From: Micromonospora sp. NBC_00421
Lineage (GTDB): Bacteria; Actinomycetota; Actinomycetes; Mycobacteriales; Micromonosporaceae
Assembly (NCBI RefSeq): GCF_036017915.1
Contig: NZ_CP107929.1
Span: 620,001 to 684,000, forward strand
Direction: 5' to 3'
Length of the DNA stretch: 64,000 nucleotides
Of the stretch, positions 1-64,000 are shown piece by piece. Position numbers and translations under genes: made by a program. Numbering within the stretch: position 1 is the stretch's first letter; every line of letters begins with the position of its first letter. Under the pieces are notes generated by a model. The model made no database searches. It was given only the letters and a program-made list of their open reading frames with translations, and was not told the DNA's origin.

Positions 1-508
1 TCTTGGTCGGTGCGGCTGGTGTTGTTGCACATGGTGGTGGTGCTCCGTCTCTGCCTGCTGGGGAGGGGTGAGATCGGAGACGCAGGTCGCGGGCTGCGTC
101 TCGCCGTGTCCCGGGGCGGGGAAGTCCCCGGGGTGGCGGTCAGCCTGGCGGTGCGAGGTGTGCGGTGGTTCTGGTGGTGGTGCTGTGAGGCGGCATGGTG
201 GTCCCCCCGGAAACCGTGCGCGTTGTGTGTTTGTTGATGGTGCAACGGTTGGTGTTAGGCAACCATCGGTCTGCTGGTGGTGTTTCTGCCTGTTCACGTT
301 AGTCGGGGATGGTTCGTTCGGTTGACCCCTGTTTGGGGGTCGCCGCCCGCTCGGTTCGCACAAACGGACATTATGGCTGAGTGACTGGTCAGGGGTGTTT
401 GAGTAGTCGATGGTGCCCCAATCGACGCAGCGCGCAAGTCTCACTGGTACCGACAGGCACATGATGCAAAGTTGCCTATTGGGCGTATCCCACGCGGCGG
501 GGGTGTCG
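1..508. other. no convincing gene; left edge
   Basis: Open frames here are low-complexity GC-driven reading without a ribosome binding site, so I call no gene. The stretch holds a short hairpin with GACCCC/GGGGTC arms (324-341), a GTCGAT/ATCGAC inverted repeat near 407-427, and one copy of the 14-mer described at 442-455. It lies downstream of the GntR gene that reads leftward. Confidence 0.5.
442..455 (-). repeat. TGTCGGTACCAGTG repeat, copy 1
   Basis: On the minus strand this reads TGTCGGTACCAGTG. The same core TGTCGGTACCAG recurs at 985-996 and at 41567-41578. Copies 1 and 2 bracket the GntR gene at 509-940 and copy 3 lies just after the XRE gene, so an operator for one of these regulators is the simplest reading. 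Confidence 0.6.
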
Positions 509-940
509 TTAGTGTGCGTCAGGCCAGGATGGACCCGGGACCGTCCACCGGTCACCGGCCAGCATCTCCGGCACCTCTGCGCCGTCGCGCCACACCAGCA
601 GGATGGGTACCCCATCGTCGGGTGGCACGTCCATGTCGTCGCGTTCGGGGCCGGTGGGCATGCGGGTTTCGATGCGCACGACCCCGGTCATGTCGAGGGG
701 GCGTCTCGGGTGCTCTTGCCGCACCCTGGAAGTGTGCCCTTGTCGTACGACGATTAGCCCTTCGGCGCGGAGCCGGGCGATGGCGAGGCGTACAAGGTTG
801 CGGCTGACGCCGTGGGTTTCCTGGAGCCAGCGGTCGGATGGGATGGGGTCACCGGGTTTGAGCTGCCCGGACAGGATTTGGGTGCGGAGCAGTGCGGCAA
901 GCTGGTGCGAGCTTGGGCGCGGCTGTCCCGGGTGGACCAC
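509..940 (-). CDS. GntR-family transcriptional regulator
   Basis: A 143-residue protein with an N-terminal GntR winged helix-turn-helix at about residues 10-72, including LRTQILSGQLKPGDPIPSDR and the recognition-helix segment GVSRNLVRLAIARLRAEGLI. The C-terminal part is short (about 70 residues), so only a vestige of the UTRA effector domain could be present; this resembles small plasmid Kor-type repressors more than catabolic GntR proteins. The start at 940 is GTG without a clear ribosome binding site. TGTCGGTACCAG copies lie 45 bases upstream and just downstream, suggesting autoregulation. It sits alone at the far end of the leftward early block, separated from it by a GC-rich hairpin. Confidence 0.85.
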   Translation of the reverse strand: MVHPGQPRPSSHQLAALLRTQILSGQLKPGDPIPSDRWLQETHGVSRNLVRLAIARLRAEGLIVVRQGHTSRVRQEHPRRPLDMTGVVRIETRMPTGPERDDMDVPPDDGVPILLVWRDGAEVPEMLAGDRWTVPGPSWPDAH

Positions 941-984
941 GCGCTAAGTCTGTGTCAGCGGAGGGTAACCACCTCAGCGGACCA

Positions 985-999
985 TGTCGGTACCAGTGG
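985..999 (+). promoter_or_regulatory. TGTCGGTACCAG repeat, copy 2; candidate GntR operator
   Basis: TGTCGGTACCAGTGG lies 45 bases upstream of the GntR start codon at 940, on the opposite strand to copy 1 at 442-455. The core holds the palindrome GGTACC. Binding by the adjacent GntR protein is an inference from position. Confidence 0.5.
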
Positions 1000-1014
1000 G
1001 GCCTGAGCGTGGCG

Positions 1015-1046
1015 CGGCCCGCACCCTCGGGGGATGGTGCGGGCCG
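1015..1046 (-). terminator. GC-rich hairpin ending the leftward early operon
   Basis: Perfect 11-base arms CGGCCCGCACC and GGTGCGGGCCG around a 10-base loop. There is no T-tract on either side, so it is either a GC-type actinobacterial terminator or an mRNA-stabilising 3' stem for the operon ending at 1173. Confidence 0.5.
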
Positions 1047-1172
1047 GGCTGGTGGTGGCCGCAACCTGGGGGGATGTGCGGGCACCGGGGGTCGATGTTA
1101 CGCCGGTCGATGGGATGCGGGGCCCCGGCGACGCGAGGTGGACTCATGCCACGGGCCGGGGTCGGGGTCGGG

Positions 1173-1478
1173 TCAGCGAAGTTCGCGGATGGCGGCGGCG
1201 ATCAGCCGATCGGCTGCCTGCTGGTCGATGTGTTCGATGTAGCCGTCCTCATCGAGCCGTCCGGGCACCATCCCGGCAATGATCAGCGGTAGGTGCAGGT
1301 CGCTCTGCCAGCCAGAGTTGCCGAACGGCCGCTTGCCGTTGAAGCCCTGCTCCTCCTCCCACACCATGGCGAGTAGTTCGATCAGGTAATCGCGGACGGT
1401 GGCAGCGTCGGCGTCGTTGTCCGGCAGCGGAAGGTCGAGCACTCGGCGGGCGGTGTCGGCGTCGATGGTGTCGGTCAC
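1173..1478 (-). CDS. hypothetical acidic early protein
   Basis: 101 residues, not recognised. The start is GTG at 1478, preceded by GAGGAGA at good spacing. The N-terminal third is acidic (VTDTIDADTARRVLDLPLPD) and the rest is mostly helical, ending IAAAIRELR. The last gene of the leftward block; its start overlaps the stop of the next upstream gene by four bases (GTGA), so the two are translationally coupled. Confidence 0.75.
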   Translation of the reverse strand: MTDTIDADTARRVLDLPLPDNDADAATVRDYLIELLAMVWEEEQGFNGKRPFGNSGWQSDLHLPLIIAGMVPGRLDEDGYIEHIDQQAADRLIAAAIRELR

Positions 1479-1672
1479 GGGGTCTCCTCGGCGGTCTGGG
1501 GGTTGTTTAGGCAGTGGGGTGAGCAGTAGTCCACGCCGCTGGCCTGAGCGACGATCCACCCACAGTTGCGGGAAGCGTGTCGGCGGATGCGCTGGGCGTT
1601 GCCCTCCCAGGTGAGGGCGTTATCGCAGTCGTGGCCGTTGCAGCGGATCTCGCTGAGGCGGCGCACGGTCAT
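1475..1672 (-). CDS. small Cys-rich putative zinc-binding protein
   Basis: 65 residues with a start at ATG 1672 inside an ATGA overlap with the upstream gene. Cysteines occur as CNGHDC near the N-terminus, one Cys in the middle (RNCGW) and YCSPHC near the C-terminus, a spacing that fits one or two zinc knuckles of the treble-clef kind. Function unknown; one of a series of Cys-pair mini-proteins in this block. Confidence 0.75.
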   Translation of the reverse strand: MTVRRLSEIRCNGHDCDNALTWEGNAQRIRRHASRNCGWIVAQASGVDYCSPHCLNNPQTAEETP

Positions 1673-2064
1673 CGGTTGGCCCCAGCAGGGTCGAACAGGG
1701 CACCCTGGCTGGTGGGCTGGCGGGTCTTTCTCTGTCGCGGCCGGGCTGGCGGTGCCACGGTCGGCGGGTGCCTGACGTCCTGCCCGTTGTCGTCGACCTC
1801 GTACCCGTACAGGGCACCCACCACCTGGTTGAAATGCCGAATGTCGGCGACCTGCTCGGGGGTGCATGAGTGGTCGGCGTCGGCCGGGTTCCGGTCCGAG
1901 CTGGTGAACAGGGCGTCACCGTTGTTGCCGGGTAGACGTTCGAGGCGGATGAGGTCTCGGTCTCGGGCGGCCGGGGTGGGGTAGGGGCCGATCAGGTGCA
2001 GTTCACGGTAGGTGTCCTCGTCGCCGAAGAATGCGGTCACCTCAATGCTGTGATGTTCGGTCAT
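1669..2064 (-). CDS. hypothetical protein
   Basis: 131 residues, unrecognised. It has a folded-looking N-terminal 75 residues with a beta strand followed by ELHLIGPYPTPAARDRDLIR, and a basic Pro/Arg-rich tail (APPARPRQRKTRQPTSQG) that may contact nucleic acid. The ATG at 2064 overlaps the stop of the 25-codon membrane peptide gene upstream by four bases. Confidence 0.75.
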   Translation of the reverse strand: MTEHHSIEVTAFFGDEDTYRELHLIGPYPTPAARDRDLIRLERLPGNNGDALFTSSDRNPADADHSCTPEQVADIRHFNQVVGALYGYEVDDNGQDVRHPPTVAPPARPRQRKTRQPTSQGALFDPAGANR

Positions 2065-2138
2065 CGGAACATCCGGGGGAGGGCCATCAGCCCGAACACG
2101 GCGAGGATGGCGAGTGGTGCGATCAGCCAGGTTGGCAT
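2061..2138 (-). CDS. 25-residue single-pass membrane peptide
   Basis: Sequence MPTWLIAPLAILAVFGLMAL followed by PRMFR: one transmembrane helix with a basic tail. GGAGA stands seven bases before the ATG, and the stop overlaps the next start as ATGA, which argues that this very small frame is translated. Function unknown; small phage membrane peptides of this type are often lysis or exclusion accessories, but nothing here proves it. Confidence 0.6.
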   Translation of the reverse strand: MPTWLIAPLAILAVFGLMALPRMFR

Positions 2139-2216
2139 GGTGGTCTCCGATCGGTGGGGGTCTGGTCGGTTACCGCTCGCGCCGGACGCTGGGGTTCCGG
2201 CGCGGCGGTACGCCGG

Positions 2217-2414
2217 TCAGTCCGCGTAGTTGGCAGCCAATGCCAGCACCGTCGCCGGGTCGTCGCGGATCGCTCGGGCGATCTTCTCGGCGAGCCGGCA
2301 CGCCTCCTGATGCTTGTCGTCGGCGATCTCGTCGTCCTCGTTCATGTCGTCCTCGGCGAACGAAATGGCACCGTCCACCACCAGGCCGATGGCGTATTCC
2401 TCGATGGTCTTCAT
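2217..2414 (-). CDS. hypothetical small acidic protein
   Basis: 65 residues beginning MKTIEEYAIGLVVDGAISF, with an acidic centre (AEDDMNEDDEIADD) and a helical C-terminus (ACRLAEKIARAIRDDPATVL). GAAGGAGA precedes the ATG. No family recognised; strongly acidic small early proteins are sometimes DNA mimics, which is only a possibility here. Confidence 0.75.
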   Translation of the reverse strand: MKTIEEYAIGLVVDGAISFAEDDMNEDDEIADDKHQEACRLAEKIARAIRDDPATVLALAANYAD

Positions 2415-2439
2415 GCGGTTCTCCTTCGGTCAGGTGCGG

Positions 2440-2772
2440 TCAGGCGGCTTGCGCGGTGAGCACACCGGCAGCGCGGTAGGCGGCACGCAGGGTGGCCAAG
2501 GCGGCGTTGGTGACGTGGAGGGTGTCGCGCATGTTCGGGTTCCGGTCCAGTTCGGCGCGCAGGGCGGACACCTGCCACCGGTCGTCGAACTCGGTGAACT
2601 GGGAGCCGCCGCCGAGCTGTCCGGTGAACGGGTACGGCTCAAAGTCGCCGCTGGTCTGGTGGTTGACGAAGTGGTCGAGCTGGTCGAGTGGGGCACCGGC
2701 CTGCCCGGCGAGGGTCAGGTAGATGTCGGTGGCCTGCTCGGCGGTCATCGGGTGTGCGGTGTTGGTCGTCAT
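2440..2772 (-). CDS. hypothetical protein
   Basis: 110 residues starting MTTNTAHPMTAEQATDIY at ATG 2772, chosen because GGAG lies in the conserved leader found before three neighbouring genes. A central stretch (DHFVNHQTSGDFEPYPFTG) and a helical C-terminus (HVTNAALATLRAAYRAAGVL). No known domain recognised. Confidence 0.75.
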   Translation of the reverse strand: MTTNTAHPMTAEQATDIYLTLAGQAGAPLDQLDHFVNHQTSGDFEPYPFTGQLGGGSQFTEFDDRWQVSALRAELDRNPNMRDTLHVTNAALATLRAAYRAAGVLTAQAA

Positions 2773-2777
2773 GGTGG

Positions 2778-2793
2778 GGCTCCGTTCGGTCAG
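2778..2793 (+). repeat. repeated intergenic module GGCTCCGTTCGGTCAG (3 copies)
   Basis: Exact 16-base copies lie at 2778-2793, 3087-3102 and 3375-3390. On the coding (minus) strand each reads stop codon TGA followed by CCGAACGGAGCC and then the next ATG, so the repeat contains both the upstream stop and the downstream ribosome binding site. Diverged relatives precede 9928 and 15121. Confidence 0.8.
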
Positions 2794-3083
2794 CGGGTGG
2801 CGTGGTCGATGCCGTGCACGACCCACACAGCACCCGACAGGGTGGCGCGGTCGCTGTAGTTGCTGTCGTCGTTCTCGGGTGCCTGCTCGATGGTCAGGTC
2901 TGCGGCACCGCGCACGATGGGGCTGATCCGCCAGATGCCGGCATTGGTGTAGGTGATGCGCAGAAGGGTGCCGTCGGAGAATCCGAGGGTGGCGGGTTCG
3001 GCGTTGCGGTAGGGGAATTCGGCGCTGATGTCGCCGTCGACCTCGATGATGTCGTCGCTGGCTCCGTAGACGGTGATGGCCAT
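2790..3083 (-). CDS. hypothetical beta-rich protein
   Basis: 97 residues starting MAITVYGASDDIIEVDGDIS, with alternating hydrophobic strands (GTLLRITYTNAGIWRISPIV) and ending WVVHGIDHATR. The pattern resembles small phage proteins that begin with the same strand-rich MAITVYGASDD motif, but I assign no function. Preceded by the repeated GGAGCC leader. Confidence 0.75.
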   Translation of the reverse strand: MAITVYGASDDIIEVDGDISAEFPYRNAEPATLGFSDGTLLRITYTNAGIWRISPIVRGAADLTIEQAPENDDSNYSDRATLSGAVWVVHGIDHATR

Positions 3084-3098
3084 GAGGGCTCCGTTCGG

Positions 3099-3368
3099 TC
3101 AGGCGTTGGTGGGGATGGTGATCTGCCGCGTGCCCGCGTAGGTGGCGAGGTGCGAGCGCAGCTCGGCCACGGCCTCCTTGATGTGTTGGTGTACGGCCCG
3201 TAGTTCCTGCGCCGACTCCACCGGGTTGTGCCCGCAGTCGGGGTCGGGGCAGTGGTGCTCGCACAGCAGTTCGCCGATCTTTCCGGACCGGTCGTAGGTG
3301 GCGAGGTAGTGCAGTTCGGCGTCGATGAGCCTCAGGGCGGTTTCGGTGAGCTGCTTGTCGGTGAGCAT
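3099..3368 (-). CDS. hypothetical His/Cys-containing helical protein
   Basis: 89 residues, helical at both ends, with a central CEHHCPDPDCGH cluster that could bind one zinc ion. The ATG at 3368 follows the repeated leader containing GGAGCC. Function unknown. Confidence 0.75.
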   Translation of the reverse strand: MLTDKQLTETALRLIDAELHYLATYDRSGKIGELLCEHHCPDPDCGHNPVESAQELRAVHQHIKEAVAELRSHLATYAGTRQITIPTNA

Positions 3369-3386
3369 GGGTGGGGCTCCGTTCGG

Positions 3387-3569
3387 TCAGTTGGTGATCT
3401 CGGGTATGTCGACCAAGTCGACGGTCATGGTTGCGGCGAGCGGGTCGCCTCCGTGTCGGGCGACGATGTCCACGCACCACTGCTGGGCTTCGGTGTCGCT
3501 GGTGGTGAAGCCGTGAACGCGCTGCCGCCGCCAGTCGACGACGGCGATAACCCGCACCCGTTCAGCCAC
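3387..3569 (-). CDS. hypothetical 60-residue protein
   Basis: Small alpha/beta protein beginning VAERVRVIAVVDWRRQRVHG from GTG 3569, two bases after the stop of the gene upstream, so translation is probably coupled. No family recognised. Confidence 0.65.
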   Translation of the reverse strand: MAERVRVIAVVDWRRQRVHGFTTSDTEAQQWCVDIVARHGGDPLAATMTVDLVDIPEITN

Positions 3570-3571
3570 GG

Positions 3572-3886
3572 TCAGTTCTCCGCCGGGATGGCGCGGGCAA
3601 TAATGTCGGCCAGCCAGCCCGGCATGTCATCCAGTTGGCCCGGGTGGAGGCAGGAACCGACCAGCGCCTCCCCACCGCCCGGGTACTGCTTGGTGGCGTA
3701 GATGGCGATCAGGGTGGCCCGCCATGGTCCGTTGCCGGTGCGGCGGTGGTCGAACGTGATGCTGTAGGGGCGGTAGGTTTTGCCGCCTGCCCGGATGGTG
3801 GGTGCGTCGGCGAGTTTGACCCCAGTTTCCACCTGGTGGCGGGGTGTCTTCCACGCCTCGGAGGGTGCGGGGGTGGTGTCGGTCAC
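3572..3886 (-). CDS. hypothetical protein
   Basis: 104 residues. The N-terminus is Thr/Pro-rich; the core (TYRPYSITFDHRRTGNGPWR then ATLIAIYATKQYPGG) looks like two beta hairpins, and the end (MPGWLADIIARAIPAEN) is helical. No known domain. Followed two bases later by the start of the 60-residue gene. Confidence 0.7.
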   Translation of the reverse strand: MTDTTPAPSEAWKTPRHQVETGVKLADAPTIRAGGKTYRPYSITFDHRRTGNGPWRATLIAIYATKQYPGGGEALVGSCLHPGQLDDMPGWLADIIARAIPAEN

Positions 3887-4413
3887 GGGTCAGTCCTCCT
3901 TCTTCCATCCGGCGGTCTGCCACTCGGTTGCCGGTCGGTAGACCCAAGTGGTGCGGTGCTCGCCGCCAACCCATTCCTGAACGTCGGTGCGGCGGGTTGG
4001 ATCGCCCGAGTAGGGGCCGCCTGGGCGTGCCCTGAGCATCCGAACTGCCGTCTGCGCTGCGGCGAGGGATCCGTAGACGCCGAGGATGGCCAGGGACTCT
4101 TCGTAGTCCTGGACGGGGTCGACGGCGATGAACACGTGCGCCGAGTGCTTGGGTTCCATCGCGGTCGGTCCTCCATCGGGTCGCAGGTGAGGCAGTCGAC
4201 GGCGGCCTCGGTGGGGTGGTTGATGCAGACGGTCAGCACCTCGATTGACGGACGGTGCGGGGCGAGGTCGACCAGGATCTGCTCCACGGCCGCGTAGCCG
4301 TACGGGTCGGCGGCTTCGTTGATGTGCTCGGCGAATCGGCCGTCAACGAACACGGCGAGCGGGGCACCGGCGTCGCCGCAGGCGTCCTGGTGGGCGAAAG
4401 GCTGGCGGGGCAT
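3883..4413 (-). CDS. hypothetical protein with long antiphase overlap
   Basis: The ATG at 4413 overlaps the upstream stop as TGATG. The first 85 residues look genuine, with YAAVEQILVDLAPHRPSIEV and a possible zinc cluster in CINHPTEAAVDCLTC. After about residue 85 the frame turns into Ser/Thr/Pro/Arg low complexity, because the gene at 3890-4159 is read in a different frame over the same bases. Either the protein has a disordered 90-residue tail encoded in an overlapping frame, or the true gene was shortened by a frameshift that removed its stop. Confidence 0.5.
   Translation of the reverse strand: MPRQPFAHQDACGDAGAPLAVFVDGRFAEHINEAADPYGYAAVEQILVDLAPHRPSIEVLTVCINHPTEAAVDCLTCDPMEDRPRWNPSTRRTCSSPSTPSRTTKSPWPSSASTDPSPQRRRQFGCSGHAQAAPTRAIQPAAPTFRNGLAASTAPLGSTDRQPSGRPPDGRRRTDP
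3890..4159 (-). CDS. hypothetical protein, nested in a longer antiphase frame
   Basis: 89 residues from ATG 4159 with GGAGG upstream (ATGGAGGACC). Its codon third positions are strongly G/C, so this frame is the translated one across 3890-4159. The protein has an alpha/beta start (HVFIAVDPVQDYEESLAILG) and a Trp-rich end (WVYRPATEWQTAGWKKED). The gene upstream, 3883-4413, remains open in another frame over this whole gene. Confidence 0.7.
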   Translation of the reverse strand: MEPKHSAHVFIAVDPVQDYEESLAILGVYGSLAAAQTAVRMLRARPGGPYSGDPTRRTDVQEWVGGEHRTTWVYRPATEWQTAGWKKED

Positions 4414-5012
4414 CAGGCGGCCTCCGCCCTGTGGACCCGCGCCACAGCTTGTGCCTCAGCCCGGTCATCACCCTCGCCCCGCCATCCGCAAGTGCACTTG
4501 GCGAATGCGTTCTCGGTGCGCCGCCGGGCGAAGACGCGCCCGTTGGACTTCACCGGCTGGTATTCGCGCTGGACGGCGTAGAGAGCGGTCGTGGTGATGT
4601 GCGTAAACGTCGGCGGGATCGTCTCGCCCTGCTCGGCGCTCTCGTACGGCAACCAGATTGCGCCGTGATCGTTGGGGCGCTCCGGGAGCAGCCGTCCGGC
4701 AACCCACGCCCCGTCCTTGGTCATGAGCAGGGTTTCGCCGAATTCGCCGAGCTTGGTGATGACCCAGCAGCGCAGGGGTCGGGTGCAGCATCCCGGCATG
4801 ACGCGGATGTCCTTGTCGACGTTGAGGCCGCGCACCCGCAGGTTCCGGAGCGTCGTCTCGGCTTCCCGCTTGGTTGTCCAGTGGGCGACGTGGCGGGTGC
4901 GCCGGTGGAGGGCGATGGCGGTAATGCCGTCGCGCGGGTCGGCGGGGGTGAGCTTGGCGCGGAGGGCGGCAACGATGGCGGCGGTCTCGGCGTCGTAGGC
5001 GGCGCTGGTCAT
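4413..5012 (-). CDS. hypothetical protein with C-terminal zinc knuckle
   Basis: 199 residues from ATG 5012, chosen for its GGGAGAG ribosome binding site. The C-terminus has KCTCGWRGEGDDRAEAQAVA, a CxCGW motif common in small actinomycete zinc proteins. The middle has TRHVAHWTTKREAETTLRNL and CCTRPLRCW. First gene of a leftward transcript starting in the divergent control region 5013-5121; the most upstream member of the 1173-5012 operon. Confidence 0.75.
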   Translation of the reverse strand: MTSAAYDAETAAIVAALRAKLTPADPRDGITAIALHRRTRHVAHWTTKREAETTLRNLRVRGLNVDKDIRVMPGCCTRPLRCWVITKLGEFGETLLMTKDGAWVAGRLLPERPNDHGAIWLPYESAEQGETIPPTFTHITTTALYAVQREYQPVKSNGRVFARRRTENAFAKCTCGWRGEGDDRAEAQAVARVHRAEAA

Positions 5013-5038
5013 CGGTGCTCTCCCTCTGATCTGACTGC

Positions 5039-5109
5039 TTGCTGTGCCAACACAGTATGCGTACTCTGTTTGCATGATGTCAACCCGCTACGCAAACACA
5101 GTTGGCACA
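5039..5109 (+). promoter_or_regulatory. divergent promoter with inverted operator pair
   Basis: A rightward promoter TTGCTG (5039-5044), 17-base spacer, TACTCT (5062-5067). Two related 21-base sites in opposite orientation frame it: 5043-5063 on the minus strand and 5089-5109 on the plus strand share TACGCAnACnnnGTTGGCACA. The HTH-like gene at 5122 is the likely regulator of both itself and the leftward operon starting at 5012. Confidence 0.55.
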
Positions 5110-5121
5110 CTCGGTTGTGAG

Positions 5122-5364
5122 ATGATCGCCGACGTGTCCTTGAAGCCAGAGCAGGAACGCGCACTCGCCGAAGCTGCCGCCAAGTACGAGCGGGCAGCCG
5201 AAGCGAAGGAACGCGCGTCCGCCGAACTGGCCGAACTGATGCGGGCCGCCTACGCCGACGGCGGACAGCAGTCGGCCATCCTGCGCGCCACGAGGCACGT
5301 GTGGACCCGCGAGTACCTGCGGATCGTTCTCGGACTCACGAAGCGAAAGGGCCGGGGGGAGTAG
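5122..5364 (+). CDS. small helical HTH-like regulator
   Basis: 80 residues from ATG 5122. A long N-terminal amphipathic helix (QERALAEAAAKYERAAEAKE) is followed by an HTH-like region (LMRAAYADGGQQSAILRATR) and a basic tail (LTKRKGRGE). In-frame ATGs at 5074 and 5077 sit at the predicted transcription start, so a leaderless longer form is possible; I prefer 5122 because the extra residues are encoded by operator sequence. Confidence 0.6.
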   Translation: MIADVSLKPEQERALAEAAAKYERAAEAKERASAELAELMRAAYADGGQQSAILRATRHVWTREYLRIVLGLTKRKGRGE

Positions 5365-5437
5365 CGTCGCCTACCTGACAGACGTCCGTCTGATCGGCCC
5401 ATCCCCGCCCACCACCACCAGCAGCACACTCGGGCGG

Positions 5438-5920
5438 GTGAGAAACCCTTTCACCACCAAGCAGACCATCGGCGTCACCCTTGCCTCGCTGTTCGTCCTG
5501 TGCTGCTGCGGTGGCGGCATCGTCGGCGCAGTCAGCGACACCGATCCGAAACCGAAACCCGCAGCAGCGCCGGCCATATCGGCGACGGTGGAGGCACGGA
5601 AGCTGGGTGGGGCGCTCGACACCGCCAGCCCCACGGCCGCACCAAGCCCGTCGGCGGTCACCACAACCAGCGCCGCCGCGAAACCGACGCCTTCGCGCAC
5701 CCCTGCGGCCCGGAAGACGACCAACCCACCCCGGACCACCGCGCCCAAGCCGAAACCGAATCCGACCCCGGTCAAGACCACCGCGCCGTCGGTGCAGAAG
5801 GGTGTGCACCCGGGCGCGTTCTGCTCGCCGAGGGGTGCGCTCGGTCGCACGGTGAAGGGCACCCTGATGCGGTGCGGGCCGAAAGGCTCAGACACCCGCA
5901 ACCGGTGGCGGGCCGCCTGA
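5438..5920 (+). CDS. membrane-anchored or secreted Thr/Pro-rich protein
   Basis: 160 residues from GTG 5438. An N-terminal hydrophobic segment with three cysteines (IGVTLASLFVLCCCGGGIVG, residues about 11-31) could be a lipobox or membrane anchor. A 100-residue Thr/Pro/Ala/Ser/Lys linker follows, then a compact C-terminal domain containing FCSPRGALGRTVKGTLMRCG and ending RWRAA, a motif seen at the C-terminus of many actinomycete surface proteins. It is followed by a strong terminator. A surface-exposed cargo or exclusion protein is possible. Confidence 0.75.
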   Translation: MRNPFTTKQTIGVTLASLFVLCCCGGGIVGAVSDTDPKPKPAAAPAISATVEARKLGGALDTASPTAAPSPSAVTTTSAAAKPTPSRTPAARKTTNPPRTTAPKPKPNPTPVKTTAPSVQKGVHPGAFCSPRGALGRTVKGTLMRCGPKGSDTRNRWRAA

Positions 5921-5933
5921 ACCCGCACACGAC

Positions 5934-5968
5934 GAAGCCCCGCACCTGAACGTGAGGTGCGGGGCTTC
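5934..5968 (+). terminator. rho-independent terminator
   Basis: Perfect 14-base arms GAAGCCCCGCACCT and AGGTGCGGGGCTTC around a 7-base loop, 13 bases after the stop at 5920. It probably works in both directions, isolating the two-gene rightward unit from the leftward genes on its right. Confidence 0.85.
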
Positions 5969-6091
5969 AACTCAGAACCGGCGTCGACCAACGGCCGACA
6001 CGCCATCACATGTCAATAGTCGGCTGATTGCTTCCCGGGCACGTTTTGCGGCTGCCCTCCGTTTGATGCATCGGACACGGCTGACCGGGTG

Positions 6092-6640
6092 TCACACCGA
6101 CACGGGCACCGCAGGTGCCGCACTTCGACCGTGGTGCCATTCCACGACCCCCTCAGGGATGCGATAGTCCGGGCACGGGTCGGTCTTCGGTTCGGCTGCG
6201 CCACCGCGAGGCCCAGACGCCGCCGTGGCACGCAGATAGGCTACCGACCCGTCGTCGCCGACGATACGGATCGCCGACGGGCTTTCCCCGGACGCAGGCC
6301 AACCGACGCCGGGGGCCGCGCACAACTGCCACGATGTGAAACCGTTCGGGCGGGCGGCGTCGAGAAGCCGCACCATCAGCCGCAGCATCCGCCCCGGCAT
6401 CGACGTCACCAACACGTCATCGTCGGCCTGCACGGGTGTGGCCTCGCGAGGCACTTCGGCAGCCCACAGCATCGACGTGGACCCGGACATGTGGGCGGCT
6501 TTCACCCCGGCCGGCGACTGGCCTCCCGGCAGGCTGTCCCGACCGTACCGGGTGATGTTGGTGTAGTCGGGGTGCTCGGCTGCCCTCAGCAGGGCTTCCA
6601 CCACGTCGAGAACAGCCCTGTTGGGCATCGGCTTTGCCAT
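6092..6640 (-). CDS. hypothetical protein
   Basis: 182 residues, start ATG 6640 shared by one base with the upstream stop. It begins MAKPMPNRAVLDVVEALLRA and contains MLRLMVRLLDAARPNGFTSW followed by a Pro-rich segment ending GVVEWHHGRS. No known domain recognised. Last gene of the leftward unit stopping near the 5934 terminator; 5969-6091 holds no gene. Confidence 0.65.
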   Translation of the reverse strand: MAKPMPNRAVLDVVEALLRAAEHPDYTNITRYGRDSLPGGQSPAGVKAAHMSGSTSMLWAAEVPREATPVQADDDVLVTSMPGRMLRLMVRLLDAARPNGFTSWQLCAAPGVGWPASGESPSAIRIVGDDGSVAYLRATAASGPRGGAAEPKTDPCPDYRIPEGVVEWHHGRSAAPAVPVSV

Positions 6641-6984
6641 CAGCGATCAATCCTCGTTCCGGGCTGCATGCAGCCGTTGCTGCCGAGGCGCAGGCCGGCG
6701 AGGATGCCGCCGTCCCGCCTGCCGCTGCGGGCGAGAGTGTTCACGCCGCACGCTTCGGCATACTCGTACACATCGAAGTTGGGGTCGTTGTAGCCGAGCA
6801 CCTGCGCGGTCACCCACATAACGTTCATGGTGAGCCGGTGGGTGTGGGCGTCGTCGAGTTGTTCGGTGGGGTGGCGGTCGTCTGCCCGGTCGTGTCCGGC
6901 CCGGTCTGCCCGGTATGGGGCGTCTGACCAGTCGTGTTGCCGGATCTCGTCGGCGAACTGCTGCGCCAACCTGCTCAACGGCAT
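6640..6984 (-). CDS. hypothetical protein
   Basis: 114 residues with GGAGGGAG before ATG 6984. Contains PLSRLAQQFADEIRQHDWSD, a charged Arg/Asp/His segment, and LTMNVMWVTAQVLGYND. No family recognised. Confidence 0.7.
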   Translation of the reverse strand: MPLSRLAQQFADEIRQHDWSDAPYRADRAGHDRADDRHPTEQLDDAHTHRLTMNVMWVTAQVLGYNDPNFDVYEYAEACGVNTLARSGRRDGGILAGLRLGSNGCMQPGTRIDR

Positions 6985-7076
6985 GGGTGGTTCTCCCTCC
7001 GATAGGGGTGTTGCTGGCGTCGCCCCCCGACGGGACTGCCTGGCGGTGAGAGTACACCGAAGGTTGGCCGCAGGGG

Positions 7077-7430
7077 TCAGTCGGCGGGTTCGACGACCAT
7101 CCGCGCCCGGTAGTCCTCGGGCTGCTCCCCGGCCGCGTCCTGCACCTCACGCACGTGGTTGAGGAGGATGTCCAGCATGTCGCGGAACCCGGCCACCGCC
7201 CCGTAGCCGCCCAGCTCGACCGGGTGCGGTCCGCCGTTCTGCTTCGGCTCCTCCCAGATCCGGTCAACGTGCATGTAGACCATCCACAGCGCCCTGCTGT
7301 GGGCGGCCCGTTCTTCGGGGGTGTACTGGGCGAGCATCCGCTTGTCGTGGTCTTCGAACCGGCGGGTGAGGTGCACGGCGACGGTCTGGAGTTCGTCGTC
7401 GCTCATCGGGTTGTCGTCGTAGTCACGCAT
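7077..7430 (-). CDS. hypothetical helical protein
   Basis: 117 residues from ATG 7430 (MRDYDDNPMSDDELQTVAVH), preceded by GAGGAG. Mostly helical with LALWMVYMHVDRIWEE-like amphipathic stretches (HSRALWMVYMHVDRIWEE) and MLDILLNHVREVQDAAGEQP. Unknown function. Confidence 0.75.
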   Translation of the reverse strand: MRDYDDNPMSDDELQTVAVHLTRRFEDHDKRMLAQYTPEERAAHSRALWMVYMHVDRIWEEPKQNGGPHPVELGGYGAVAGFRDMLDILLNHVREVQDAAGEQPEDYRARMVVEPAD

Positions 7431-7511
7431 GTTCACTCCTCGGGTTCCGGCGGTGACGTTCAGGGTAGGGCCGGAAGCCGCCCGTGCAGTGGATGCGACG
7501 TGTGGCACACA

Positions 7512-7721
7512 TCAGTGACCTTCACCGTTGTCGTCGCCGGGGCTGGTGACTGGCGGAATGATGCGGGCGCGCAGCCGTTCGATGTCGTCCGGTTCCGCGT
7601 AGGTGTGGGTGTGGGCTGCGGCGACGGACCGGCGCAGAAACTCCGCCAGCTCAGGCCACTCGTCGGGGCCGGGCAGGTCGTCTACCGATCTGATCGGCCG
7701 GCGGGTCGGCGGTTCGGTCAT
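7512..7721 (-). CDS. hypothetical small acidic protein
   Basis: 69 residues from ATG 7721, chosen for AGGAG seven bases upstream. Begins MTEPPTRRPIRSVDDLPGPD and contains EWPELAEFLRRSVAAAHTHT. No family recognised. Confidence 0.7.
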   Translation of the reverse strand: MTEPPTRRPIRSVDDLPGPDEWPELAEFLRRSVAAAHTHTYAEPDDIERLRARIIPPVTSPGDDNGEGH

Positions 7722-7794
7722 TGGCGCTCCTGTGGTAGACGCGGGCCGGGTTGTGTGACATGCCGTTGCGCAGACGGTGCACCACAAGCCAAGG

Positions 7795-8157
7795 TCAGCA
7801 GGCACCGGGTTCGACGGGGCGATGCAGGTCGGGTCGGTTGCAGCACACGTCGAAGCCGCCGTGCACCCCGCATTCCGTCTCCCCGGAGGTGGGGCAGAAC
7901 CACATCTCGCAAGGCGTGGCGGCAGCATCGATGGCCGCCTGGATAGCGGGAGCGTCGTCGGTTATCCCGTCGCCGACGGCACCGAAGTTCTTGACGTTGA
8001 CGACGCAGTCGCGGGTGCTCAGTGCGGCGGCGCGTTCCACGATCCGCTGCGCCGTGTCGTCCGGCACGCTGTCGCGCAGCTTCCGGGCGTCAGGCGTGCC
8101 CAGCGAGGATGCTTCGATCAGCCGGCGGATCGGTGAGTCGGAGCCTGGAGACGTCAT
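7795..8157 (-). CDS. small protein with tailspike-like NFGAVGDG motif and Cys-rich tail
   Basis: 120 residues from ATG 8157 (ATGA overlap with upstream gene). The middle reads VVNVKNFGAVGDGITDDAPA followed by IQAAIDAA, which is the signature that opens the right-handed beta-helix of pectate-lyase-like phage tailspikes. Here it is not followed by a beta-helix but by about 35 Cys-rich residues including MWFCPTSGETECGVHGGFDV and CCNRPD. The tailspike at 50503-52545 has the equivalent RSWGATGDDVTDDAPAFQAA. This looks like a tailspike-derived fragment reused in an early gene, or chance capture. Confidence 0.7.
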   Translation of the reverse strand: MTSPGSDSPIRRLIEASSLGTPDARKLRDSVPDDTAQRIVERAAALSTRDCVVNVKNFGAVGDGITDDAPAIQAAIDAAATPCEMWFCPTSGETECGVHGGFDVCCNRPDLHRPVEPGAC

Positions 8158-8429
8158 GCCGGTTGCCTCCGCGCTTCCCCCAACTGGTGGTGCAGGTCGG
8201 CGACGGTGGCCACCCACTCGTCAACGGTGTGGGTTTCGAGGTGCCGCCGGCATGCCTCGTCGTCGGCGGCCGTGGCGGCGGTGAAGGCACGGCTCATGTC
8301 GAGGTTGCCGTCGTGGCCGAGCTGGACGAGGCCGAGGGGCGGCTTGGTGCGGTCCATCTCCCAGGGACAGTTGTTGACGGGGCATTGGATGACCCATCGC
8401 ATGCCGAGCGGGCTGGTCAGCGGGTCCAT
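8154..8429 (-). CDS. small Cys/His protein, hypothetical
   Basis: 91 residues. CPVNNCPW near residue 16 and CRRHLETH near residue 60 could form a C2H2 zinc site; the rest is helical (TVDEWVATVADLHHQLGEAR). Start at ATG 8429 overlaps the end of the gene upstream (8417-8659) by 13 bases. Confidence 0.7.
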   Translation of the reverse strand: MDPLTSPLGMRWVIQCPVNNCPWEMDRTKPPLGLVQLGHDGNLDMSRAFTAATAADDEACRRHLETHTVDEWVATVADLHHQLGEARRQPA

Positions 8430-8659
8430 GGCAGTGCCTCACGTCCGGGATCGGGTAGGTAGGTGACGGGCACCAGGGCGAGTCCTTGCGGTGAGGTGCC
8501 GACGGCGGCCGGATGGTCGGGGCGGCATTGGGTGCAGACGCGCGGTTGGTCGGGTCGGATTTTGACGGTGGCGGGTCGGGTTTCGCGCCACCAGTGGCCG
8601 CAGCCGGCGATGACGAGGGCGCTGACGGGTTCGGTTGCGGGGGTGTCGGTTGCCGGCAT
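8417..8659 (-). CDS. hypothetical protein with Cys pair
   Basis: 80 residues from ATG 8659, with GAAGGAG at good spacing. Contains AGCGHWWRETRP and VCTQCRPDHP, a likely C-H-C-C zinc site typical of small actinophage early proteins. Function unknown. Confidence 0.7.
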   Translation of the reverse strand: MPATDTPATEPVSALVIAGCGHWWRETRPATVKIRPDQPRVCTQCRPDHPAAVGTSPQGLALVPVTYLPDPGREALPWTR

Positions 8660-8690
8660 GACGGCTCCTTCGGTTGGGGTGTCGGCCCGC

Positions 8691-9077
8691 TCAGTTCGTC
8701 TCAGAGGGTTCGGGGTGTGCCGGTGGTGCGGGGCGGGCGTTTCGGGGCTGTGCGTCGATCTGAGCGGGCGCGCGGTCCGGTTCCGGGGCGGCATCACCCC
8801 ACAGTGCGCGGGCAAGCCGGTCCCGTGCCGACTCCCCCCACAAGGTGACCGTGCAGTCATGCCCGCACCCCACCACCCACGGCATGCCTGCCGCCTGCTC
8901 CGCCACAGTGGTGGGCCGCAGCACCGTGCACCCGCCACCCACCCACGCTGAGGTGTGATGCCCGCAGTCGGGGCACACCGGGTACCTCGGGTCTGCGGCG
9001 TCCGGATCCGGTTGGGGGCGGGGGGTGGTGCGACGGCGCAGGGACGCCGGGCCACGGCGGGCACAATGGCCGGTCAC
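8691..9077 (-). CDS. hypothetical zinc-ribbon-like protein
   Basis: 128 residues from GTG 9077 overlapping the upstream stop (GTGA). Contains VCPDCGHHTSAWVGGGCTVL and VVGCGHDC, suggesting a zinc ribbon, and a Pro/Ala-rich acidic tail. An upstream in-frame extension is Arg-rich shadow and was rejected. Confidence 0.65.
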   Translation of the reverse strand: MTGHCARRGPASLRRRTTPRPQPDPDAADPRYPVCPDCGHHTSAWVGGGCTVLRPTTVAEQAAGMPWVVGCGHDCTVTLWGESARDRLARALWGDAAPEPDRAPAQIDAQPRNARPAPPAHPEPSETN

Positions 9078-9232
9078 CGGATGTGCTCCGCGCCCAGGAT
9101 GATGCGCCGACACGCGCAGGCGTAGGCGTCGCACCGGTCGGACCGTGCGAGGAAGTGCAGGCCGGTGCGGCAGCAGCCGAGACGTGCCGCGCGCGCCCAC
9201 CGGTAGCGGGAGAGTAGCTGACCCTCAACCAC
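9074..9232 (-). CDS. very small Cys-rich protein
   Basis: 52 residues from GTG 9232, with C-pairs in LGCCRTGLHFL and DRCDAYACACRR. The overlap with the 9225 stop is eight bases. A longer form from ATG 9343 would overlap the neighbouring gene by 120 bases and is less likely. Confidence 0.5.
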   Translation of the reverse strand: MVEGQLLSRYRWARAARLGCCRTGLHFLARSDRCDAYACACRRIILGAEHIR

Positions 9233-9395
9233 GGCCGACCCGCCCCACCGTCGGGTCGCCGGCACCAGTGCACCTGCACGACCCTCCGTCGTCTGTGTCG
9301 GTGCGTCGGCCGCACCGAGGGCACCACACACGCAGGTCGTCATCGCACACACAGTCGTCGCCCTCCGTGCACCACCAATCGTGTTCCACGGTCAC
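9225..9395 (-). CDS. 56-residue zinc-ribbon-like protein
   Basis: Starts at GTG 9395 in a GTGA overlap. Seven cysteines: CTEGDDCVC, WCPRCGRR and SCRC, consistent with two zinc-binding knuckles, embedded in an acidic protein. Function unknown. Confidence 0.6.
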   Translation of the reverse strand: MTVEHDWWCTEGDDCVCDDDLRVWCPRCGRRTDTDDGGSCRCTGAGDPTVGRVGRG

Positions 9396-9928
9396 CACCC
9401 AGCCTCGACGGTGGCGGCGTGCTGGCGGAGTCTGACGATCTCGTCGACCAAGCCGGCGATCAGCAGCCGCACATCCCCGGTGGGGCAGGTGCACGACTGC
9501 GGCAGGCCGGCGTCACACGACCCGCACACCTCCAACCAGGGGGCGACTTCCACCAGGTCGAGGGGCACGGTCGGTGCGGGGGTGCCGTCGTTGACCGCGT
9601 GGTAGGCGGCTTTCAGGTTGGAGCGCACGGCATCCCCGTCGGACACGACACAGCCCTGTTGGATCCGGCCGGAGGGGATGAGGCGCAAAGCTTGCAGCAG
9701 GGGCAGGGCGAGGATGCGGCGGATACGTTCCCGCTCGACCTGGATGGGGTCGGCGGCAGTGGGGGCGGTGTCCATGCCCATCCGTGCCCGTGCGGCGGCT
9801 GTCACGGGCACCCCCTTACAGGAGTGGATCACGGGAAACACCCACTTGCCGCAGCGTCCGCATTCCTGCCGGCCGTCGCCGGGGTCGGTGTGCGGGTGGT
9901 CGCCGGTGACGCGGGCGGTGTTGGTCAT
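9392..9928 (-). CDS. hypothetical protein with two zinc motifs
   Basis: 178 residues. N-terminal ECGRCGKWVFPVIHSCKG is a CxxC-C type site; a helical core follows (ERERIRRILALPLLQALRLI); a second cluster CGSCDAGLPQSCTCPTG lies near residue 140, then a helical C-terminus (LIAGLVDEIVRLRQHAATVE). Start ATG 9928 follows a diverged copy of the repeated GGAGCC leader. No named family. Confidence 0.7.
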   Translation of the reverse strand: MTNTARVTGDHPHTDPGDGRQECGRCGKWVFPVIHSCKGVPVTAAARARMGMDTAPTAADPIQVERERIRRILALPLLQALRLIPSGRIQQGCVVSDGDAVRSNLKAAYHAVNDGTPAPTVPLDLVEVAPWLEVCGSCDAGLPQSCTCPTGDVRLLIAGLVDEIVRLRQHAATVEAGW

Positions 9929-9940
9929 GGTCGGCTCCGT

Positions 9941-10198
9941 TCAGTTGGGGGTGATGACGTGCCCGAGTTCCCGGCACCGGAAGGTGGGCGGTGCCGGGTG
10001 GCAGTGCTGGCAGACGGGTTCGCCGGTCGGGGACACGATGGTTCGCCGGTAGCCGGCTTGGAGGATGGCCAACGCCATGGACCAGGTGGCGGAGCCGATA
10101 CCACGCATGCGGGCGTCAGCGATGACGTCCAGGAGTGCCATCACTTCGTCGTCGCTGTAAGGGGCGGGGATCGTGCGGGCCGGGGTCGGGTCGGTCAT
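9941..10198 (-). CDS. hypothetical protein with Cys/His motif
   Basis: 85 residues from ATG 10198 (ATGA overlap). Helical N-terminus (SDDEVMALLDVIADARMRG), then VCQHCHPAPPTFRCRELGH, a CxxCH...CxxxxH zinc site resembling a small zinc finger. Function unknown. Confidence 0.7.
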   Translation of the reverse strand: MTDPTPARTIPAPYSDDEVMALLDVIADARMRGIGSATWSMALAILQAGYRRTIVSPTGEPVCQHCHPAPPTFRCRELGHVITPN

Positions 10199-10548
10199 TG
10201 CTCGTCCCACACGGTCGCGTTGAGGCGTGGCTCATCGCTCTCCCGTTTCGCCCCGTACTCCACCCTCACCACCTCGAAGTCGGGTAGCCAGTCCTTGACC
10301 CGCTGAACGAACAGGTCGCGGGCGTCATCGCCGTCGAGGGTGGGGAAGATCCACGAGTCTTCCCCCTCGGGCATGAACACGTACGAGGCGTACCGCACCC
10401 CGCCTTGTTCGCCGGGTGCGCGGACCGGGCCGACGATGAGCGGGTGCAGTTCGGCAGGCATACCGGCGTGGAAGTCGCCAGCGTCGGGCAGGTTGCCGGT
10501 GTCGGGGCCGGTGGCGATGACCGCTTCGTGGGCGTGGTACTTGGTCAC
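10195..10548 (-). CDS. hypothetical alpha/beta protein
   Basis: 117 residues from GTG 10548 with GGAGG upstream. Contains GVRYASYVFMPEGEDSWIFP, TLDGDDARDLFVQRVKDWLP and DFEVVRVEYGAKR. No recognised family. Confidence 0.75.
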   Translation of the reverse strand: MTKYHAHEAVIATGPDTGNLPDAGDFHAGMPAELHPLIVGPVRAPGEQGGVRYASYVFMPEGEDSWIFPTLDGDDARDLFVQRVKDWLPDFEVVRVEYGAKRESDEPRLNATVWDEQ

Positions 10549-10564
10549 GGGTTCCTCCGGTCGG

Positions 10565-10963
10565 TCAGCCGCGCTCGACGTCGCGGACGGTGGCAGCCCA
10601 GTCGGGCCGGAACACGAGCCGGTCACGATCCACGTTCAGCCGGTCGCACAGCAGGTCGAGGGCAAGGTTTCCGCCGGTCATGTGGGAGCCGTTGCGGAGG
10701 GCGTTGTCGATCGCGGCGAGAATCGCGGGCAGGGCGTCATCGGCGCGGCCGGGCGGGCAAAGTCGGCCGTCTTCGTGAAGTGCGGTGAGGACGGCTCGGG
10801 CGTCACCCCGGTAGTCATCCATGAGGATCTTGTCGATGTTGGGCATGTCGGGGGCGGTTTTGGTGCCGTTGATCCACTGGTCGTCGCCTCCGGCTGCGGC
10901 GATGACGAGGGCGTAGCGGTCAACGTCGGCGTCGGTCCAAGGCTGCGCGGTTATGTCGGTCAT
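10565..10963 (-). CDS. hypothetical protein
   Basis: 132 residues from ATG 10963 (overlap with upstream stop). Begins MTDITAQPWTDADVDRYALV and contains NIDKILMDDYRGDARAVLTA and LALDLLCDRLNVDRDRLVFR; mostly helical. No recognised family. Confidence 0.75.
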   Translation of the reverse strand: MTDITAQPWTDADVDRYALVIAAAGGDDQWINGTKTAPDMPNIDKILMDDYRGDARAVLTALHEDGRLCPPGRADDALPAILAAIDNALRNGSHMTGGNLALDLLCDRLNVDRDRLVFRPDWAATVRDVERG

Positions 10964-11274
10964 CGGGCCGCCTCCCGGTTGTTGGCCATCCACCGGTCGT
11001 TGGCGGCCTGCACGTCGCCTTCCAGTGCGGCCCGGCGCGTGAAGAACCGGGCGGTCTGCTCCTCGTAGGTGATGTGCAGGAGTTGCACGCAGATGATGGC
11101 GAACAGCTTGTCGGTGACCTCGGTGTCGGCCCACCCGTGGGCGGCGGCAATCTCGGTCAGGTCGGGGTCGTTGTTGATGGCGTTGCGGATGATGCGCGGG
11201 TCGAGGGTGACGGCGGCGTATCCGCGTAGGGCGGCCTGTGCGGCGGTCAGGTCGCGGGTGGTCGGTTCGGTCAT
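10960..11274 (-). CDS. hypothetical helical protein
   Basis: 104 residues from ATG 11274. An HTH-like region (DPRIIRNAINNDPDLTEIAA then AHGWADTEVTDKLFAI) suggests a small DNA- or protein-binding helical domain. Coupled by four-base overlaps on both sides. Confidence 0.75.
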   Translation of the reverse strand: MTEPTTRDLTAAQAALRGYAAVTLDPRIIRNAINNDPDLTEIAAAHGWADTEVTDKLFAIICVQLLHITYEEQTARFFTRRAALEGDVQAANDRWMANNREAAR

Positions 11275-11507
11275 CGTCGTCCCTGCGTTCCGTCTTCGCG
11301 CACCAGGGATGACGTTTCGATGCCGTGCTCCACCGCGCCCCCATCCCAGCGGACCGACGCCCGCCAGTACGGGTCGGCGAAATGCCCCCAGCGGTCGCAG
11401 CGGATGACGGTGCCGACGGTGCGGGGGGCACGCCAGCGGGTGACACGTTCGTTGGCGTCGGGTTCCCACCCTCGCAGCGGGGGACGGTGCTGGTCGAGGT
11501 CGGTCAT
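11271..11507 (-). CDS. hypothetical Trp-rich protein
   Basis: 78 residues from ATG 11507, with GGGAGGA upstream. Six tryptophans in the segment GWEPDANERVTRWRAPRTVG to DPYWRASVRWDGG imply a small beta barrel. Unknown function. Confidence 0.7.
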   Translation of the reverse strand: MTDLDQHRPPLRGWEPDANERVTRWRAPRTVGTVIRCDRWGHFADPYWRASVRWDGGAVEHGIETSSLVREDGTQGRR

Positions 11508-11538
11508 CGGTTTTCCTCCCTGCTCGTAGCGGTGAGGG

Positions 11539-12324
11539 TCATGCCGCCACCGCACTCAAACCGGCCATCACCGGGACCACTCCGGCCAGGAAACCGCCAG
11601 CCTCCCCGGTGAAGTGCGGTGCCGGCGTCACCTCCCACCATGACCGCAACGCCCGCACCGTCTCCGGCTGCTGGGTGCGCTTGTGCGTGAACGTCACCTC
11701 CCGCTCACCCGAGGCTTTCACCACCACCCGGCCGCGCTTGCAGCCGTCCGGGTAGTCATTCCAGTTGATGCCACACTCGGACCACAGCAGCTCCTGCATC
11801 TGCCCGGTGTTCATCCCGTGCAGCAGCTTGTGCGGGAACTGGGCTTGCGCGGCCATGGTGATGCTGTTGCGGACACAGTCGCGTTGCCGCCAGATGAAGT
11901 AGTTGGCGACTTCGCGGGGGTCGGCGATGGTGAACACCCGGGAGTCGAACAGGGCGGTGCGGCCGGGGCGGCGGGCGTTGAGGGTGGCGGTGGCGACAGC
12001 CGCGCTGATGGACACCATTTTGGCGGCGACACCACCGAACCACGGTTGGGTGCCGGGGGTGGTGAAGTCGCACAGCAGCAGGCTGATCTCGTCGGATTGG
12101 GTGTAGGCGAACACGGCCCCGCTGATTTCGTGGCAGAGGGCTTCGGCGACGGCGTCCATGTCGGCCATGAACTGCTGGTCGTACGGTTTGGCCGCGCCGC
12201 GCAGGTAGGTGTGGAAGGCGCGTCCGTCGGCCCGCAGGATGGTGTAGGTGCGGCGGGGCAGCAGGGTGCGGGTGGCGCGCTCGTACGACTTCATGCGGTC
12301 GCCGAGGCTGTCGGTGTCGGTCAT
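11539..12324 (-). CDS. thg1: Thg1-like tRNA-His guanylyltransferase family protein
   Basis: 261 residues. Family hallmarks in order: RADGRAFHTYLR (residues 31-42, metal-binding Asp33), AYTQSDEISLLL (73-84, catalytic Asp78-Glu79), FDSRVF, the conserved NYFIWRQRDCVRNSI (141-155) and GINWNDYPDGCKRGRVVVK. Thg1 enzymes add G in the 3'-5' direction to the 5' end of tRNA-His; bacterial and archaeal relatives (TLPs) repair truncated tRNA 5' ends. The protein is full-length and all metal ligands are present. It shares four-base coupling with a membrane protein gene upstream. In a phage it could repair or re-edit tRNAs cut by host defence; that is inference. Confidence 0.9.
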   Translation of the reverse strand: MTDTDSLGDRMKSYERATRTLLPRRTYTILRADGRAFHTYLRGAAKPYDQQFMADMDAVAEALCHEISGAVFAYTQSDEISLLLCDFTTPGTQPWFGGVAAKMVSISAAVATATLNARRPGRTALFDSRVFTIADPREVANYFIWRQRDCVRNSITMAAQAQFPHKLLHGMNTGQMQELLWSECGINWNDYPDGCKRGRVVVKASGEREVTFTHKRTQQPETVRALRSWWEVTPAPHFTGEAGGFLAGVVPVMAGLSAVAA

Positions 12325-12566
12325 CGGGTCACCTCCGGTCGGGTGCTGTTGAGGTCAGTGCCACGCAGTGCGGCGGCTGCGACACGCCGCCAGTGCCGTT
12401 CCTGCACCCAGTGGTGGCCGGTCAGGAATGTGAGGCCGAGGGTGACACCTGCACCGGTGGCGGCGATCATCCCGAATGGGCTGGACGGGTCCAGGGCGAT
12501 GGTCGAGGTGAAGGCGGCGATGGTCAGGGCGGCGAATCCGAGGGTTTGCTTCGCTTCGGTCAACAT
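12321..12566 (-). CDS. small two-pass membrane protein
   Basis: 81 residues with two hydrophobic segments (about 8-26 and 31-51, including GMIAATGAGVTLGLTFLTG) followed by a basic cytoplasmic tail (HHWVQERHWRRVAAAALRG). GGAGGAGCG precedes the ATG. Coupled to the Thg1 gene by ATGA. Confidence 0.75.
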   Translation of the reverse strand: MLTEAKQTLGFAALTIAAFTSTIALDPSSPFGMIAATGAGVTLGLTFLTGHHWVQERHWRRVAAAALRGTDLNSTRPEVTR

Positions 12567-12617
12567 GACGCGCTCCTCCGTGGGTGGTTGGGGGTCAGCG
12601 GCGGGGGTGTCGCGGGT

Positions 12618-13094
12618 TCAGCCCCAGTACGAGCACAGCAGCCACCGCGCCCGATCCTGCGTTGGCGTCAGCCCCAACGCCGTCAACGCGGCCCGCAACT
12701 TCTCGTCATAGCCGCCCTCGACCGTCTCCCGGGTGAGGGCGTCGAAATCGACCACCTCACAGTCGCCCCGGCTGGCGGTGATCTTCTTCGCGGCGAGCAC
12801 GTACATCGGGTAGTCGCCGGAGCAGTGCGTCACAACCTCCACACCCATGGCGGCCTTCGCCTCGGTCTGCCTCTGGTAGAAGCCGTCAACCTGCCAGTCG
12901 GTTTCGGTGAAACCGTGGGCGGCGAGAAGCTTGGTTTCGATCGACTCGACCAGGTCCGTGCCACCGTCTTCGCTGTACCAGTCGTGTGCGGTGAAGTCGT
13001 AGCCGCCGTACTCGCCGGCCCCTTCAAGCTTCCATTCGTCGTCGTTGCCGAGGTTGTAGCCGTAGGTGAGGATCGCGTCGGTTGAGGTTCCCAT
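12618..13094 (-). CDS. hypothetical protein
   Basis: 158 residues from ATG 13094 with GAAGGAGA. Tyr/Gly/Asp-rich N-terminus (MGTSTDAILTYGYNLGNDDE) and AKKITASRGDCEVVDFDALT; resembles conserved actinophage early proteins that start with a TDAILxYGYxLG motif. Function unknown. Confidence 0.8.
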   Translation of the reverse strand: MGTSTDAILTYGYNLGNDDEWKLEGAGEYGGYDFTAHDWYSEDGGTDLVESIETKLLAAHGFTETDWQVDGFYQRQTEAKAAMGVEVVTHCSGDYPMYVLAAKKITASRGDCEVVDFDALTRETVEGGYDEKLRAALTALGLTPTQDRARWLLCSYWG

Positions 13095-13114
13095 GATGAT
13101 CTCCTTCGAGGGGG

Positions 13115-13327
13115 TCAGGTGTTGTCGGCGTCGAGCTGGGTTCGGGTCGCGGTAAACCGGTCGGTGTCGCACACCCCCACACCCCACCAGTCACTGTCGG
13201 GGCGGGTGCTGTGGTAGTGGACGTTCGGCCGGTCGTGGATGACGGACAGTTTGGTGATGGTGTCGATGGTGCCGTCACGACGCCGCCAGCGGCTGTCGAC
13301 GGTCGGGGTGGGCTTGAGGTCGGTCAT
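13115..13327 (-). CDS. hypothetical 70-residue protein
   Basis: Begins MTDLKPTPTVDSRWRRRDGT and contains VIHDRPNVHYHSTRPDSDWW; likely a small beta domain. GGAGGA before the ATG. Unknown function. Confidence 0.7.
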   Translation of the reverse strand: MTDLKPTPTVDSRWRRRDGTIDTITKLSVIHDRPNVHYHSTRPDSDWWGVGVCDTDRFTATRTQLDADNT

Positions 13328-13352
13328 GGGTTCCTCCGTGGGTGGTTGGGGG

Positions 13353-13622
13353 TCAGTGCTGGTCGAGGGCGGAACGCCCGGTGTCGGTGATCTCCCACCG
13401 CCGGTGCACCCCGTCGCCTTGGCCGGCGCGGATGTACCCCAAGCCGCGCAACCGGTCGATGGTCTTGTGGTTGACGGTTTTCCCGGTGCGCCGGTTGGTG
13501 GCCTGGAAGATGGTGCCGACGGAGGTTTGCCACAGGTGGCCGTCGGCTGCGGCGCGGAGGGTGGTGGTTTGGGCGGGGGTGAGGCGCGGCGCGGCGGTAG
13601 TCGTCTCGGCGGGATCGCTCAT
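13353..13622 (-). CDS. small winged-helix-like protein
   Basis: 89 residues from ATG 13622 (ATGA overlap). LTPAQTTTLRAAADGHLWQT, then VNHKTIDRLRGLGYIRAGQG and HRRWEITDTGRSALDQH match the helix-turn-helix plus wing pattern of small MarR/PadR-like DNA-binding domains, with the wing ending in TDTGR. Probable transcription or replication regulator; partner unknown. Confidence 0.75.
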   Translation of the reverse strand: MSDPAETTTAAPRLTPAQTTTLRAAADGHLWQTSVGTIFQATNRRTGKTVNHKTIDRLRGLGYIRAGQGDGVHRRWEITDTGRSALDQH

Positions 13623-14191
13623 CGGTTCGCGTCCTTCCATGCGGTTTGGAATGCGGCCAGCGGGTCCATGTCGAACACACCGTCGGCGCGTTGCACGGCC
13701 AGCGGGGAGAACTCGCGCACCTGGTCGTGGCGGACAATCATGGTGCCGGCGGTGAACGAACCCAGCGGCCACGAGTACAGGTCGAGGCGGAACGTGTCAT
13801 CGTCGACGGCGGTGACGACACCGACGGGGCAGCGTCCGTCGTTGAGGCCGGCGGCGAGCACATCACCGGGGCGCACCGGCATGAACGCCTCATCATCGGT
13901 GCCGTCGGCCCGGTAGTGCTCGTCCACCGTCAACAGCAACTGCTCGGCCAGCCGTCGAGCGTTGTCAGCGGTCAGGTGCAACGGGGCCTCCACCATCGGC
14001 CCGTTCGGCGCGTTCAGGTCGGCCGGGGCGGTGGCGCGAACCCACACGTGCGGGCCGGAAGCTGCCGACGACTCCGATACGGAAATCCACCCGCCGTACT
14101 GCGAGGGGATGTCGGGGAGAATCGTGAAGCCCCGCTCGGTTTTGATCCGGTTGAGGTGCCAGCGGTCATCGGTGTTGGTCGGGTCGGTCAT
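13619..14191 (-). CDS. hypothetical protein
   Basis: 190 residues with strand-rich segments (YGGWISVSESSAASGPHVWV; VVTAVDDDTFRLDLYSWPLG; AGTMIVRHDQVREFSPL) and a C-terminal helix. No family recognised. Well-formed AAGGAGAA ribosome binding site. Confidence 0.75.
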   Translation of the reverse strand: MTDPTNTDDRWHLNRIKTERGFTILPDIPSQYGGWISVSESSAASGPHVWVRATAPADLNAPNGPMVEAPLHLTADNARRLAEQLLLTVDEHYRADGTDDEAFMPVRPGDVLAAGLNDGRCPVGVVTAVDDDTFRLDLYSWPLGSFTAGTMIVRHDQVREFSPLAVQRADGVFDMDPLAAFQTAWKDANR

Positions 14192-14215
14192 GCTGTTCTC
14201 CTTCGGGGTTGGGGG

Positions 14216-15121
14216 TCAGCCTCGGGACACGGCGGGGGCGAGCAGGTCCATGCGGCCATGCTCGATCAGGTAGGCCACCAGGCGGGCGCGGGCTTCGGTG
14301 GTGTCGTTGTAGATGTGGTTGAAAAGGGGCCGCTCCGCCTCGATCGCGGCCTTCTCTGCCGCCTCTGCCTCCTGGCGAGACGGGAACCGCTCGATGGTGC
14401 CGCGAACCGCGAAGTCTGCCCAGGAAGACTTCTTCGCGTGAGCCGACTGGCGAACGTGCGGGTCGTTCGTGATCCCGATGTACAGAAGCGTGCCGTCAGC
14501 GTCGAACCAGCGGTACAGGGCCGTCACCGTGGAACCCTGATCTCGTGCCTTGATGAAGGTCCAGTCGGCTCGGTGGTCAATGCCAAGGTTCTCGCTCATA
14601 CACGCGTGGATGTGAGCAAAGGTGGCGGCGATCCGCTGCCGGTTCCCCAGCAGGCACTCTCGAAGGAGCATCTCGGCACCTGCCTGCATCTGCCTGGCGA
14701 ACGCCTTGTCGGCAAGGCAAGTCGCCCACTCGTCTATCTGGCTTCCCGGGTTGATGAGCTTGGGAGCCTTGGCTACCAGTTCGCGTAGATACTCCACGCC
14801 GTTGTCTGCGGTGAGCTTGCCGGACGAGGCAAGAGCGTCTGCCACAGACTCGGGCGTCACAAGCCGGCGTTGGGCGTTGAGCACGAAGATTAGGTTGGCG
14901 ATCGGCCCGTGCATGGGCGAGAAGGTTGATGCGTCCACGATCCATGACGCTCGGGTTATGGCGAGGCGTGACCGAAGCATGGCACCGATCAGCCAGCGCT
15001 CGGCTACATGCTGGGGGATGTTCGCCACTTCGCCAACACCACTGCCCACCTGAGTGCTCGGTCGCAGGGGGCCGCCTTCGATCAGGGTGGGGTCCGCGTT
15101 GGGGAAGTTCGCGTTGGTCAT
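14216..15121 (-). CDS. DnaB N-terminal-like domain fused to GIY-YIG nuclease
   Basis: 301 residues from ATG 15121 (GGAG at good spacing; an in-frame ATG at 15142 lacks one). Residues about 35-150 match the N-terminal domain of replicative DnaB helicases: HVAERWLIGAMLRSRLAITR, FSPMHGPIANLIFVLNAQRR, VTPESVADALASSGKL, GVEYLRELVAKAP. No helicase ATPase domain follows. Instead residues 199-270 are a GIY-YIG nuclease: ALYRWF (201-206), YIGITN (214-219), Arg224, AAEKAAIEAERPLFN with Glu256 and Asn268. The combination suggests a nuclease recruited to a DnaG/DnaB-type replisome or to the iteron array directly upstream at 15212-15318. A site-specific nickase role in replication is inference. Confidence 0.85.
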   Translation of the reverse strand: MTNANFPNADPTLIEGGPLRPSTQVGSGVGEVANIPQHVAERWLIGAMLRSRLAITRASWIVDASTFSPMHGPIANLIFVLNAQRRLVTPESVADALASSGKLTADNGVEYLRELVAKAPKLINPGSQIDEWATCLADKAFARQMQAGAEMLLRECLLGNRQRIAATFAHIHACMSENLGIDHRADWTFIKARDQGSTVTALYRWFDADGTLLYIGITNDPHVRQSAHAKKSSWADFAVRGTIERFPSRQEAEAAEKAAIEAERPLFNHIYNDTTEARARLVAYLIEHGRMDLLAPAVSRG

Positions 15122-15188
15122 CGAGTCTCCGTTCGATCGCACCGCCCTTCGCGGTAGCGAAGGGGAGAGGTCTTATGAGTGTTGAGGA

Positions 15189-15318
15189 TGAGTGATCACA
15201 TGAGTGATGGGCGGCACTGACTTCCGGTATCTGCGGAACTCACTTCCGCCATTGCCGGAACTCACTTCCGGTACCCCCGGAACTCAGTACCGGCACCGGA
15301 ACTCACTTCCGCCATCTC
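15189..15318 (-). repeat. iteron array, candidate replication origin or operator
   Basis: Five related units begin at 15212, 15234, 15256, 15278 and 15297 (period 22, 22, 22, 19). The best units read CGGAACTCACTTCCG, themselves an imperfect inverted repeat with CGGAA/TTCCG arms, followed by a variable GCCAT or GTACC segment. A direct repeat ATGAGTGAT (15189-15197 and 15201-15209) adjoins. The array lies between a winged-helix Rep-like gene and the DnaB-N/GIY-YIG gene, the usual position of an iteron origin or of Rep autoregulatory sites. Confidence 0.75.
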
Positions 15319-15332
15319 CGCGACTACCGAGG

Positions 15333-15947
15333 TCACCAGTCGTCCCCCCTCGCCCTGCGGAACCCGGCCCACACCTTGCCGCCGAGCTGCCCCCACCGTG
15401 GCTGCCCCTGCTCGGCTTGGCTGTCGTTCCACATGTCGAGGCAGTACGGCTCGTCACGGCCCTTCTTCGCCCTCGGTGGAGGGCAGAACGCCATCAACTG
15501 CACCCGGAACGACACCACCTCGCTACCGCCGTCGACCTTGACGGTGCAGTTGCCCTGCGGGGTGAACTGCTTCTCGCAGTACAGGCAGTGGAAGTCCTGC
15601 ACATGCGGCCCGTAGATCGGCAGGCTCTGCCAGTTGTCGGGAATCACCAACTGGTACTCGTCCGCCAGTCGCCGGTGAGGCGAGCCGTAGGCGACCCGCT
15701 CAGCCATGCCGAGGCCGCGCAGCACCTGCCACGCGGTGCGGACCGTCCGGTCGCTGAGCCCTGTCTCCCGTTCGATGCGCTTGTTGCTGGGGTGGCAGCT
15801 TGACCCGTCGTCGAAGTCGGCGAAGTCGATCGCGGATCGGGCGACGGCTTTGACGGAGGGGTCGAGCAGCAGCACCCGGACGAGCACGTTCCATCGAGCG
15901 ATGAACGGCTTGTCTTCGTCGTCGGGGGCGTGGAGGCGGCTCACCAC
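15333..15947 (-). CDS. winged-helix Rep-like DNA-binding protein
   Basis: 204 residues from GTG 15947 with AGGGGAAA upstream. Residues about 15-90 are a helix-turn-helix of the HTH_36/replication-initiator type: DFDDGSSCHPSNKRIERETG then LSDRTVRTAWQVLRGLGMAE. A C-terminal segment carries FHCLYCEKQF and CPPPRAKKGRDEPYC, a likely zinc site. Phage and plasmid initiators of this class bind iterons; five such repeats start 15 bases downstream of the stop. It could equally be a transcription factor for the DnaB-N/GIY-YIG gene. Confidence 0.7.
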   Translation of the reverse strand: MVSRLHAPDDEDKPFIARWNVLVRVLLLDPSVKAVARSAIDFADFDDGSSCHPSNKRIERETGLSDRTVRTAWQVLRGLGMAERVAYGSPHRRLADEYQLVIPDNWQSLPIYGPHVQDFHCLYCEKQFTPQGNCTVKVDGGSEVVSFRVQLMAFCPPPRAKKGRDEPYCLDMWNDSQAEQGQPRWGQLGGKVWAGFRRARGDDW

Positions 15948-15964
15948 AGCGTTTCCCCTGGGAA

Positions 15965-16039
15965 ATGGCTATGGCATGGGCTATCCGATGGCCTATCCCA
16001 GAGGTGGCCGCGCTGCGGCACCCGTACGCCTGTACGGGT
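15965..16039 (-). promoter_or_regulatory. upstream repeats and palindrome before Rep-like gene
   Basis: Three tandem units ATGGCTATGGC, ATGGGCTATCCG and ATGGCCTATCCC occupy 15965-15999, 18 bases before the GTG at 15947. A perfect palindrome ACCCGTAC-GCCT-GTACGGGT follows at 16020-16039. The rest of 15948-16163 holds no gene. Likely the promoter/operator region of the Rep-like gene. Confidence 0.55.
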
Positions 16040-16163
16040 CGGGAAGTCGCGTATCTTCGGCATCGGCTGGTCAGGTCCGTTCTCTCTTAGCTGGGGAAGC
16101 AGGCTCGCTGGTCACAGGCCCTGGCTCGGTGGTAGGACACCGGGCTGGGGCCGTCTCTTTGGG

Positions 16164-16370
16164 TCAGGCAGAACTAGCGGCCGGCGGCACGTCGGGGCGT
16201 TTCGGCAGCTTGGAACCGGGTCGGCGTGCCATCCAGCGCATGAACTCCAGGATCAGAGCGGTGCGGTTGGAGCCGAGCTGCTTGGACACGTCGCCGAACT
16301 CGTCCCAGAGGTCGAGTGGTACCCGGATCGGCCTGGTCGGCGTGCTGTTCGCGGTCGTCGTCTTGGTCAT
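16164..16370 (-). CDS. ribbon-helix-helix (Arc/CopG-like) repressor
   Basis: 68 residues from ATG 16370 (GAGGGGG upstream). The pattern RPIRVPLDLWDEFGDVSKQL then GSNRTALILEFMRWMARRPG is the beta-strand plus two-helix fold of RHH repressors. It is transcribed away from the rightward early operon, and four GTAGCTA palindromic sites lie in the shared control region, so it probably represses both directions. Confidence 0.8.
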   Translation of the reverse strand: MTKTTTANSTPTRPIRVPLDLWDEFGDVSKQLGSNRTALILEFMRWMARRPGSKLPKRPDVPPAASSA

Positions 16371-16383
16371 TGTCACCCCCTCA

Positions 16384-16487
16384 CTGTAGCTACAGGGATC
16401 ATCTTACGCACACCGGGGGTGTAGCTACAAGAATCTTGAACGACATGCCCGGCATCTCTTGCGCCGTAGCTATCGCCGTAGCTACAG
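16384..16487. promoter_or_regulatory. GTAGCTAC operators and divergent promoters
   Basis: Palindromes CTGTAGCTACAG (16384-16395), TGTAGCTACA (16420-16429), CGTAGCTAT (16465-16473) and CGTAGCTACAG (16477-16487). The last two are 12 bases apart and cover the spacer of a rightward promoter TTGCGC (16459-16464), 18 bases, TACAGT (16483-16488). A leftward promoter with TTGTAG and TAAGAT elements overlaps the first two. The RHH protein at 16164 is the likely ligand. Confidence 0.7.
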
Positions 16488-16509
16488 TGATCCCAGCACC
16501 AAGAGGAAC

Positions 16510-16580
16510 GGCCCCCGGAAAACGACGCTCCAACGTCGCCCCCGAGGGCCGCCAGTAACACGGGGCGCTCCAACGCCCCG
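16510..16580 (+). ncRNA. 5' leader with twin CTCCAA-loop hairpins
   Basis: The transcript from the 16483 promoter has a roughly 120-base leader. Two stems present the same six-base loop: CGACG-CTCCAA-CGTCG (523-538 of the 16 kb block) and CGGGGCG-CTCCAA-CGCCCCG (16561-16580). The first is nested inside a longer GGCCC/GGGCC stem. The loop CUCC could pair with the GGAG ribosome binding site at 16609-16613, or serve as a protein-binding loop. A cis-regulatory RNA is inferred from the duplication. Confidence 0.55.
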
Positions 16581-16619
16581 GTACCTAGCCCGACAACCTG
16601 AGCAACCAGGAGTCGAACC

Positions 16620-17312
16620 ATGCAGCAGACTACTTCTGCACGCACCGAGCCGGTCACCGAGCCCGGCGAGCACTACGCTCGCACCTACGGCCAGTACACG
16701 GTCGTCCTGTCCCTGCCCGTCGACGGCGGGTTCGCCATCAACACGTACGCCGCCACCGGCAGCCACCGCTACGCCGAACTCTCGTTCACCGTCGGCGACG
16801 CGGACACCGGCAACCTCGCCCACCGCATCATCAAGACCGGCGGCGAGCAGGGTGTCAGCCCGGCCGGCATCCGTGAGGCGTTGACCGACGCCCTGGTGCG
16901 GGAGTTGCACGAGGTGCAGGCCCGCCGGGACGCCGAGTCCCGCACCCGCATCGAGCACATCAACGCCCTGCTCGACCACCTGGAGTCGCCCGCCGACACC
17001 GCCAAGGTCGCCGAGCTGGCCGAGCAGGTGCGCCGCAACCTCACCGACACGGTGCCCGCCGGCCAGCAGCCGCAGATCACCCGCTCCCGCAGCGGTGTCG
17101 AGCACAAGCCGCTCAGCGTCCCCATGCAGCGGGCACTCAACGCGCACGTCAACGGGATCGTCTACCCCGACACCCGGGTTGTCCGGGCCACCCTTCGTGC
17201 GCTCGCCGGGCGCGGTCTGGGCACCCTGCACTTCGAGGGCACCCGCAAGCGCATCGTGTCCCTGGAGTTGAACAAGCAGGGCCACAACGCGGTCAAGGCG
17301 GTGGCCCGATGA
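16620..17312 (+). CDS. hypothetical first gene of rightward early operon
   Basis: 230 residues. N-terminal 70 residues are strand-rich (YTVVLSLPVDGGFAINTYAA); a charged coiled-coil region follows (ELHEVQARRDAESRTRIEHI, residues about 95-145); the C-terminal 70 residues include KPLSVPMQRALNAHVNGIVY and TRVVRATLRALAGRGLGTLH, an HTH-like end. AGGAG ribosome binding site. Not recognised; its lead position suggests a regulator or DNA-metabolism protein. Confidence 0.8.
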   Translation: MQQTTSARTEPVTEPGEHYARTYGQYTVVLSLPVDGGFAINTYAATGSHRYAELSFTVGDADTGNLAHRIIKTGGEQGVSPAGIREALTDALVRELHEVQARRDAESRTRIEHINALLDHLESPADTAKVAELAEQVRRNLTDTVPAGQQPQITRSRSGVEHKPLSVPMQRALNAHVNGIVYPDTRVVRATLRALAGRGLGTLHFEGTRKRIVSLELNKQGHNAVKAVAR

Positions 17313-17650
17313 GCACCCTCACCTTCGCCGGCCTCCGCAGCCACCACATCTTCCACGGCGGTGACATGCACCCCCGCTGGTGCACCCGCATCATCGGCTG
17401 CGACGGGCAGTGCACCACCACCGCCAGCTGGCCCACCCTCGACGGCCGCACCTTCACCATCACCGTCACGCTGCCCCACAACGCCCTGTGGCCCACCTTC
17501 ACCTGCACCCTCGACGGGCTGCCGGCCGCCTTCGACCCGCACCTGCACACGGTTGCCGTGTCCGACGTCATCTACTGGCAGGTCCGGGTGTGGTGCGAGC
17601 AGGTTCCGTCCCCCGTCCGTCGTGCCGCCCCCGCCGGAGGTGTCCGATGA
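17309..17650 (+). CDS. hypothetical Cys/Trp-rich protein
   Basis: 113 residues, ATGA-coupled to the gene before. Strand-rich with WCTRIIGCDGQCTTTASWPT and FTITVTLPHNALWPTFTCTL; four cysteines. No family recognised. Confidence 0.75.
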   Translation: MSTLTFAGLRSHHIFHGGDMHPRWCTRIIGCDGQCTTTASWPTLDGRTFTITVTLPHNALWPTFTCTLDGLPAAFDPHLHTVAVSDVIYWQVRVWCEQVPSPVRRAAPAGGVR

Positions 17651-17970
17651 CCGCACCCGCCCTGCTCGACGCCTACACCGCCCCCTGCCCCGACTGGTGC
17701 GTCGAGGACCGCATGCCCGACCCCGGTGTCGTCGACCACTTCTCCCGAGTCTGGTCCGGCTCCGACTGGCTGGAAGTCGCCTGCTGGAAGGTGCAGGTCA
17801 CGCAGACCGTCACCCACCACGCCGACGGCAGCATCACCGAAGGGCTGGCCGGGATCATCGTCTCCGGCGCTGACAGCACGTTCGGGTCGGTTGCCGAGTT
17901 CACGCGGGCGTTGATGCAGGCCGAGGGTCTGAAGAACCGCATCAACGCCGGCCGCCGGCAGGTGTTGTGA
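17647..17970 (+). CDS. DUF6907-like protein
   Basis: 107 residues from ATG 17647 (overlap). CPDWCVEDRMPDPG opens the protein in the manner of DUF6907-type actinomycete proteins (CPxWC), followed by strands (DWLEVACWKVQVTQTVTHHA) and a C-terminal helix (VAEFTRALMQAEGLKNRINA). Function of the family is unknown; it is frequent on actinomycete plasmids and phages. Confidence 0.7.
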   Translation: MTAPALLDAYTAPCPDWCVEDRMPDPGVVDHFSRVWSGSDWLEVACWKVQVTQTVTHHADGSITEGLAGIIVSGADSTFGSVAEFTRALMQAEGLKNRINAGRRQVL

Positions 17971-18287
17971 TGAGCGCCCTATTCGACGGTTCGGTGCTGG
18001 CACTGATCAATGAGGGCGGTGTGGCTGCCGATCAGTTCGGCAGCATCTTCCTTCCCGACCACATCGAGGTGCCCGCGCTGCCGGAGGTGCGGCTGCGGGT
18101 GGTGGTGGCCATCGCTCGAAGCCTCGCGTTCCGGGTCGCCCCCGACGGGGAGCTGGGTCCACGTCCGGTGGAGTTGACGACGTTGGGGGAGGCGGTGCTG
18201 CGGCACGGCAACCCGGACCGGTACCGGTCGGCGACGGCGGTTGAGGTGCGTGACGGCCGGTACAGCACCCCGGCGGTGAAGTCGTGA
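17970..18287 (+). CDS. hypothetical protein
   Basis: 105 residues from ATG 17970 in a TGATG overlap. Helix-strand protein with EVRLRVVVAIARSLAFRVAP and RPVELTTLGEAVLRHGNPDR. Not recognised. Confidence 0.7.
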   Translation: MSALFDGSVLALINEGGVAADQFGSIFLPDHIEVPALPEVRLRVVVAIARSLAFRVAPDGELGPRPVELTTLGEAVLRHGNPDRYRSATAVEVRDGRYSTPAVKS

Positions 18288-18442
18288 CCGGGCCCAGCAG
18301 GTACGCCCGCACGGAGATGGTGGCGCAGGCCGCCGCACTCCAACCCGCTGCCCGCGTGTTCGACCGGGCCCACATTTCGGGTGCCCCGGTCAACGAGCGG
18401 TACACGGCGCAGCGGCCCACCACGAAGGCCAGCATCCGATGA
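18284..18442 (+). CDS. hypothetical 52-residue protein
   Basis: Starts GTG 18284 in a GTGA overlap, VTGPSRYARTEMVAQAAALQ, ending KASIR. Both ends couple to neighbours by four-base overlaps, the main evidence for translation. Confidence 0.6.
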   Translation: MTGPSRYARTEMVAQAAALQPAARVFDRAHISGAPVNERYTAQRPTTKASIR

Positions 18443-18588
18443 CCGGCCGGGTGGTGCACCTCGACGACCGGCGGGAGCCGCAGAAGCGCCGCGACAACCA
18501 GGTCATTGAGGTTTTCGAGAACGTGACCGACTGGCCGACGGCAGCCACGACCAGCAGCACCGACAAGCGCGGCAACAGCAGGCGCTGA
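18439..18588 (+). CDS. hypothetical 49-residue protein
   Basis: ATG 18439 overlaps the preceding stop. Basic and polar, MTGRVVHLDDRREPQKRRDN, with a helical centre QVIEVFENVTDW. No family. Confidence 0.6.
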   Translation: MTGRVVHLDDRREPQKRRDNQVIEVFENVTDWPTAATTSSTDKRGNSRR

Positions 18589-18674
18589 CCGCACTTCACA
18601 CCCGGTGGCCCCGTCGAGGGGGCGGGGCCACCACACCTTCCGACATCCTTTTCGTCCCGCTTTAGGAGCATCCC

Positions 18675-18842
18675 ATGTTCGCCAAGTCGACCTCCCGTCG
18701 TCTCGCCCGCGCCACCCGCACCACCATCGCCATCGAGGCGGACACCGACACGGGCATCACGTTCCGTCCGGCCCGACGCCCGGCCCGCCGCAACGTCGAG
18801 CAGGCCGCCATCCGCGCCTCCCTGATGGGGCTCGCCTTCTGA
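18675..18842 (+). CDS. hypothetical basic 55-residue protein
   Basis: ATG 18675 after TTTAGGAGC. Arg-rich (SRRLARATRTTIAIEADTDT; RPARRPARRNVEQAAIRASL); could be a small nucleic-acid-binding protein. Not recognised. Confidence 0.65.
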   Translation: MFAKSTSRRLARATRTTIAIEADTDTGITFRPARRPARRNVEQAAIRASLMGLAF

Positions 18843-18934
18843 CCCTGCGCCGTGCCTGTCGGGTTGGACCCAGCTTTCCCAGCCCGGCGGGGTCGCCGCA
18901 GCGGCCAGCCCCAACCCCGTCGGAGGACACCACG

Positions 18935-19135
18935 ATGGACGCCAACAACGTCGAGGTCACGATCACCGTGACCATCAACGGCACCAGCATCACCAAGAGC
19001 GCCACCGCCGGCAGCACCGGCAACCCGTACCGGCTGGCAGAGAACGTCGTCAACAGCGTCGCCGGGGAGGCCAACAACGAGATGCACCACGCCCGGTTCG
19101 GCTGGGACCAGGCCGCGAAGAAGGCCCGCCGGTGA
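18935..19135 (+). CDS. hypothetical 66-residue protein
   Basis: ATG 18935 with GGAGGAC. Two Thr-rich strands (NVEVTITVTINGTSITKSAT) and a helix (NPYRLAENVVNSVAGEANNE). Function unknown. The 92 bases before it hold no gene. Confidence 0.65.
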   Translation: MDANNVEVTITVTINGTSITKSATAGSTGNPYRLAENVVNSVAGEANNEMHHARFGWDQAAKKARR

Positions 19136-19410
19136 CCGGCCCCGACCAGAGGCCGATGACCGGCCCCGAACACGTGGCAGAGGCGCTGCGCCTCGCCGAC
19201 CTCGCCGAGCAACCCCACTGGGACGACCTCGCCGACCCGTCAGACGAGCACCGGTACCGGATGCTGATGCGCGCCCACCTGCACGCCAACCTGGCACGCA
19301 CCGCCGCCATGGTCGACGGGAAGCGGTACAGCGACGGCACCCGGAGCTTCGAGAGCCGCGACGGATGGCAGCGGGAGGCGTGGCACAAGACGTTCGGGGT
19401 TCAGCCGTGA
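19132..19410 (+). CDS. hypothetical helical protein
   Basis: 92 residues, GTG start in a GTGA overlap. Helical with EHVAEALRLADLAEQPHWDD and YRMLMRAHLHANLARTAAMV; similar helical mini-proteins occur in Streptomyces mobile elements. Function unknown. Confidence 0.7.
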   Translation: MTGPDQRPMTGPEHVAEALRLADLAEQPHWDDLADPSDEHRYRMLMRAHLHANLARTAAMVDGKRYSDGTRSFESRDGWQREAWHKTFGVQP

Positions 19411-19541
19411 ACCCCCGCCAGCGCCACCACCGTTGGTTGACCGTGGACGGTGACCCCGACCGTATGACCGTCCGGCAGCAGTTCCTGTGGACGCTGCGCG
19501 CGGTCATCCCCATCACCGTCCTGCTGAGGGCGGACCGGTGA
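19407..19541 (+). CDS. 44-residue protein with hydrophobic C-terminus
   Basis: GTG 19407 (GTGA overlap). Basic N-terminus (VNPRQRHHRWLTVDGD) and a short hydrophobic stretch (FLWTLRAVIPITVLL) that may be membrane-associated. Directly coupled to the PycTM-like gene, so it may be an accessory to it. Confidence 0.55.
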   Translation: MNPRQRHHRWLTVDGDPDRMTVRQQFLWTLRAVIPITVLLRADR

Positions 19542-19999
19542 ACGTCGACACGGGCGCACTACTCGACCAGGCATGCGAACGCACCGACGCCCACCACCAA
19601 CGCATCGACACGAAAGTCAGCGTCCTCCTCGCCCTCAACCTCGCCACCATCGGCGTCGCCGGGGCCGCACTCACCCAAGCCCCCGGCTGGGCGGTCACCG
19701 CCGTCGCCGCCGGCACACTCGCCCCACTGGTGGCGTCCACACTCACCGCCCTGACCGCATTCGCACCCGACCTGTCCGGCACGTGGGGGTTCATGGCATA
19801 CGCCCGCGCCTCCGACCCGGATGAGGTGATCGGCGCGGTGGTGGAAGACCACCGGCAGCAGGCAACCCGGTTGGCGGGCACGTCGTGGGCGGTGCGCCGC
19901 AAGTACGGGCGGCTGCGGCTGGCGGTTCTCCTGTCCGGGGTGGGCATCTGCGCTGGTGCGGTGGTGGGGGCTGTGGTGGGGGTTTCCTGGCTGCTGTGA
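19538..19999 (+). CDS. PycTM-like (Pycsar effector-type) membrane protein
   Basis: 153 residues from GTG 19538 (GTGA overlap). The N-terminal pattern HHQRIDTKVSVLLALNLATI resembles the DxKxxxLLxL entry into the first transmembrane helix of PycTM effector proteins. Two helices (about 26-47 and 50-72), a cytoplasmic loop (DPDEVIGAVVEDHRQQATRL), then KYGRLRLAVLLSGVGICAGA and a final helix, giving the 2+1-2 arrangement of that family. In Pycsar systems such effectors disrupt the membrane on cCMP/cUMP binding; no cyclase is visible nearby. Could be a superinfection-exclusion protein or a decoy. Family assignment rests on pattern only. Confidence 0.65.
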   Translation: MNVDTGALLDQACERTDAHHQRIDTKVSVLLALNLATIGVAGAALTQAPGWAVTAVAAGTLAPLVASTLTALTAFAPDLSGTWGFMAYARASDPDEVIGAVVEDHRQQATRLAGTSWAVRRKYGRLRLAVLLSGVGICAGAVVGAVVGVSWLL

Positions 20000-20088
20000 C
20001 TGTGCCGGTCCCGTGGTGCCCGACCCATCACTCGGGCGCACGCGGTGCCGCCACAACCGGCGGACCACCCAACCCTGTAGGAGCGCAC

Positions 20089-20280
20089 ATGTCGTCTGAC
20101 CTGCCCGAAACCCTGCGCACCATCGCCGGCCTGCAGAACAACCTTGCCGGTGCCGCCGAACTGGACGCCCGCGCCGACGGGCTCGCATGCCGCCCCGGAA
20201 TCACCAAGGCGGAGCGGGCCGACACCTACACGACCATCGCCGAGCTGCGGCAGCGGGCACGCGAGCTGCGCGGCGAATAG
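20089..20280 (+). CDS. hypothetical helical protein
   Basis: 63 residues from ATG 20089 preceded by TAGGAGC. Helical throughout (ETLRTIAGLQNNLAGAAELD; TYTTIAELRQRARELRGE). A longer GTG form from 19996 is open in frame but has no ribosome binding site. Confidence 0.65.
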   Translation: MSSDLPETLRTIAGLQNNLAGAAELDARADGLACRPGITKAERADTYTTIAELRQRARELRGE

Positions 20281-20321
20281 CAGCACTGACCATCCCAACA
20301 CCAACCCAGCAGGAGGCCCTC

Positions 20322-20447
20322 ATGTCAAACAGCAGCAGCAGCGCCCAGCAGGTCGGTCAGACGATCCGCGCCACCGGCGACCTGTCCCCGACCAAGCGGC
20401 ACACCGCCGTCGACCAAACCCTCAACCCGCCGAAGCGCGGCAAGTGA
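20322..20447 (+). CDS. hypothetical 41-residue protein
   Basis: ATG 20322 with AGGAGG. Ser/Thr-rich, MSNSSSSAQQVGQTIRATGD, basic end PPKRGK. No family. Confidence 0.6.
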   Translation: MSNSSSSAQQVGQTIRATGDLSPTKRHTAVDQTLNPPKRGK

Positions 20448-20452
20448 ATGGC

Positions 20453-20492
20453 GGCGGGGTGCGGCAGCCCTCAGAAAGCACCGCACCCCGCC
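20453..20492 (+). other. 12-bp perfect stem-loop between early genes
   Basis: GGCGGGGTGCGG and CCGCACCCCGCC form a perfect stem with a 16-base loop. No T-tract, so transcription attenuation or mRNA processing is as likely as termination. A 30-codon frame (20448-20540) that starts right after the previous stop and overlaps the next ATG as ATGA runs through it and may be translated. Confidence 0.5.
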
Positions 20493-20536
20493 AGATCCCC
20501 AACCAGAGGACCAGCCAACCCCCGAAGGAGCCGACC

Positions 20537-20692
20537 ATGACCAAGCCTAAGCCCCCGCAGTACGACCCGAAGATCGGGCAGGCCGCCCGCGACGAGGCCA
20601 AGCCGTACACCGACCCCACCGCCACCTACCAGACCGCGCAGAACTACAGGCACAACATCGCCGAGGGTGCTGCACGGCGGAGCCAGCAGTGA
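20537..20692 (+). CDS. hypothetical 51-residue protein
   Basis: ATG 20537 after GAAGGAG. Polar, MTKPKPPQYDPKIGQAARDE; helical C-terminus. Not recognised. Confidence 0.6.
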   Translation: MTKPKPPQYDPKIGQAARDEAKPYTDPTATYQTAQNYRHNIAEGAARRSQQ

Positions 20693-20826
20693 CCGGCCAG
20701 AACGAGCACTACAGGCAGCAGCGCATCGACCGGAACCGGGCTGCCCGCTTGGCGACGATGGCGGAGGCGCAACGCCTGGCCGAGCAGCGCAACGCGGCCC
20801 GCACCAACCAGGACGGGCAGCGGTGA
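20689..20826 (+). CDS. hypothetical 45-residue helical protein
   Basis: GTG 20689 (GTGA overlap). One long charged helix, RQQRIDRNRAARLATMAEAQ then RLAEQRNAARTNQ, likely a coiled coil. Coupled at both ends. Confidence 0.55.
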   Translation: MTGQNEHYRQQRIDRNRAARLATMAEAQRLAEQRNAARTNQDGQR

Positions 20827-20993
20827 CCGCAGGCAGCATGAGCGCGGGGGTGGCCACGCACGGTCGCCCCCGCGCCACCCGCCGGCCGGTACCACCGCCG
20901 CAGCCGGTCGACACCGTGTGCCCCGCCTGCCTCACCGACCAGACGACCGGGGTGTGTGCTGCTGGCTGCCCCGAACACGCCCGACGCCGTTAG
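20823..20993 (+). CDS. 56-residue Cys-rich protein
   Basis: GTG 20823 (GTGA overlap). Arg/Pro-rich N-terminus and a C-terminal zinc knuckle: VCPACLTDQTTGVCAAGCPE then H. Function unknown. Confidence 0.6.
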   Translation: MTAGSMSAGVATHGRPRATRRPVPPPQPVDTVCPACLTDQTTGVCAAGCPEHARRR

Positions 20994-21003
20994 GAGGTCC
21001 ACC

Positions 21004-21345
21004 ATGCCGTTCATGCCCGCGCTGGAGCCGTGCTGGCTGATCGAGATGGAGGGCGACTGGTTGGGGTGCGGCAGGGACTTCGATCGGGCTGTTCGTCTGG
21101 CCGCTGCCATCTGGGGTGACGAGATGCAGGCCGGTGCGGTGACGGTCGGCCCGCCAACGTTGAGGCGGGCCGACCTTCCGTGCGTGCAGTTGTTGTGCGA
21201 GGGCTGTGGGCGGTGGTTGGCGGATCCGCAGACGTTGGCCCCGCTGCATGGGGTTACGGGGGCGGATGTGCTGGCGTTGGCGGTGGGTGACGGGTGGGTG
21301 GGGGAGAGGTGTCCGGCCTGCCAGCCCGCCGAGGCGACGTCTTAG
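21004..21345 (+). CDS. hypothetical zinc-ribbon protein
   Basis: 113 residues from ATG 21004 with TAGGAGG. CEGCGRW (about 70) and CPAC (about 105) form a four-Cys zinc site; the N-terminus (CWLIEMEGDWLGCGRDF) is strand-rich. The stop overlaps the stop region of the leftward RHH gene by four bases. Confidence 0.7.
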   Translation: MPFMPALEPCWLIEMEGDWLGCGRDFDRAVRLAAAIWGDEMQAGAVTVGPPTLRRADLPCVQLLCEGCGRWLADPQTLAPLHGVTGADVLALAVGDGWVGERCPACQPAEATS

Positions 21346-21572
21346 CCCTTCGCCTTGGGTGGCCGACCTCGAACGCGTGGTGGCTTGAACGAGGCGAGGC
21401 GCTTCAGCATGGCGCTGGGGTTCTGGTTGACCAGTTCCATGCACGCGGACACGAACTCGGTCATGGTCCAGTCGTTCGCTTCGAGGGTCTTCTTGGTGCG
21501 TTCTTGTAGGTCGTCGTCGGGGCGTATGCCCATGGGCTTGTTGCGGTGGCGGTCGCTGTTGGTGTTTGTCAT
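21342..21572 (-). CDS. ribbon-helix-helix-like regulator
   Basis: 76 residues from ATG 21572. PMGIRPDDDLQERTKKTLEA then NDWTMTEFVSACMELVNQNP fits an RHH or short HTH fold, with a basic tail KPPRVRGRPPKAKG resembling an AT-hook (RGRP). Divergent from the operon starting at 21652, whose promoter carries GTGGC/GCCAC inverted repeats, so autoregulation plus repression of that operon is likely. Confidence 0.7.
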   Translation of the reverse strand: MTNTNSDRHRNKPMGIRPDDDLQERTKKTLEANDWTMTEFVSACMELVNQNPSAMLKRLASFKPPRVRGRPPKAKG

Positions 21573-21588
21573 GGCCTCAGTCTGCCAT

Positions 21589-21640
21589 GTGGCTTGCCAC
21601 TAATCCACGGGTGGGCTACTATATGGATAGCCACTTACCG
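21589..21640 (+). promoter_or_regulatory. rightward promoter with GTGGC-type operators
   Basis: TTGCCA (21594-21599), 17 bases, TACTAT (21617-21622): a near-consensus housekeeping promoter. GTGGCTTGCCAC (21589-21600) overlaps the -35 box and GTGGGCTA...TAGCCAC brackets the -10 box. Gene 21652 begins about 25 bases after the predicted start. Confidence 0.75.
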
Positions 21641-21651
21641 AGGAGGCCGTC

Positions 21652-22029
21652 ATGCAGGAAACCCGCCACACCGTCGACAGTGTCCGCTACCTGTACAGCA
21701 CCCCCACCGGCATCCTCGAATTCCGCGCCCGCCCCACCAACACCACCATCATCGAAACCCTCATCGTGCACATCCCGCAGTGCGACGGCGACCAGTGCGC
21801 CGCATTCGACTACGACTGCGACGCCGAAAACGGGGCCGACATCGCCCTCTACTGGGCGGCCGGAGGTGACGCCGGAGTGTGGTACGGGCTCGCCGAATAC
21901 GCGGTCGCCCAAGAAGCCGCCACCATCCACCAAGGCCCACACGAGGCCAGCCACGAGCAGAGGGCGTTCCGGGGCCGGCTGATCGCCGAAGGCCGCCGCA
22001 TGGAAACCGACCCCGACTACTTCAACTGA
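21652..22029 (+). CDS. hypothetical protein
   Basis: 125 residues with GAGGAGG. Strand-rich N-terminus (SVRYLYSTPTGILEFRARPT), three cysteines around QCDGDQCAAFDYDCDAENGA, helical end (EQRAFRGRLIAEGRRMETDP). First gene after the 21594 promoter. Not recognised. Confidence 0.75.
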   Translation: MQETRHTVDSVRYLYSTPTGILEFRARPTNTTIIETLIVHIPQCDGDQCAAFDYDCDAENGADIALYWAAGGDAGVWYGLAEYAVAQEAATIHQGPHEASHEQRAFRGRLIAEGRRMETDPDYFN

Positions 22030-22042
22030 CAGGAGCACCGAC

Positions 22043-22300
22043 GTGTCCACCCTGACCGGCCCCGACCGCGCCGCCATTCACAGCATTGCCGCAGTCATCC
22101 GCCGCCACAGCAACGACACCGACCCGAACATCCTCGGCGCAGCCATCGCCGCCCACCTCAACGACGACAACTGCGGCTGCCCCGGCTGCGGCGGGGTGGT
22201 CGCCGACATCATCCGCCGGGTGAACCCGAACCACACGATGGGTGCGCGCAATCTGGCCGAGGCCATCTACCTCGACCTGTACGACGACGACGACAACTGA
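22043..22300 (+). CDS. hypothetical protein with CGCPGCGG motif
   Basis: 85 residues from GTG 22043. Helical (AAIHSIAAVIRRHSNDTDPN) with a central NCGCPGCGGVVADIIRR zinc-type knuckle and an acidic DLYDDDDN end. Function unknown. Confidence 0.7.
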   Translation: MSTLTGPDRAAIHSIAAVIRRHSNDTDPNILGAAIAAHLNDDNCGCPGCGGVVADIIRRVNPNHTMGARNLAEAIYLDLYDDDDN

Positions 22301-22337
22301 GCGCCTGACCTCATCACCCCAGCAGAGGAGAACCCGA

Positions 22338-22550
22338 ATGTCAGTGAACCCGCTGTGGAGCCGCGAGGACCGCATCAACATTGCTGCTCTGAACCTCGGA
22401 GTTCGGAACGTCGCCGTTCAGGTGGACGACCCGGCGGGTGGGCCAGTCACGGTCTCTGTGACCAGCGGTGCCAACCGGGCTGGTGTCGCTGACGCGGTGA
22501 GGGAAGCGTTTGCCCACGTCGACATCGACGTTGCCCAGATCAACCGCTGA
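22338..22550 (+). CDS. hypothetical 70-residue protein
   Basis: ATG 22338 after GAGGAGAA. Alternating strands (NVAVQVDDPAGGPVTVSVTS) and a helix (AGVADAVREAFAHVDIDV). No family. Confidence 0.65.
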   Translation: MSVNPLWSREDRINIAALNLGVRNVAVQVDDPAGGPVTVSVTSGANRAGVADAVREAFAHVDIDVAQINR

Positions 22551-22572
22551 CCAGCAGCGAGGAGAACCCGTC

Positions 22573-22965
22573 ATGGACACGATCCCCGCCGACCTGTTCT
22601 TCGCCACCGTCACCCCCGGCACCCGCTTCCGTGCGTGGCCCACCACCGGCCGCAACGTGCACGCCGGGCTCATCCTCACCGCCGTCACCCCACCCACCCG
22701 CAACGACGACGGCGACCTGTACGTGCCGTTCGCCTACCCCCGGTGGACGAACCTCGGTGGTGGTGCCGTCTACCGCGACAACCCCGACCGGTACGAGCTG
22801 GTGGCGGCGGGCGCGGTTGACGTGTGCAGTTGCGGTGAGCCCGGCAGCATCGTGCCCGACCCGCACCTCACCGCCGACGGCCGCCACGACACGGCCGCGA
22901 TGCTGCCGGTGATGCTGTGCCCGACCTGCCTGGTGCAGGTGACCGCCCTCGCCCACGCCGACTGA
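22573..22965 (+). CDS. hypothetical protein with Cys pairs
   Basis: 130 residues from ATG 22573 (GAGGAGAA). Beta-rich core (VTPGTRFRAWPTTGRNVHAG) then VCSCGEPGSI and LCPTCLVQ, a four-Cys site. Unknown function. Confidence 0.7.
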   Translation: MDTIPADLFFATVTPGTRFRAWPTTGRNVHAGLILTAVTPPTRNDDGDLYVPFAYPRWTNLGGGAVYRDNPDRYELVAAGAVDVCSCGEPGSIVPDPHLTADGRHDTAAMLPVMLCPTCLVQVTALAHAD

Positions 22966-23004
22966 CCCAACCCGCCAACCGCTCGCAGCAGAGGAGAACC
23001 CGAC

Positions 23005-23226
23005 ATGACCGAGCTGACCCGCTACCGCAAGCCCTCCGACATCGGCTGGGTGTTCGAGTTTCCCAACGGGCACACCGCCTCCGTCATCAACGACCCGTCC
23101 CGCCCGTTCCGGTTCGAGGTGTTGTCCGACGACCCGGACGACGCCGGCCGGGGCGGGGCGGCGGTCAACCTGACCACCGAGCAGGTGGAGGACAAGCTAC
23201 AGCGGATCGCTTCGCTGCTGGTCTGA
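23005..23226 (+). CDS. hypothetical 73-residue protein
   Basis: ATG 23005 after GAGGAGAA. Strand-rich (DIGWVFEFPNGHTASVINDP; RPFRFEVLSDD) with a C-terminal helix. Not recognised. 23227-23324 holds no gene. Confidence 0.65.
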   Translation: MTELTRYRKPSDIGWVFEFPNGHTASVINDPSRPFRFEVLSDDPDDAGRGGAAVNLTTEQVEDKLQRIASLLV

Positions 23227-23324
23227 CCCGCTCAGCCTCTGCATCTTGCCGTGAGGGTGCCGCATCGAATGCGGCCGGAGGCACCACAACCCCACACCGC
23301 CCAGACCGACCCGAGGAGCACCAG

Positions 23325-23573
23325 ATGTTCGACGAAGCCGCCTTCCGCCAGCTCGCCGCACAGTTTCGCGACCACGGCCACGACTACGCCGCACTCGGCC
23401 TCACCTCCGACCAGGCCGCCCACTGGGCGAACCGGGGATTCCTGCCCTCCGAGGTCGGACCGTGGCTCGCCGCCGGATTCGACCCGGACACGGCAGCCCG
23501 GCACGCGGACGCGTTTCGTGGCCCCGCTGAGGGGCCCGCCTACGACAACCGGCGCAAGCCGAAAGCCGCCTGA
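23325..23573 (+). CDS. hypothetical helical repeat protein
   Basis: 82 residues from ATG 23325 (GAGGAG). Two related short helical units: LTSDQAAHWANRGFLPSEVG and PWLAAGFDPDTAARHADAFR, the W..GF.P..A pattern seen in many Streptomyces small proteins. Function unknown. Confidence 0.7.
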   Translation: MFDEAAFRQLAAQFRDHGHDYAALGLTSDQAAHWANRGFLPSEVGPWLAAGFDPDTAARHADAFRGPAEGPAYDNRRKPKAA

Positions 23574-23582
23574 GGAGCAGCC

Positions 23583-23813
23583 ATGACCGTTCCGACCGTT
23601 GAGCGGCACTTCGCCGCCGTCCGCATCCTCACCACCACCAGCGCCTACCACCTCAACCACGAACGGCTGACCGCCGCCATGCGATACCTCCGCGAGGCCG
23701 ACGGCAGTGCGGCCATGAAGATGCGAGACACCTACCCGGGCATGAGTCCGGCGGACATCACCGATCACCTGTGCGCCGCCGTCCTGTGCATCGACTACAA
23801 CATCGAGCCGTAA
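23583..23813 (+). CDS. hypothetical 76-residue protein
   Basis: ATG 23583 after GAGGAG. Helical, AAVRILTTTSAYHLNHERLT, ending HLCAAVLCIDYNIEP. Not recognised. Confidence 0.65.
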   Translation: MTVPTVERHFAAVRILTTTSAYHLNHERLTAAMRYLREADGSAAMKMRDTYPGMSPADITDHLCAAVLCIDYNIEP

Positions 23814-23824
23814 GGGGCAGTGAC

Positions 23825-24061
23825 ATGGACGGCACCGCAACCCTGACCGTCACCCCCATGGGGCTGAACCTGCGCCTGTCCCACCGAGGCTTCACCTTCG
23901 ACACCCTCCACGGCACCGTCGTGGACGGGGAAACGCCCACCGACACCGCAGGGCGGATGCTCGCCGAACACGGCTGGCAGCCGGTCGACGGGTGGGAACA
24001 GCAGCGGACCGGCAACCTCGCCCAGTGGGCGGCAGTCATCGACACCACCAAGGAGCAGTGA
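23825..24061 (+). CDS. hypothetical 78-residue protein
   Basis: ATG 23825. Beta-hairpin start (TATLTVTPMGLNLRLSHRGF), DTAGRMLAEHGWQPVDGWEQ in the C-terminal half. Not recognised; the ribosome binding site is weak (AGGGGCAG). Confidence 0.65.
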   Translation: MDGTATLTVTPMGLNLRLSHRGFTFDTLHGTVVDGETPTDTAGRMLAEHGWQPVDGWEQQRTGNLAQWAAVIDTTKEQ

Positions 24062-24063
24062 TC

Positions 24064-24258
24064 ATGCCTTGCCCACACCGCACCGCCCTCATGGCCGTCG
24101 GCACCGTCATCGAGGACACCAACGGCACCCACTACCGGAAGGCCACCGAATCCCGGCGCGACCCGTTCCCGTGGACCACCGAGCAGGGCAGCGAGTACGG
24201 GGATGAGCGGATGGCGCACCTACTCGACGACGGCGCGCAGGTGGTGGAGGAGCCGTAG
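24064..24258 (+). CDS. hypothetical 64-residue protein
   Basis: ATG 24064, two bases after the previous stop, with AAGGAG upstream. MPCPHRTALMAVGTVIEDTN with an acidic C-terminus. No family. Confidence 0.6.
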   Translation: MPCPHRTALMAVGTVIEDTNGTHYRKATESRRDPFPWTTEQGSEYGDERMAHLLDDGAQVVEEP

Positions 24259-24334
24259 CCCGGCCCGCCGGAAGTAGGCCGCTTGACGCAGCGTTGACAC
24301 CCCACAACAGCCACACACGCAAGGAGCAAAACCG

Positions 24335-25036
24335 GTGAAGGTATTCACGATCGGCCACCCCAAAGGTCGCATCAACCAGTCCATCCGCGACGCACTCGGC
24401 CTCAACGTGGCAGACAACCACGGCACCTGGATCGTCGCCGCACCCAACAAGACGTTCGCCGTGCACATGCTGCGCGCCCGAGGTTTCCCCGACTGGCCCA
24501 GCGATGGCATGGGTCTCATCCAGGCCAAGGGTGCAGGGGTGGATGCCCTCACTGCCGCCGGGCGGCTCGACGAGCAGACCGTGCTGGTGTGCCCGTTCAG
24601 CCTGCTGCCGGGGCACCCGGTGGCTGTCGTCGACAAGGGCGGTCAGGCTCGACGTATCGGCACCATCAACGGTGACCGGTTCACCCCCGACAACGACCAC
24701 CTGACCGCACCCGAGCGTGCCGCCCTGGACGCATGGCTGCGGGGCAGCGCCGACACCACCGGCATGCTATACGCCGTACGTGCCGCACTCCAGCAGGTCG
24801 ACAAGCACAAAGACGCCCGCCTGGCCGTCGCCAACAAGAAGCTGCACGACGCAGGGGAAGCGATCCTCGGGGTGGTGGAGAACGGGTCGTGGGCCACCGA
24901 ACCCGACCCGCAGACCGCCGAACGTGCCCGCCGGTATGTGGTCGACGCCTGCTATGCCATCGCCATGGACGCCGGCCTGACTGAGGTTGCCGAGGCATGC
25001 CAGCGGGCGCTGAACGGGGAGGTCGACCGTGGTTGA
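24335..25036 (+). CDS. hypothetical conserved-looking phage protein
   Basis: 233 residues from GTG 24335 with AAGGAGC. Alpha/beta N-terminal domain (MKVFTIGHPKGRINQSIRDA, LGLNVADNHGTWIVAAPNKT, FPDWPSDGMGLIQAKGAGVD), a middle strand (PVAVVDKGGQARRIGTINGD), and a helical C-terminal half (ALQQVDKHKDARLAVANKKL, RYVVDACYAIAMDAGLTEVA). I do not recognise it; the largest unknown in this block. Two TTGAC-like boxes lie in the 76-base gap before it but no clear -10. Confidence 0.75.
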   Translation: MKVFTIGHPKGRINQSIRDALGLNVADNHGTWIVAAPNKTFAVHMLRARGFPDWPSDGMGLIQAKGAGVDALTAAGRLDEQTVLVCPFSLLPGHPVAVVDKGGQARRIGTINGDRFTPDNDHLTAPERAALDAWLRGSADTTGMLYAVRAALQQVDKHKDARLAVANKKLHDAGEAILGVVENGSWATEPDPQTAERARRYVVDACYAIAMDAGLTEVAEACQRALNGEVDRG

Positions 25037-25424
25037 CGACGACATCGAACCCGCCGCCCTGGCCGCCGCAGCACGCGTCGACTTCCGGCTCACCTACGCG
25101 CGAACCCAGCTCCGCCGTGTGCAGCCCGGCGCATTGGACGGCCCCACCATCCCCTGCGCCTACGGCGGCAAAGACGGGCAGGACGGCGGCTGGTACGACG
25201 GACGCGACCTAGCCGTCACCGGGCGCACCGAAGCCGAATGGGTGGACCGGTACTTCGGGTACGCGGTCAACGAGGCTGTTCACGAAGTGTTGGAGTGGTT
25301 TCGGGTCGACGGCTTGCCGTGGCTGGACCCGCACGGCAGCCCCGCCCATGAGGACGAGGTGTGCGCGGCTGTGGATGAACTGGTGGACCGGCTCGCGCAG
25401 ATCAGGAGGAACCGCCGTGGCTGA
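25029..25424 (+). CDS. hypothetical protein
   Basis: 131 residues from GTG 25029, overlapping the previous gene by eight bases. Acidic and aromatic: YFGYAVNEAVHEVLEWFRVD, ending VDELVDRLAQIRRNRRG. Not recognised. Confidence 0.7.
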   Translation: MVDDDIEPAALAAAARVDFRLTYARTQLRRVQPGALDGPTIPCAYGGKDGQDGGWYDGRDLAVTGRTEAEWVDRYFGYAVNEAVHEVLEWFRVDGLPWLDPHGSPAHEDEVCAAVDELVDRLAQIRRNRRG

Positions 25425-25470
25425 CCCGACCGACCTGGCACTCGCCGTCATCACCGGAAAGGACACCTGA
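25417..25470 (+). CDS. 17-residue peptide gene
   Basis: GTG 25417 to TGA 25470 encodes VADPTDLALAVITGKDT. It has the strongest ribosome binding site around (AGGAGG at seven bases), overlaps the gene before and ends two bases from the next ATG. It may serve only to couple translation into the next gene. Confidence 0.45.
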   Translation: MADPTDLALAVITGKDT

Positions 25471-25471
25471 C

Positions 25472-25786
25472 ATGCGCCTCACGAATGGTGCCGTCGCCGC
25501 CATGTTCAAGCCCGTTTCCTGCAACCGCTGCCACAACGGCGTGTACGACATCGGTCGGGTGGAGGTGACAGCCCGGTACGCGGACTGCTCGATGTGGAAG
25601 ACACCGTGCTGCGGGTCGGTGGTGGATGACCGGGGTGAGACCGGGTGGACGTCCCGCAAGGACTACGAGGTGATCGACAAGTCGGGGTTGGACCCGGACG
25701 ACCGGAGGCCGTGGCGGGGGCGGTTCAGTGTCGGCATGGATGGGGTGTTTTACCGCCGCTGGCCTGGGTTGTTGGTGGTTGCGTGA
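25472..25786 (+). CDS. hypothetical zinc-binding protein
   Basis: 104 residues. PVSCNRCHNGVYDIGRV and DCSMWKTPCCGSVV give a CxxC...CC pattern of a zinc ribbon; then GWTSRKDYEVIDKSGL. Last gene before the next promoter. Function unknown. Confidence 0.7.
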   Translation: MRLTNGAVAAMFKPVSCNRCHNGVYDIGRVEVTARYADCSMWKTPCCGSVVDDRGETGWTSRKDYEVIDKSGLDPDDRRPWRGRFSVGMDGVFYRRWPGLLVVA

Positions 25787-25840
25787 GGGGCCTGCTGCTT
25801 TCGGGTGGTGGGCTTCTTTCGTGTGGACACTCAAACCGGG

Positions 25841-25880
25841 TTGATATGGCTTCCATATCTTGCTATGCTTGCCATATCAA
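25841..25880 (+). promoter_or_regulatory. promoter with TTGATATGGC inverted repeats
   Basis: Promoter TTGATA (25841-25846), 17 bases, TATGCT (25864-25869). Perfect inverted repeat TTGATATGGC (25841-25850) and GCCATATCAA (25871-25880), plus an internal GATATGG-CTT-CCATATC. Three half-sites therefore cover both promoter boxes: a strong repressor operator for the operon at 25899-28355. Confidence 0.8.
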
Positions 25881-25898
25881 CGCAGAGAGGTGCCAGCC

Positions 25899-26195
25899 AT
25901 GAAACTCACCCCCACCCCCACCCCCACCCGCCTCGCCGTCCTCCACGCCATCGCCGCCGGCCACGTCAAGCACCACCGAAGCTGGACTGGCGACAGGAAG
26001 GACCACGACACGTGGAAGGTCGACGAATACACCACGAAGAACGTCACCCGCATCTGTACCGACCTCGCCAACGCCACCCCCCGACTGATCCGACCAGGAC
26101 GCCGCACCAGCCCGTCAATCCTCGCCCCCGAGGTGTGGGAACTGACCGCCGACGGAGAGAAGCTGCTCGCCGACCACAACACCAAGGAGGCGTGA
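25899..26195 (+). CDS. small winged-helix DNA-binding protein
   Basis: 98 residues from ATG 25899 (GAGAGG). After a Thr/Pro start, LAVLHAIAAGHVKHHRSWTG then NVTRICTDLANATPRLIRPG and SPSILAPEVWELTADGEKLL match a winged helix with the terminal LTADGEKLL typical of small phage/plasmid regulators. First gene under the GATATGG operator, hence probable autorepressor of this operon. Confidence 0.75.
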   Translation: MKLTPTPTPTRLAVLHAIAAGHVKHHRSWTGDRKDHDTWKVDEYTTKNVTRICTDLANATPRLIRPGRRTSPSILAPEVWELTADGEKLLADHNTKEA

Positions 26196-26198
26196 CCC

Positions 26199-26591
26199 AT
26201 GAGCGCCGCCGACTGGATCCACGAAGGCGCAACAGTCGCCGAGTACTACAACAGCTACTACGACCCCCGCGTCTCCACCGCGAAGATTGCGCGCATCACC
26301 AAGACGCAGATCGTTCTCGACAACGGCAACCGCTACAACATGCGGTGCGCCCAGATCGGCGAGAAGCGCTCCCTGGCGGGCTACAGCACCGAACTACGGC
26401 CCATCACTGATCCGCAGGTTGTCGACACCCTCGCCCGCGCACAGTTCGCCGACGTGGCCAGGCTCGTCGAAGTCCTGGCCGGCAGGAACAAGAACGAGCG
26501 AACCTCCGCGACCGACGTGCTGGCCGCCCTCGACCAGATCGAGCAGGCCGTCCACGCCGCACGGCAGGCCATCACCGGCAAGGAAGAGTGA
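26199..26591 (+). CDS. hypothetical protein in DUF262 operon
   Basis: 130 residues, three bases after the previous stop. Beta-rich N-terminal half (VSTAKIARITKTQIVLDNGN) resembling a small SH3-like fold, then helices (RLVEVLAGRNKNERTSATDV; ALDQIEQAVHAARQAITGKE). Not recognised. Could be a nucleic-acid-binding partner of the DUF262 protein. Confidence 0.75.
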   Translation: MSAADWIHEGATVAEYYNSYYDPRVSTAKIARITKTQIVLDNGNRYNMRCAQIGEKRSLAGYSTELRPITDPQVVDTLARAQFADVARLVEVLAGRNKNERTSATDVLAALDQIEQAVHAARQAITGKEE

Positions 26592-26594
26592 GTC

Positions 26595-27191
26595 ATGACC
26601 CGGCAGACCAGCACCCCGCTCCAGCGCCTCCCCATCGACACCTTCCGCCGCCAGGCTCGCTGGCTCGTCAAGCAGATCGAAGCCGGCGAGATCGACATCA
26701 ACCCGCCATACCAGCGCGGCTCAGTCTGGACCGAAGACCAGCGGGTCGCCCTCATGCGTTCCCTGCTCTCCGGGACCCCCGTGCAGTCGATCATCATCAA
26801 CGACCGACACGGCGACTGGTGGACTGACACCGACAACTACGACCGGCACAACGCCAACGGCATCGCCTCTTACGTGGTGGTGGACGGCAAACAGCGCCTC
26901 CTCTGCCTCTCCGCATGGTTCAACAACGAACTGGCCATCCCCGCGTCGTGGCTGCCCGCCGAAGAAGTGCTGCACACGGAAGACACCCCAGACGGCCCGT
27001 ACGTACGCGCCAGTGGGCTGACCGACCTCGGCCGTCGGATGACGGGGGAGCGGATTCAGCTTGCCGTCGCCGAGGGTCAAATGGGCAGCCTCCGGGAGGA
27101 AGCAGCCGTGTACGTCCTCGTCAACGGCCAGGGAACCCCACAGGCCGACGCCGACATGGCCAACGCCCAGCGCGTCGCCGAAGGGAAGTGA
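26595..27191 (+). CDS. DUF262 (GmrS-type ParB/Srx fold) protein
   Basis: 198 residues. The family signature is complete: PPYQRGSVWTEDQRVALMRS (37-56), LLSGTPVQSIIIND, and VVVDGKQRLLCLSAWFN (94-110), where DGKQR corresponds to the DGQQR nucleotide-binding motif of GmrSD. The C-terminal HNH or GmrD-like nuclease domain is absent, and the protein ends soon after VYVLVNGQGTPQADADMANA. In GmrSD and related systems DUF262 couples NTP hydrolysis to DNA cleavage. Here it sits in a tightly repressed phage operon with a winged-helix and HTH proteins; anti-phage or DNA-processing use is inference. Confidence 0.85.
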   Translation: MTRQTSTPLQRLPIDTFRRQARWLVKQIEAGEIDINPPYQRGSVWTEDQRVALMRSLLSGTPVQSIIINDRHGDWWTDTDNYDRHNANGIASYVVVDGKQRLLCLSAWFNNELAIPASWLPAEEVLHTEDTPDGPYVRASGLTDLGRRMTGERIQLAVAEGQMGSLREEAAVYVLVNGQGTPQADADMANAQRVAEGK

Positions 27192-27196
27192 CCGGC

Positions 27197-27472
27197 ATGA
27201 CCGGCCAGCCCGCCACCGTCGAGCAGTACGCCGCCGACCACCTGACCCGGCAACTCCACAACACCGCAGCCAGCCTGACCGATCTCGCCGACACCATCCG
27301 TCGACTCGCCGACGACGTGCCCCGCGTAGACGGCTCACCTGGCCGCCCCCACTACGCCGGGATCGTCGGGCAGGCCGTCAACGAAATTAACACGACACTG
27401 ATGAACCTCAACCTCGGCTCCCTCGCCAACCGGGCCGCCGAAGCGGACACCGCCCGCGTGAAGGGGGAGTAG
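27197..27472 (+). CDS. hypothetical helical protein
   Basis: 91 residues from ATG 27197. Helical with LTRQLHNTAASLTDLADTIR and AVNEINTTLMNLNLGSLANR. Its stop shares a base with the next GTG (TAGTG). Not recognised. Confidence 0.7.
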   Translation: MTGQPATVEQYAADHLTRQLHNTAASLTDLADTIRRLADDVPRVDGSPGRPHYAGIVGQAVNEINTTLMNLNLGSLANRAAEADTARVKGE

Positions 27473-27705
27473 TGGCCGACCGGGATGCCCTACTAGCCCA
27501 GCTCGCCACCATCCGCCCCCGACGGCAGGCGATCGACACCGAAGAACTCCAGCTTGTCGCCGACCTGCGTGCCGCCGCCTGCCCCTGGAAGTTCATCGCC
27601 CAGGCACTCGGCAGGGAAACCCCCAACGTCATCGCCACGTTCAAGCCGAAGCTGGAAGAGACACGCACCGTCCGGGTCCGACCCAACCCCGAGGAGAAGC
27701 CGTGA
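27472..27705 (+). CDS. small HTH protein
   Basis: 77 residues from GTG 27472. A charged helix (QLATIRPRRQAIDTEELQLV) precedes AAACPWKFIAQALGRETPNV, the sigma-region-4-like HTH (W..IAQALG) common on actinomycete mobile elements. Probable DNA-binding accessory. Confidence 0.7.
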   Translation: MADRDALLAQLATIRPRRQAIDTEELQLVADLRAAACPWKFIAQALGRETPNVIATFKPKLEETRTVRVRPNPEEKP

Positions 27706-28133
27706 CCAGCCAGCCCAAGTCGTTCGGGCGAGCCCTCCTGTCCGCCCTCGCCGACCCGCAGGGCTACCTCGCCAGCGCCACCCGCCTCAACGCCGGCCCC
27801 GGCTACACGTTCACGTACACCGTCGCCCACGAGGCGTGGTGGTGGCCCGCCCGACGTAAGGCCGACCCCCTCCCCACCCTGATGGTCGCCAAAGCCGCAG
27901 ACGGCGGTGGCTGCGCATGGGAGTTCGCCGTCGTCCACAAGCAGTTCACTGCCGTCGACCAGGCCGCGATTCAGGTGCGGGTGTTCAATGACGGGTTCGC
28001 CGCCTACACGGAGATGGCCCCGTTCTTCGCCGCGCTCGCCGACCAGCAGCCGACCACCCTGGACGGGGTGCGGGCGATCCTCGACGGCTTGGGCGTGGTC
28101 GACGCCACCGAACGCACCAACCCGAACGACTGA
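27702..28133 (+). CDS. hypothetical protein
   Basis: 143 residues, GTG start overlapping the previous stop. Alpha/beta with TVAHEAWWWPARRKADPLPT and RVFNDGFAAYTEMAPFFAAL; a helical end. Not recognised. Confidence 0.7.
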   Translation: MTSQPKSFGRALLSALADPQGYLASATRLNAGPGYTFTYTVAHEAWWWPARRKADPLPTLMVAKAADGGGCAWEFAVVHKQFTAVDQAAIQVRVFNDGFAAYTEMAPFFAALADQQPTTLDGVRAILDGLGVVDATERTNPND

Positions 28134-28148
28134 ACCCGAGGAGACCGC

Positions 28149-28355
28149 ATGATCCCCACCGTGTGCCCCGCCCCCACCACCCACACCGGCCACTGCCACG
28201 ACACCCGCTACGACAACCGAGGCGACTGCCACGGCCACACCCACACCTACACGCTCACCGACTACATCCTCGACGGGAGGCCGGGGGAGCAGATGCAGAT
28301 GTGCGGCTCCCACGGCCGGCAGGCCAGCCGAAAAGGCGAGGTGAAGCGCGTCTGA
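28149..28355 (+). CDS. His/Cys-rich 68-residue protein
   Basis: ATG 28149 after GAGGAGA. Five cysteines or more with many histidines (VCPAPTTHTGHCHDTRYDNR; DCHGHTHTY; MCGSHGR), suggesting metal binding. Last gene before a strong terminator. Confidence 0.65.
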   Translation: MIPTVCPAPTTHTGHCHDTRYDNRGDCHGHTHTYTLTDYILDGRPGEQMQMCGSHGRQASRKGEVKRV

Positions 28356-28370
28356 CCCCAACCACAGAAG

Positions 28371-28404
28371 AAGCCGCCCAGCTTGATGCTGGGCGGCTTT
28401 CTTG
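28371..28404 (+). terminator. rho-independent terminator
   Basis: AAGCCGCCCAGC and GCTGGGCGGCTT with a 5-base loop, then TTCTTG. Fifteen bases past the stop at 28355; ends the DUF262 operon. Confidence 0.9.
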
Positions 28405-28427
28405 TGCCCGGTGGGAGGGGTGGTGAC

Positions 28428-28472
28428 ATGACCGGCAACAGCACCACCCCCGACAACCAAAGCAACCGATGA
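28428..28472 (+). CDS. 14-residue peptide between two terminators
   Basis: MTGNSTTPDNQSNR with GGGAGGGG before the ATG. It lies exactly between two terminator hairpins, so its translation could influence read-through at the second. Very short; may not be a functional product. Confidence 0.3.
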   Translation: MTGNSTTPDNQSNR

Positions 28473-28473
28473 G

Positions 28474-28500
28474 CGGCCCCGGCTGAGACCGGGGCCGTTT
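28474..28500 (+). terminator. second rho-independent terminator
   Basis: CGGCCCCGG and CCGGGGCCG with a 6-base loop followed by TTT. Together with 28371-28404 it forms a tandem terminator at the end of the rightward early block. Confidence 0.75.
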
Positions 28501-28520
28501 CGTGTCGAGAGGAGACCACC

Positions 28521-28646
28521 ATGCCCCGTAAGCCACCCCGCCCCCGCAGCCGATGTAAGCCACACCCCTGGGAACCGTGGGCTGGACCTGCTGCCCGCTT
28601 CGGCGTCGAGGTGATCGCCGCGATTGTCCGAACCCTCACCCAGTAG
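28521..28646 (+). CDS. 41-residue basic protein
   Basis: ATG 28521 after GAGAGGAGA. MPRKPPRPRSRCKPHPWEPW then a hydrophobic helix (VEVIAAIVRTL). Lies past both terminators, so needs its own promoter or read-through. Not recognised. Confidence 0.5.
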   Translation: MPRKPPRPRSRCKPHPWEPWAGPAARFGVEVIAAIVRTLTQ

Positions 28647-28710
28647 CCGCTTGGTGCCGCCCACCCACCCGGTAGGCGGCCCCGGTGCTCGCCCCTTACG
28701 AAGGCGGCCG

Positions 28711-29154
28711 TCAACACACCCGTTCGATCACCACACCAAACGGGTACCCATCCGGGTAGTTGATATACACCACCATGTTCACGCACACGCCCGGGGGCGC
28801 ATACACCTGCATCCCGTAGCTCCACCCCGTGCCGGAGTCGTACTCCTCCCACGTTTGGCCGTAGTCAGAGGAAAGGGTCTTGCTGGTTACGCCGCCGGCC
28901 GGGTTGCCCGTCACGCGAATCCAGTTCGTCTGGCAGGTGCGCGAGTACCACAGCTCGGCGCGCTCCGTTGTGCCTGCGCCTCCTGACGTACTGAACGGGA
29001 AACTCCTGTACATGAACGAGTTGCCGGCGCATCCGCTGGCGTACGGGTCGGTGCCGTAGTGCTGTGGTCCGGCCTGCGCTGGTGCTGCGGCCAACCCGAC
29101 CAACACCAGGATGGTGGCGAGTGTGGCTGCCGCGTAGCTGACGAGTCTGCGCAT
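28711..29154 (-). CDS. secreted DUF2690-like protein
   Basis: 147 residues from ATG 29154 (GGAGGGAG). Classic signal peptide: RRLVSYAAATLATILVLVGL ending AAAPAQA (cleavage near residue 28). The mature part has YGTDPYASGC, then ERAELWYSRTCQTNWIRVTG, the DUF2690 signature (C...LWYS..C.T.W.R), and a second Cys pair near the C-terminus. Secreted by the host Sec path; DUF2690 function is unknown. A lysogenic-conversion or surface-exclusion role is possible. Confidence 0.8.
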   Translation of the reverse strand: MRRLVSYAAATLATILVLVGLAAAPAQAGPQHYGTDPYASGCAGNSFMYRSFPFSTSGGAGTTERAELWYSRTCQTNWIRVTGNPAGGVTSKTLSSDYGQTWEEYDSGTGWSYGMQVYAPPGVCVNMVVYINYPDGYPFGVVIERVC

Positions 29155-29434
29155 GGGGCTCCCTCCGTCGTGTGACTGTCCACGTTGGTGCACGACGGGT
29201 GTGGATGTCTGTGGTGTGTCGTGTAGCGGGCGGGAATCGTGACGGATCGTGTTCGCGTCGCTACAATCCCGGGCGGACGTGGGGTGGCAGTGACGGCGAC
29301 TTCCATCCGGGGCCGCCCATCCGGTGTGGTGGGCGGCCCCTTCCGTGTGCTGGCGTGAGCAACCACAGCAACCCGATGGCACTTGCTACCGGTTTGCTAG
29401 ACGTTTGCCATGGCACCTGCCATCCGAGCAGCCG
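29155..29434. other. intergenic region with hairpin; no gene
   Basis: Contains a bidirectional hairpin GGGGCCGCCCA (29309-29319)/TGGGCGGCCCC (29330-29340) followed by TTCC, which may end leftward transcripts from 29435-30558. 29365-29420 holds short TTGCTA/TTGCCA repeats of unknown meaning. No plausible coding frame. Confidence 0.5.
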
Positions 29435-29764
29435 TCACGCCGTGGGCAGCGGACCCAGACGGGCCGGATGCACCAGCCGCAGCCGCTCCACCCCGCCCAC
29501 CGTCTCCGGCACCAGGTAGCCGCCCAGCTTCAACTCACGCACCATCTCCGCCACCGGCGGATCGTTCGGGTGCCCCCGTTCCGCCAACACCGAACCGGGG
29601 ATCACCTCGCCGAGATCGTGGCTGAGCAGGAACACGACCAGGCCAACCGTCGGGTACTCGGGGTACAGGTCTTTCAGCCAAATCTGCGGTACGTGGGTGT
29701 TCTCGCCGTCGCGGGGCACGTCCACATCGCACACGATGTCCAGAAGCTCACTGCTGTCGGTCAT
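29435..29764 (-). CDS. hypothetical protein downstream of Rep-like gene
   Basis: 109 residues, AAGGAGAG upstream. VPQIWLKDLYPEYPTVGLVV, FLLSHDLGEVIPGSVLAERG and PVAEMVRELKLGGYLVPETV suggest a winged-helix fold. Cotranscribed with the HTH/Rep-like gene 29788-30558. Confidence 0.7.
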   Translation of the reverse strand: MTDSSELLDIVCDVDVPRDGENTHVPQIWLKDLYPEYPTVGLVVFLLSHDLGEVIPGSVLAERGHPNDPPVAEMVRELKLGGYLVPETVGGVERLRLVHPARLGPLPTA

Positions 29765-29787
29765 GATCGCTCTCCTTCAAGGTGGGG

Positions 29788-30558
29788 TTACTCGGGGGAC
29801 AAGCCTTCGTTGTCCAGCCAGTCCAAGACGCCAGTACGCGGGTTCTCTTCGTGGATCTTCTCCAGGTAGCGGCCAGGCCACTTGATGGACGGGGTGCGGT
29901 TGACGCGAAACGCCCGGTACCACAGGTCAGCGGTCCAGGTGCCCTCCGGCCAGCGAGAGCCCTTGCCGCCCTCGCAGGTCAGCTTCTCACCAACAATGGA
30001 GCGGAACAGGGCACGGTCCTCGTCACGCCAGTTGCCAGACGATCCGTCGTAGCCGCCGGCAGGTTCCGGATCGCCGTCGTCAGCTTCGGTGTCGCCTCCG
30101 CCGCCTTCGCTTGCGAAGGTGGGGCAGGACAGATCAGGAGCATCTTCTACTACGGTTCTTCGGTCTAGTTCTTCTATAGAACGGCCTTCACCATCCGACG
30201 GGATACCGTCCGACGGTTTGGGACTTATGGTCCGACCTGCGGAAATGTCAACCAGGTGTGGCTGCGACACGTCGTAGAAGACGTGCTCCCAGCCGATCCG
30301 GCCGTCGTCGCCCCTGACGCGCTTCCGCTCCAGGTATCCGGCCTTCTCCAGCTCGTTGAGTGCCCGGCGGATCGTCTTGATGCCCTCACCCTTGACGGTG
30401 CTGGCGGCCAGGCTTTCGGCGGTGATCCGCCAGTTGTCGGGCCGAGACACCACGTCGCTGAGGATGCCTCGGGCTACGTAGCTGATCCGCTTGTCGCGGG
30501 CGACCGCGTTGCGGAGGATGAAGAAGTCTCGGGTGGGTAGCGGAGATCGCTTGATCAC
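29788..30558 (-). CDS. HTH replication-protein-like protein
   Basis: 256 residues from GTG 30558 (GAGGTGG). N-terminal winged helix of the HTH_36 class at about 10-85: FFILRNAVARDKRISYVARG, DNWRITAESLAASTVKGEGI, KTIRRALNELEKAGYLERKR. A long acidic Ser/Gly linker (about 110-180) leads to a C-terminal region (DRALFRSIVGEKLTCEGG; LWYRAFRVNRTPSIKWPGRY) reminiscent of phage replication-initiator C-termini. A short divergent transcript unit lies directly upstream, in the position of a plasmid copy-control RNA. Role in replication is inferred. Confidence 0.7.
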   Translation of the reverse strand: MIKRSPLPTRDFFILRNAVARDKRISYVARGILSDVVSRPDNWRITAESLAASTVKGEGIKTIRRALNELEKAGYLERKRVRGDDGRIGWEHVFYDVSQPHLVDISAGRTISPKPSDGIPSDGEGRSIEELDRRTVVEDAPDLSCPTFASEGGGGDTEADDGDPEPAGGYDGSSGNWRDEDRALFRSIVGEKLTCEGGKGSRWPEGTWTADLWYRAFRVNRTPSIKWPGRYLEKIHEENPRTGVLDWLDNEGLSPE

Positions 30559-30604
30559 GGGGCCACCTCGCCGCTGCGGCGGGTGTCTCGTGGCATGCCT
30601 GGTA

Positions 30605-30719
30605 TCCGCACACCAGTGCGGACGGGATACACTCGTACCCTCATCGTGGGTCGCCTCCTAGCGGCGATCAAGGGGCCGGATTCCAGGCGTTGGCGCGCCT
30701 GCCGGCCCCGTCTTCTTTT
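30605..30719 (+). ncRNA. candidate small RNA or leader peptide unit
   Basis: TACACT -10 box (30628-30633) preceded by an inverted repeat TCCGCAC-ACCA-GTGCGGA (30605-30622), and about 75 bases later a terminator: GGGGCCGG (30672-30679)/CCGGCCCC (30702-30709) with inner CAGGCG/CGCCTG, then GTCTTCTTTT. The predicted transcript starts near a GTG at 30645, so a leaderless short peptide cannot be excluded. It diverges from the Rep-like gene at 30558. Confidence 0.5.
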
Positions 30720-30794
30720 GTGCCTCCATCCTACCGTGTGTCCGGATCATGCCGGCCGACGGCGACGCTGGTGGGGCACGCATACCCTCACCCC

Positions 30795-31322
30795 GTGGAC
30801 ACCCAGAACCTCGTTACCCTCGGCGTCGCCCTTCTCGCAGCAGCAACAGCCGTATGGGTTCCCACCTGGACCTTCAAGCGGACCCTCGAACTGGAACACG
30901 TCAAGTGGATGCGCGACCAACGGTCACAGCTCTACATCGACATGCTCACCGAGGCGTACGCCGAGAAGCAGTGGCACCTCCACCTCATGACCGAGCATGA
31001 ACTTCACCTCATCGGCACCCGCGACGGCGACGAACCCCGCGTACCCCGCACCGAACTCCCGCCCCCTCCAAACCTGCGGCTCGGCGACGTCGAGAGAGCG
31101 CGGCTCGGTGCCCGAAGTGCCGCATTCGCCAGCGGCAGAGTGATTGCGGCGTTCAACGCCTTCAACGGCGTCCTCGCCCGGACTTCACTGCTTCCGCCGA
31201 GGACTGAGGGCGATGCCCACATGGCGAAGATCCGTGCAGACGAACTGTTCGCCGCGCTGGAGAAGGCGATTCGCGATGAACTGGGCGCGACCAAGCCCGA
31301 CCTGCCCGCGCAGCGACACTAG
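30795..31322 (+). CDS. single-pass membrane protein with cytoplasmic helical domain
   Basis: 175 residues from GTG 30795, no clear ribosome binding site and possibly leaderless. One N-terminal transmembrane segment (NLVTLGVALLAAATAVWVPT), then WTFKRTLELEHVKWMRDQRS and long helices (FASGRVIAAFNAFNGVLART; ADELFAALEKAIRDELGA). Resembles small actinomycete proteins with a TM anchor and an antiparallel helical cytoplasmic part. Function unknown. Confidence 0.7.
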   Translation: MDTQNLVTLGVALLAAATAVWVPTWTFKRTLELEHVKWMRDQRSQLYIDMLTEAYAEKQWHLHLMTEHELHLIGTRDGDEPRVPRTELPPPPNLRLGDVERARLGARSAAFASGRVIAAFNAFNGVLARTSLLPPRTEGDAHMAKIRADELFAALEKAIRDELGATKPDLPAQRH

Positions 31323-31337
31323 ATCGTCCTGCACGAC

Positions 31338-31370
31338 GAAGCCCCGGCCGGTCACCCGGTCCGGGGCTTC
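31338..31370. terminator. bidirectional terminator
   Basis: GAAGCCCCGG (31338-31347) and CCGGGGCTTC (31361-31370), placed between the converging genes 30795-31322 and 31391-32155, so it serves both. Confidence 0.85.
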
Positions 31371-31390
31371 ATCGTCTGCGGCGCGGGCGA

Positions 31391-32155
31391 CTACAGGTCG
31401 ATCTCGTACTCCAGGCGCACCCCGTCACCCGGATACACAATCTCCCGGGCCACCTCCACCACCCGGTCACCGGCGTACATCTGCCGGGTGATCGCCAGCA
31501 CCGGACCCGACGGCATGCGCAGCACCTCCGCCTCACGGGCTGTCGGCATCCGCGACTCCACCGTCTCCACCACCCGCGTCACCCGCACCCCCAACGACCG
31601 CAGGTGTCCGATCGCCCCGCCCTGCGCCGGCTCCGACCCCGGCCCGGCGACCGATGTGCCGGCCACCATCTCCGCCAGGTAGTACGACGTCGACATGTGG
31701 GTTGGCCAGCCGTTCAGGCGGAACACCAGATCACGGCGCACCAGGCCCGTGCCCGGGTCGACGTCGAACAGTTCGGCGACCTCCGGTGACGCAGGCTCCG
31801 TCGTGATCACCGCATCCGGGTTGTGCTGGTCAAACCGAATCCCGTAGTCGTGCGTCACCGATGTCTGCGGGTTCTCCGGGGTGGACTCGACGTCGGCGCG
31901 GTAGCGGGATGACGCCACCCGGACCGGCTTGAGGCGGGGCCGCACGAACGAGCCTCGGCTTTTGATGGTGTGAATGCGCCCCTGCTCCCGCAGCACCGCC
32001 AGCGCCTGCCGGGCAGTGTTCCTGGCGACCCCGAACTCGGCCTGAATCTCCTTGTCGGAAGGGAACGGCATGCCGTTGCCGAGGATGCCCGCGTCGATGC
32101 GCCGCCCGAGCTCGTCTGCGATCTGGGCGTATCTGGGGCGGGGGTCGGCAGCCAT
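31391..32155 (-). CDS. GntR/HutC repressor, KorSA type
   Basis: 254 residues from ATG 32155. N-terminal GntR winged helix (YAQIADELGRRIDAGILGNG, FPSDKEIQAEFGVARNTARQ, ALAVLREQGRIHTIKSRGSF) and a complete C-terminal UTRA domain (GTGLVRRDLVFRLNGWPTHM; STSYYLAEMVAGTSVAGPGS; PVLAITRQMYAGDRVVEVAR). KorSA/KorA proteins of actinomycete conjugative elements have this architecture and repress the kil-override tra and spd genes. It diverges from the DUF2637 gene, and two direct CCTGTATrGACAC sites lie between them. Confidence 0.85.
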   Translation of the reverse strand: MAADPRPRYAQIADELGRRIDAGILGNGMPFPSDKEIQAEFGVARNTARQALAVLREQGRIHTIKSRGSFVRPRLKPVRVASSRYRADVESTPENPQTSVTHDYGIRFDQHNPDAVITTEPASPEVAELFDVDPGTGLVRRDLVFRLNGWPTHMSTSYYLAEMVAGTSVAGPGSEPAQGGAIGHLRSLGVRVTRVVETVESRMPTAREAEVLRMPSGPVLAITRQMYAGDRVVEVAREIVYPGDGVRLEYEIDL

Positions 32156-32195
32156 GCAGGTCACCCTAGCTGCCGATCTTGCAAGTTTCGCATCA

Positions 32196-32258
32196 CCTGT
32201 ATGGACACGACATGAGAGTATCCCTGTATAGACACACCGGTCTAGTCAGGTGTACGTT
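32196..32258. promoter_or_regulatory. GntR operators and leaderless promoter of transfer cassette
   Basis: Direct repeats CCTGTATGGACAC (32196-32208) and CCTGTATAGACAC (32223-32235), 27 bases apart. The second covers a -35 box TAGACA (32229-32234); an 18-base spacer leads to TACGTT (32253-32258), and the GTG of the DUF2637 gene is at 32266, about where transcription should start, so the mRNA is probably leaderless. Confidence 0.7.
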
Positions 32259-32265
32259 ATGACCC

Positions 32266-34170
32266 GTGACCAACCACGCGACCCTCGCCCTCATCCCCGA
32301 CCCGGGAGAGCCGGACCAGTGGCACGTACCCGCCCCGGTCAACGGCGGCTGGCTCGCCGACATCACCGCGTGGGCCGACACCATCCCCGGCTGGTCCTGG
32401 GCCGCAGCCCTCACCACCCTCACCCTCTTCACCGTCATCTCCCTACCCTGGGCACGCGCACAGGCATACAAAGCAGGACGACGCACCGCCGGCACCACCA
32501 CCGACACCAAAGGCCGGGCACTGTTCATCGCCGCCATGGTCCCCGCCGCGTTCTTCTGGCTCGCCGTCCTCGCCGGCAGCTTCCGGGGCCTCGCCGCATT
32601 CGGCCGCGACACCCTCCACTGGGCCGACGGGTGGGAATACCTCGTCCCCCTCACCCTCGACGGCATCGCCATCAGCTTCGGGTTCCTCGCCTTCCGGGCA
32701 GTCCGCTCCCACCGGTCACCCGACCGGGCAGTCCACGTCGCCACCGGTGCAGCCGTCGCATCCGCCCTCATCAACTACGCGCACGAAGTCAGCGTCGGCG
32801 GCTCATGGGTGGGCGGCGGCTACCTCGCCCTGCTGTCCATCCTCGGCCTGCTGATCTTCCACGAGTTCCTCGACCAGTTCACCGAAGGCACCGCCTACAT
32901 CCAGCGGGTCAACCCCAAGTTCGGGCTGCGGTGGCTCACCTGGCCGTCGAACACGGTGTGCGCGTGGATCGCCTGGCGCAACTACCCGCCCCTGCCACTG
33001 CCGTCCAACCCGACCGACGGGCAGAAGCGGTGGTGGGGGTCCATCAACCACGCCGTCGCCCACCTCAACACGGTGCGCCGTGCCAAGCGCATCGCCCGCC
33101 ACACCGTCGACCTCAACCAGAAGCGACACACCATCCACCCGCTGCTGGCCACCATCCCCCCAGTCCGGCAGCTCGTTGCCACCCTCACCGCCCAGAGTGC
33201 GGAGATGGCGGAGATGTCCGCCCGCCTCGACCAGGTTGCCGCCGGCTACGAGGCGGAGAAGCTGCGGGCTGCCGCTGCGGAGAACCGGGCGGAGACCGAA
33301 CGGCAGCGCGCCGACAACGCTGTCGACGCCCAGACCATCGCCGAAGCGGAGACCGTGGAAGCCCACCGTCGGGCGGAGAAGCTGCGCGGCGAAATGGAGG
33401 CGGAGATGACCCGCCTGCGGGCGGAGACCACCAACACCATCCACCGCACCGAGTCCATCGCCGACCGGCGGGTCACCACCGCGCAGGCGGAGAAGGACCA
33501 AGCCCTCGCCCGCATCGACCAGCTGGAGCAGCAGTGGATTGAGGCGAAGCAGGAAGCGGCTGTCTCCGCCGAACGTCTCTCCGCCGCACAGACCGAAACC
33601 GTCTCCGCTCTCCGCTCCGCAGAGCAGGCGGAGAAGGAAGCCGCATCCCTCCGCTCCACCCTCACCCAGGTTGCGGAGAAGCACACCGCCGAACTGGCGG
33701 AGACCACCGCACGGTTCCGGGTGGAGATGGCGGAGAACGAGGCACGCCTTCGGGCGGAGATGAGCACGGTGAACCTCTCCACCTGGCGGAGTGAAAGCCG
33801 CAGCGGAGAGCGGAGGAAGCCCACCACCGGGCAGCGGGGCAAGCCTGCGGAGAACCGCAGCGGAGCCTCCAACCAGCCGCGCATGAGCGACGGAGAAGCA
33901 GTTCAGGCGCTTCTCCGCGCCCACCCCGAACCCGACTACGAGTGGAAGCAGACGGAGGTGCAGGCGATCACCGGAGCAGGCTTCGGTCGGATCCCCCGGC
34001 TGATCTCCGCCGTCGCGGAGCACCACCGGGCCGCCGTCGCGGAGAACCACTCCGGTATCGCACGGAGCGCCGACGCGGAGCGGAGCGGAGACGCCACCAG
34101 CCCGGAGACCACTCCGATCGGAGAGGACACGGAGATTGCTCGAACCCCCGCGACTGTCGCTGCCGGCTGA
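32266..34170 (+). CDS. DUF2637 (Spd-type) membrane protein with coiled coil
   Basis: 634 residues. Residues about 45-210 form the DUF2637 membrane domain with four to five helices (SWAAALTTLTLFTVISLPWA; ALFIAAMVPAAFFWLAVLAG; YLVPLTLDGIAISFGFLAFR; GGYLALLSILGLLIFHEFLD). Residues about 305-510 are a long Ala/Glu/Arg coiled coil, and the C-terminus (RMSDGEAVQALLRAHPEPDY; ITGAGFGRIPRLISAVAEHH) is a winged-helix-like end. DUF2637/SpdB proteins spread plasmids between septal compartments of mycelium after TraB-mediated transfer. The coding DNA from 33199 on is crowded with GCGGAG hexamers in several frames. Confidence 0.85.
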   Translation: MTNHATLALIPDPGEPDQWHVPAPVNGGWLADITAWADTIPGWSWAAALTTLTLFTVISLPWARAQAYKAGRRTAGTTTDTKGRALFIAAMVPAAFFWLAVLAGSFRGLAAFGRDTLHWADGWEYLVPLTLDGIAISFGFLAFRAVRSHRSPDRAVHVATGAAVASALINYAHEVSVGGSWVGGGYLALLSILGLLIFHEFLDQFTEGTAYIQRVNPKFGLRWLTWPSNTVCAWIAWRNYPPLPLPSNPTDGQKRWWGSINHAVAHLNTVRRAKRIARHTVDLNQKRHTIHPLLATIPPVRQLVATLTAQSAEMAEMSARLDQVAAGYEAEKLRAAAAENRAETERQRADNAVDAQTIAEAETVEAHRRAEKLRGEMEAEMTRLRAETTNTIHRTESIADRRVTTAQAEKDQALARIDQLEQQWIEAKQEAAVSAERLSAAQTETVSALRSAEQAEKEAASLRSTLTQVAEKHTAELAETTARFRVEMAENEARLRAEMSTVNLSTWRSESRSGERRKPTTGQRGKPAENRSGASNQPRMSDGEAVQALLRAHPEPDYEWKQTEVQAITGAGFGRIPRLISAVAEHHRAAVAENHSGIARSADAERSGDATSPETTPIGEDTEIARTPATVAAG

Positions 34171-34328
34171 TCTGCGGAGTGACGCGGAGAAGTTGCTGTG
34201 GCTTCTCCGCTCCGCATGGAACGACGGACCGAAGTTGATCGAACGACCCGAACCGGAGGAGGACCCCGATGAGCACTGACACCGTCACCGCACCGCTGAC
34301 GACCCTCACCGAGGCGGAGGTTGCGGAG
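33199..34328. repeat. GCGGAG hexamer array, candidate transfer locus
   Basis: By hand I count about 29 GCGGAG on the plus strand and 10 CTCCGC in 1.13 kb, against roughly two expected at this base composition. Most plus copies encode Ala-Glu in the coiled coil, but six lie in other frames of the gene (33786, 33803, 33810, 33860, 34080, 34085), the CTCCGC copies fall across Ser-Ala codons, and four copies (34174, 34184, 34205, 34210) are beyond the stop. Actinomycete TraB translocases recognise clusters of short direct repeats (TRS) at the clt locus; this array sits in the same cassette. Confidence 0.55.
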
Positions 34329-34652
34329 ATCCGCAACAACCTGCCCGACGTCCACATCTACTTCGACGAGCCCGACACCCCGACCGTCCTCGACGAGGTG
34401 CACATCCACCGCGACCGCACCCAGGACGCCTACGACGCGTCCGTTATCGGCGCTGGCCTCATCGGCACCGCCGCCGCGTTCGCCCACGCCTACAGCCCGT
34501 ACGTCCTGCTCAACAACACCCTCATCGGACTCACCGTCGCCCTGGTCTTCACCGCGATGCTGCTGCGCTGGGCGGTCACCCGGGAGGGCCGCAAGTGGGT
34601 GTACGCCGACACCGACGAACCCTGCGACCCGAACCCCGCCCCAGCTGTCTGA
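34269..34652 (+). CDS. two-pass membrane protein of transfer cassette
   Basis: 127 residues from ATG 34269 with GGAGGAGG. Polar N-terminus, then two helices (VIGAGLIGTAAAFAHAYSPY; LLNNTLIGLTVALVFTAMLL). A 24-codon frame (34198-34272) ending in an ATGA overlap with this start may couple translation. Spd-like small membrane proteins occupy this place in plasmid cassettes. Confidence 0.75.
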   Translation: MSTDTVTAPLTTLTEAEVAEIRNNLPDVHIYFDEPDTPTVLDEVHIHRDRTQDAYDASVIGAGLIGTAAAFAHAYSPYVLLNNTLIGLTVALVFTAMLLRWAVTREGRKWVYADTDEPCDPNPAPAV

Positions 34653-34683
34653 CCAGCGCAAACACGAGGAATTCGAGATCAAC

Positions 34684-34953
34684 ATGGCATCGAAAATCTA
34701 CGAGATCACCGTCTACAAAGACCGCCGGGAGGTACGCGACATGCAGCCGTTCCTCACCAGCGTCGACCTCGAAGACGGGGACACGACCGCCGACACCCTC
34801 AACCGGCACCTGCTCGGGGCGGTGCTGCGGGCCAACGCCCACCGCTCCGACGTGCACCGCTTCCACCTGGAAGCCCGCGACGTGGACCGGGACGGCAAGG
34901 GACGCGGTTCGGTGCTGTGGCGGTGGGCGATGCCCGCAGGGGAGGGCGTGTGA
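34684..34953 (+). CDS. hypothetical protein of transfer cassette
   Basis: 89 residues from ATG 34684 (SKIYEITVYKDRREVRDMQP; LNRHLLGAVLRANAHRSDVH; FHLEARDVDRDGKGRGSVLW). Alpha/beta, soluble. Overlaps the next start as TGATG. Function unknown. Confidence 0.7.
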   Translation: MASKIYEITVYKDRREVRDMQPFLTSVDLEDGDTTADTLNRHLLGAVLRANAHRSDVHRFHLEARDVDRDGKGRGSVLWRWAMPAGEGV

Positions 34954-35171
34954 TGGCCGGCAGGGCCAGGAAACCCGAGGTCAACCGGCATGCGTGGCAT
35001 GAGGCGAGGGTTGCCGAAGCCCGCACCCCGAAGGAGAAGTTGTGGGCGCTGTGCCACTGGCTGGTGGCGGAGGCGTTCCACGCCGGACCCGACCAGTTGC
35101 AGGCCGCCACCGACATGGTGCGGGGCCGTATCACCGAACTGGCTGAGGCCAGGAAGGAGGCCACCCGATGA
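34953..35171 (+). CDS. hypothetical helical protein of transfer cassette
   Basis: 72 residues from ATG 34953. Basic start (MAGRARKPEVNRHAWHEARV), helices EKLWALCHWLVAEAFHAGPD and DMVRGRITELAEARKEAT. Followed by an ATGA overlap. Not recognised. Confidence 0.65.
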   Translation: MAGRARKPEVNRHAWHEARVAEARTPKEKLWALCHWLVAEAFHAGPDQLQAATDMVRGRITELAEARKEATR

Positions 35172-35602
35172 CGACGACTGTCACCGAGCGTGAAATTCGA
35201 TCCCCTATCAACGGGCGGGTGCCCCGCCTGGACAGCCCGCCCGCGCCCGCGCGCGCGGGCGCGAGATTACCGGTAACAGTCAGTGTTGGCAAGGTGTGGG
35301 GGTCGGTGTGCTCCGCATGCCGTGATTGGTGGGCATGGACGGCCCGTCCCGCCACCCTCGCTGACCTGTGGGCGGCGTCCGCCGTCGACCCGAAGCGCAT
35401 CCCCACTAACAACACGGCGCTGCGTGTCGCGTGGCAGGTGTCCAACTGGACGGACCGGCTGCTCATGTTCGCCGCCATCGCCGCCGCACCCACGCTCGCC
35501 ACCGGCCCGCTGCGGTGGCTCGCCGCACGCCCCACCCGCCGGTGGGCGTTCTACCTCATCACGGCGGCACTCACCGCCACCTACACCCTCGGAAAGGGGT
35601 GA
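35168..35602 (+). CDS. membrane protein of transfer cassette
   Basis: 144 residues. A polar Arg/Pro-rich N-terminus, then VWGSVCSACRDWWAWTARPA and two membrane helices (WTDRLLMFAAIAAAPTLATG; RRWAFYLITAALTATYTLGK). Resembles small integral membrane proteins of the Spd group. Two adjacent DNA palindromes (35242-35276) lie inside its coding sequence. Confidence 0.7.
   Translation: MTTTVTEREIRSPINGRVPRLDSPPAPARAGARLPVTVSVGKVWGSVCSACRDWWAWTARPATLADLWAASAVDPKRIPTNNTALRVAWQVSNWTDRLLMFAAIAAAPTLATGPLRWLAARPTRRWAFYLITAALTATYTLGKG
35242..35276. repeat. 22-bp GC palindrome next to TTACCGGTAA palindrome
   Basis: A perfect 22-base palindrome of alternating C and G runs (35242-35263, arms CGCGCCCGCGC) is followed four bases later by TTACCGGTAA (35267-35276). 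It could extrude as a cruciform or mark a protein site; it encodes Pro/Ala/Arg residues in the gene at 35168. Confidence 0.6.
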
Positions 35603-35605
35603 CCC

Positions 35606-35998
35606 ATGTTCAACGTCGGAGCCGGTGTCGGCCTCATCATCATCGCCCTGTCCGCCCAGTACCTGATCGCCAAGCGGCTCAAGCACCAGAAGGTGTCCAA
35701 GTTCTACAGCTGGGTCGCCTGGGTGTTCGCCGTCCTCGGCGGTGTCGCCGTCACCGGTGACCTCGGTGACGCCGTCGGTGTCACCGCCGGTGGTGCCGCC
35801 ATTGCCTCCATCGTCGGCCTGCTGTTCATCGGTGTGGACATCGCCGACAAGCGGCCCGACTGGTTGGCGTTCGCGTTGATCATCGTCACGCCGACGATGA
35901 TGCGCGCCTCCGGCGGCACCCTCGGCACCATCTACGACGGAATCCTCATGCTGCCGGACTCGATCCTCGCCGGCATGCGCACCTTCCTGGGGATGTGA
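35606..35998 (+). CDS. three- to four-pass membrane protein of transfer cassette
   Basis: 130 residues with helices at about 3-22 (VGAGVGLIIIALSAQYLIAK), 34-50 (SWVAWVFAVLGGVAVTG), 58-80 (VTAGGAAIASIVGLLFIGVD) and 86-100 (WLAFALIIVTPTMM). Short polar loops. Likely part of the membrane assembly around the FtsK-like translocase. Confidence 0.75.
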   Translation: MFNVGAGVGLIIIALSAQYLIAKRLKHQKVSKFYSWVAWVFAVLGGVAVTGDLGDAVGVTAGGAAIASIVGLLFIGVDIADKRPDWLAFALIIVTPTMMRASGGTLGTIYDGILMLPDSILAGMRTFLGM

Positions 35999-36002
35999 CC
36001 GG

Positions 36003-36992
36003 GTGATCGATCCGATCTCCATCCTGGTGACCGTGTTAGCCCTGTACGGGCTGGCGAAACGGTCACCGCGTCTGCTCGGCGAGTTGGCTGAGGAGTGGCA
36101 GGCGGCCCGGCGGGGTGAGGAGTCCCCGTCGGCTGCCGCCCGCCGGCAGCGGCTCATCGCCAACGGCATCGACCCCACCACGGGCGGCCCGATGCGCCAG
36201 TACGTGGGTAACCGGTGGCGGGACTTCTGGCTCGACGAGGACCTGAAGGCCACCCGCCGCCGCGCCGAACGCCTCGACAAGGAAGCAGCCGGGGAGGTGC
36301 TGTCGTGGCGGGAGCGGATGGAGTCCCGCATGGATGACGAGGTGACCCGCCGCGCCGAGCAGTGGCGCACCCGCCCTGACGGCGACACCACCCCACCGGT
36401 GACGGTCACCGACATTCCCCGGCAGAACCCGGGCGGCAGCACCCCACCGCCCCAGCGTGACGGTCACACCAACCCCGGCTGGGCCTCCGACACCGTCCAC
36501 GACACCCCGCCCACCGGCGGCCCCGAACACACCAGCCCCCCGCCGCACGACACCCCGCCCACCGGCGGCCCCGACCGGGAACCCATCCGGGTCGACGTCA
36601 CCGTCGGCGAACCCACCCGCCCCACCAGCAGCCAGCCAACCGCCGAACCGGCAGCAATCACCGCAGGAGGAACCATGTCCAACACTGTCGCCCAGCAGGC
36701 CGTCACCGGTGTCGTGTCCGGTGCCGCCGAGGCACGCGCCATCGAAACCGCCCTCAACGCCGCCACCGAGGAGTATGTGACCCGCCTCAACCGGCTGCGG
36801 GGTCGCATCGCCCAGTTGGGGGAGCAGACCGTCGGCACCGTGCAGATGTCCGGACGGTCGCAGGTGGTGGCGAACATCGCCGCCGCCGCCGAAGCCGCCG
36901 CCGCCGCGCAGGCCAACGCCCGGTCGTGCACCACCGAAGTGGTGCCGCTGCTCGGCCAGGTGGCCCGAGCGTTCGAACGCATCAACAGCTGA
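36003..36992 (+). CDS. transfer-cassette protein with membrane anchor and Pro-rich linker
   Basis: 329 residues from GTG 36003. One hydrophobic N-terminal segment (PISILVTVLALYGLAKRSPR), a charged helical region (KATRRRAERLDKEAAGEVLS), a Thr/Pro/Gly linker with two copies of HDTPPTGGP (about 165-190), then a helical C-terminal domain (YVTRLNRLRGRIAQLGEQTV; QVVANIAAAAEAAAAAQANA) rich in Ala. Directly precedes the FtsK-like gene and may tether it. Confidence 0.7.
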   Translation: MIDPISILVTVLALYGLAKRSPRLLGELAEEWQAARRGEESPSAAARRQRLIANGIDPTTGGPMRQYVGNRWRDFWLDEDLKATRRRAERLDKEAAGEVLSWRERMESRMDDEVTRRAEQWRTRPDGDTTPPVTVTDIPRQNPGGSTPPPQRDGHTNPGWASDTVHDTPPTGGPEHTSPPPHDTPPTGGPDREPIRVDVTVGEPTRPTSSQPTAEPAAITAGGTMSNTVAQQAVTGVVSGAAEARAIETALNAATEEYVTRLNRLRGRIAQLGEQTVGTVQMSGRSQVVANIAAAAEAAAAAQANARSCTTEVVPLLGQVARAFERINS

Positions 36993-37021
36993 CCCCGCCC
37001 ACAACCCTCAAGGAGGACGCC

Positions 37022-39493
37022 ATGGCAGTGACGACGCACCGGCCGACGCCGCTGCCGCACAACGGCGGCAACCCGGCACCCGACTTCACCGGTGCCGCCC
37101 ACAGCAGGACCGCCCCCACGCCGGTGCCGGTGGGGGCGACCCGAATGCAGCCCTGGCACATTGACCCGGCCGATGACCGGCGCAAACGCATGCCGTACCC
37201 GGTGCCCGTCGACAACGACAACCACCGCACCCCACACGTGCTGCACCAGTGCCCGAAGATGCGCAACACCAACGGTGGTGGCAAGGAACGCTGCCCGGTC
37301 ACCGCGTGGATGCTGCCCGGCGAGCCGCGCCAGTTCTGCCAGCACCACGGCGAACCGCTGACCCCACCGAAGACGTCCACCGGGCTGGTCGACTTCTTCG
37401 CCGAGGTGCGGCGTCTGCACGGCCGTTCCGCTGCCGCATGGGCGCTGCCCGCCTCCGTCGTCACCGTCGACATGGCCGCCGCCGTCGCCCACCTGCCGGC
37501 CGCCGGGGTCGCCGCGTTCGCGCCGGCCGCCGCCGGGGCCACCTACCTGCACGTCAAGCGGACCCTCACCCGCCGCGCTGTCGCCCGCAACCGCATCGAG
37601 GTGGGGCAGCGCACCGGGAAACGTGTTCGCGCCATCCACCGTCAGGCGCAGCGGGCCGCGCTCACCGCCGGGGAAACCAGCCTGTGGGCTGCCGCGCTCG
37701 CCGCCACCGACATCACCACCCTCGCCGGTCAGATCGTCGCCGCGTTCGGCCTCGTCCGGTGGGCGGTCGGCGCATACCGCTGGTGGGCTGACGCCGACGC
37801 CCGCCGGGCAGCCCCCACCCCCATCACCATCGACACCGCCGCTGTCGTCGACACCCCACCAGTGGAGGCACCCAACCCAGTGCAACTGCACGCCGTCACC
37901 ACCTTCGCGACGCTCATCGGCTGCACCGGTGGCCCCCTCGCCGGCACCGAACTCGTCGACTGGAAACAGCTTCCCGCCTGCGACGTCGGCGCGAACATCC
38001 GCACCCGCCTACCCAACTGGACGGCGAAAGTCGTCGCGAAGATTCCCGGCTCCATCAACATGCGGGAGCAGCGCCCCCTGCTGCGCGGGCGGATCGCCGC
38101 CGCCTACGGATGCACCTACGCCGACGTGTCGTTCGCCGCCGACGAGTCGGACCTGTCCATCGGCTGGCTTCGCGTGCAGCCAGACAACGTGCTTGCCGAA
38201 ACGAAACTGTGGCCCGGCCCCGCCACGGCAGGCGAATGGAAGCGGGGACGGTCCCGCATCGGCCGCTACGACGACGGCGAAGACATTTGGTACCAGTGGT
38301 GGACGAAGACAGGTGCCGCCCACGACCTGATCTCCGGCTGCACCGGCTCCGGCAAGTCGGAACTGGTGGCGCAACTGCTGCTCGCTTCCCTCCACTCGCA
38401 GGGCCTGGTTCTCGACTGGGTTGGTGACCCGCAGGGCGGACAGTCGTACGGGGCGCTCAAGGACGCCGTCGACTGGTTCGCCCGTGACACCTCCGAGATT
38501 CGGTTCATGCTGCTGGCCGCACTCAAGGAGATGTTGCGCCGCAACGACGAACTGGCGGCAGCGAACATCAAGACGTGGCAGCCCACGAAGAAGATGCCGC
38601 TGCTGGTCATCACCTTGGATGAGGTGCAGTCGTACATCGACGACCCGATCATCCTGGAGTTGGTGGAGAAGCTGGTCGGGCAGGGCCGCAAGTGCGGCAT
38701 CAAGATGCGGCTGATCACCCAGATCCCCGCCGCGTACAACCTGGGCGGTTCCACGTACATCAAGGAGCAGTTGAAGGCCGGACAGACGTTGATCTTCCGG
38801 GCGATGACCGACATCGCCGGCCGTTCGGCGGTCGACGGGGACTGCCCCGTCGACCCGACGGAACTGCCCGACAGGTGGGGCAAGAACACGTGCGCGGCAG
38901 GCGACACCACCGCCGGCCTCATGTACGTGCAGGGCATCAACGGTCGCGACGTGTACGGCCGCGCCGACTACACCGGTGAGGACATGCGGGTGTGGTTGGT
39001 CGACGACGCCGGCCAGTCGACGCTCACCCCCGGCGTGTTTGGTTCGGAAGCGCAGCAGGAATCGGGGCCGCTGTGGGGTGACCGGAAGGAGCGGGCGGCG
39101 CTGCTGATTGCCGCCGGCCGCAACGACGCCGACCTGCTGTCCGGGGGGAAAGCCGTCGAGTTGTTGGAGGCCGCCGCTGTCACCCAGGTCACCCCGGCGT
39201 CGCTGCGGCCCACTCAGCCGAGCACGCAGCAGCAGGCGGCGGCACGGGTTGCCCGCGATGTGGTGCTTGAGGCCGCCCGGGAGAACGCCGACGGGCGGGG
39301 ACTTGTCACCAAGGAGCAGGTGGTGAAGGCGCTTGCCGCGATGGTGGAGCCGATGAAGGACGGCACCCGCGACAAGGCCCTCACCGACCTGGTGGCCGAC
39401 GGGAAGCTCCGCCGCGTCAAGAACGGCCTGTACGAGGTGCCCGGTGCTGCCGCCGCGCCTTCCCTTTTCGAGAGCACGGAGGCAGGCCAGTGA
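37022..39493 (+). CDS. FtsK/SpoIIIE-type DNA translocase (TraB/TraSA-like)
   Basis: 823 residues from ATG 37022 with AAGGAGG. Two membrane-like stretches near 150-190 and 225-260 (LWAAALAATDITTLAGQIVA). Walker A GCTGSGKSE at 439-447; LVLDWVGDPQGGQSYGALKD; Walker B LLVITLDEVQ at 527-536 (Asp533-Glu534); then KCGIKMRLITQIPAAYNLGG. The C-terminus (VTKEQVVKALAAMVEPMKDG; TDLVADGKLRRVKNGLYEVP) is a winged helix of the kind that reads recognition repeats. Actinomycete TraB proteins form hexameric pores that move double-stranded DNA between cells. In phages FtsK-like proteins are rare; the surrounding genes make transfer the best reading. Confidence 0.9.
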   Translation: MAVTTHRPTPLPHNGGNPAPDFTGAAHSRTAPTPVPVGATRMQPWHIDPADDRRKRMPYPVPVDNDNHRTPHVLHQCPKMRNTNGGGKERCPVTAWMLPGEPRQFCQHHGEPLTPPKTSTGLVDFFAEVRRLHGRSAAAWALPASVVTVDMAAAVAHLPAAGVAAFAPAAAGATYLHVKRTLTRRAVARNRIEVGQRTGKRVRAIHRQAQRAALTAGETSLWAAALAATDITTLAGQIVAAFGLVRWAVGAYRWWADADARRAAPTPITIDTAAVVDTPPVEAPNPVQLHAVTTFATLIGCTGGPLAGTELVDWKQLPACDVGANIRTRLPNWTAKVVAKIPGSINMREQRPLLRGRIAAAYGCTYADVSFAADESDLSIGWLRVQPDNVLAETKLWPGPATAGEWKRGRSRIGRYDDGEDIWYQWWTKTGAAHDLISGCTGSGKSELVAQLLLASLHSQGLVLDWVGDPQGGQSYGALKDAVDWFARDTSEIRFMLLAALKEMLRRNDELAAANIKTWQPTKKMPLLVITLDEVQSYIDDPIILELVEKLVGQGRKCGIKMRLITQIPAAYNLGGSTYIKEQLKAGQTLIFRAMTDIAGRSAVDGDCPVDPTELPDRWGKNTCAAGDTTAGLMYVQGINGRDVYGRADYTGEDMRVWLVDDAGQSTLTPGVFGSEAQQESGPLWGDRKERAALLIAAGRNDADLLSGGKAVELLEAAAVTQVTPASLRPTQPSTQQQAAARVARDVVLEAARENADGRGLVTKEQVVKALAAMVEPMKDGTRDKALTDLVADGKLRRVKNGLYEVPGAAAAPSLFESTEAGQ

Positions 39494-40146
39494 CCGCGAC
39501 TGCACAGCAGTACACCGACCGACGTGAGTGCGCCCTGTACCGGTTTTGGGTGCGCCACCCTGTCACCGGGAAGGTGGTGCTCGGGTACATCGGGGAAACC
39601 GGCCGGCTGCCGTTCGTGCGCCTCATGGAGCACGTCCTCGCGCAGCCGTGGGCGGACACGATCGTCCGCTGGGAAGTTGACCCCACCACCTACTGGGGTA
39701 AGCCGGCGGTGGAAGCAGCCGAGAAGACCGCCATCGAGCAGGAACGGCCCCTGTACAACGTCGAGCACAACATGGGCAACCCGGACCGGATCAAGCCGTG
39801 GGAGGCGGTGGCGCAGCGTCAGGCCCGGGAGCCTGGCTGGCAGCCGCCGGTGGTGAAGCCGAGGGTGCCGCACCCGCGCGGCGGTAGCCGTCAGCCCCGG
39901 AAGGCGCAGGTGCCGGAGTGGCGGCAGCGGGTGCAACTGTTCGGCCAGGTGGCCTACTGGCTGGGTGTGGTGTTGTTCGGCGGGTGGGTGACTGCTGTTG
40001 CCGCCTCCGGTCCGGTAGCCACCTGGGTTGACGGACTCGCCTACGGGATCGCGTTGCCGACGGTGCTGGTGTGCGCCCCGTGGCCTGCGATCCGCCGTCG
40101 TGCCGGTCGTGGGGTGCGCCGGTGGTGGCGTCGGGTGACCCGGTGA
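39490..40146 (+). CDS. membrane-anchored GIY-YIG nuclease-like protein
   Basis: 218 residues, GTG start overlapping the FtsK stop. GIY-YIG motifs ALYRFW (15-20) and GYIGETG (32-38), Arg44, then EAAEKTAIEQERPLYN with catalytic-type Glu and Asn90. A Pro/Arg linker leads to two C-terminal helices (VAYWLGVVLFGGWVTAVAAS; GLAYGIALPTVLVCAPWPAI). The nuclease motif AEKxAIExERPLxN is shared with the DnaB-N fusion at 14216. It may nick DNA at the transfer pore; inference. Confidence 0.8.
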   Translation: MTATAQQYTDRRECALYRFWVRHPVTGKVVLGYIGETGRLPFVRLMEHVLAQPWADTIVRWEVDPTTYWGKPAVEAAEKTAIEQERPLYNVEHNMGNPDRIKPWEAVAQRQAREPGWQPPVVKPRVPHPRGGSRQPRKAQVPEWRQRVQLFGQVAYWLGVVLFGGWVTAVAASGPVATWVDGLAYGIALPTVLVCAPWPAIRRRAGRGVRRWWRRVTR

Positions 40147-40523
40147 CCGGGGTGTGGGGGTGGCAGTTGCTGGGCAGGTCGGGGGAGATCCGCACCTACG
40201 GCACCGTCCACCTGTGGGGTGATTTGGACGAGCAGCATGAGCAGGCCCATCGGTGGGCTGCCGACCGCATGTGCGCCGAGCTGTGGCGTGTTGAGCCCCG
40301 GTGGGAGCGCCTGTCCGGGTGGCGGGTGCGGGTGTGGTCCGGGCAGCGGGAGGCGGTGGCCGAGGCGGAGGAATGGTTGGCGGTGCTGCGGGCGGGGCCG
40401 TTGGCTCGGGTGCGGGATCGGGTGGAACTGCTGTCCCGGCCGGTGGGGCGAAGCCTCGCCAAGGTTCATGCCCCTGAAGTAGGAAGGAACCGTGATGCCG
40501 TCACGCATACGAAGTCTGGTTGA
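40143..40523 (+). CDS. hypothetical Trp/Arg-rich protein
   Basis: 126 residues from GTG 40143 (GTGA overlap). VTGVWGWQLLGRSGEIRTYG, WRVEPRWERLSGWRVRVWSG and a helical tail. Overlaps the start of the XRE gene by 29 bases. Not recognised. Confidence 0.65.
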   Translation: MTGVWGWQLLGRSGEIRTYGTVHLWGDLDEQHEQAHRWAADRMCAELWRVEPRWERLSGWRVRVWSGQREAVAEAEEWLAVLRAGPLARVRDRVELLSRPVGRSLAKVHAPEVGRNRDAVTHTKSG

Positions 40524-41496
40524 CCCGCGCTTTCCGGCCACCCTCGCCCACCTGCGGGCCAGCCGGGGCATGTCCCTACGCGACCTCGCACGACAGATTC
40601 ACCGAGGCAAGAGCTACATCAGCGAACTGGAAACGAGCCGCACCCGACCGTCGGCCCTGGTGGCCGCCCAGCTCGACGATGCCCTGCAAGCCGGCGGCAC
40701 CCTCGCCGCCCTCGTCGTCGACCTGCCCCCCGTGGTGGCCGACGACGACGCCCGCATCACCCACAACCTGGGCCGCCCCCAACGGCTCGATGTCACCACC
40801 GTGGCGTTGCTCGCCGACCGGCTCGCCGAACAGCGACGCCTCGACGACCGGCTACCCGCCCCCATGCTGCTGCCCACCGCCGCCCGCCAGCATCACACCG
40901 TGCACCAGCTCGCCGGGCAGGCGCGCGGACCACACGCCGACGCGGTGCGGGAGGTGGCCGCCGAGTGGACCCAGTTCCTCGGCTGGCTGCACGCCGAAGC
41001 CCGCAACGACGCGCACGCCGTTCGGCTGCTGACCGAGGCCACCGACCAGGCCGACGCCATCAACCATGGGCCGCTCGCCGCACAAGCCAGCAACTTCCGG
41101 GGCTGGTTGGAACGGCAACGCGGCAACCCGCGCGGCATCGTCCGCCACTTTCTCGACGCGTACCACACCCCGGGGGCCAACACGCTGCAACGGGTGGGGG
41201 ATGCCATCCAGGCCGCCCACGGGTACGCCCTGCTCGATGACCGGGTGGAGGCCATGAGGTGGATGGGGGTCGCCAGTGACCTCACCACGGCGGCCGAAGC
41301 CGCAACCCCGCCGGTCACCGCCTACTGGCTGTCCCCGACGTTCCTGCGGCTGAACCTGGGCTTGGCGTTCACAGGGCTGGGTGATCCTGCGGCAGCCGCC
41401 GACAACCTGCGTGTCGGGCTTGCAGGGCTGCCGGCGGAGCATCAGAACGCCCCGTGGACGGTGGAGTATCGGATGGCACTGGCCGCACTGGAGTGA
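40495..41496 (+). CDS. XRE-family regulator with TPR-like C-terminus
   Basis: 333 residues from ATG 40495 (AGGAAGGA). HTH at about 15-75: TLAHLRASRGMSLRDLARQI, HRGKSYISELETSRTRPSAL. The remaining 250 residues are helical repeats (GWLHAEARNDAHAVRLLTEA; QASNFRGWLERQRGNPRGIV; WLSPTFLRLNLGLAFTGLGD) like the TPR sensors of Streptomyces XRE regulators. Last gene of the cassette. TTCCGGAC direct repeats and a TGTCGGTACCAG copy follow it. Confidence 0.85.
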   Translation: MPSRIRSLVDPRFPATLAHLRASRGMSLRDLARQIHRGKSYISELETSRTRPSALVAAQLDDALQAGGTLAALVVDLPPVVADDDARITHNLGRPQRLDVTTVALLADRLAEQRRLDDRLPAPMLLPTAARQHHTVHQLAGQARGPHADAVREVAAEWTQFLGWLHAEARNDAHAVRLLTEATDQADAINHGPLAAQASNFRGWLERQRGNPRGIVRHFLDAYHTPGANTLQRVGDAIQAAHGYALLDDRVEAMRWMGVASDLTTAAEAATPPVTAYWLSPTFLRLNLGLAFTGLGDPAAAADNLRVGLAGLPAEHQNAPWTVEYRMALAALE

Positions 41497-41504
41497 AAGA
41501 TAGT

Positions 41505-41578
41505 TTCCGGACAGGTTCCGGACGTGTTGGGGCCGCCTACCCGCCGGTCACCGGGCACGCTGAACATGTCGGTACCAG
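41505..41578 (+). promoter_or_regulatory. TTCCGGAC pair and TGTCGGTACCAG copy 3
   Basis: TTCCGGAC occurs at 41505-41512 and 41516-41523 (11-base period), and TGTCGGTACCAG at 41567-41578. 41497-41715 contains no gene. Likely a control region for the small genes that follow, bound by the XRE or GntR regulators. Confidence 0.45.
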
Positions 41579-41715
41579 CTGTTCTGCTGTTCCCGACGTG
41601 GAGAGGCGCAGCCCGCAGCAGGCCGGAGGCCGGTGCTGGTTGTAGCCGGAGCAGTGTGTGGTGCTCGCGGGGGTCCCCAGCCCCTCCGGGCACCACACCC
41701 CCGGAGGTGGTGGCG

Positions 41716-41889
41716 GTGGCGCACAGTACGCAGCCCGACGGCAACAGCCGCATCTGGGACCGCCTGCCACCTGACCCGTACGGCAACCCTGGGACGCACG
41801 CCCCCCTGTACCCGGATGAGCCGGCCATTATCGGCGGGTGCGCCGCCGCGAGGATCGCCCAGAATTTGCCGTGGCGGTGGCAGCGGTGA
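41716..41889 (+). CDS. hypothetical 57-residue protein
   Basis: GTG 41716 with GGAGG eight bases upstream. VAHSTQPDGNSRIWDRLPPD then YPDEPAIIGGCAAARIAQNL. Coupled to the next gene by GTGA. Confidence 0.55.
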   Translation: MAHSTQPDGNSRIWDRLPPDPYGNPGTHAPLYPDEPAIIGGCAAARIAQNLPWRWQR

Positions 41890-42149
41890 CCGCCGTGGAC
41901 CTGCCCGAGGTGCCGGCCGGAACCGTCATGCAGTTCGCCGCCGCCGACTGGTATCCGAGCCCCCGCCGGCACGCCGAACACGATGTGACCGTCGTGGTGG
42001 CCGCTGTGTACCGGCAGGAACTTGCCGGCCGAATCTGGGTGCGCGGGCATGTGTGCTCGTGGCATGAGCCGGACTGTGGCACGTCGGCGTGCTGGGAGTA
42101 CCAGGTGCACACGTCGGCGGTGCGCGCCCAGCTCGGCGGTGGCCGGTGA
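41886..42149 (+). CDS. hypothetical 87-residue protein
   Basis: GTG 41886 (GTGA). Strand-rich (GTVMQFAAADWYPSPRRHAE; VTVVVAAVYRQELAGRIWVR) with Cys residues in HVCSWHEPDCGTSACWEYQV. Probably a small beta barrel. Not recognised. Confidence 0.65.
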   Translation: MTAVDLPEVPAGTVMQFAAADWYPSPRRHAEHDVTVVVAAVYRQELAGRIWVRGHVCSWHEPDCGTSACWEYQVHTSAVRAQLGGGR

Positions 42150-42331
42150 CGGGCATGGTGGAGTCGGATGATCCGGCGGCGGTGTGGGTGGTGGCGCGGC
42201 TGGTGTTGGACTCGCATGCCCGAGGTGTGACCTGCCAGCGGTGCACGGCGGATGGATGCGATCAGGTGCCGTGGGCGGAGCGGATGGTCGAGTGGGGTCG
42301 GCGGGGTAGCCCGGGGGAGTGCCCAGCCTGA
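42146..42331 (+). CDS. hypothetical 61-residue Cys-containing protein
   Basis: GTG 42146 (GTGA). VWVVARLVLDSHARGVTCQR then CTADGCDQVPW; three cysteines. Followed directly by a terminator. Confidence 0.6.
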   Translation: MTGMVESDDPAAVWVVARLVLDSHARGVTCQRCTADGCDQVPWAERMVEWGRRGSPGECPA

Positions 42332-42339
42332 ACGCACGA

Positions 42340-42381
42340 CAACGCCCCACCCCCGGCGCGGGAGGTGGGGCGTTGTTCTTG
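42340..42381 (+). terminator. rho-independent terminator
   Basis: CAACGCCCCACC (42340-42351) and GGTGGGGCGTTG (42364-42375) followed by TTCTTG; ends the transfer cassette transcript. Confidence 0.85.
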
Positions 42382-42402
42382 TGGGTGAAGGAAAGCGTGT
42401 TC

Positions 42403-42612
42403 CTACTCTGGGTCGGGTTGGGTGTTCTGGGTGCGGGCCTTGTTTCGGGCGCGCCGGTCCAGCTCCCGGCGGATTGCCCGTTCGAGGAAGACGGCGAACT
42501 TCTCCCCGTCCTCTTTGGCTGCGTCGTGGGCCTCGTCCCATGTGGCTCCCATGCGGACGCTGCGGCCTTGGATTTGCCCTGTTGCCGGTCGCCCCGGCTT
42601 GCCGTCTGCCAT
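42403..42612 (-). CDS. ribbon-helix-helix-like repressor
   Basis: 69 residues from ATG 42612. GQIQGRSVRMGATWDEAHDA then KFAVFLERAIRRELDRRARN has the strand-helix-helix pattern of RHH proteins. No ribosome binding site, but TACATT lies seven bases before the ATG, so it is probably leaderless. Divergent from 42715; the palindrome CTTGTATTACAAG in between is its likely operator. Confidence 0.7.
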   Translation of the reverse strand: MADGKPGRPATGQIQGRSVRMGATWDEAHDAAKEDGEKFAVFLERAIRRELDRRARNKARTQNTQPDPE

Positions 42613-42647
42613 GCAGAAAATGTAGCACAAAAACTTGCCGTGAGCTG

Positions 42648-42687
42648 TTGTGGTCTACTGCCCGCCGTGCCATACTTGTATTACAAG
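42648..42687 (+). promoter_or_regulatory. promoter with CTTGTATTACAAG operator
   Basis: TTGTGG (42648-42653), 17 bases, CATACT (42671-42676). The perfect 13-base palindrome CTTGTATTACAAG (42675-42687) overlaps the -10 box and transcription start of gene 42715. Confidence 0.75.
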
Positions 42688-42714
42688 AAAGGCTAGCGAG
42701 CAGGGGAGACGGAA

Positions 42715-43209
42715 ATGGCGAACACCGACATCATCACCACCGCCCGGGAAATCCACACCACCGAGCAGCAGATCGCCGACGCCCGCACCGCCCGCAACCG
42801 CACCGACATCGCCCGCCTCAACCGGCAACACCGCAAGCTCACCGCCACCCTCCAGCAGATGACGATCGCCGCCCTCAACAACGGGGCCGACGCCGGCACC
42901 CTCCGCGCCCAGGTGTGGGCCGCCCTCGACGGCAAGGCCACCACCCCCGCCGACCTGGAGCAGGTCATCGTCGACACCATCCACCAACTGGCCGCCGAGC
43001 CCGACGCGTGGGTGTCCCTCACCCGCCTCCGCGCCGCCCTCCCCACCACCCACAACCGCGACGCTGTGGACACCGCCCTCCGCAACCTGGACCGCAAGCG
43101 TGCCGTCGACATCGCCCCCGAGGACAACATGCGGATGATGACCGAGGCGGACCACGCGGCAGCCCTGCGGCACGGCGGGCAGGACCGGCACCTGATCGCC
43201 ACCTGCTGA
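42715..43209 (+). CDS. hypothetical helical protein, tightly regulated
   Basis: 164 residues, CAGGGGAGA upstream. Helical N-terminus (IHTTEQQIADARTARNRTDI; RLNRQHRKLTATLQQMTIAA), then WVSLTRLRAALPTTHNRDAV and DTALRNLDRKRAVDIAPEDN, a winged-helix-like C-terminus. Own promoter, operator and terminator make it a stand-alone unit. Function unknown. Confidence 0.8.
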   Translation: MANTDIITTAREIHTTEQQIADARTARNRTDIARLNRQHRKLTATLQQMTIAALNNGADAGTLRAQVWAALDGKATTPADLEQVIVDTIHQLAAEPDAWVSLTRLRAALPTTHNRDAVDTALRNLDRKRAVDIAPEDNMRMMTEADHAAALRHGGQDRHLIATC

Positions 43210-43223
43210 CCCCAGGTACGCGA

Positions 43224-43260
43224 AACAGCCCCCACCCCGATCGGGGTGGGGGCTGTTGTC
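43224..43260 (+). terminator. rho-independent terminator (34-bp palindrome)
   Basis: AACAGCCCCCACCCCGA and its exact complement follow each other without spacer (43224-43257), then GTCT. Fifteen bases after the stop at 43209. Confidence 0.85.
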
Positions 43261-43343
43261 TGTGGCCCGGAAACACGTCAGGGAAGCGCTTTCCTCCACC
43301 CGCCTCAGCGTCAACCACCAGCCCAGCGGGTACCGCACCCCGC

Positions 43344-43499
43344 ATGAACCGGGAGCACTGGCAGGCGCTCGCCCACAAGCACAGCCGGTGCGACACCGAC
43401 CCCCGCCGCTGCCACGACTGCGCCGCCTACTGGCCCTGCTGTTACCGGCTCCGCGCCAACACCGAACTGGACACCCGCCGGCCCGCGCACGCCCACTGA
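43344..43499 (+). CDS. 51-residue Cys/His-rich protein
   Basis: ATG 43344, no evident ribosome binding site. RCDTDPRRCHDCAAYWPCCY has six cysteines in 20 residues region plus His, a zinc-binding candidate. Lies past a terminator. Weakly supported. 43500-43617 contains GC-rich hairpin sequence and no gene. Confidence 0.4.
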   Translation: MNREHWQALAHKHSRCDTDPRRCHDCAAYWPCCYRLRANTELDTRRPAHAH

Positions 43500-43617
43500 A
43501 CGCAGAGAAGGGGCCGCCCCGCCTCCTGCAACCCGCGTGGCGGCGGGGAAGCAGAAGACGGGACGGCCCGATGGGTGCCGGCGCTGGGGAGCTAGACCGG
43601 GGAACCCGAGAGGAAAG

Positions 43618-44034
43618 TCAGACCACGTCGGCGGCAGACGGCCCCGACACCACCACACCATCGACCACACGCGGGTCCGCCTTCGGCGTCGACTGCGGCC
43701 GGATCACCAGCGCCGTCAACAGCGCCACCGACGCCGCAGCGATCGAACCCACCTGCGACTGCGACAGCGAGAACCCGTAGGTGGCAGCCAGCGTCGCCCC
43801 CGTGGTGATCACACCCACCAGCAGCGTCGGAGCGACCGGCCGCACCTTCGCCGCGATCAGCACCGCCGCGACAGCCGTCAGGAACGCCTCGATCGCACCG
43901 GCCTGCGCCGCCGACAGGAAGTCCAGGCCGAACGCCACGAACACGGCCAGCAGGGATGCGACACCGCCGATGAGGACTGCCGGTTCCCGGCCGAAGATGG
44001 TGCCCGACGTTGCGGGCAGGTTGACGTCAGTCAT
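43618..44034 (-). CDS. holin-like four-helix membrane protein
   Basis: 138 residues with GGAGGGG before ATG 44034. Four hydrophobic helices near 20-40, 46-62, 69-88 and 95-111 (LIGGVASLLAVFVAFGLDFL; AFLTAVAAVLIAA-type; LLVGVITTGATLAATYGFSL; IAAASVALLTALVI), a short polar C-terminus. Size and position next to the endolysin fit an actinophage holin that forms membrane lesions at lysis. Confidence 0.8.
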   Translation of the reverse strand: MTDVNLPATSGTIFGREPAVLIGGVASLLAVFVAFGLDFLSAAQAGAIEAFLTAVAAVLIAAKVRPVAPTLLVGVITTGATLAATYGFSLSQSQVGSIAAASVALLTALVIRPQSTPKADPRVVDGVVVSGPSAADVV

Positions 44035-44070
44035 GACCCCTCCATGGGGTGATCTTGGAATGTAAGGAAA

Positions 44071-44096
44071 CCGGCCGAAGCTTTAAAACAGGCCGG
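44071..44096 (-). terminator. possible leftward terminator
   Basis: CCGGCC (44071-44076)/GGCCGG (44091-44096) hairpin; on the minus strand it is followed by TTTCC. It could attenuate virion-operon transcription before the holin gene. Confidence 0.4.
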
Positions 44097-44126
44097 CAGA
44101 ATTAACGTCGCCGTACGATCAGCGGC

Positions 44127-44447
44127 ATGAGCGGGCCGGGAAAGCGGGTGCAGCCGTGGAACCTGCCCGGCCTACAACGGGTCCGCCGCTGGCAGCAAGG
44201 CCACACCGGGCATCACGCCGCGCGCCACGTCGCCCTTGGCGAACTGCCGGACGGCAGGTGGATCGCCGAACACGCCGACCTCACCATCGGGTCGTACACC
44301 CACCCCACCCGCGAGGCCGCCGAACAGCAGCTCACCGAATGGATGTGGGACGGCGAATGGCATGAGGTGCCCGCCGCCTACAAGGCCGACGGGCAACCGT
44401 ACGGCGACGGCTGGGTGCGGCGCGGCAGCCAATGGGTGCGCAGCTAA
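44127..44447 (+). CDS. opposite-strand protein inside lysis cassette
   Basis: 106 residues, the only rightward gene among 20 kb of leftward genes. TACGAT lies nine bases before the ATG with no ribosome binding site, so leaderless expression is likely. Arg/His/Trp-rich: GHHAARHVALGELPDGRWIA, AEQQLTEWMWDGEWHEVPAA; a Trp-containing beta/alpha fold seen in small actinomycete proteins. Its stop overlaps the end of the gene on the other strand by four bases. Regulation of lysis timing or a moron are both possible. Confidence 0.65.
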   Translation: MSGPGKRVQPWNLPGLQRVRRWQQGHTGHHAARHVALGELPDGRWIAEHADLTIGSYTHPTREAAEQQLTEWMWDGEWHEVPAAYKADGQPYGDGWVRRGSQWVRS

Positions 44448-44776
44448 CCGTCGCGGGACAACCGCCTCCGCTCCCGCCCCACGAACGCCCGATACGACAC
44501 CAGCCGCAGCAACAACAGCGCGTCAATCAACGCCAGCATGCCCAACCCGAACACGGCATCCCACACATCACGTTGCGACGCCCCCGGCCAGCGGACCACC
44601 ACCAGCACAATCTGCCGCAGGTAAAACAACCCCACCAGCAGCACCCACCCGGACGCGTCCCACGCCGCCAACCGCCGCCACTGCCGAGGCCGATGCGCCG
44701 TCAAAAACGCCAACGCCGACAACAACCCCACCACCAGCAGCACCAACACCAACACCTGATACGTGACAGCACTCAT
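44444..44776 (-). CDS. three-pass membrane protein, holin-like
   Basis: 110 residues: helices at 5-26 (YQVLVLVLLVVGLLSALAFL), 40-62 (DASGWVLLVGLFYLRQIVLV) and 71-95 (AVFGLGMLALIDALLLLRLV), basic tail ERRRLSRDG. A second holin or antiholin candidate. ATGA overlap with the gene upstream. Confidence 0.7.
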   Translation of the reverse strand: MSAVTYQVLVLVLLVVGLLSALAFLTAHRPRQWRRLAAWDASGWVLLVGLFYLRQIVLVVVRWPGASQRDVWDAVFGLGMLALIDALLLLRLVSYRAFVGRERRRLSRDG

Positions 44777-45012
44777 TCGCCCCGCACCACCCGCCGCAGC
44801 CAGTCGTCATACGCGTTCGCCGTGTTGTGCGCGCGCAACCGCTCCGTCAACTGCTCCGCCTCCACCCTCCGCCGGGCAGCTGCACGCCGATCCTGCTCAG
44901 CCAGCGACGCCGAACGGTCAGCGCACGCCACAGCCTCCCGGGCCTCCGGTGATGGCTGACGCCCCCAGTCGAACGGCCACAAAGCTGTTCGCATGCGTCG
45001 CCACCACCTCAT
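44773..45012 (-). CDS. 79-residue charged lysis-cassette protein
   Basis: ATG 45012 (ATGA overlap). MRWWRRMRTALWPFDWGRQP then a long charged helix (EQDRRAAARRRVEAEQLTER). Membrane-surface N-terminus plus coiled coil. Unknown; a lysis accessory is plausible from position. Confidence 0.65.
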   Translation of the reverse strand: MRWWRRMRTALWPFDWGRQPSPEAREAVACADRSASLAEQDRRAAARRRVEAEQLTERLRAHNTANAYDDWLRRVVRGE

Positions 45013-45332
45013 GAGATACGCCCCCCGCCCGTGGGGTGCCCCAACTTGTCGAGCAGCCCCGTCGCGGTGCGGGCGGTTTCTACCGCCGCATTCGCCGACC
45101 GGGACGCGTCGATGAACGCATCCCGGGTGGCCTGGTGGGCGTCCCTTTCTTTCTCGTAGGACGCACGCCACGTGTCCCGGTCGGTGCGCATCTGCTCATA
45201 TGCCCCCTTCGGCACCAGCCAACCCATGAGGATCAGCAGCAGCACCACCCCGGGGACACCCCATTGCAGGATCGCCCCGAGAACGTTGGGTGTGTCTGTG
45301 GTGGCTGCGTCGGCGGCCCATCGGATCAGCAT
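45009..45332 (-). CDS. single-pass membrane/coiled-coil lysis accessory
   Basis: 107 residues: hydrophobic helix at 18-41 (LGAILQWGVPGVVLLLILMG), then KGAYEQMRTDRDTWRASYEK and a coiled coil. This TM-plus-coil form is common next to actinophage endolysins and may be a holin partner. Confidence 0.7.
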   Translation of the reverse strand: MLIRWAADAATTDTPNVLGAILQWGVPGVVLLLILMGWLVPKGAYEQMRTDRDTWRASYEKERDAHQATRDAFIDASRSANAAVETARTATGLLDKLGHPTGGGRIS

Positions 45333-45374
45333 CGGCCCCCCGAGTGTGTGTTGATGATGTGGTGCCGCGCCCGG

Positions 45375-46277
45375 TCAGTCGGCGAAACGCCGGGCCAGTT
45401 CGTCGGCGACCTGCCGGGCGATGCTGGGCGGGATGGCGGCGGCGATCTTCTCCGGGGTGAGCCCGGCCAGCACACCGGCCGTCACCGCCGGGGCAGATGC
45501 CTCCGCGCCCTCACGGGCTGCTGCCCGGATCTGCTCCAGCTCGGCCGCATCCAGGCCGGCAGCCTCCCCCAGGGTCACCAGCGTCTTACCCAGCCACGTG
45601 GTGTCCGTGTTGCCGTGCACCACCGCCCACGCCACGTCCCGGATCTGCTGCACCACACTCGCCGGGTACCGGCTGCCCTTCTTGCCCTCACCCAGCAGCG
45701 CCTCATGCAGCTCGGCGATCTGCGCCTCAGCCTTCTGCGACATGTCGTCTCCCCCTCGAATGCGGGCCACCGGGTCATAGCCGGCCCCCACAGTGCTCGA
45801 CTCGAAGCCGGTCAGGCCCGAGATGTGAATGTGCCCCCGGTCCGACGACGCCCGCCGGGAGTAGTTGGGCTGCCACGAGTCATGCCAGCACGGGCCACCG
45901 TTGTCCCGCTCCGGCTCCCAGTTCAGGTACTTCAACCAGCGAACATCCGCCACGCCGGCCTTCCGGTCGGCGACCAGACGGGCACCCAACTGCTGCAACG
46001 ACGGCAACGGCAGCCCGTCCACCTTCGACCGGGCACCTTTCGGCGGGGGCATGATGTCGACCGCGTAACCCACCCCGTACACGGCCCGACCCGGGTAGGC
46101 AGTCGCCGAGTAGGGGGTGTGATCCTCCGGCGGCTCATGCGTCAGGTGCGCCTCGTTGCCGATGTCGTAAACCACATACCCGTGCGCGCGCAGCCGAGAC
46201 TTGAGATCCTGCGCCGGCTGCATCAACCGGAACGGCCTGCCCCGGCTGATCCACTGCTGATAGTCGGCCCGACTCAC
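45375..46277 (-). CDS. endolysin, M15-like peptidase
   Basis: 300 residues from GTG 46277 with GAAGGGGG. The catalytic part (about 1-155) has LTHEPPEDHTPYSATAYPG with His53, GYAVDIMP with Asp74, and GHIHISG with His149/His151: the H...D...HxH zinc triad of M15/LAS peptidases cutting cross-links in peptidoglycan. Residues 175-300 are helical (QKAEAQIAELHEALLGEGKK; GVLAGLTPEKIAAAIPPSIA) and may bind the wall. A 13-codon frame upstream may supply the native N-terminus. Confidence 0.8.
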   Translation of the reverse strand: MSRADYQQWISRGRPFRLMQPAQDLKSRLRAHGYVVYDIGNEAHLTHEPPEDHTPYSATAYPGRAVYGVGYAVDIMPPPKGARSKVDGLPLPSLQQLGARLVADRKAGVADVRWLKYLNWEPERDNGGPCWHDSWQPNYSRRASSDRGHIHISGLTGFESSTVGAGYDPVARIRGGDDMSQKAEAQIAELHEALLGEGKKGSRYPASVVQQIRDVAWAVVHGNTDTTWLGKTLVTLGEAAGLDAAELEQIRAAAREGAEASAPAVTAGVLAGLTPEKIAAAIPPSIARQVADELARRFAD

Positions 46278-46315
46278 CAGGCCACCCCCTTCGAGTAGCC
46301 GCGAATGATCGCCAT
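46274..46315 (-). CDS. 13-codon frame coupled to endolysin
   Basis: MAIIRGYSKGVAW, with TGA overlapping the endolysin GTG (GTGA). Lysins of this type often start with such a segment ending in Trp before SRADYQ, so it looks like the original N-terminus separated by a one-base shift. It may be a coupling peptide, a -1 frameshift product or a mutated start. Confidence 0.4.
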   Translation of the reverse strand: MAIIRGYSKGVAW

Positions 46316-46316
46316 G

Positions 46317-48437
46317 TCACGCCTGCCAGCTGCCGTATCCGGTGGTCCCGTTCGCCCCACGGGCTAACGCTCGGTACTCGTAGTTGCGGCCCGACCGGAC
46401 CGTCCAGTCGTCGTACACCCCCGCCGCCGACAAGCCCTGCACCACCGTCACCGCCACCTCATCCGGCTGCCCCGCCTCGCGGCGCTGCAAGTCGTTGCCG
46501 AGCAGGGCCGGTTGACCCACACCAGGGGCAGGATTGGTAATCACCAACCGGATCACACCCAACGCGGGCAGCGGCGACGCCGACACCGTGGGCAGCGGCG
46601 GCTCCACATAGTCGACGGCGATGGTGGTGACGACTTCGCCCGATGGAAGCCCCTTGGCGTTGCGGGTCTGCACCACGATCGTGTACGTGACGCCGTCGGC
46701 CAGCGGGTACGGGACCGTGTACGAGGTGCCCGCGCCGGCACGCCAACCCGAGTCGTGCAGCACATCCGAACCGTCACGCAACTGCACCCGGTACGCGGAC
46801 TGCTCGGTGACCGCCCACGACACCGCCACCGTGTCCGACGTCCACGTCACCCCATCCGGGGTGGGCGCGGTGATCGTCGGATCCACCGGTGAGGCCGGCA
46901 CCACCACCAGACCATCCGAATACAGGGAGGCTGTGTCGGCGGTGTCCCACACCCGCACCCGGAAGGTGTACGGATCATCGGTCGGCGACGCCCATCCGGC
47001 CGGCAGCACCCGCAGCGATGTGCCGCCCGCGTTCTTCTGCTCCGCCGGCTGCCAGGTGGCGTCCGAGGCGCGCAGCCACTGCACAGCACCTGAGCCGATC
47101 TGCCGCGACAGCGCCCACGCCGTCTGTGCATCCACCGGGTCCGGATCGGAGAACAGCCACGGCAGGTCCAGCGACGCGGCGACATCCATGGCGGCACCGT
47201 TGTTCGGTGGGGCTTGCGAGGTGGACCCGACCAGCCACGTCGGCACATCCGGTGCATACGTGACCACCTGATGCGTGGACACGATCGTGTTGGGGGAGCC
47301 GGCGTGGGCGGTGAGCACGTCATACCGGGCGGACCCGTACGACTCGCGGCGCACCGCAAAGTTCTGCCCGGTCGTGCCCATGATCGGGGTGGCGGTGACC
47401 GTCGCCCACGACGTCCAGGTGGCGGTGGCCCTCTGAAAATCGGTGTAGTACAACACGGTGTCGGAGGTGCCGACCGCGTACACCCGGAAATCACCGGACG
47501 TCGAGTTGTAGGCGAGGGTGCAGTTTCGGACATCCCCGGTCGGGTGCGGCGGGGACGTCCACCGCACCGAAAGGCTGTTGGCCGCGTTGCGTTCGGTTAC
47601 CGCCACCGTGTCAGTGGCACCCGTCGCAGGGTTCGGAACGGCGATGAGGAACCGGCTGCCGTCCCACCGTCCCGTGATGGCGTCCTGCGCGGCGACCGAA
47701 TCCAACGACACCGGGGCCGTTGGCCCCGCCCAGGCACGGCCCGTCCACGCCAGTTTCACCACGAATGCGCGGGTGCGGCCGAACACGCACCACAGGTGCG
47801 GGGAGTTCGCCGTCTTCGCGTTACCGATGTGCTCAATGTCCAACGACGGTGTGGACCGGCCCGTCGATAGGGGCGCGGACAACCATTGCCGTTTGCCGGT
47901 GATCACCGCATTGTAGGAGGTGAGAACTTCGGAGGCGCTGACGTTCGCGCCGTACAGGGTGACACCCATGCTCGCCCCGACAACAGTGCCGACAGCCACC
48001 ACCACACGGGCGGTGCTGTCGGCGGGAATTTTCACCACCTGCACATCCATACCGGTGTGCACAGACCCGGCCACCCCACCGTTGCCCGGTGAAGCGGCCA
48101 GCAGGGGCGTGCCGGCGGTGAACGACAGTTGGTCGCCTTGGCAGCGGCGCACCCAAATTCGGTCCTGGCTGGCCTCGGCGGTCCGGTAGGCGATGGTCAA
48201 ACGCTCGTCGTTGCCGATGTGCAAGCTGGAAATCTCCCGCACAGTCGCGGAGATCGTCCACGACCCGGCGAGACTCCACGTGCCGGTGCCGTACGTGGAC
48301 CGGTAGTAGTTGACCCCGTTGCCGGCGTTGTTGATGACCGCCGCCCATAGGTGTCCCCGCAGGGACTGCCGGGCAATCTGGCTGACCGGCGGATAGTTGA
48401 GTGGATTGGCGAGGGTGGAGGTAGTAACGGACCCCAT
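46317..48437 (-). CDS. minor tail protein with beta-propeller and Fn3-like domains
   Basis: 706 residues from ATG 48437 with TAGGAGG. The first 380 residues hold repeated sheet motifs (GHLWAAVINNAGNGVNYYRS; DERLTIAYRTAEASQDRIWV; SGDFRVYAVGTSDTVLYYTD) like a sugar-binding propeller. After a hinge come fibronectin III-like domains (DPYTFRVRVWDTADTASLYS; GVTYTIVVQTRNAKGLPSGE; NYEYRALARGANGTTGYGSW). Receptor-binding tail tip component by position, last structural gene before lysis. Confidence 0.75.
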   Translation of the reverse strand: MGSVTTSTLANPLNYPPVSQIARQSLRGHLWAAVINNAGNGVNYYRSTYGTGTWSLAGSWTISATVREISSLHIGNDERLTIAYRTAEASQDRIWVRRCQGDQLSFTAGTPLLAASPGNGGVAGSVHTGMDVQVVKIPADSTARVVVAVGTVVGASMGVTLYGANVSASEVLTSYNAVITGKRQWLSAPLSTGRSTPSLDIEHIGNAKTANSPHLWCVFGRTRAFVVKLAWTGRAWAGPTAPVSLDSVAAQDAITGRWDGSRFLIAVPNPATGATDTVAVTERNAANSLSVRWTSPPHPTGDVRNCTLAYNSTSGDFRVYAVGTSDTVLYYTDFQRATATWTSWATVTATPIMGTTGQNFAVRRESYGSARYDVLTAHAGSPNTIVSTHQVVTYAPDVPTWLVGSTSQAPPNNGAAMDVAASLDLPWLFSDPDPVDAQTAWALSRQIGSGAVQWLRASDATWQPAEQKNAGGTSLRVLPAGWASPTDDPYTFRVRVWDTADTASLYSDGLVVVPASPVDPTITAPTPDGVTWTSDTVAVSWAVTEQSAYRVQLRDGSDVLHDSGWRAGAGTSYTVPYPLADGVTYTIVVQTRNAKGLPSGEVVTTIAVDYVEPPLPTVSASPLPALGVIRLVITNPAPGVGQPALLGNDLQRREAGQPDEVAVTVVQGLSAAGVYDDWTVRSGRNYEYRALARGANGTTGYGSWQA

Positions 48438-48447
48438 CGCGCACCTC

Positions 48448-49125
48448 CTAGATCGGGCAGGCGTGCGGCCAGTCGGCGGGGCTGCCGGGCATGCGGTGCA
48501 CTTCCAGGTAGCGGGGGGTGGTGGGGGTGCCGATGTGGGTGACGGTGCCGGTGGACGCCTGCGCGGTAACCGCGACCGTTTGCTCAGTCAAGGCCGTGTC
48601 GGTGGCGTTCGCTAGGTAGTGCTCGCCGATGAGGGCGTACGGGTTGCCGCCCGAGTAGGCCGGGTAGTGGCCGAACTGCCCCCAGTCGACGAGGAACGGC
48701 CCGGCTGCGCGGTCTCGCACCCGCCACAGGCTGTAGTTCGCCACCGACCCCTGCTGCTGCCCGCCCAGGCGCAGCCGGTACACGGTTTGTGGGGCGAACG
48801 TGAACCCGGTGAGGGTGAGCACCACCGCCTCCGAGGTGACCGCCGCCGAACTGTTGGTGTCGGAGGCGACCGCCACCAGATCACCGGCACCGCCGAACAC
48901 TCCGGTGATCACCCAGTCGGAGCCATGGCGAATCAACGTCACCCGAGCGGCGAGGCGTGGCTGCACATGGGCGAGCACCTTGGCCGGCACCGGCACCTGC
49001 GACCCGTCGAACGCGACCGCAACCGTTGCGCCGGACAGGTCAGCGACCGTGCCGACGGCGGTGACAATCTGCCGTGCCGCCTGGATGCGGGTGTCGATCA
49101 GCCGGATGAGGTCTGCGCCCCACAT
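48448..49125 (-). CDS. minor tail protein
   Basis: 225 residues from ATG 49125, overlapping the upstream stop as TGATG (ATG 49140 is an alternative). WGADLIRLIDTRIQAARQIV, then beta-rich (SGATVAVAFDGSQVPVPAKV; RVTLIRHGSDWVITGVFGGA; GTVTHIGTPTTPRYLEVHRM). Likely a tail-tip or baseplate protein with an OB-like fold. Confidence 0.7.
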   Translation of the reverse strand: MWGADLIRLIDTRIQAARQIVTAVGTVADLSGATVAVAFDGSQVPVPAKVLAHVQPRLAARVTLIRHGSDWVITGVFGGAGDLVAVASDTNSSAAVTSEAVVLTLTGFTFAPQTVYRLRLGGQQQGSVANYSLWRVRDRAAGPFLVDWGQFGHYPAYSGGNPYALIGEHYLANATDTALTEQTVAVTAQASTGTVTHIGTPTTPRYLEVHRMPGSPADWPHACPI

Positions 49126-50252
49126 CAGATGATCCGCCATTCGTGGGTCATGTCCGAGCCATCGAACGGCAACGTCCACGACGTGCCGAGAACGTTGGAG
49201 AAACGCCCGATGTCAGGGTCGTCGACCACCAGCCGGTCGAAATGCCAGTGCAGCGGGTTCGGGAACGTTGCCACACGGAGGGTGGTGGGGGCGCGCATGT
49301 CGGCGTCGATCATCGCCAGCGCGGTACGCACCAACGCCTCGTGGTCGGCGGCGTCGGTGAACTCGACGCGGGTGATGACCCGCCCGTTGCGGGCCGACAC
49401 CGACGTGTCCCCCTCGAAGTCGTTCTGGAAGATGAACAGGCCATCACCGTCCACCGGCGGCTTGTCATCGATGTTGTTCTGCCGGGCGATCACCCACCGG
49501 TTCGGGGCCTCAAAAAAGTCCCGCACCGCCGTTCGCGCCGGCGACAACATCGACGTCTGCTGGCCGGCGTCGTACACCCACTCCGTCGCCCGCTCCTTGG
49601 GCGTCTGGTACGGCTGGCAGCGCAGTTGCCCATCCCAGTCCGACCAGATGCCCTGGTATCCGATCGCCTCAAGCAAGTCGTTGACGATCGACAACCAGCG
49701 GGTTTGGTCATCCAACGGCCACACCCGCGCTGACGGCAGCACCGAATCCGCCCGCGTCTGGTCGATCAGGTAGCGGGTGTAGCCCTGCTCCCGCAGGATC
49801 TGCTCCACCGCCACCAGGTACGGGGTGCCGGCGGCGACCGCGTACGCCTCACCGGTAGGCGAGTACAGGCCGTGAAGGATGTCCACCCCCGCCACGTCGT
49901 AGGTGACAGGCTGCTCCCCGAACGTGCGTTCCGGAACCGACGGGTAGTAGACACCAAGGTTGAACCGGGCGGTCACCCCCTCGTCGCACACCTCCAGGTA
50001 AGGGCGCACCAGCGCCGAAGACCACGCCAACTCCCGCGACAACGCCAGCGAGGCGGTGCCGTGGAGGGTGGCGTAGGAGTTGCGGGACACCGACCCGCCG
50101 GCCAGGTCGGTGGAGATGTTCTCGACCGTCTCCAAGTTCTGGTCGACCAGCTCACAGCCTGCGGTCACGGTGGGGGCGTTGGAGTCCCGCAGCAGCCAGG
50201 TGACCTGCTCGGCGGGCAGACTCTGGCGGGGTGAGGCGGTCAACGGCTGCAC
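49125..50252 (-). CDS. minor tail/baseplate protein
   Basis: 375 residues from GTG 50252 (GGGGG). GGSVSRNSYATLHGTASLAL, YLEVCDEGVTARFNLGVYYP, TYDVAGVDILHGLYSPTGEA, YLVAVEQILREQGYTRYLID, RVEFTDAADHEALVRTALAM: the arrangement of actinophage tail-associated (Tal/gp44-like) proteins that form the tail hub. Coupled to the next gene. Confidence 0.75.
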   Translation of the reverse strand: MQPLTASPRQSLPAEQVTWLLRDSNAPTVTAGCELVDQNLETVENISTDLAGGSVSRNSYATLHGTASLALSRELAWSSALVRPYLEVCDEGVTARFNLGVYYPSVPERTFGEQPVTYDVAGVDILHGLYSPTGEAYAVAAGTPYLVAVEQILREQGYTRYLIDQTRADSVLPSARVWPLDDQTRWLSIVNDLLEAIGYQGIWSDWDGQLRCQPYQTPKERATEWVYDAGQQTSMLSPARTAVRDFFEAPNRWVIARQNNIDDKPPVDGDGLFIFQNDFEGDTSVSARNGRVITRVEFTDAADHEALVRTALAMIDADMRAPTTLRVATFPNPLHWHFDRLVVDDPDIGRFSNVLGTSWTLPFDGSDMTHEWRII

Positions 50253-50293
50253 AACACCCCCTACTGAGTCCGAGGTGCGAGAGCGTCGAAAGA

Positions 50294-50494
50294 TCAGGTT
50301 GGATTGCCCTCAAGGCCAACGACCCGCCATATGGGCGTGATCACCCACGGCACCTCGGCAGTGGCCCCAGAGTCGGTCCACGCTTGCAGGACACCCACCG
50401 CTTCCTCGAAGGTGTCAACCACCTGCGACAGGGCGCTCTGCGAACTGTGAACCCGAAAGCCGGCCTTGACGTCGGCGATGTCTATCGTCGCCAT
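50294..50494 (-). CDS. small tail-module protein
   Basis: 66 residues from ATG 50494 (TAGGAGC). MATIDIADVKAGFRVHSSQS and FEEAVGVLQAWTDSGATAEV. No family recognised; the place between tailspike and hub suggests a tail accessory. Confidence 0.65.
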   Translation of the reverse strand: MATIDIADVKAGFRVHSSQSALSQVVDTFEEAVGVLQAWTDSGATAEVPWVITPIWRVVGLEGNPT

Positions 50495-50502
50495 GGTTGC
50501 TC

Positions 50503-52545
50503 CTATCCGATGCCAGCCCACAGCACGTGCTGGCTGGGGGTGTTGCTGCTGGTGGTGATCGACGCCGGTAGCGACGTCTGCGAGGTGCCGTTGGTGGCGA
50601 ACCGGGTCGTTGAACCGGCAGCCCCCGCGTTGTGCAGGGTGGCGTTCAGGTCACCGCCTCGGTACGGGGCGGGTGGGGTGGTCGCGTTGAACACGAACCC
50701 CACCCAGTGCCGGCCGGGGGTGACCGCTGTCGACGACACTGTGGTGGTGCGCATGCCGGTGGTGGTGACGTCCGCGTCGACCCCCGCCGAGACGAGCAGC
50801 GTGCCAGTCGAGTTGTACAGGCCGACGAAGTTCTGCCCAGCGGTCGGCGTCGCCCCGGCGGTGAAGTTCCCCCACATGATCTTCGTGACGCTGACGGATC
50901 GGGGCACATACACGGCGACCAGGTAGACGGTGCCGGACGTGGTGGTCTTGCCTTGCGCCACGTTTGCGGGATCGAACGACCACGCCGCCAAGCCGACCGA
51001 TCGGGGGGTGGGTAGGCCAAGCGCCTGCGCCACCACGTCCAGGGACGCACCCAGCACGGTGTCGCCGGTGGCGCGGGAGATGGTGAGCGGCGAGTCCAGT
51101 TCCGCCCCTGCATCCGAATGCCGCACCACCGCGAAATCGGAGCCCGCATTCGACCCCGACTCGGAGGTGCCCGTTGCCCGGGTCGCCCAACGGATACCGC
51201 CACCCCGGGTGCTGAACAGCACCTCGCGTGCCGCCCCTTGGTTGCCGACGATCACCGCACGGTCGGACGTCGACATGGTGATCGCACCGGTGGACACGTT
51301 GACGGTGCCCAGGTTGGTGCCGGGGGCGCGGGCCACCACCAGGGCCGTGTCCTGGATCGCCGCCGTCGTCCCGAGGTAGTGGCCGCCGGCAATGCTCACC
51401 CGGTTCGCGCCCGCACCCGCGTACAGGCCGTACTCGGGGGAGCGCAGCCCTGACGAGTTGTCGTCGCGGGCCACATCCGCGTAGCAGCCGTTGAGGATCG
51501 CCCCCGGGCCCGTGCCGCTGGCCGGGGCGATGCGGAAGCCGGCCCACCCGCCGGGGGTGATGTTGTCGCCGCGCCCGTCACGCTTGGCGAGGCAGTTGGT
51601 GAGCAGCACCGGACTGCCGGCGGTGTGGGCGAGCAAAAACCCGTCCTTACCGGACCGGTCCGTGTCGCAGGCGGTGATCACCAAGTTGTAGCAGGTGCCA
51701 GACACTACATACCCGTAGCCGGTGGTCCACTCCGACCGGCAGTTGGTCAACATCACCGCGTTCGGGTTGTTGAGGAGGATGCCGTCGCCGCCGCTGCCCT
51801 GGACGTACACCTCCACCAGGTCGGCATCCACCGCACCCGAGCTGCCGCCGGTGGAGTCCCACAGGCGGACACCGTTTCCGCCGCAGTGACTGACCACCAC
51901 GTTCCGCATTTTGATGCCGGCGGCCCGGTCCATGTCGACGCCGACCCCGGACATCTGCCAGATGGTGGTGTCGCGGATCCCGATGTCCTTCACACCTGAG
52001 GCGACGCTGATACCGGCGATCGTCCCGCCAACACTGTTGGTGGCGTTACGGCCGGAGACCGCCAGCCCCTCGATGCGGGGGCCGCCGCCGTAGGCGCTGT
52101 CCAAGTAACTGTCGTTGACCGGCGCGGGGTTGACCTGGATGAGGGTGGTGCCGACGAACGCCCCGCCGGTGGCGGGCCGCAGAAACGACCCGATCATGTT
52201 GGTGCGGGGTGCAAAATGCGGGGCCCACCCGGCCCCCTGCAACGTGACACCCAAGGTGAGGGTGATCGGCGACGCCAGCCGGTACCGGCCCGGCGGAACC
52301 ACCACCACATCGCCCTGCACCGCCGCGTTGATGGCGGCCTGAAACGCGGGGGCGTCGTCGGTGACGTCATCACCAGTGGCACCCCACGAGCGGACGTTCA
52401 GACTGCGGTACGAGGTTGCGCCGACGATCGCCACAGCGGTGGCGGCATCCGTGGAGGCGGTGGCCAACGCGGTCTCCATTCGGTTCAGTTCGTCGGTGGT
52501 GGCCTTGTAGCGGGTCGATGACCACACCTTCGGGGTGAACGGCAC
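50503..52545 (-). CDS. tailspike with right-handed beta-helix (pectate-lyase-like)
   Basis: 680 residues from GTG 52545. NVRSWGATGDDVTDDAPAFQ opens the beta-helix near residue 50, followed by VVPPGRYRLASPITLTLGVT and many parallel-helix turns (IKMRNVVVSHCGGNGVRLWD; VEVYVQGSGGDGILLNNPNA; RVSIAGGHYLGTTAAIQDTA). The last 180 residues form a separate beta-rich domain (RSVSVTKIMWGNFTAGATPT). Such spikes bind or cut surface polysaccharide. No catalytic residues identified. Confidence 0.8.
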   Translation of the reverse strand: MPFTPKVWSSTRYKATTDELNRMETALATASTDAATAVAIVGATSYRSLNVRSWGATGDDVTDDAPAFQAAINAAVQGDVVVVPPGRYRLASPITLTLGVTLQGAGWAPHFAPRTNMIGSFLRPATGGAFVGTTLIQVNPAPVNDSYLDSAYGGGPRIEGLAVSGRNATNSVGGTIAGISVASGVKDIGIRDTTIWQMSGVGVDMDRAAGIKMRNVVVSHCGGNGVRLWDSTGGSSGAVDADLVEVYVQGSGGDGILLNNPNAVMLTNCRSEWTTGYGYVVSGTCYNLVITACDTDRSGKDGFLLAHTAGSPVLLTNCLAKRDGRGDNITPGGWAGFRIAPASGTGPGAILNGCYADVARDDNSSGLRSPEYGLYAGAGANRVSIAGGHYLGTTAAIQDTALVVARAPGTNLGTVNVSTGAITMSTSDRAVIVGNQGAAREVLFSTRGGGIRWATRATGTSESGSNAGSDFAVVRHSDAGAELDSPLTISRATGDTVLGASLDVVAQALGLPTPRSVGLAAWSFDPANVAQGKTTTSGTVYLVAVYVPRSVSVTKIMWGNFTAGATPTAGQNFVGLYNSTGTLLVSAGVDADVTTTGMRTTTVSSTAVTPGRHWVGFVFNATTPPAPYRGGDLNATLHNAGAAGSTTRFATNGTSQTSLPASITTSSNTPSQHVLWAGIG

Positions 52546-52546
52546 G

Positions 52547-52960
52547 TCAGGTCACCGTGATCTCTCCGGGCAGCGGAGCCACATCCAGCGGCCCATCCAC
52601 CCACGTCGTCTCTTGCAAGGTCAGGGAAAGGTCGTACCGGTCGACCTCGGTCTTGTACTCGCGGTAGCCCAGCTCGAAATACACGCCGGTGAACCTCTGT
52701 CCTCGGTAGTCGCGGTACATGACTTCAAGGCCGATCCACTGCTCCAGGCGTTGCACCTGTGCTGATGTCAGCCGACGCATGGTGAACGCCATGCTGTTGC
52801 GGCGGCCAACACTGGTGACCGCCCGCCGCCGACCGCCGCCGTAGGTGCGGACCTCGCCCTCCGCCGACAGGTCCCGTTTGCGGTCGGCGGAGGGGGCGGC
52901 CACGAACTCACCCGACGACATCAGGTTGATCCACACCGCTTTCAGGTGCAGGGTCGCCAC
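52547..52960 (-). CDS. distal tail or minor tail protein
   Basis: 137 residues immediately after the tape measure in transcription order. LHLKAVWINLMSSGEFVAAP, SAEGEVRTYGGGRRRAVTSV, FTMRRLTSAQVQRLEQWIGL, TGVYFELGYREYKTEVDRYD. Beta-sandwich-like, size of a distal tail adaptor. Assignment from order and size. Confidence 0.65.
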   Translation of the reverse strand: MATLHLKAVWINLMSSGEFVAAPSADRKRDLSAEGEVRTYGGGRRRAVTSVGRRNSMAFTMRRLTSAQVQRLEQWIGLEVMYRDYRGQRFTGVYFELGYREYKTEVDRYDLSLTLQETTWVDGPLDVAPLPGEITVT

Positions 52961-52999
52961 CCGCCACCCCCATCCGCCGGTTCGTGTCTGCTCAGGGGG

Positions 53000-55900
53000 T
53001 TAGAGGGTGCGGCCCATGTGCAGGGCGTGTGTGCTGGCCCCGTTGATGGCCCGACCAACACCCGGCGCTACCCGGCCGACCGCGTCACCGAGAGCGGCGA
53101 GGTCATCCCGCACCCCTTCCAGCAGAACGGCAACCCGGTCCATGGATGCCCCGGTCGACACATGCTCGGTGCGGCCGGACAGGTTGACGCCGACGGTGCC
53201 GGAAGGCCAGTCACCGCCGGAGTCGAACAGGCGGGCCGGCATGCGCGGGACGATGCCGCCGAGCCGAGCCGCCCAGTGGTCGTGGGCGTTGCCCCCGGCG
53301 AAATTGTGCTGATTCCACACCGCACCCGTGTACCGGTGCTTCTTGCCGTTGAGCAGGTTGTACTCCGGCCACGGGGTGATCAGCTCCTTGGTGACCTTCC
53401 GCATGTTGGTGTAAATCCACTCGGCGACGTCGTGGATGGGTGGCACATCGACCGCCCGGTTGGTCGAGTGGTAGCTGCGATTGCCGGTCAAGGTCACCGA
53501 CCCCGGCCGGTAGCCGGAGATCAACCGCAAACCCGGAAACTGCCCCCGGAGGATGCGCATCATGCCGGCCGATCCGCCTAGCGGTGAGTTGCCGACAACC
53601 CCGTTGCCGCCATCCTCACCAGACAAAAAGAAGCTGCCCACACTGTCTAGGACGGCTTTCACTGCCTTGCGGGGCATGGCGGTGACGAGCCGCCCGAACT
53701 CGGTGCCCTTGCCCGGCACCAGGTCGATCAATTTGTCGACGACACGGCGGAGGGTGCCCACTGGGTCGGTGACGAAATCCGTCACCCCGGAGATCACATC
53801 CCCGGCGGTTTTGCGGGCCTTCGCGGCGGCGTTGTTCAGCGAGCCGAGGATGCCGCCGTCAGCGAAGCCACCCAGCCAGCGTTGCACCCCGGAGACGCCG
53901 CCGCTGCGGGCTGCCGCGTTGATGCCGTCCACCCAACCCCGGCCGAGCGCCCGGGTGCCCTCCGGGCGCAGGATCGCCTCACCGCCGGACAGGTCCAACG
54001 CGCCGCCAGTAGATGAGACGAAACGGTGCACATCCCGGCCCGGGGTGTAGCCGGGTAGCACGCCGCCACGGGCGAACCCTGGCGGCTTGTCAATCCGATC
54101 CACCTTGTCGACGCCGAACTTGCCGGCGATTTTGTTGTACGTGTCGATGATTCCGCTATTGATGACTGTGTCGATGATGAACTTGACCGGCACCTTCGCA
54201 ACGTCCTTGATCTTCTCCCAGGCTTTCCCGATCGCCGACACGCCCGTTCTGAAAGCCGGCACCACATACTTTTCGAGGAACCCGCCAAGGGCGTTGAACA
54301 CCGGCTTGATGCCCGTCTCCCACACCGCCGAGATGGTGGCCTTGATGCCGTTCCACACCGGCTTGATCACGTTGTTCCACAACCACGTGAACACGGGGGC
54401 GAGTACGTTCTTGACGTAGATTTGGATCAACCCGAACACGATCTTGATCAGCGTCCACGCCACCTCAATAGCGGCACGGATACCCGTCCACGCCGGCTGG
54501 ATGACCCGCTGCCAGAACCATGTGAACAGGGGTGCCAGGATCTCCGACACGAAGAACCTCAGGCCGGCGAACGCAGGCTTGATCACGTTCTCCCACGCCC
54601 ACGACACCGCCGTACCGATACCCTCAAACGCAGGCTTGATCACGTTGCGCCACAACCACAAAACCGCCGGCACCACCTGGTTAAGCAGGAAGTCTCTGAG
54701 GGCACTCAGCGCAGGCTTGATGTACTGCCCCCACGCCCGAGCCACCACCGCCGAAATGTCGTTGAACGCCGGGACGATCACCTCACGCCACAGCCGCAGC
54801 ACCGCCGGAATGATCTGGTTAAGCACCACATCCTTGAGCGCGAAGAACGCCGGCTTCAGGTACTGCTCCCACGCAGTCGACACCGCCAACTGAATCCCAG
54901 CCCACGCCTTCTGCACGACCGCCCGGAACGTGTCCGACTCCCGGTAGGCGATCACAATCGCAGCGATCAAGGCGAGCACGGCCACCACAATGAGACCAAT
55001 AGGGTTAGCGGACAATGCGGCGTTGAACGCCCACTGAATACCCGTCCAAACCTTCTGCGCGGCAGCCGCGACTTTCGTCGCGAAAGCCCACGCCTTGGTG
55101 GCCACCGTTGCGGCTTTCACGCCCACGTTGTACACCGTCACAGCGGCGGAGATGGCACCAATACCAATGAAGATCTTCGCCAGTGTTTCCGGAGACAGCT
55201 TCGTCAGCGCGCCACTCAGCATCACCAAGCCTCGAAGCAGGCCGGCACCCAAAGGTGCCAAGCCTACGACCAGATTCCCGGCCGCCTTGGCAAGGTTCCC
55301 CACCAGTTGCAACACAAGCGGCCCATTCGCCCGCACATAGTCCAGAAAGCTCTGGAAACCCTCACTGGCCGACAGTTGCTCAGCCCACGCCGCGAACTTG
55401 GCAGTCAGATCAACCAGGCCGGCACCCATGTTGGCGTTGAGCGGTCCGAACGCCTGCAAGATCGAGGCCAGCCCCGTGCCCACATTCAGCGCCGCATCGA
55501 ACATGGTCGTCAGCGCAGGGGAGGCCGACTTGTCGATGAACGCGAAGAACCGCTTCCACACCGGGCCGGTCAGCGCCTTCGACGCCTTCACCGCCAAATC
55601 ACCCAGCGTGGAACCGATCTTCCCGACGAACTTCTCCACCTGCGGCAGATACGGCAGCAGATTTTCGATGGCCTTCTGCACCCCCGGCAGCAAACCTGCC
55701 TGGGCGGCATTACGGACCCGCCGGAACTCGTCCTTCAACCCGAACAGAAACTTGGCGAATTTCCGCCCGGCCGGCGACAGGCCAGCCATCGCATCCCGCA
55801 ACTTGCCCATCGCGGACGCACCCGCCGCACCCGACGCGACCGTAGCCTGCCGGTACGAGCGCTGCGCGGCGATCAACTGCTGCTGTGCCTGCTGGATCTG

Positions 55901-57139
55901 CCGGGCCCCGTCACGTTCCTGCTTCTGCTGCTGCTTGCGGGCATCGGTGACCTGCTGCTGCGCCTGCCGCACCCGCTCGTCCGCGTCAGCGATCCGCTTC
56001 CGGACCGCCTCCACCTCGCGGGAACCCTCAACCCCGGCCTTCGACGCGGCGGCCTGCTCGTCGGCCATCTGCTTCCCGCGCCGCTTCAAATCCTCCAACT
56101 GGAGAACTTCACGCTCGTAGGTAATGCGAGCCTGTTCCCGCTGCGCCAGCGTCGCCTTCGGGTCGGCGAGCACCTTGTCCAGGGCGGCCTTCGCCTCCGC
56201 CACATCCAAGTTGGCTTGCCGCTGGGAGAGGGCGTTCTCCTTCACCGACTGGTTCAGGTCCTCCAGCCGCTGCTTCGCCTGCTTGCGGGCCTCGTTCAGC
56301 TCCAGGGCGACATCGCGGGCGTCCTGCTGGGCCCTCGTCAGATCCTTCTCGGCATCCGACACGCGGCGGGCCGCCTGTGCGCTGCCGTCGGCGGCCTGCT
56401 CCCGGGCGCGCGCCAGCGACTGCTCCGCGTTGCGTACACCCTCAGCGGCGGAGGTGACCGCGTCGTGGGCGCGCGACAGGGCGGCGGCATTGTCGGCGGC
56501 GGCATCCTCGGCCGCACCCATCGCCGACACCGCATCCGAGATGCCGTTGAATGCGAGGGCGACCACACCAAGTCCGGCGAGCGCGGCAATTCCGGCGGCA
56601 CCGATACCGGCAACCGCAGCGGCAGCGGCAGCGGCCACCGGGATCAGAGTCGGGCCGAGGGAAAGCCCAGCGGTCAGAACCCCACTCAACCCGAACTCGG
56701 CGCTGGCCGCGCCCCGGTTGAACGCCCGAGCGAAGCCGCTACCGGAGTTACCGCCCTCGGTGACGAATCGGCCCCGCGCATCACGGAGCCGGCCGTTGGC
56801 GTCCCGCACAAACCCTTCGCCGAAACCGTCACCGGCACCCTCGCCTTCGCGAATGAACCGACCCCGTCCGTCTCGCAGGCGGCCGGCGGCGTCCCGCACG
56901 AAGTCGTCACCAAACCGGCGACCCGCGCCGGCCCCGGCACCGGAGGTGGACTCCTCCGCTTCACGCCGAAACCGGCCGAAGGCATCCCGTGAACGGCTGG
57001 CGAGGCTGCGGGAGAACGAGTCCCCGAACGAGCTGCCAGCCCGGTCACCGGCGCGGGACGCATCCCGTTCGACGTCCCGTTCGAACCCGCTGGTGTCAGC
57101 GCGGACCCGCACGAACGCGGTAGCCAGGGGCACACCCAC
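53000..57139 (-). CDS. tape measure protein with C-terminal M15-like motif
   Basis: 1379 residues from GTG 57139. N-terminal tandem units with FVRDAAGRLRDGRGRF and FVRDANGRLRDARGRF (about 60-130); hydrophobic Ala-rich helices (AAAAAAVAGIGAAGIAALAG); coiled coil 225-440; several 35-residue units with W..VIKPAF (about 760-1010) typical of tape measures. Near the end GYRPGSVTLTGNRSYHSTNR (His1224, Asp1231) and AHDHWA (His1286, His1288) form the HxxxxxxD...HxH pattern of M15 peptidases, so the tip may cut peptidoglycan at DNA entry. By the usual rule its length sets a tail of roughly 200 nm. Confidence 0.9.
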   Translation of the reverse strand: MGVPLATAFVRVRADTSGFERDVERDASRAGDRAGSSFGDSFSRSLASRSRDAFGRFRREAEESTSGAGAGAGRRFGDDFVRDAAGRLRDGRGRFIREGEGAGDGFGEGFVRDANGRLRDARGRFVTEGGNSGSGFARAFNRGAASAEFGLSGVLTAGLSLGPTLIPVAAAAAAAVAGIGAAGIAALAGLGVVALAFNGISDAVSAMGAAEDAAADNAAALSRAHDAVTSAAEGVRNAEQSLARAREQAADGSAQAARRVSDAEKDLTRAQQDARDVALELNEARKQAKQRLEDLNQSVKENALSQRQANLDVAEAKAALDKVLADPKATLAQREQARITYEREVLQLEDLKRRGKQMADEQAAASKAGVEGSREVEAVRKRIADADERVRQAQQQVTDARKQQQKQERDGARQIQQAQQQLIAAQRSYRQATVASGAAGASAMGKLRDAMAGLSPAGRKFAKFLFGLKDEFRRVRNAAQAGLLPGVQKAIENLLPYLPQVEKFVGKIGSTLGDLAVKASKALTGPVWKRFFAFIDKSASPALTTMFDAALNVGTGLASILQAFGPLNANMGAGLVDLTAKFAAWAEQLSASEGFQSFLDYVRANGPLVLQLVGNLAKAAGNLVVGLAPLGAGLLRGLVMLSGALTKLSPETLAKIFIGIGAISAAVTVYNVGVKAATVATKAWAFATKVAAAAQKVWTGIQWAFNAALSANPIGLIVVAVLALIAAIVIAYRESDTFRAVVQKAWAGIQLAVSTAWEQYLKPAFFALKDVVLNQIIPAVLRLWREVIVPAFNDISAVVARAWGQYIKPALSALRDFLLNQVVPAVLWLWRNVIKPAFEGIGTAVSWAWENVIKPAFAGLRFFVSEILAPLFTWFWQRVIQPAWTGIRAAIEVAWTLIKIVFGLIQIYVKNVLAPVFTWLWNNVIKPVWNGIKATISAVWETGIKPVFNALGGFLEKYVVPAFRTGVSAIGKAWEKIKDVAKVPVKFIIDTVINSGIIDTYNKIAGKFGVDKVDRIDKPPGFARGGVLPGYTPGRDVHRFVSSTGGALDLSGGEAILRPEGTRALGRGWVDGINAAARSGGVSGVQRWLGGFADGGILGSLNNAAAKARKTAGDVISGVTDFVTDPVGTLRRVVDKLIDLVPGKGTEFGRLVTAMPRKAVKAVLDSVGSFFLSGEDGGNGVVGNSPLGGSAGMMRILRGQFPGLRLISGYRPGSVTLTGNRSYHSTNRAVDVPPIHDVAEWIYTNMRKVTKELITPWPEYNLLNGKKHRYTGAVWNQHNFAGGNAHDHWAARLGGIVPRMPARLFDSGGDWPSGTVGVNLSGRTEHVSTGASMDRVAVLLEGVRDDLAALGDAVGRVAPGVGRAINGASTHALHMGRTL

Positions 57140-57160
57140 GAGGGGTCACCCCCTCGCGGA

Positions 57161-57601
57161 TCACGCCTGTTGGATCAGATCCTGTAGCCGCCGGTCGGCC
57201 GCATCCCAACCCTCAGCGGGGGCGTTCAACCACTCGTCGAACGATGTGAACGCCTTCGCCCGGTCCTTGCCATCCGCCATCACCAGGGCTTGCACCAGAT
57301 CCCGGCGCAGCCACGCATACGCCAAGTTGCACAGCAGGCGGGGGGTCAGGCCGTCTAGTGGGCTTCGAGCAGTGCGGTAATCGACACCAACTCCCCAGCC
57401 CCCTCCGGCACCCGGGGGGACGGCCCCGTTGAGGGCGAGTTCCCCTTCGAGGTCGGGGATGTGGGCTGCGGCCCAGCCGAGGAGTCGGCGGGCCGCTGGG
57501 TAGGGCGGGCCGTCAGCACCTGAATGACGTCCGTGACGACCTTGAGCAGGTCGTCTTGGTCGGCCTTTTTGTCGGTGGCGTCCCGCTCGAACCGCGCCCA
57601 T
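57161..57601 (-). CDS. tail assembly chaperone, -1 frame extension
   Basis: The -1 frame stays open from 57601 to 57161. Its last 65 residues (PLDGLTPRLLCNLAYAWLRR, LVQALVMADGKDRAKAFTSF, DEWLNAPAEGWDAADRRLQD) look genuine and match the position of the lambda GT-type C-terminus. The first part of this frame is probably not translated; ribosomes should enter from the upstream gene by a -1 slip, best at the C6 run 57414-57419 (TCC CCC CGG). Evidence: order before the tape measure and conserved organisation in siphophages. Confidence 0.6.
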   Translation of the reverse strand: MGAVRAGRHRQKGRPRRPAQGRHGRHSGADGPPYPAARRLLGWAAAHIPDLEGELALNGAVPPGAGGGWGVGVDYRTARSPLDGLTPRLLCNLAYAWLRRDLVQALVMADGKDRAKAFTSFDEWLNAPAEGWDAADRRLQDLIQQA

Positions 57602-57876
57602 TCGGGGGCGTCGATGCAGTCTTTGATCAGCGAGTACATGGCGGCCAGGGCTTCCATGTCGTCGGACTCCATGCCGGATCTTGCGGCGACCGCGAACCGC
57701 ATCAGCGGCATCAGCCCTACGCGGTCGGCGATCCGGTAGTCCTCGCCCATGAAGGTGACCTTCTGCCCACCGCCCACCACATCCACGCCTTCGGCGCGGG
57801 CCTGAATCTCATGCACACTCAACCTCTTGCTCCCCTCATCGTGATGTGCGTTCATGCGCCAGGGTGGGGCCGCCAC
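57355..57876 (-). CDS. tail assembly chaperone, short form
   Basis: 173 residues from GTG 57876 (GGGGG upstream; ATG 57855 is the alternative). VTFMGEDYRIADRVGLMPLM, MEALAAMYSLIKDCIDAPEW, ARFERDATDKKADQDDLLKV: the GpG-like helical domain. The last 45 residues are Pro/Ser/Thr-rich, the region over which the -1 frame is also open. Confidence 0.75.
   Translation of the reverse strand: MAAPPWRMNAHHDEGSKRLSVHEIQARAEGVDVVGGGQKVTFMGEDYRIADRVGLMPLMRFAVAARSGMESDDMEALAAMYSLIKDCIDAPEWARFERDATDKKADQDDLLKVVTDVIQVLTARPTQRPADSSAGPQPTSPTSKGNSPSTGPSPRVPEGAGELVSITALLEAH
57414..57419 (-). promoter_or_regulatory. candidate -1 frameshift slippery site
   Basis: Six C in a row read TCC CCC CGG in the short-form frame; a P-site tRNA on CCC can re-pair with CCC after a one-base backward slip. 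AAG GGG AAC near 57445 is a weaker alternative. Confidence 0.4.
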
Positions 57877-57896
57877 CCCGAACCCCCGGCGTCAGA

Positions 57897-58478
57897 TCAG
57901 CCCCGGACAGCCCCAGCGAAGATGTGGTGGTACGGGTTGCCATCGGCCGCCGGCTCGAACTTCCACTCCGTCGGCAGACCCGCGTTGTCGGCACCCTTGC
58001 GGCGGGCGATCGACAGGCTTCCCGTCTGAAACGCCTGCTCCGCGTACAGACGCTCCGTCAGATCCTGCGACTCCCAGCCGAGCATGCAGCGGGTTTCCTG
58101 CCCGATCGTCGGCGGCGTCAGCTCCGACCGGAGGGTGGCACCCGACCCGGACGTGGCGATCGTGCCGCCGTTGAGCGCCCGCTTGAGGTTCGTGGCGTGG
58201 ATCTGCATCATCTCGAAGGACATGCCACTGGTGCGACCGGTGGTGACCGTGGCGATCGGGTCCAGGTACTCGGCGGCCTCCACGTCCTCGGTGGACAGCT
58301 CGTAGTTGAACTCGTGACCTTCGCGGGTGACCCCCAGCAGCACCCAGCCGACCGGCCACGTGTCGGTGAACACGGAGCCGGAGACGGTGCAGGCGGGAAC
58401 GCTGGTGCCGAGCGGAGCCCAGTAGAGCCAACCAGCGCCGAACGACAGGGCGTTCTTCGGCGCGACTGCGATAGGCAT
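57897..58478 (-). CDS. major tail tube protein
   Basis: 193 residues. PKNALSFGAGWLYWAPLGTS, WVLLGVTREGHEFNYELSTE, DVEAAEYLDPIATVTTGRTS, MSFEMMQIHATNLKRALNGG and EQAFQTGSLSIARRKG show the beta-barrel-with-loop tube fold common in actinophages. Situated between tail terminator and chaperones, as expected. Confidence 0.85.
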   Translation of the reverse strand: MPIAVAPKNALSFGAGWLYWAPLGTSVPACTVSGSVFTDTWPVGWVLLGVTREGHEFNYELSTEDVEAAEYLDPIATVTTGRTSGMSFEMMQIHATNLKRALNGGTIATSGSGATLRSELTPPTIGQETRCMLGWESQDLTERLYAEQAFQTGSLSIARRKGADNAGLPTEWKFEPAADGNPYHHIFAGAVRG

Positions 58479-58543
58479 GGCGGTGTCCTTCCCCCGGCGC
58501 TACGCCAGGCGATCGAAGTGGTGCGCGGGTGGTTCGGGTGGCG

Positions 58544-58975
58544 CTACGCCGCCCGGAGGTAGAAGTCGGCGTCCACAACAAGGCGGGGGCCGGCTTGGTC
58601 GGGTGCCCAGTAGGGGCCGCTGATGCTGTCCGGGTCGACGACCAGGCAGACGGCGTTCGCGCCCATGGGTTGTGGTGTGCCGTCGAGGGTGAGCAGCGCA
58701 TCGCAGTAGGCGAGCGCCGCCGCCGTCGCAGCTTCCTTGGTGGGCCCGTAGATGGATGCGGAGATTCGCGCCCGATGGTCCGGGTTTTCGGGGGAGAGGG
58801 CGACACCACCGGGCAACATCGACAGGAGCGCGTAGCAGGTGGGGGCGGCAGCCCTCAACTGGTGCAGATGTGCGCCTTTGGTAAGGGGCTGTCCAACACC
58901 TACGAGGGTGCCGGTGAGGGAGTTGACCCAGTCGGCGACCGCACGTTCCGCATCAACGAAGGTGCCCACGGTCAC
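58544..58975 (-). CDS. tail terminator protein
   Basis: 143 residues from GTG or ATG 58975. FVDAERAVADWVNSLTGTLV, APTCYALLSMLPGGVALSPE, ARISASIYGPTKEAATAAAL and DALLTLDGTPQPM match the tail-terminator (gpU-like) pattern. Follows the tail-completion gene by three bases. Confidence 0.75.
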   Translation of the reverse strand: MTVGTFVDAERAVADWVNSLTGTLVGVGQPLTKGAHLHQLRAAAPTCYALLSMLPGGVALSPENPDHRARISASIYGPTKEAATAAALAYCDALLTLDGTPQPMGANAVCLVVDPDSISGPYWAPDQAGPRLVVDADFYLRAA

Positions 58976-58978
58976 CCC

Positions 58979-59422
58979 CTACACTTCGCGGCGCAGCACT
59001 TCCAACGACGGACGGAGAAACGGCTGCGCCTCGGTGCCGGGGTGGTTCACCTCGTGGCCGAACACGTTGCCGTGCTGGTCGCGCAGCGGGTAGCTGCCGT
59101 GGGAACGGATCACATGCGGGCGGGTGCCAAGCTCCACGTCCATCGGGTAGCTGTGCCCGTCGGGTGTGGTGGCGTCTGTGCCGATGTCGACATGCAGGCC
59201 GATCTCGTCGCGCCCCAACTGGGACTTGACGTGGTCCCGCATCCATCCGGGCGGGCGACCGTGCGACCCGTCAGGAGAGACGGGGGCGAGTCGCTTCTGC
59301 TCGTTGGCGACCCGCTCGCCTTTGATGGCGAGGTCCCGGCCGACCGGCCCCGACTCGGACGCCAGCAGCCGTTGCAGTTCGGCCCGGTTCCACACGACCC
59401 GTGCCACTGTTGCCTCCTTCAT
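58979..59422 (-). CDS. HK97 gp10-like tail completion protein
   Basis: 147 residues. IKGERVANEQKRLAPVSPDG, MRDHVKSQLGRDEIGLHVDI, VELGTRPHVIRSHGSYPLRD and the end EAQPFLRPSLEVLRREV are the gp10-family sequence marks (PF.RP at the C-terminus). ATGA overlap with the upstream gene. Confidence 0.8.
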   Translation of the reverse strand: MKEATVARVVWNRAELQRLLASESGPVGRDLAIKGERVANEQKRLAPVSPDGSHGRPPGWMRDHVKSQLGRDEIGLHVDIGTDATTPDGHSYPMDVELGTRPHVIRSHGSYPLRDQHGNVFGHEVNHPGTEAQPFLRPSLEVLRREV

Positions 59423-59679
59423 GCGGTGAGGCTGTGCCCCACCAGATGCCGGTGGAATGCCACCCCACCGGAGACGGTGATCGGGCAGTAGTGGCAGACG
59501 ATGACGACGCTGTCGGGGTCACACCGGTCGCAGCCCGTCAGGGTGCCGATCTTCTGCAACCCGGACGGCACCATCGCGTACATGTCCGCCTCATACCCGG
59601 CGGAGGTGAGGCAGGTGCCACACCATCGGGTGCGAACGTCGTCGGCGACGGCGACCGCGCTGGCAAGTTCCGTGGCCAC
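59419..59679 (-). CDS. neck-module zinc-ribbon protein
   Basis: 86 residues. RWCGTCLTSAGYEADMYA, GCDRCDPDSVVIVCHYCP give three CxxC-type pairs for one or two zinc ions; ends HRHLVGHSLTA. Likely a head-closure-region accessory or a regulator; unusual among structural genes. Confidence 0.65.
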   Translation of the reverse strand: MATELASAVAVADDVRTRWCGTCLTSAGYEADMYAMVPSGLQKIGTLTGCDRCDPDSVVIVCHYCPITVSGGVAFHRHLVGHSLTA

Positions 59680-59681
59680 GG

Positions 59682-59900
59682 CTATCGGCCCTTAGGAAGG
59701 AACGTGGCGTGTGCTGCGCTGTACGCCTCCATGAAGCCACGCGATTCAAGGGCCAGCTTCATCAGGTTTTTAGCGTCCGGGTGCATGTAGATGGCGTAGA
59801 ACAGGCGTGTGCCTGCGTTGACCTTGGCGATCAGGTCAGCGGCCAGCACGTCACCGGCGACCGGACCGGCAGCAGGGCTGGCGTCCTCGTCGCCGCTCAC
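59682..59900 (-). CDS. hypothetical small neck-module protein
   Basis: 72 residues from ATG 59900 (ATGA overlap). DLIAKVNAGTRLFYAIYMHP then DAKNLMKLALESRGFMEAYS; helical. No family recognised. Confidence 0.65.
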   Translation of the reverse strand: MSGDEDASPAAGPVAGDVLAADLIAKVNAGTRLFYAIYMHPDAKNLMKLALESRGFMEAYSAAHATFLPKGR

Positions 59901-60430
59901 GAGCGTTCCGGCCCGAACAGGGTGTCGTAGTCGGCGTCCGCGAGCTGCGGAATCGTCGAATCCTCCGCCGTCTCACGGGGCATACCCCGCCACACCGCGT
60001 ACGCCACCCACTCGGGCTTACGGGCGTTCTGGGCTGGACGCTCCACCGGCTCCACCGGTTCGGCCGTCTGCTCGGCAGCCTGCACGGCCACCACATCCGG
60101 CAGCGGGTCCGGCACCACATGCACCGCCGCGTTCAGGTCCGGGTCGCCGCCCAGCACCTCCGGCGGACGGCCGGCCAGCTCGTCACGGGTCATGCCGTCG
60201 ATGTCCTCTCGCGGCATGCCCTGGCCCAGCCAGTACGCCTCCCAGTCGGCACGGCGCGCGTTCCCGGCCGGGCGTTCGATCACCCCGGCGTGGACGGGCA
60301 GCACATGCTCACCCACGACCAGCCCCAGGTTCGACACGGCCGACGCGGGCACGTCATCACCCGGGTTGTAAGCGCGCACCCCGTTGACCTGGATCGGCTG
60401 CTGCGCGATGTACTCGGCAGGTGCACGCAC
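59897..60430 (-). CDS. head-tail connector-region protein with repeated W/Y motif
   Basis: 177 residues from GTG 60430, one base after the upstream stop. Two copies of a small motif: NARRADWEAYWLGQGMPRED (56-75) and NARKPEWVAYAVWRGMPRET (134-153), each followed by T..ELA or P.QLA. The same motif is visible in the partial gene at 63898. Such mini-domains resemble SAP/LEM-like or Rho-N-like folds at the end of actinophage connector proteins. Confidence 0.7.
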   Translation of the reverse strand: MRAPAEYIAQQPIQVNGVRAYNPGDDVPASAVSNLGLVVGEHVLPVHAGVIERPAGNARRADWEAYWLGQGMPREDIDGMTRDELAGRPPEVLGGDPDLNAAVHVVPDPLPDVVAVQAAEQTAEPVEPVERPAQNARKPEWVAYAVWRGMPRETAEDSTIPQLADADYDTLFGPERS

Positions 60431-60431
60431 G

Positions 60432-60749
60432 TCAGGCCCCCACAATCCAGTAGGTGACCTCGGACGCGGTGCCGTCGATGGCGAGCGGCACTCGACCGTT
60501 GGCGTCGGCGTAGGAGGTCGGCACACGGATCGCGGCGGCAGCACCGGCGGCCACCGTCACCACCCGGGACGCGACCGCCAAGCCGTCGTACAGCGCAGCC
60601 ACGCTGAGCGTGAGGGTGTGCGATCCGGCACCGGTGTTGCGGGCGATGACCAGCGCACCCGCCGGCACCGTGTCCGAACTGGCGGTGCCGGTCCGCTGGG
60701 TCAGAGTCGTGCCCGCGCTCGTCGGCGCTTGGGCCGCATAGTCAGCCAT
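60432..60749 (-). CDS. putative capsid decoration or neck protein
   Basis: 105 residues. GTASSDTVPAGALVIARNTG, HTLTLSVAALYDGLAVASRV, VTVAAGAAAAIRVPTSYADA; an Ig-like beta sandwich common in actinophage head regions. Role inferred from fold and place. Confidence 0.65.
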   Translation of the reverse strand: MADYAAQAPTSAGTTLTQRTGTASSDTVPAGALVIARNTGAGSHTLTLSVAALYDGLAVASRVVTVAAGAAAAIRVPTSYADANGRVPLAIDGTASEVTYWIVGA

Positions 60750-60775
60750 CAGTGTTCGCTTTCTTCAGGGGATGG

Positions 60776-63409
60776 TCAGAGCAGCCAGTCGCCCCACGCG
60801 GGCGCAGCCGGGAAGCTGTAGACAGGCAGCAGCACCGGTTCCGACCCGGCACCACCACCAGCGGCGTCATTCGCGGCGATCAGCCGCAGCAGGTCCGCAT
60901 CGGCGCGGGCATCCAGCGCGGCAGCCCGAGCTAGGTCGCCGTCGTCGCGGGGGAACGCGCGGACAATCGCAGCCGCCGCCCGCAACGCGGTCACATGCTG
61001 CGCCAGCGGGTAGACGGCCTCCGCCAGCAGTCCAACGGCGGCAGCCACCGGCGGCCACGCACCCTCAATCAGCCGCGTGGCCTGCACGTCCGTCGGCGAC
61101 GTTGCCACGCTGAACGTGCCCAGATATGCCTGCGAACCGGGGGTTACCACATCCACCGTCATGTACGGGATGTGGTCGGCGACCTGGGCCACCGACGGTG
61201 CCCACACGGGTAGAGCCACACCGGCCTCCTCGCCTGCGGTGACGGTCGCATCGGCGAGCAGCAGAGTGGCAGCAGCCATGACGGCGGACACGTCGGAAAC
61301 GGTCACCGCGTCGGCGTCGAAGTCGCTGGCACCGTCCAGGGCTGCTGTCGCCGGCTGCACGGCCACCGCGTCAGCGGTCATGCTCGACGCGCTGCCCAGG
61401 GCTGATGCCGCCGAGGCGATGTGTGTCCCGGTCGCGGTGAGCGAAGACCCCGCCGCCAAGGCTGCCGCAGCAGGCGCAACCCGGGTGGCCGAAGCCGTCA
61501 ACGACGACGCAGCCGACAGGCTGCCGGCAGCAGCCACCGACAGGGGGATGACCGTGGTCATCGACACCCGGGTCACACCATCGAGGGAAGTGATGCCCTT
61601 GTAGTCGATGGTGATGCTGCTACCAGCGTCGCTAACATCCAGCCACCCGTACGCCTGCATCGTGGGTCCGCCGAGCGTGTACGTGCCCTGCGACCACGTG
61701 TCGGTGGGGGTGGTCGACGACTGTTGGATGGGTGCCCCGCCGGCCTGCGGGATGCCACGCGTGCCGGTGGAGGTGCCGTCGTCAGCCCACAGGTAGTGCC
61801 TGTCCCCGGCGATGACGTACACCCGGCCGGGCACGTTGGTCGCCATGTACGTGGACAGTTCGTCGAATTCGTTGGGGTAGCTGCCCCACCTGCCGCTGCC
61901 GTTGCCGTCGTCACGCCACGGGTAGTTGGCGCACACGATCTTGACGGGCTCGGCGGCGACGAGCTGCGCCTTGAACCAGCTCTTCTGCTCGACACCCAGC
62001 ATCGTCTTGGTCGGGCTGTTGCTGGTGGCCTGCGGATCCCGGTAGGAGCGCACATCCAACTGGATAAGCCGAACCCTGCCGACCACCCACGTGAAGTACA
62101 TGCCCCGGCCGTTGGTGGCGGGCAGCGGGTAGGTGGGAAACAGGCGACGCCACTGTGCGGCCACCAGATCACCGGCCGCCGCAGTCCGGTCGGACGTGTC
62201 GCCACCCCAGTCGTGGTTGTCGACCTCATACGCGAGGGGGATCTTCGCCACCGTCGGGGCCATGCTCGCCGACCCCAACGACGTCATGTACTGGGCGAGT
62301 AGCTGCGCGGCAGTGGTGGTGCCGTCCGGGTCCAGGTAGTGCATGTCGCCCCCGTGGGAGCCGAACAACGCCCGCCCGTACGGGCCGTTGCGGGCGAGGA
62401 TCGCCGCGAACGTGGAATCGGTGGGGGCGTTGAACTGGCACGACGAAAACCACAGGGAGAACGACGCCTGCGATCCGGCGGCGGGGAACGTCTTGACCTC
62501 ACCCCGACCGCCGGTCAGCAGCAGACCGTCGGCTTCCACCCCGAAGTAGTAGGCGGTGTTCGCGGTCAAACCGGTTACCGGGAGTTGCACGATACCGTCG
62601 GCGTCGGGGGCCACCGTGCTGCCGTACACGGGTGAGGTGAGACCAGAGTTGGTGGACACCACCAGCCGCGCCGACGCCGTGTTAGCCAGCCGGTAGGCGC
62701 CGGTGAACCCGGTGGGGCCGACCGCACCCGACCACGGGCCGACCTGTACTGCCGCCGCCGACGGGATGGCCGGGTAGCCGGAAGTAGACCAGTCAACGTC
62801 ATCGACGACGACGGTGTAGCTGTTGACGCCGGAGCGGACCGCCCCCACCTGCAACTTGCACAGCCCAGCAGCGCCGCTGGTGTTCTGGTTCGCGGCGCTG
62901 GCCAGCGTCTCGGCGATGTTGCCGGCGGCATCCCAAATCCGCATCTCCATCTGCCCCACGGACGTGGAGAAGACGAGCACAGCCACACCGGCATCCGCCC
63001 ACGTGTTCGCGGTGAGCGTCAGGGTGGAGGTGGCGAGCACCGTCCCGGCCGCGTTACGGAGTTGCAGTTTGCCGCTGTCGATCAGCCGGACCTCGGCCCG
63101 GAACGAGCCGGTGGAGTCGGCGACCAGGATGATGCGCATCCCGGTGGAGTCCGGGGGGAGCACTGGCACACGGAACCGCAACCGTCCGAACACCTGGCCG
63201 GTCGAGTTGACGTTGACGCTGGTGGTGCGCTCGGCATAGCAGATCCCCCCGGCGGTGCCGGTGGTCAACTGCATGCACTGGCTGCCTCGGTAGGGCAGGG
63301 TGTTGATGATGGTCGCGCCACCACCGGCCGGGCTGGCAATGAAGTCGAACCCGGCGGTGGCTGCGCTGGCCGCGCCAAGGGTTAGACCCTCGAAGGTGGA
63401 GACAGCCAC
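60776..63409 (-). CDS. virion-module lectin/PhoD-like phosphodiesterase
   Basis: 877 residues from GTG 63409 (GGGGGG). Residues 1-215: concanavalin-like jelly roll (GQVFGRLRFRVPVLPPDSTG; GSFRAEVRLIDSGKLQLRNA; YTVVVDDVDWSTSGY). 220-308: Fn3-like. 315-600: PhoD-type metallophosphoesterase with FSSCQ (321-325), HGGDMHYLDPD (352-362), YEVDNHDWGGD (394-404), VEQKSWFKAQL and AGDRHYLW (534-541), so the metal ligands Cys324, Asp355, Asn398, His399/Asp400 and Asp536/His538 are plausible. 620-730: Ala/Ser/Thr repeats (SLSAASSLTASATRVAPAAA). PhoD enzymes cut teichoic-acid phosphodiesters. Probably a virion protein that trims wall polymers. Confidence 0.8.
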   Translation of the reverse strand: MAVSTFEGLTLGAASAATAGFDFIASPAGGGATIINTLPYRGSQCMQLTTGTAGGICYAERTTSVNVNSTGQVFGRLRFRVPVLPPDSTGMRIILVADSTGSFRAEVRLIDSGKLQLRNAAGTVLATSTLTLTANTWADAGVAVLVFSTSVGQMEMRIWDAAGNIAETLASAANQNTSGAAGLCKLQVGAVRSGVNSYTVVVDDVDWSTSGYPAIPSAAAVQVGPWSGAVGPTGFTGAYRLANTASARLVVSTNSGLTSPVYGSTVAPDADGIVQLPVTGLTANTAYYFGVEADGLLLTGGRGEVKTFPAAGSQASFSLWFSSCQFNAPTDSTFAAILARNGPYGRALFGSHGGDMHYLDPDGTTTAAQLLAQYMTSLGSASMAPTVAKIPLAYEVDNHDWGGDTSDRTAAAGDLVAAQWRRLFPTYPLPATNGRGMYFTWVVGRVRLIQLDVRSYRDPQATSNSPTKTMLGVEQKSWFKAQLVAAEPVKIVCANYPWRDDGNGSGRWGSYPNEFDELSTYMATNVPGRVYVIAGDRHYLWADDGTSTGTRGIPQAGGAPIQQSSTTPTDTWSQGTYTLGGPTMQAYGWLDVSDAGSSITIDYKGITSLDGVTRVSMTTVIPLSVAAAGSLSAASSLTASATRVAPAAAALAAGSSLTATGTHIASAASALGSASSMTADAVAVQPATAALDGASDFDADAVTVSDVSAVMAAATLLLADATVTAGEEAGVALPVWAPSVAQVADHIPYMTVDVVTPGSQAYLGTFSVATSPTDVQATRLIEGAWPPVAAAVGLLAEAVYPLAQHVTALRAAAAIVRAFPRDDGDLARAAALDARADADLLRLIAANDAAGGGAGSEPVLLPVYSFPAAPAWGDWLL

Positions 63410-63440
63410 GGCACCCCCCGGCGGGCTGGTAGGCGGGCGG

Positions 63441-63827
63441 TCAGGTCAAGGCGACGATGACCGACCCGATGGCGAACTGGACGCTGTCGCCGGCCTGCAC
63501 GGTTTTCGACGCCGACAGGGCACCCCACCAGCAGCGGCGCGGCGAACCAGACGAGTCGAACACCTCCAACCCGACCACCGTGGTTGCCGGCATGCCTGCG
63601 AAGGTGATGAGCGCCGTGTTGGAAGCGGACCCACCCGAGGCAGCACCGAACACCACGGTCTGCCGGGCGTACGAACCACCCGTCACCTCCGTGCCGGCAG
63701 CCGACGCCGACCCGTTGGCGGTCACCAGCGCCAACTTCATCGGACCGGTCGGGGCGGCGAACGCGGCGGCACCCAGTGACGCGTCAAGCAGCCGGTTCGC
63801 CTCAGCCTGCGTCAGGTTGTTGGCCAT
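63441..63827 (-). CDS. small virion structural protein
   Basis: 128 residues, AGGA upstream. NLTQAEANRLLDASLGAAAF, APTGPMKLALVTANGSASAA, VTGGSYARQTVVFGAASGGS and TTVVGLEVFDSSGSPRRCWW are the marks of a widespread actinophage beta-sandwich family annotated as tail-fibre or capsid accessory. Confidence 0.75.
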   Translation of the reverse strand: MANNLTQAEANRLLDASLGAAAFAAPTGPMKLALVTANGSASAAGTEVTGGSYARQTVVFGAASGGSASNTALITFAGMPATTVVGLEVFDSSGSPRRCWWGALSASKTVQAGDSVQFAIGSVIVALT

Positions 63828-63850
63828 GCGGAGCCTTCCTGCTCAGCCCA

Positions 63851-63890
63851 ACCCGACGCCACCCACCCCCGTGGGCAGGTGGCGTCGGGT
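63851..63890. terminator. 13-bp stem between virion genes
   Basis: ACCCGACGCCACC (63851-63863) and GGTGGCGTCGGGT (63878-63890), perfect arms, 14-base loop, no T-tract. Partial terminator or processing stem that could lower expression of genes to the left. Confidence 0.5.
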
Positions 63891-63897
63891 GCGGGGG

Positions 63898-64000
63898 TCA
63901 CTGCTGGCGGGACTTCGCCAGGTCGATCAGCGCCTGCTTGTCCTGGCCGGCGAGGTCGTCGTAGCTGCCGCCCTGCGCGACGTGGTACTCCACCCACACG
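63898..64000 (-). CDS. partial virion protein with W/Y motif (cut by window edge)
   Basis: Only the last 33 residues are visible: VWVEYHVAQGGSYDDLAGQD then KQALIDLAKSRQQ. The motif matches the duplicated domain of the gene at 59897 (WxAYxxxxG...). The gene starts beyond 64000. Confidence 0.65.
   Translation of the reverse strand, partial: VWVEYHVAQGGSYDDLAGQDKQALIDLAKSRQQ

Follow-up and report, generated by a model that had tools for sequence, protein, structure and literature searches.

A TraB-type transfer cassette in an integrated Micromonospora prophage and its likeness to Streptomyces plasmid-phages

Introduction

A conjugating plasmid-phage is already on record in Streptomyces, namely pZL12 (phage ZL12, GQ919031), which carries phage-type genes together with a divergently oriented pair of a GntR gene and an operon that encodes an FtsK-type protein. 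On a 93-kb plasmid of Streptomyces decoyicus (NZ_CP109340.1) a terminase, a major capsid protein, a tape measure protein and an FtsK-type Tra are annotated close together. In pSN22 (traB, NC_001425.2) gntR is divergent from traA-traB and more small genes follow downstream, while the AICEs are chromosomal elements with a site-specific recombinase near one end and an FtsK-type Tra; pSAM2, one of them, has a GntR regulator. According to PMC3218068, AICEs are defined by a Rep of their own. For Streptomyces plasmids PMC4170104 describes TraB as the single protein required for donor-to-recipient transfer, and PMC4170104 and PMC12857230 tie the plasmid Spd proteins to intramycelial spread.

Here we describe a locus of Micromonospora sp. 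NBC_00421 by which the pZL12-type idea is extended to chromosomally integrated prophages of Micromonosporaceae. The window, that is the whole stretch analysed (64,000 nucleotides, positions 620,001 to 684,000 of NZ_CP107929.1), had been described in an earlier note as carrying a plasmid-type kor-spd-tra cassette inside a siphophage genome, with the suggestion of a phage-plasmid. Among the matches listed in literature searches, no description of an integrated Micromonosporaceae prophage with tra was recognised from titles and abstract openings, and we call the element undescribed only provisionally.

Results and Discussion

The cassette is borne by a prophage that measures about 109.6 kb in its integrated state (G000:C1, about 617935-727555), of which the window holds only a part. 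Its host molecule is a complete 7.23-Mb Micromonospora chromosome, which is the replicon, and not a free molecule of the element's own. The prophage is inserted in an MBL-fold hydrolase gene, at the gene's 3' end, with a site-specific serine integrase at one end of the element and recognisable ends with att junctions. The empty site is present in relatives, both flanks being joined in 15 of the 19 genus loci examined, with the remaining four matched on the left only. A sister prophage in a second genome (G130) occupies the identical site and has its cassette arranged alike. A megablast of window positions 25000-45000 against phage records gave no match.

Terminase, portal, major head protein (capsid), tail tape measure and holin genes all lie within the prophage that carries the cassette; the check for terminase and capsid genes proposed with the earlier reading thus turned out positive for one and the same element. 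For replication, the genes identified are of phage type: a primase/helicase, a clamp and RecE/RecT. Within the window the following phage genes are seen:

43618..44034, minus strand: holin of the phage lysis module, convergent (phrog_9752, 3.3e-28)
46317..48437, minus strand: virion structural protein (phrog_37549, 1.5e-13)
49125..50252, minus strand: tail protein (phrog_1887, 7.5e-19)
50503..52545, minus strand: minor tail protein (phrog_11699, 2e-31)
53000..57139, minus strand: tail tape measure protein, 1379 aa (phrog_4197, 2.6e-135)
57897..58478, minus strand: major tail protein (phrog_117, 3.9e-12)
59897..60430, minus strand: head-tail connector (phrog_2322, 1e-13)

The only non-coding repeat array found, some 17 kb to the left of where the operon begins, resembles a phage origin or operator.

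The cassette itself consists of a divergent regulator, an operon from the Spd-like gene to the GIY-YIG gene, and a second regulator to its right:

31391..32155, minus strand: Kor-like putative repressor of the GntR/UTRA (HutC) type, transcribed away from the transfer operon (PF00392 46.6 bits, PF07702 63.8 bits)
32199..32206, unstranded: candidate operator 1, GTATGGAC (1 mismatch to GTMTAKAC)
32226..32233, unstranded: candidate operator 2, GTATAGAC (sole exact GTMTAKAC match in the 109.6-kb element)
32240..32247, unstranded: candidate operator 3, GTCTAGTC (1 mismatch to GTMTAKAC)
32266..34170, plus strand: Spd-like membrane protein, 634 aa, DUF2637 domain at residues 89-239 (PF10935 26.2 bits, cut-off 22.8)
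34269..34652, plus strand: 127-aa protein, 1 predicted TM
34684..34953, plus strand: 89-aa protein, no predicted TM (BLAST relatives in 5/9 fully read loci)
34953..35171, plus strand: 72-aa protein, no predicted TM (BLAST relatives in 9/9)
35168..35602, plus strand: 144-aa protein, start set from comparison with loci L077/L078 (BLAST relatives in 9/9)
35606..35998, plus strand: 130-aa membrane protein, 2 predicted TM (BLAST relatives in 7/9, a gene of equal size at this position in the remaining 2)
36003..36992, plus strand: 329-aa protein, N-terminal TM (BLAST relatives in 9/9)
37022..39493, plus strand: TraB/FtsK-type dsDNA translocase (Tra), 823 aa, C-terminal winged-helix-like region
39490..40146, plus strand: GIY-YIG nuclease-type protein, C-terminal hydrophobic helix and basic tail (endonuclease PHROG match)
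40495..41496, plus strand: XRE-type regulator (HTH_31), outside the conserved cassette

The regulator, proposed earlier as KorSA-type, shows the complete GntR/HutC architecture with an N-terminal GntR HTH followed by a UTRA domain. Its orthologue in G130 is 79% identical, and the GntR proteins of pZL12 (33%), pMLP1 (29%) and pSN22 (29% over 166 aligned columns, divergent there too) are more distant. As a HutC-type operator core we scanned for GTMTAKAC, which we take to be the consensus. Candidate sites do exist, as had been claimed, and lie in the 110-bp gap 32156-32265, but three rather than two cluster there at a threshold of one mismatch or less. In the G130 element the sole exact match to the core, GTCTAGAC, sits in the equivalent gap; for candidate operator 3 no counterpart was seen in that gap. 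The XRE gene, counted before as a part of the cassette, is present in the window, but neither the G130 nor the G121 prophage had a match to it at 1e-5, and it is no conserved member.

The assignment of a Spd-like DUF2637 protein is borne out by a match above the Pfam cut-off and three predicted TM segments (simple hydropathy scan); the protein varies among relatives. Between Spd and Tra we find six ORFs (starts 34269, 34684, 34953, 35168, 35606 and 36003) instead of the five small proteins noted before, and calling them mostly membrane proteins is too strong because the same type of scan predicts a TM segment in only three of them (34269, 35606 and 36003).

Tra is a predicted FtsK/SpoIIIE-type translocase: its model has the FtsK-type motor fold with the conserved nucleotide-binding motifs, and a profile match shows homology to pSN22 TraB along most of its length, including the motor and the C-terminal part. 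FtsK_SpoIIIE (PF01580) itself matches only weakly (20.7 bits, under the cut-off of 24) and is precomputed on several relatives. The hydropathy scan gave no TM segment in Tra, and its structure model shows four long helices at 121-263. At the C-terminus the model has helices and strands at 744-805, where a weak AbiEi_4 match is also found (754-807, E 0.022). The tra gene evolves under purifying selection. No cluster of 8-bp repeats of the clt/TRS kind is common to the cassettes of the window, G130 and G121; outside the cassette the scan covered the window's own element.

The membrane GIY-YIG protein proposed earlier was also recovered. Y17, Y33, G35, R44, H48, E78 and N90 are invariant across 10 GIY-YIG sequences, the others being 26-32% identical to the first, and these Tyr, Tyr, Gly, Arg, His, Glu and Asn occupy the canonical catalytic positions. 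A Foldseek search with the model gave no match at 0.001 and a PDB sequence search with the alignment none at E <= 1. Beside plasmid tra genes, none of three neighbours matched the family by profile. A fourth neighbour (S. decoyicus) had no Pfam match, which is a weak test, since three members of the prophage GIY-YIG family likewise go unrecognised by Pfam.

The arrangement recurs beyond chance. Of 13 independent genomes or records, 12 have the GIY-YIG gene following tra, and Tra and three small genes (34953, 35168 and 36003) are collinear in all nine fully read loci (11 were fetched, L081-L082 standing outside this count). In both Micromonospora and Paractinoplanes the transfer genes are found again next to phage genes, among which three different terminase/portal sets occur. 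In other isolates virion genes share the contig with tra. Genes beside the G121 prophage look AICE-like, judged by size and sequence start.

We interpret the locus as a transfer module carried by a temperate siphophage of the integrative kind, and have moderate confidence in the full excision-transfer model that follows. In the lysogen the GntR/UTRA protein would bind the sites in the 110-bp gap and silence the spd-tra operon (32266-40146), and repression would be lifted upon prophage excision and copying by the phage replisome. Tra would then form an FtsK-like hexamer at the membrane on circular dsDNA, its C-terminal winged helix possibly recognising the identity of the phage DNA, and together with the Spd-type membrane proteins would pump this DNA into a neighbouring hypha and through the septa of the receiving mycelium, in which the element would be inserted by the serine integrase. 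The virion route would operate alongside. At the membrane the GIY-YIG protein might process the DNA being transferred, either in multimer resolution or in cutting of competing DNA. Spread both as particles and by cell contact is plausible from homology and from the Streptomyces precedent pZL12.

Micromonospora grows as a mycelium, and Tra and the Spd-like proteins might serve only to move phage DNA across septa within one mycelium, with no strain-to-strain transfer. This would agree with the DUF2637 gene and the further membrane proteins within the operon and with the role linked to plasmid Spd proteins in the papers cited above (PMC4170104, PMC12857230). However, TraB is the one protein that Streptomyces plasmids require for donor-to-recipient transfer (PMC4170104), and the homology of Tra spans the motor and the C-terminal part; we regard the restriction to one mycelium as rather unlikely. 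Still less probable is a role of Tra in the intracellular phage cycle (segregation, concatemer handling or membrane anchoring), as for FtsK-like proteins in other large phages, with no DNA exiting the cell. Phages of Streptomyces and Bacillus have proteins annotated as FtsK-like, one in phage P1312 is interpreted as a segregation protein in PMC4569894, and the closest sequence match of Tra among solved structures is EccC. Against this, Tra has no match among phage records at 1e-5 (with the E limit raised to 10, the best 20 of 147 matches span 17-26% of Tra and none has an E below 5e-5), it is plasmid TraB that matches its motor and C-terminus, and the gntR-spd-tra neighbourhood is the one seen in conjugative plasmids.

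That the lysogen keeps the element as an autonomous plasmid is very improbable, even if the similar Streptomyces elements (pZL12 with ParA/ParB and the 93-kb S. decoyicus plasmid) are circular and extrachromosomal. Phage-plasmid was rejected as the main label because the element is chromosomal, with relatives showing the empty site and a sister prophage at the same position, and because neither ParA/ParB nor plasmid Rep families were found in 38 element ORFs scanned with Pfam (about 180 genes are called, and one scanned ORF, window 5371-6009, is absent from the calls). RepSA, RepAM and Prim-Pol initiators were likewise not found in these 38 ORFs, RepSA being without a Pfam model in the list of PMC3218068. 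Finally, AICE-like genes adjoin the G121 prophage and such elements are therefore near, but a recent insertion of an AICE-like module into this single prophage, or a chimera, is scarcely credible given the recurrent gene order and the constraint on tra; a chimera, or cassette and tail genes on separate molecules, is ruled out by the single complete chromosome, by G130 with matching site and order, and by virion genes on tra contigs elsewhere.

Conclusion

In summary we have described a transfer module that is kept as head and packaging genes are exchanged around it, with a conserved nuclease-type partner in addition to the one protein that such transfer is generally said to require. A wider reading, which we offer tentatively and still find somewhat doubtful, is that large actinomycete phages of the integrative kind form a lineage with a constant TraB-type conjugation module, its obligate membrane GIY-YIG nuclease and a swapped virion module, being prophage and integrative conjugative element at once and choosing between particle and cell-to-cell dsDNA transfer; the nuclease would then be a new component of dsDNA conjugation. 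If transfer is true, prophage surveys of actinomycetes overlook a conjugation route and the split between phages and integrative conjugative elements breaks down for this lineage. The element would also offer a tractable test system, with two exits from a single element and one deletion to remove each.

Among the known systems pSN22 differs as an 11-kb plasmid with a Rep gene and with no virion or GIY-YIG gene in the record annotation, and the AICEs differ from our prophage in that the latter has phage-type replication genes and virion genes and a size of about 110 kb. The S. decoyicus plasmid is closer, as its Tra matches the prophage Tra family profile (columns 278-801, E 3e-17), but it is extrachromosomal and its annotated regulator is of another kind. 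The pZL12 element, circular and 90 kb in size, is a plasmid with ParA/ParB; its Tra is only a distant relative of the prophage Tra and the gene that follows there gave no match to the GIY-YIG family, whereas the element described here is integrated by a serine integrase. From its genes we read it as the integrative counterpart of pZL12, a temperate phage with a putatively repressed TraB-type transfer system, in which the integrative form and the GIY-YIG partner are new.

Extent and phage genes of the element

The host chromosome containing the window is a complete single contig of 7,231,838 bases, on which the window occupies 620001–684000 (G000:C1); a genome coordinate here equals the window position plus 620000. 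Using its left flank we searched 40 relatives and obtained loci for 19, all of the same genus, in which homology stops at about 617934–617936 (genome coordinates). In 15 of them, as seen by BLAST back to the host genome, the left flank is directly joined to the right flank at about 727367, while the remaining four (L019, L023, L024, L031) match on the left side alone. About 189 bp of a hydrolase gene are duplicated: the left copy is the 3' end native to the host, and the right one (727367–727555) is a diverged version carried by the element. As this diverged copy preserves the reading frame, integration swaps the host 3' end and leaves the frame intact. From the join and the duplication we place the element at about 617935–727555, that is 109,621 bp.

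Features of the element and its right end in genome coordinates (major head protein to RecE from PHROG matches)
617967–619463, serine recombinase of 498 aa with Resolvase and Recombinase domains, immediately left of the window (phrog_95 integrase, 9.5e-72)
684424–685356, major head protein
685858–688131, head maturation protease
688668–690644, portal
691501–693105, terminase large subunit
701551–703206, primase/helicase
708682–709815, sliding clamp
716213–717139, RecT
717136–718125, RecE
727367–728017, MBL-fold hydrolase gene (PF00753), with the flank join in its 3' part

The earlier note had described a kor-spd-tra cassette inside a siphophage genome, and this observation holds with small corrections. 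Its proposed check for terminase and capsid genes right of the window found terminase, portal, protease and major head protein at 684424–693105, and within the window PHROG matches identified major tail, tape measure, minor tail, connector and holin genes. The presence of a tape measure protein and the lack of a sheath or baseplate match among the proteins scanned, a subset of the element's genes, fit a siphophage type.

The element also encodes a Bro-N/KilAC antirepressor (L011:1279-2097), a short GmrSD_N-type protein (window 26595–27191), a C5 cytosine methylase (L110:8130-9932) and, at window 11539–12324, a phage-borne homologue of the Thg1 type (tRNA-His guanylyltransferase), in which both Thg1 domains are present and of which a 78% identical copy is found in L095. 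The host gene adjoining the integration site (genome 615577–616434, L008:15577-16434) gave no Pfam match; related phages carry its homologues (L078:19061-19933, L098:514-1443) in their lysis region, and these show 69–71% to the host copy of G130, the genome with a sister prophage at the same site. The host gene is perhaps a phage gene stranded beside attB.

Repeats

At window 15211–15320 lies an array of the palindrome CGGAA-N5-TTCCG, spaced at 19–22-bp steps, in which three copies are exact and one or two further ones nearly so; it precedes an HTH_36 gene (15333–15947) and a DnaB-N plus GIY-YIG gene (14216–15121). Five copies lie at the equivalent place of the related genome G121, whereas 113 kb of host DNA, the G130 stretch and the examined L077/G176 phage stretches have none. 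The array may be a phage origin or an operator. Between the divergent genes 16164–16370 (−) and 16620–17312 (+), a TGTAGCTACA-type repeat is present three times (window 16385–16492); these copies are candidate immunity operators. In the L077/G176 phage stretches, a 286-aa gene that is a relative of window 29788–30558 contains 16-bp repeats (L095:17962-18073), which resemble the iterons in a lambda O-like gene.

Conservation of the cassette

Among 7,995 candidates scored in a protein search, Tra has at least 92 relatives at E ≤ 0.001, of which at least 83 share 45% identity or more; where an organism is named, it belongs to Micromonospora, Verrucosispora, Dactylosporangium or (Par)Actinoplanes. 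At E ≤ 1e-60 it is found in 8 of 354 family genomes and 2 of 44 genera. Within the genus, 93 of 160 genomes have an FtsK-type match at 0.001 and three, the host itself counted, a Tra at least 70% identical. Pairwise dN/dS of tra is 0.10–0.37 (28 pairs, 8 sequences, L079–L081 being near-identical to each other; Nei-Gojobori, pS up to 0.49).

We sampled 11 tra loci (L077–L087), six of them on virus contigs and five in named genomes, and counted gene order in nine (L077–L080, L083–L087; L081–L082 left out). The order of Tra and the 72-aa, 98–144-aa and 316–429-aa genes is kept in all nine, the 130-aa gene is found in seven (BLAST) and the 89-aa gene in five. The regulator divergent from the operon differs, being GntR in the window and G130, and a relative of another gene, G121_238395, in L087 (the G121 locus), L078 and L080. 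Apart from this regulator and the Spd-like gene (window 32266–34170), which vary, the operon is conserved. A Tra 35% identical (L093:13393-15657) is encoded on a 26.6-kb contig, G022:C23, which also has a relative, at 62% identity, of the element's dCTP-deaminase-type gene; this is possibly a further lineage of the same kind.

For GntR we scanned for GTMTAKAC, which we take to be the HutC-subfamily operator core. Its single exact site in the element, 32226, lies within the 110-bp gntR-spd gap, and of 12 sites with at most one mismatch in 109,621 bp three are in this gap (32199, 32226, 32240). Taking the remaining nine sites as background, this clustering has P ~1.2e-7, a value that overstates the significance because the motif was chosen after the repeats had been seen. 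In G130 the sole exact site in 109,002 bp falls in the corresponding gap, which holds one site at up to one mismatch versus 26 in the whole element. Scanned in the same way, neither the pSN22 gap nor 40 bases at pZL12 contained a site of this kind.

Exchange of virion modules

The G130 prophage shares the integration site, and its integrase (72%), GntR (79%), RecE (87%) and RecT (82% identical) resemble those of the element. Among the cassette genes (genome 651391–660146) 8 of 10 match the G130 cassette and 9 of 10 that of G121, where the match of the tenth, GntR, is located elsewhere. Among the 26 called genes at 665375–693629, two match G130 at 1e-5, one of them short and outside the prophage, and one matches G121. 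The best terminase/portal families are phrog_38/phrog_113 for the window element, phrog_2/phrog_10963 for G130 and phrog_9/phrog_104 for L077, both on its contig. The window terminase has a further match to phrog_2 (7e-8); these sets are thus different and not wholly unrelated.

A phrog_2 terminase lies on the tra contig, about 27–38 kb from tra, in seven of the 11 loci (L078, L080–L084, L086), the matches in L078 and L086 including a stop codon. In L085 the phrog_2 match sits on a different contig from tra; this locus has a phrog_5313 protein (function not assigned by PHROG) in common with L083. The L079 contig carries a phrog_538 minor tail protein. G121 encodes a terminase-sized protein with an N-terminus like that of G130 by eye, and its phrog_2 search gave no match. 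Such genome-wide misses are weak evidence, as the G130 terminase was missed in the same way, yet was found by hmmscan of the protein at 4.6e-30.

Comparison with conjugative elements

Tra matches 108 of 72,556 plasmid records, 91 from Streptomyces, with a best E of 2e-35 among the best 20 of the 108; none of the matches reaches 80% coverage of Tra. Against 50,697 phage records there was no match at 1e-5; at a limit of 10 there were 147, of which the best 20 cover 17–26% with E no better than 5e-5. On these scores, plasmid TraB is a closer relative of Tra than the FtsK proteins of phages are.

The earlier note had also suggested a phage-plasmid spreading both as virions and by mycelial dsDNA transfer. 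As far as anatomy can tell, the element would behave like a conjugating prophage; its membership among phage-plasmids, like an AICE class, is not established. AICE modules have been described (PMC3218068). A gene set beside the G121 prophage (G121:C3:153000-166000, L070), with XRE, GntR, FtsK-type, Rep-sized and integrase-sized genes, looks AICE-like by size and sequence start. In the main text of a prophage survey of 2,406 actinobacterial genomes the terms FtsK, TraB and conjugat- are absent (PMC10023795).

TraB is described as an FtsK-like dsDNA translocase (PMC12857230) and as the sole plasmid protein required for transfer, with 8-bp TRS repeats and spd genes tied to spreading (PMC4170104). 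For pZL12, transfer is described to require tra and two adjacent genes (PMC3583192), and pSLE1 was annotated on the model of pZL12 (PMC4487206). In profile comparison, pSN22 TraB aligns to columns 349–798 of the Tra family profile (E 2.9e-15) and Tra of the S. decoyicus phage-like plasmid to columns 278–801 (E 3e-17), whereas pZL12.71c aligns to columns 332–556 only (E 6.9e-6).
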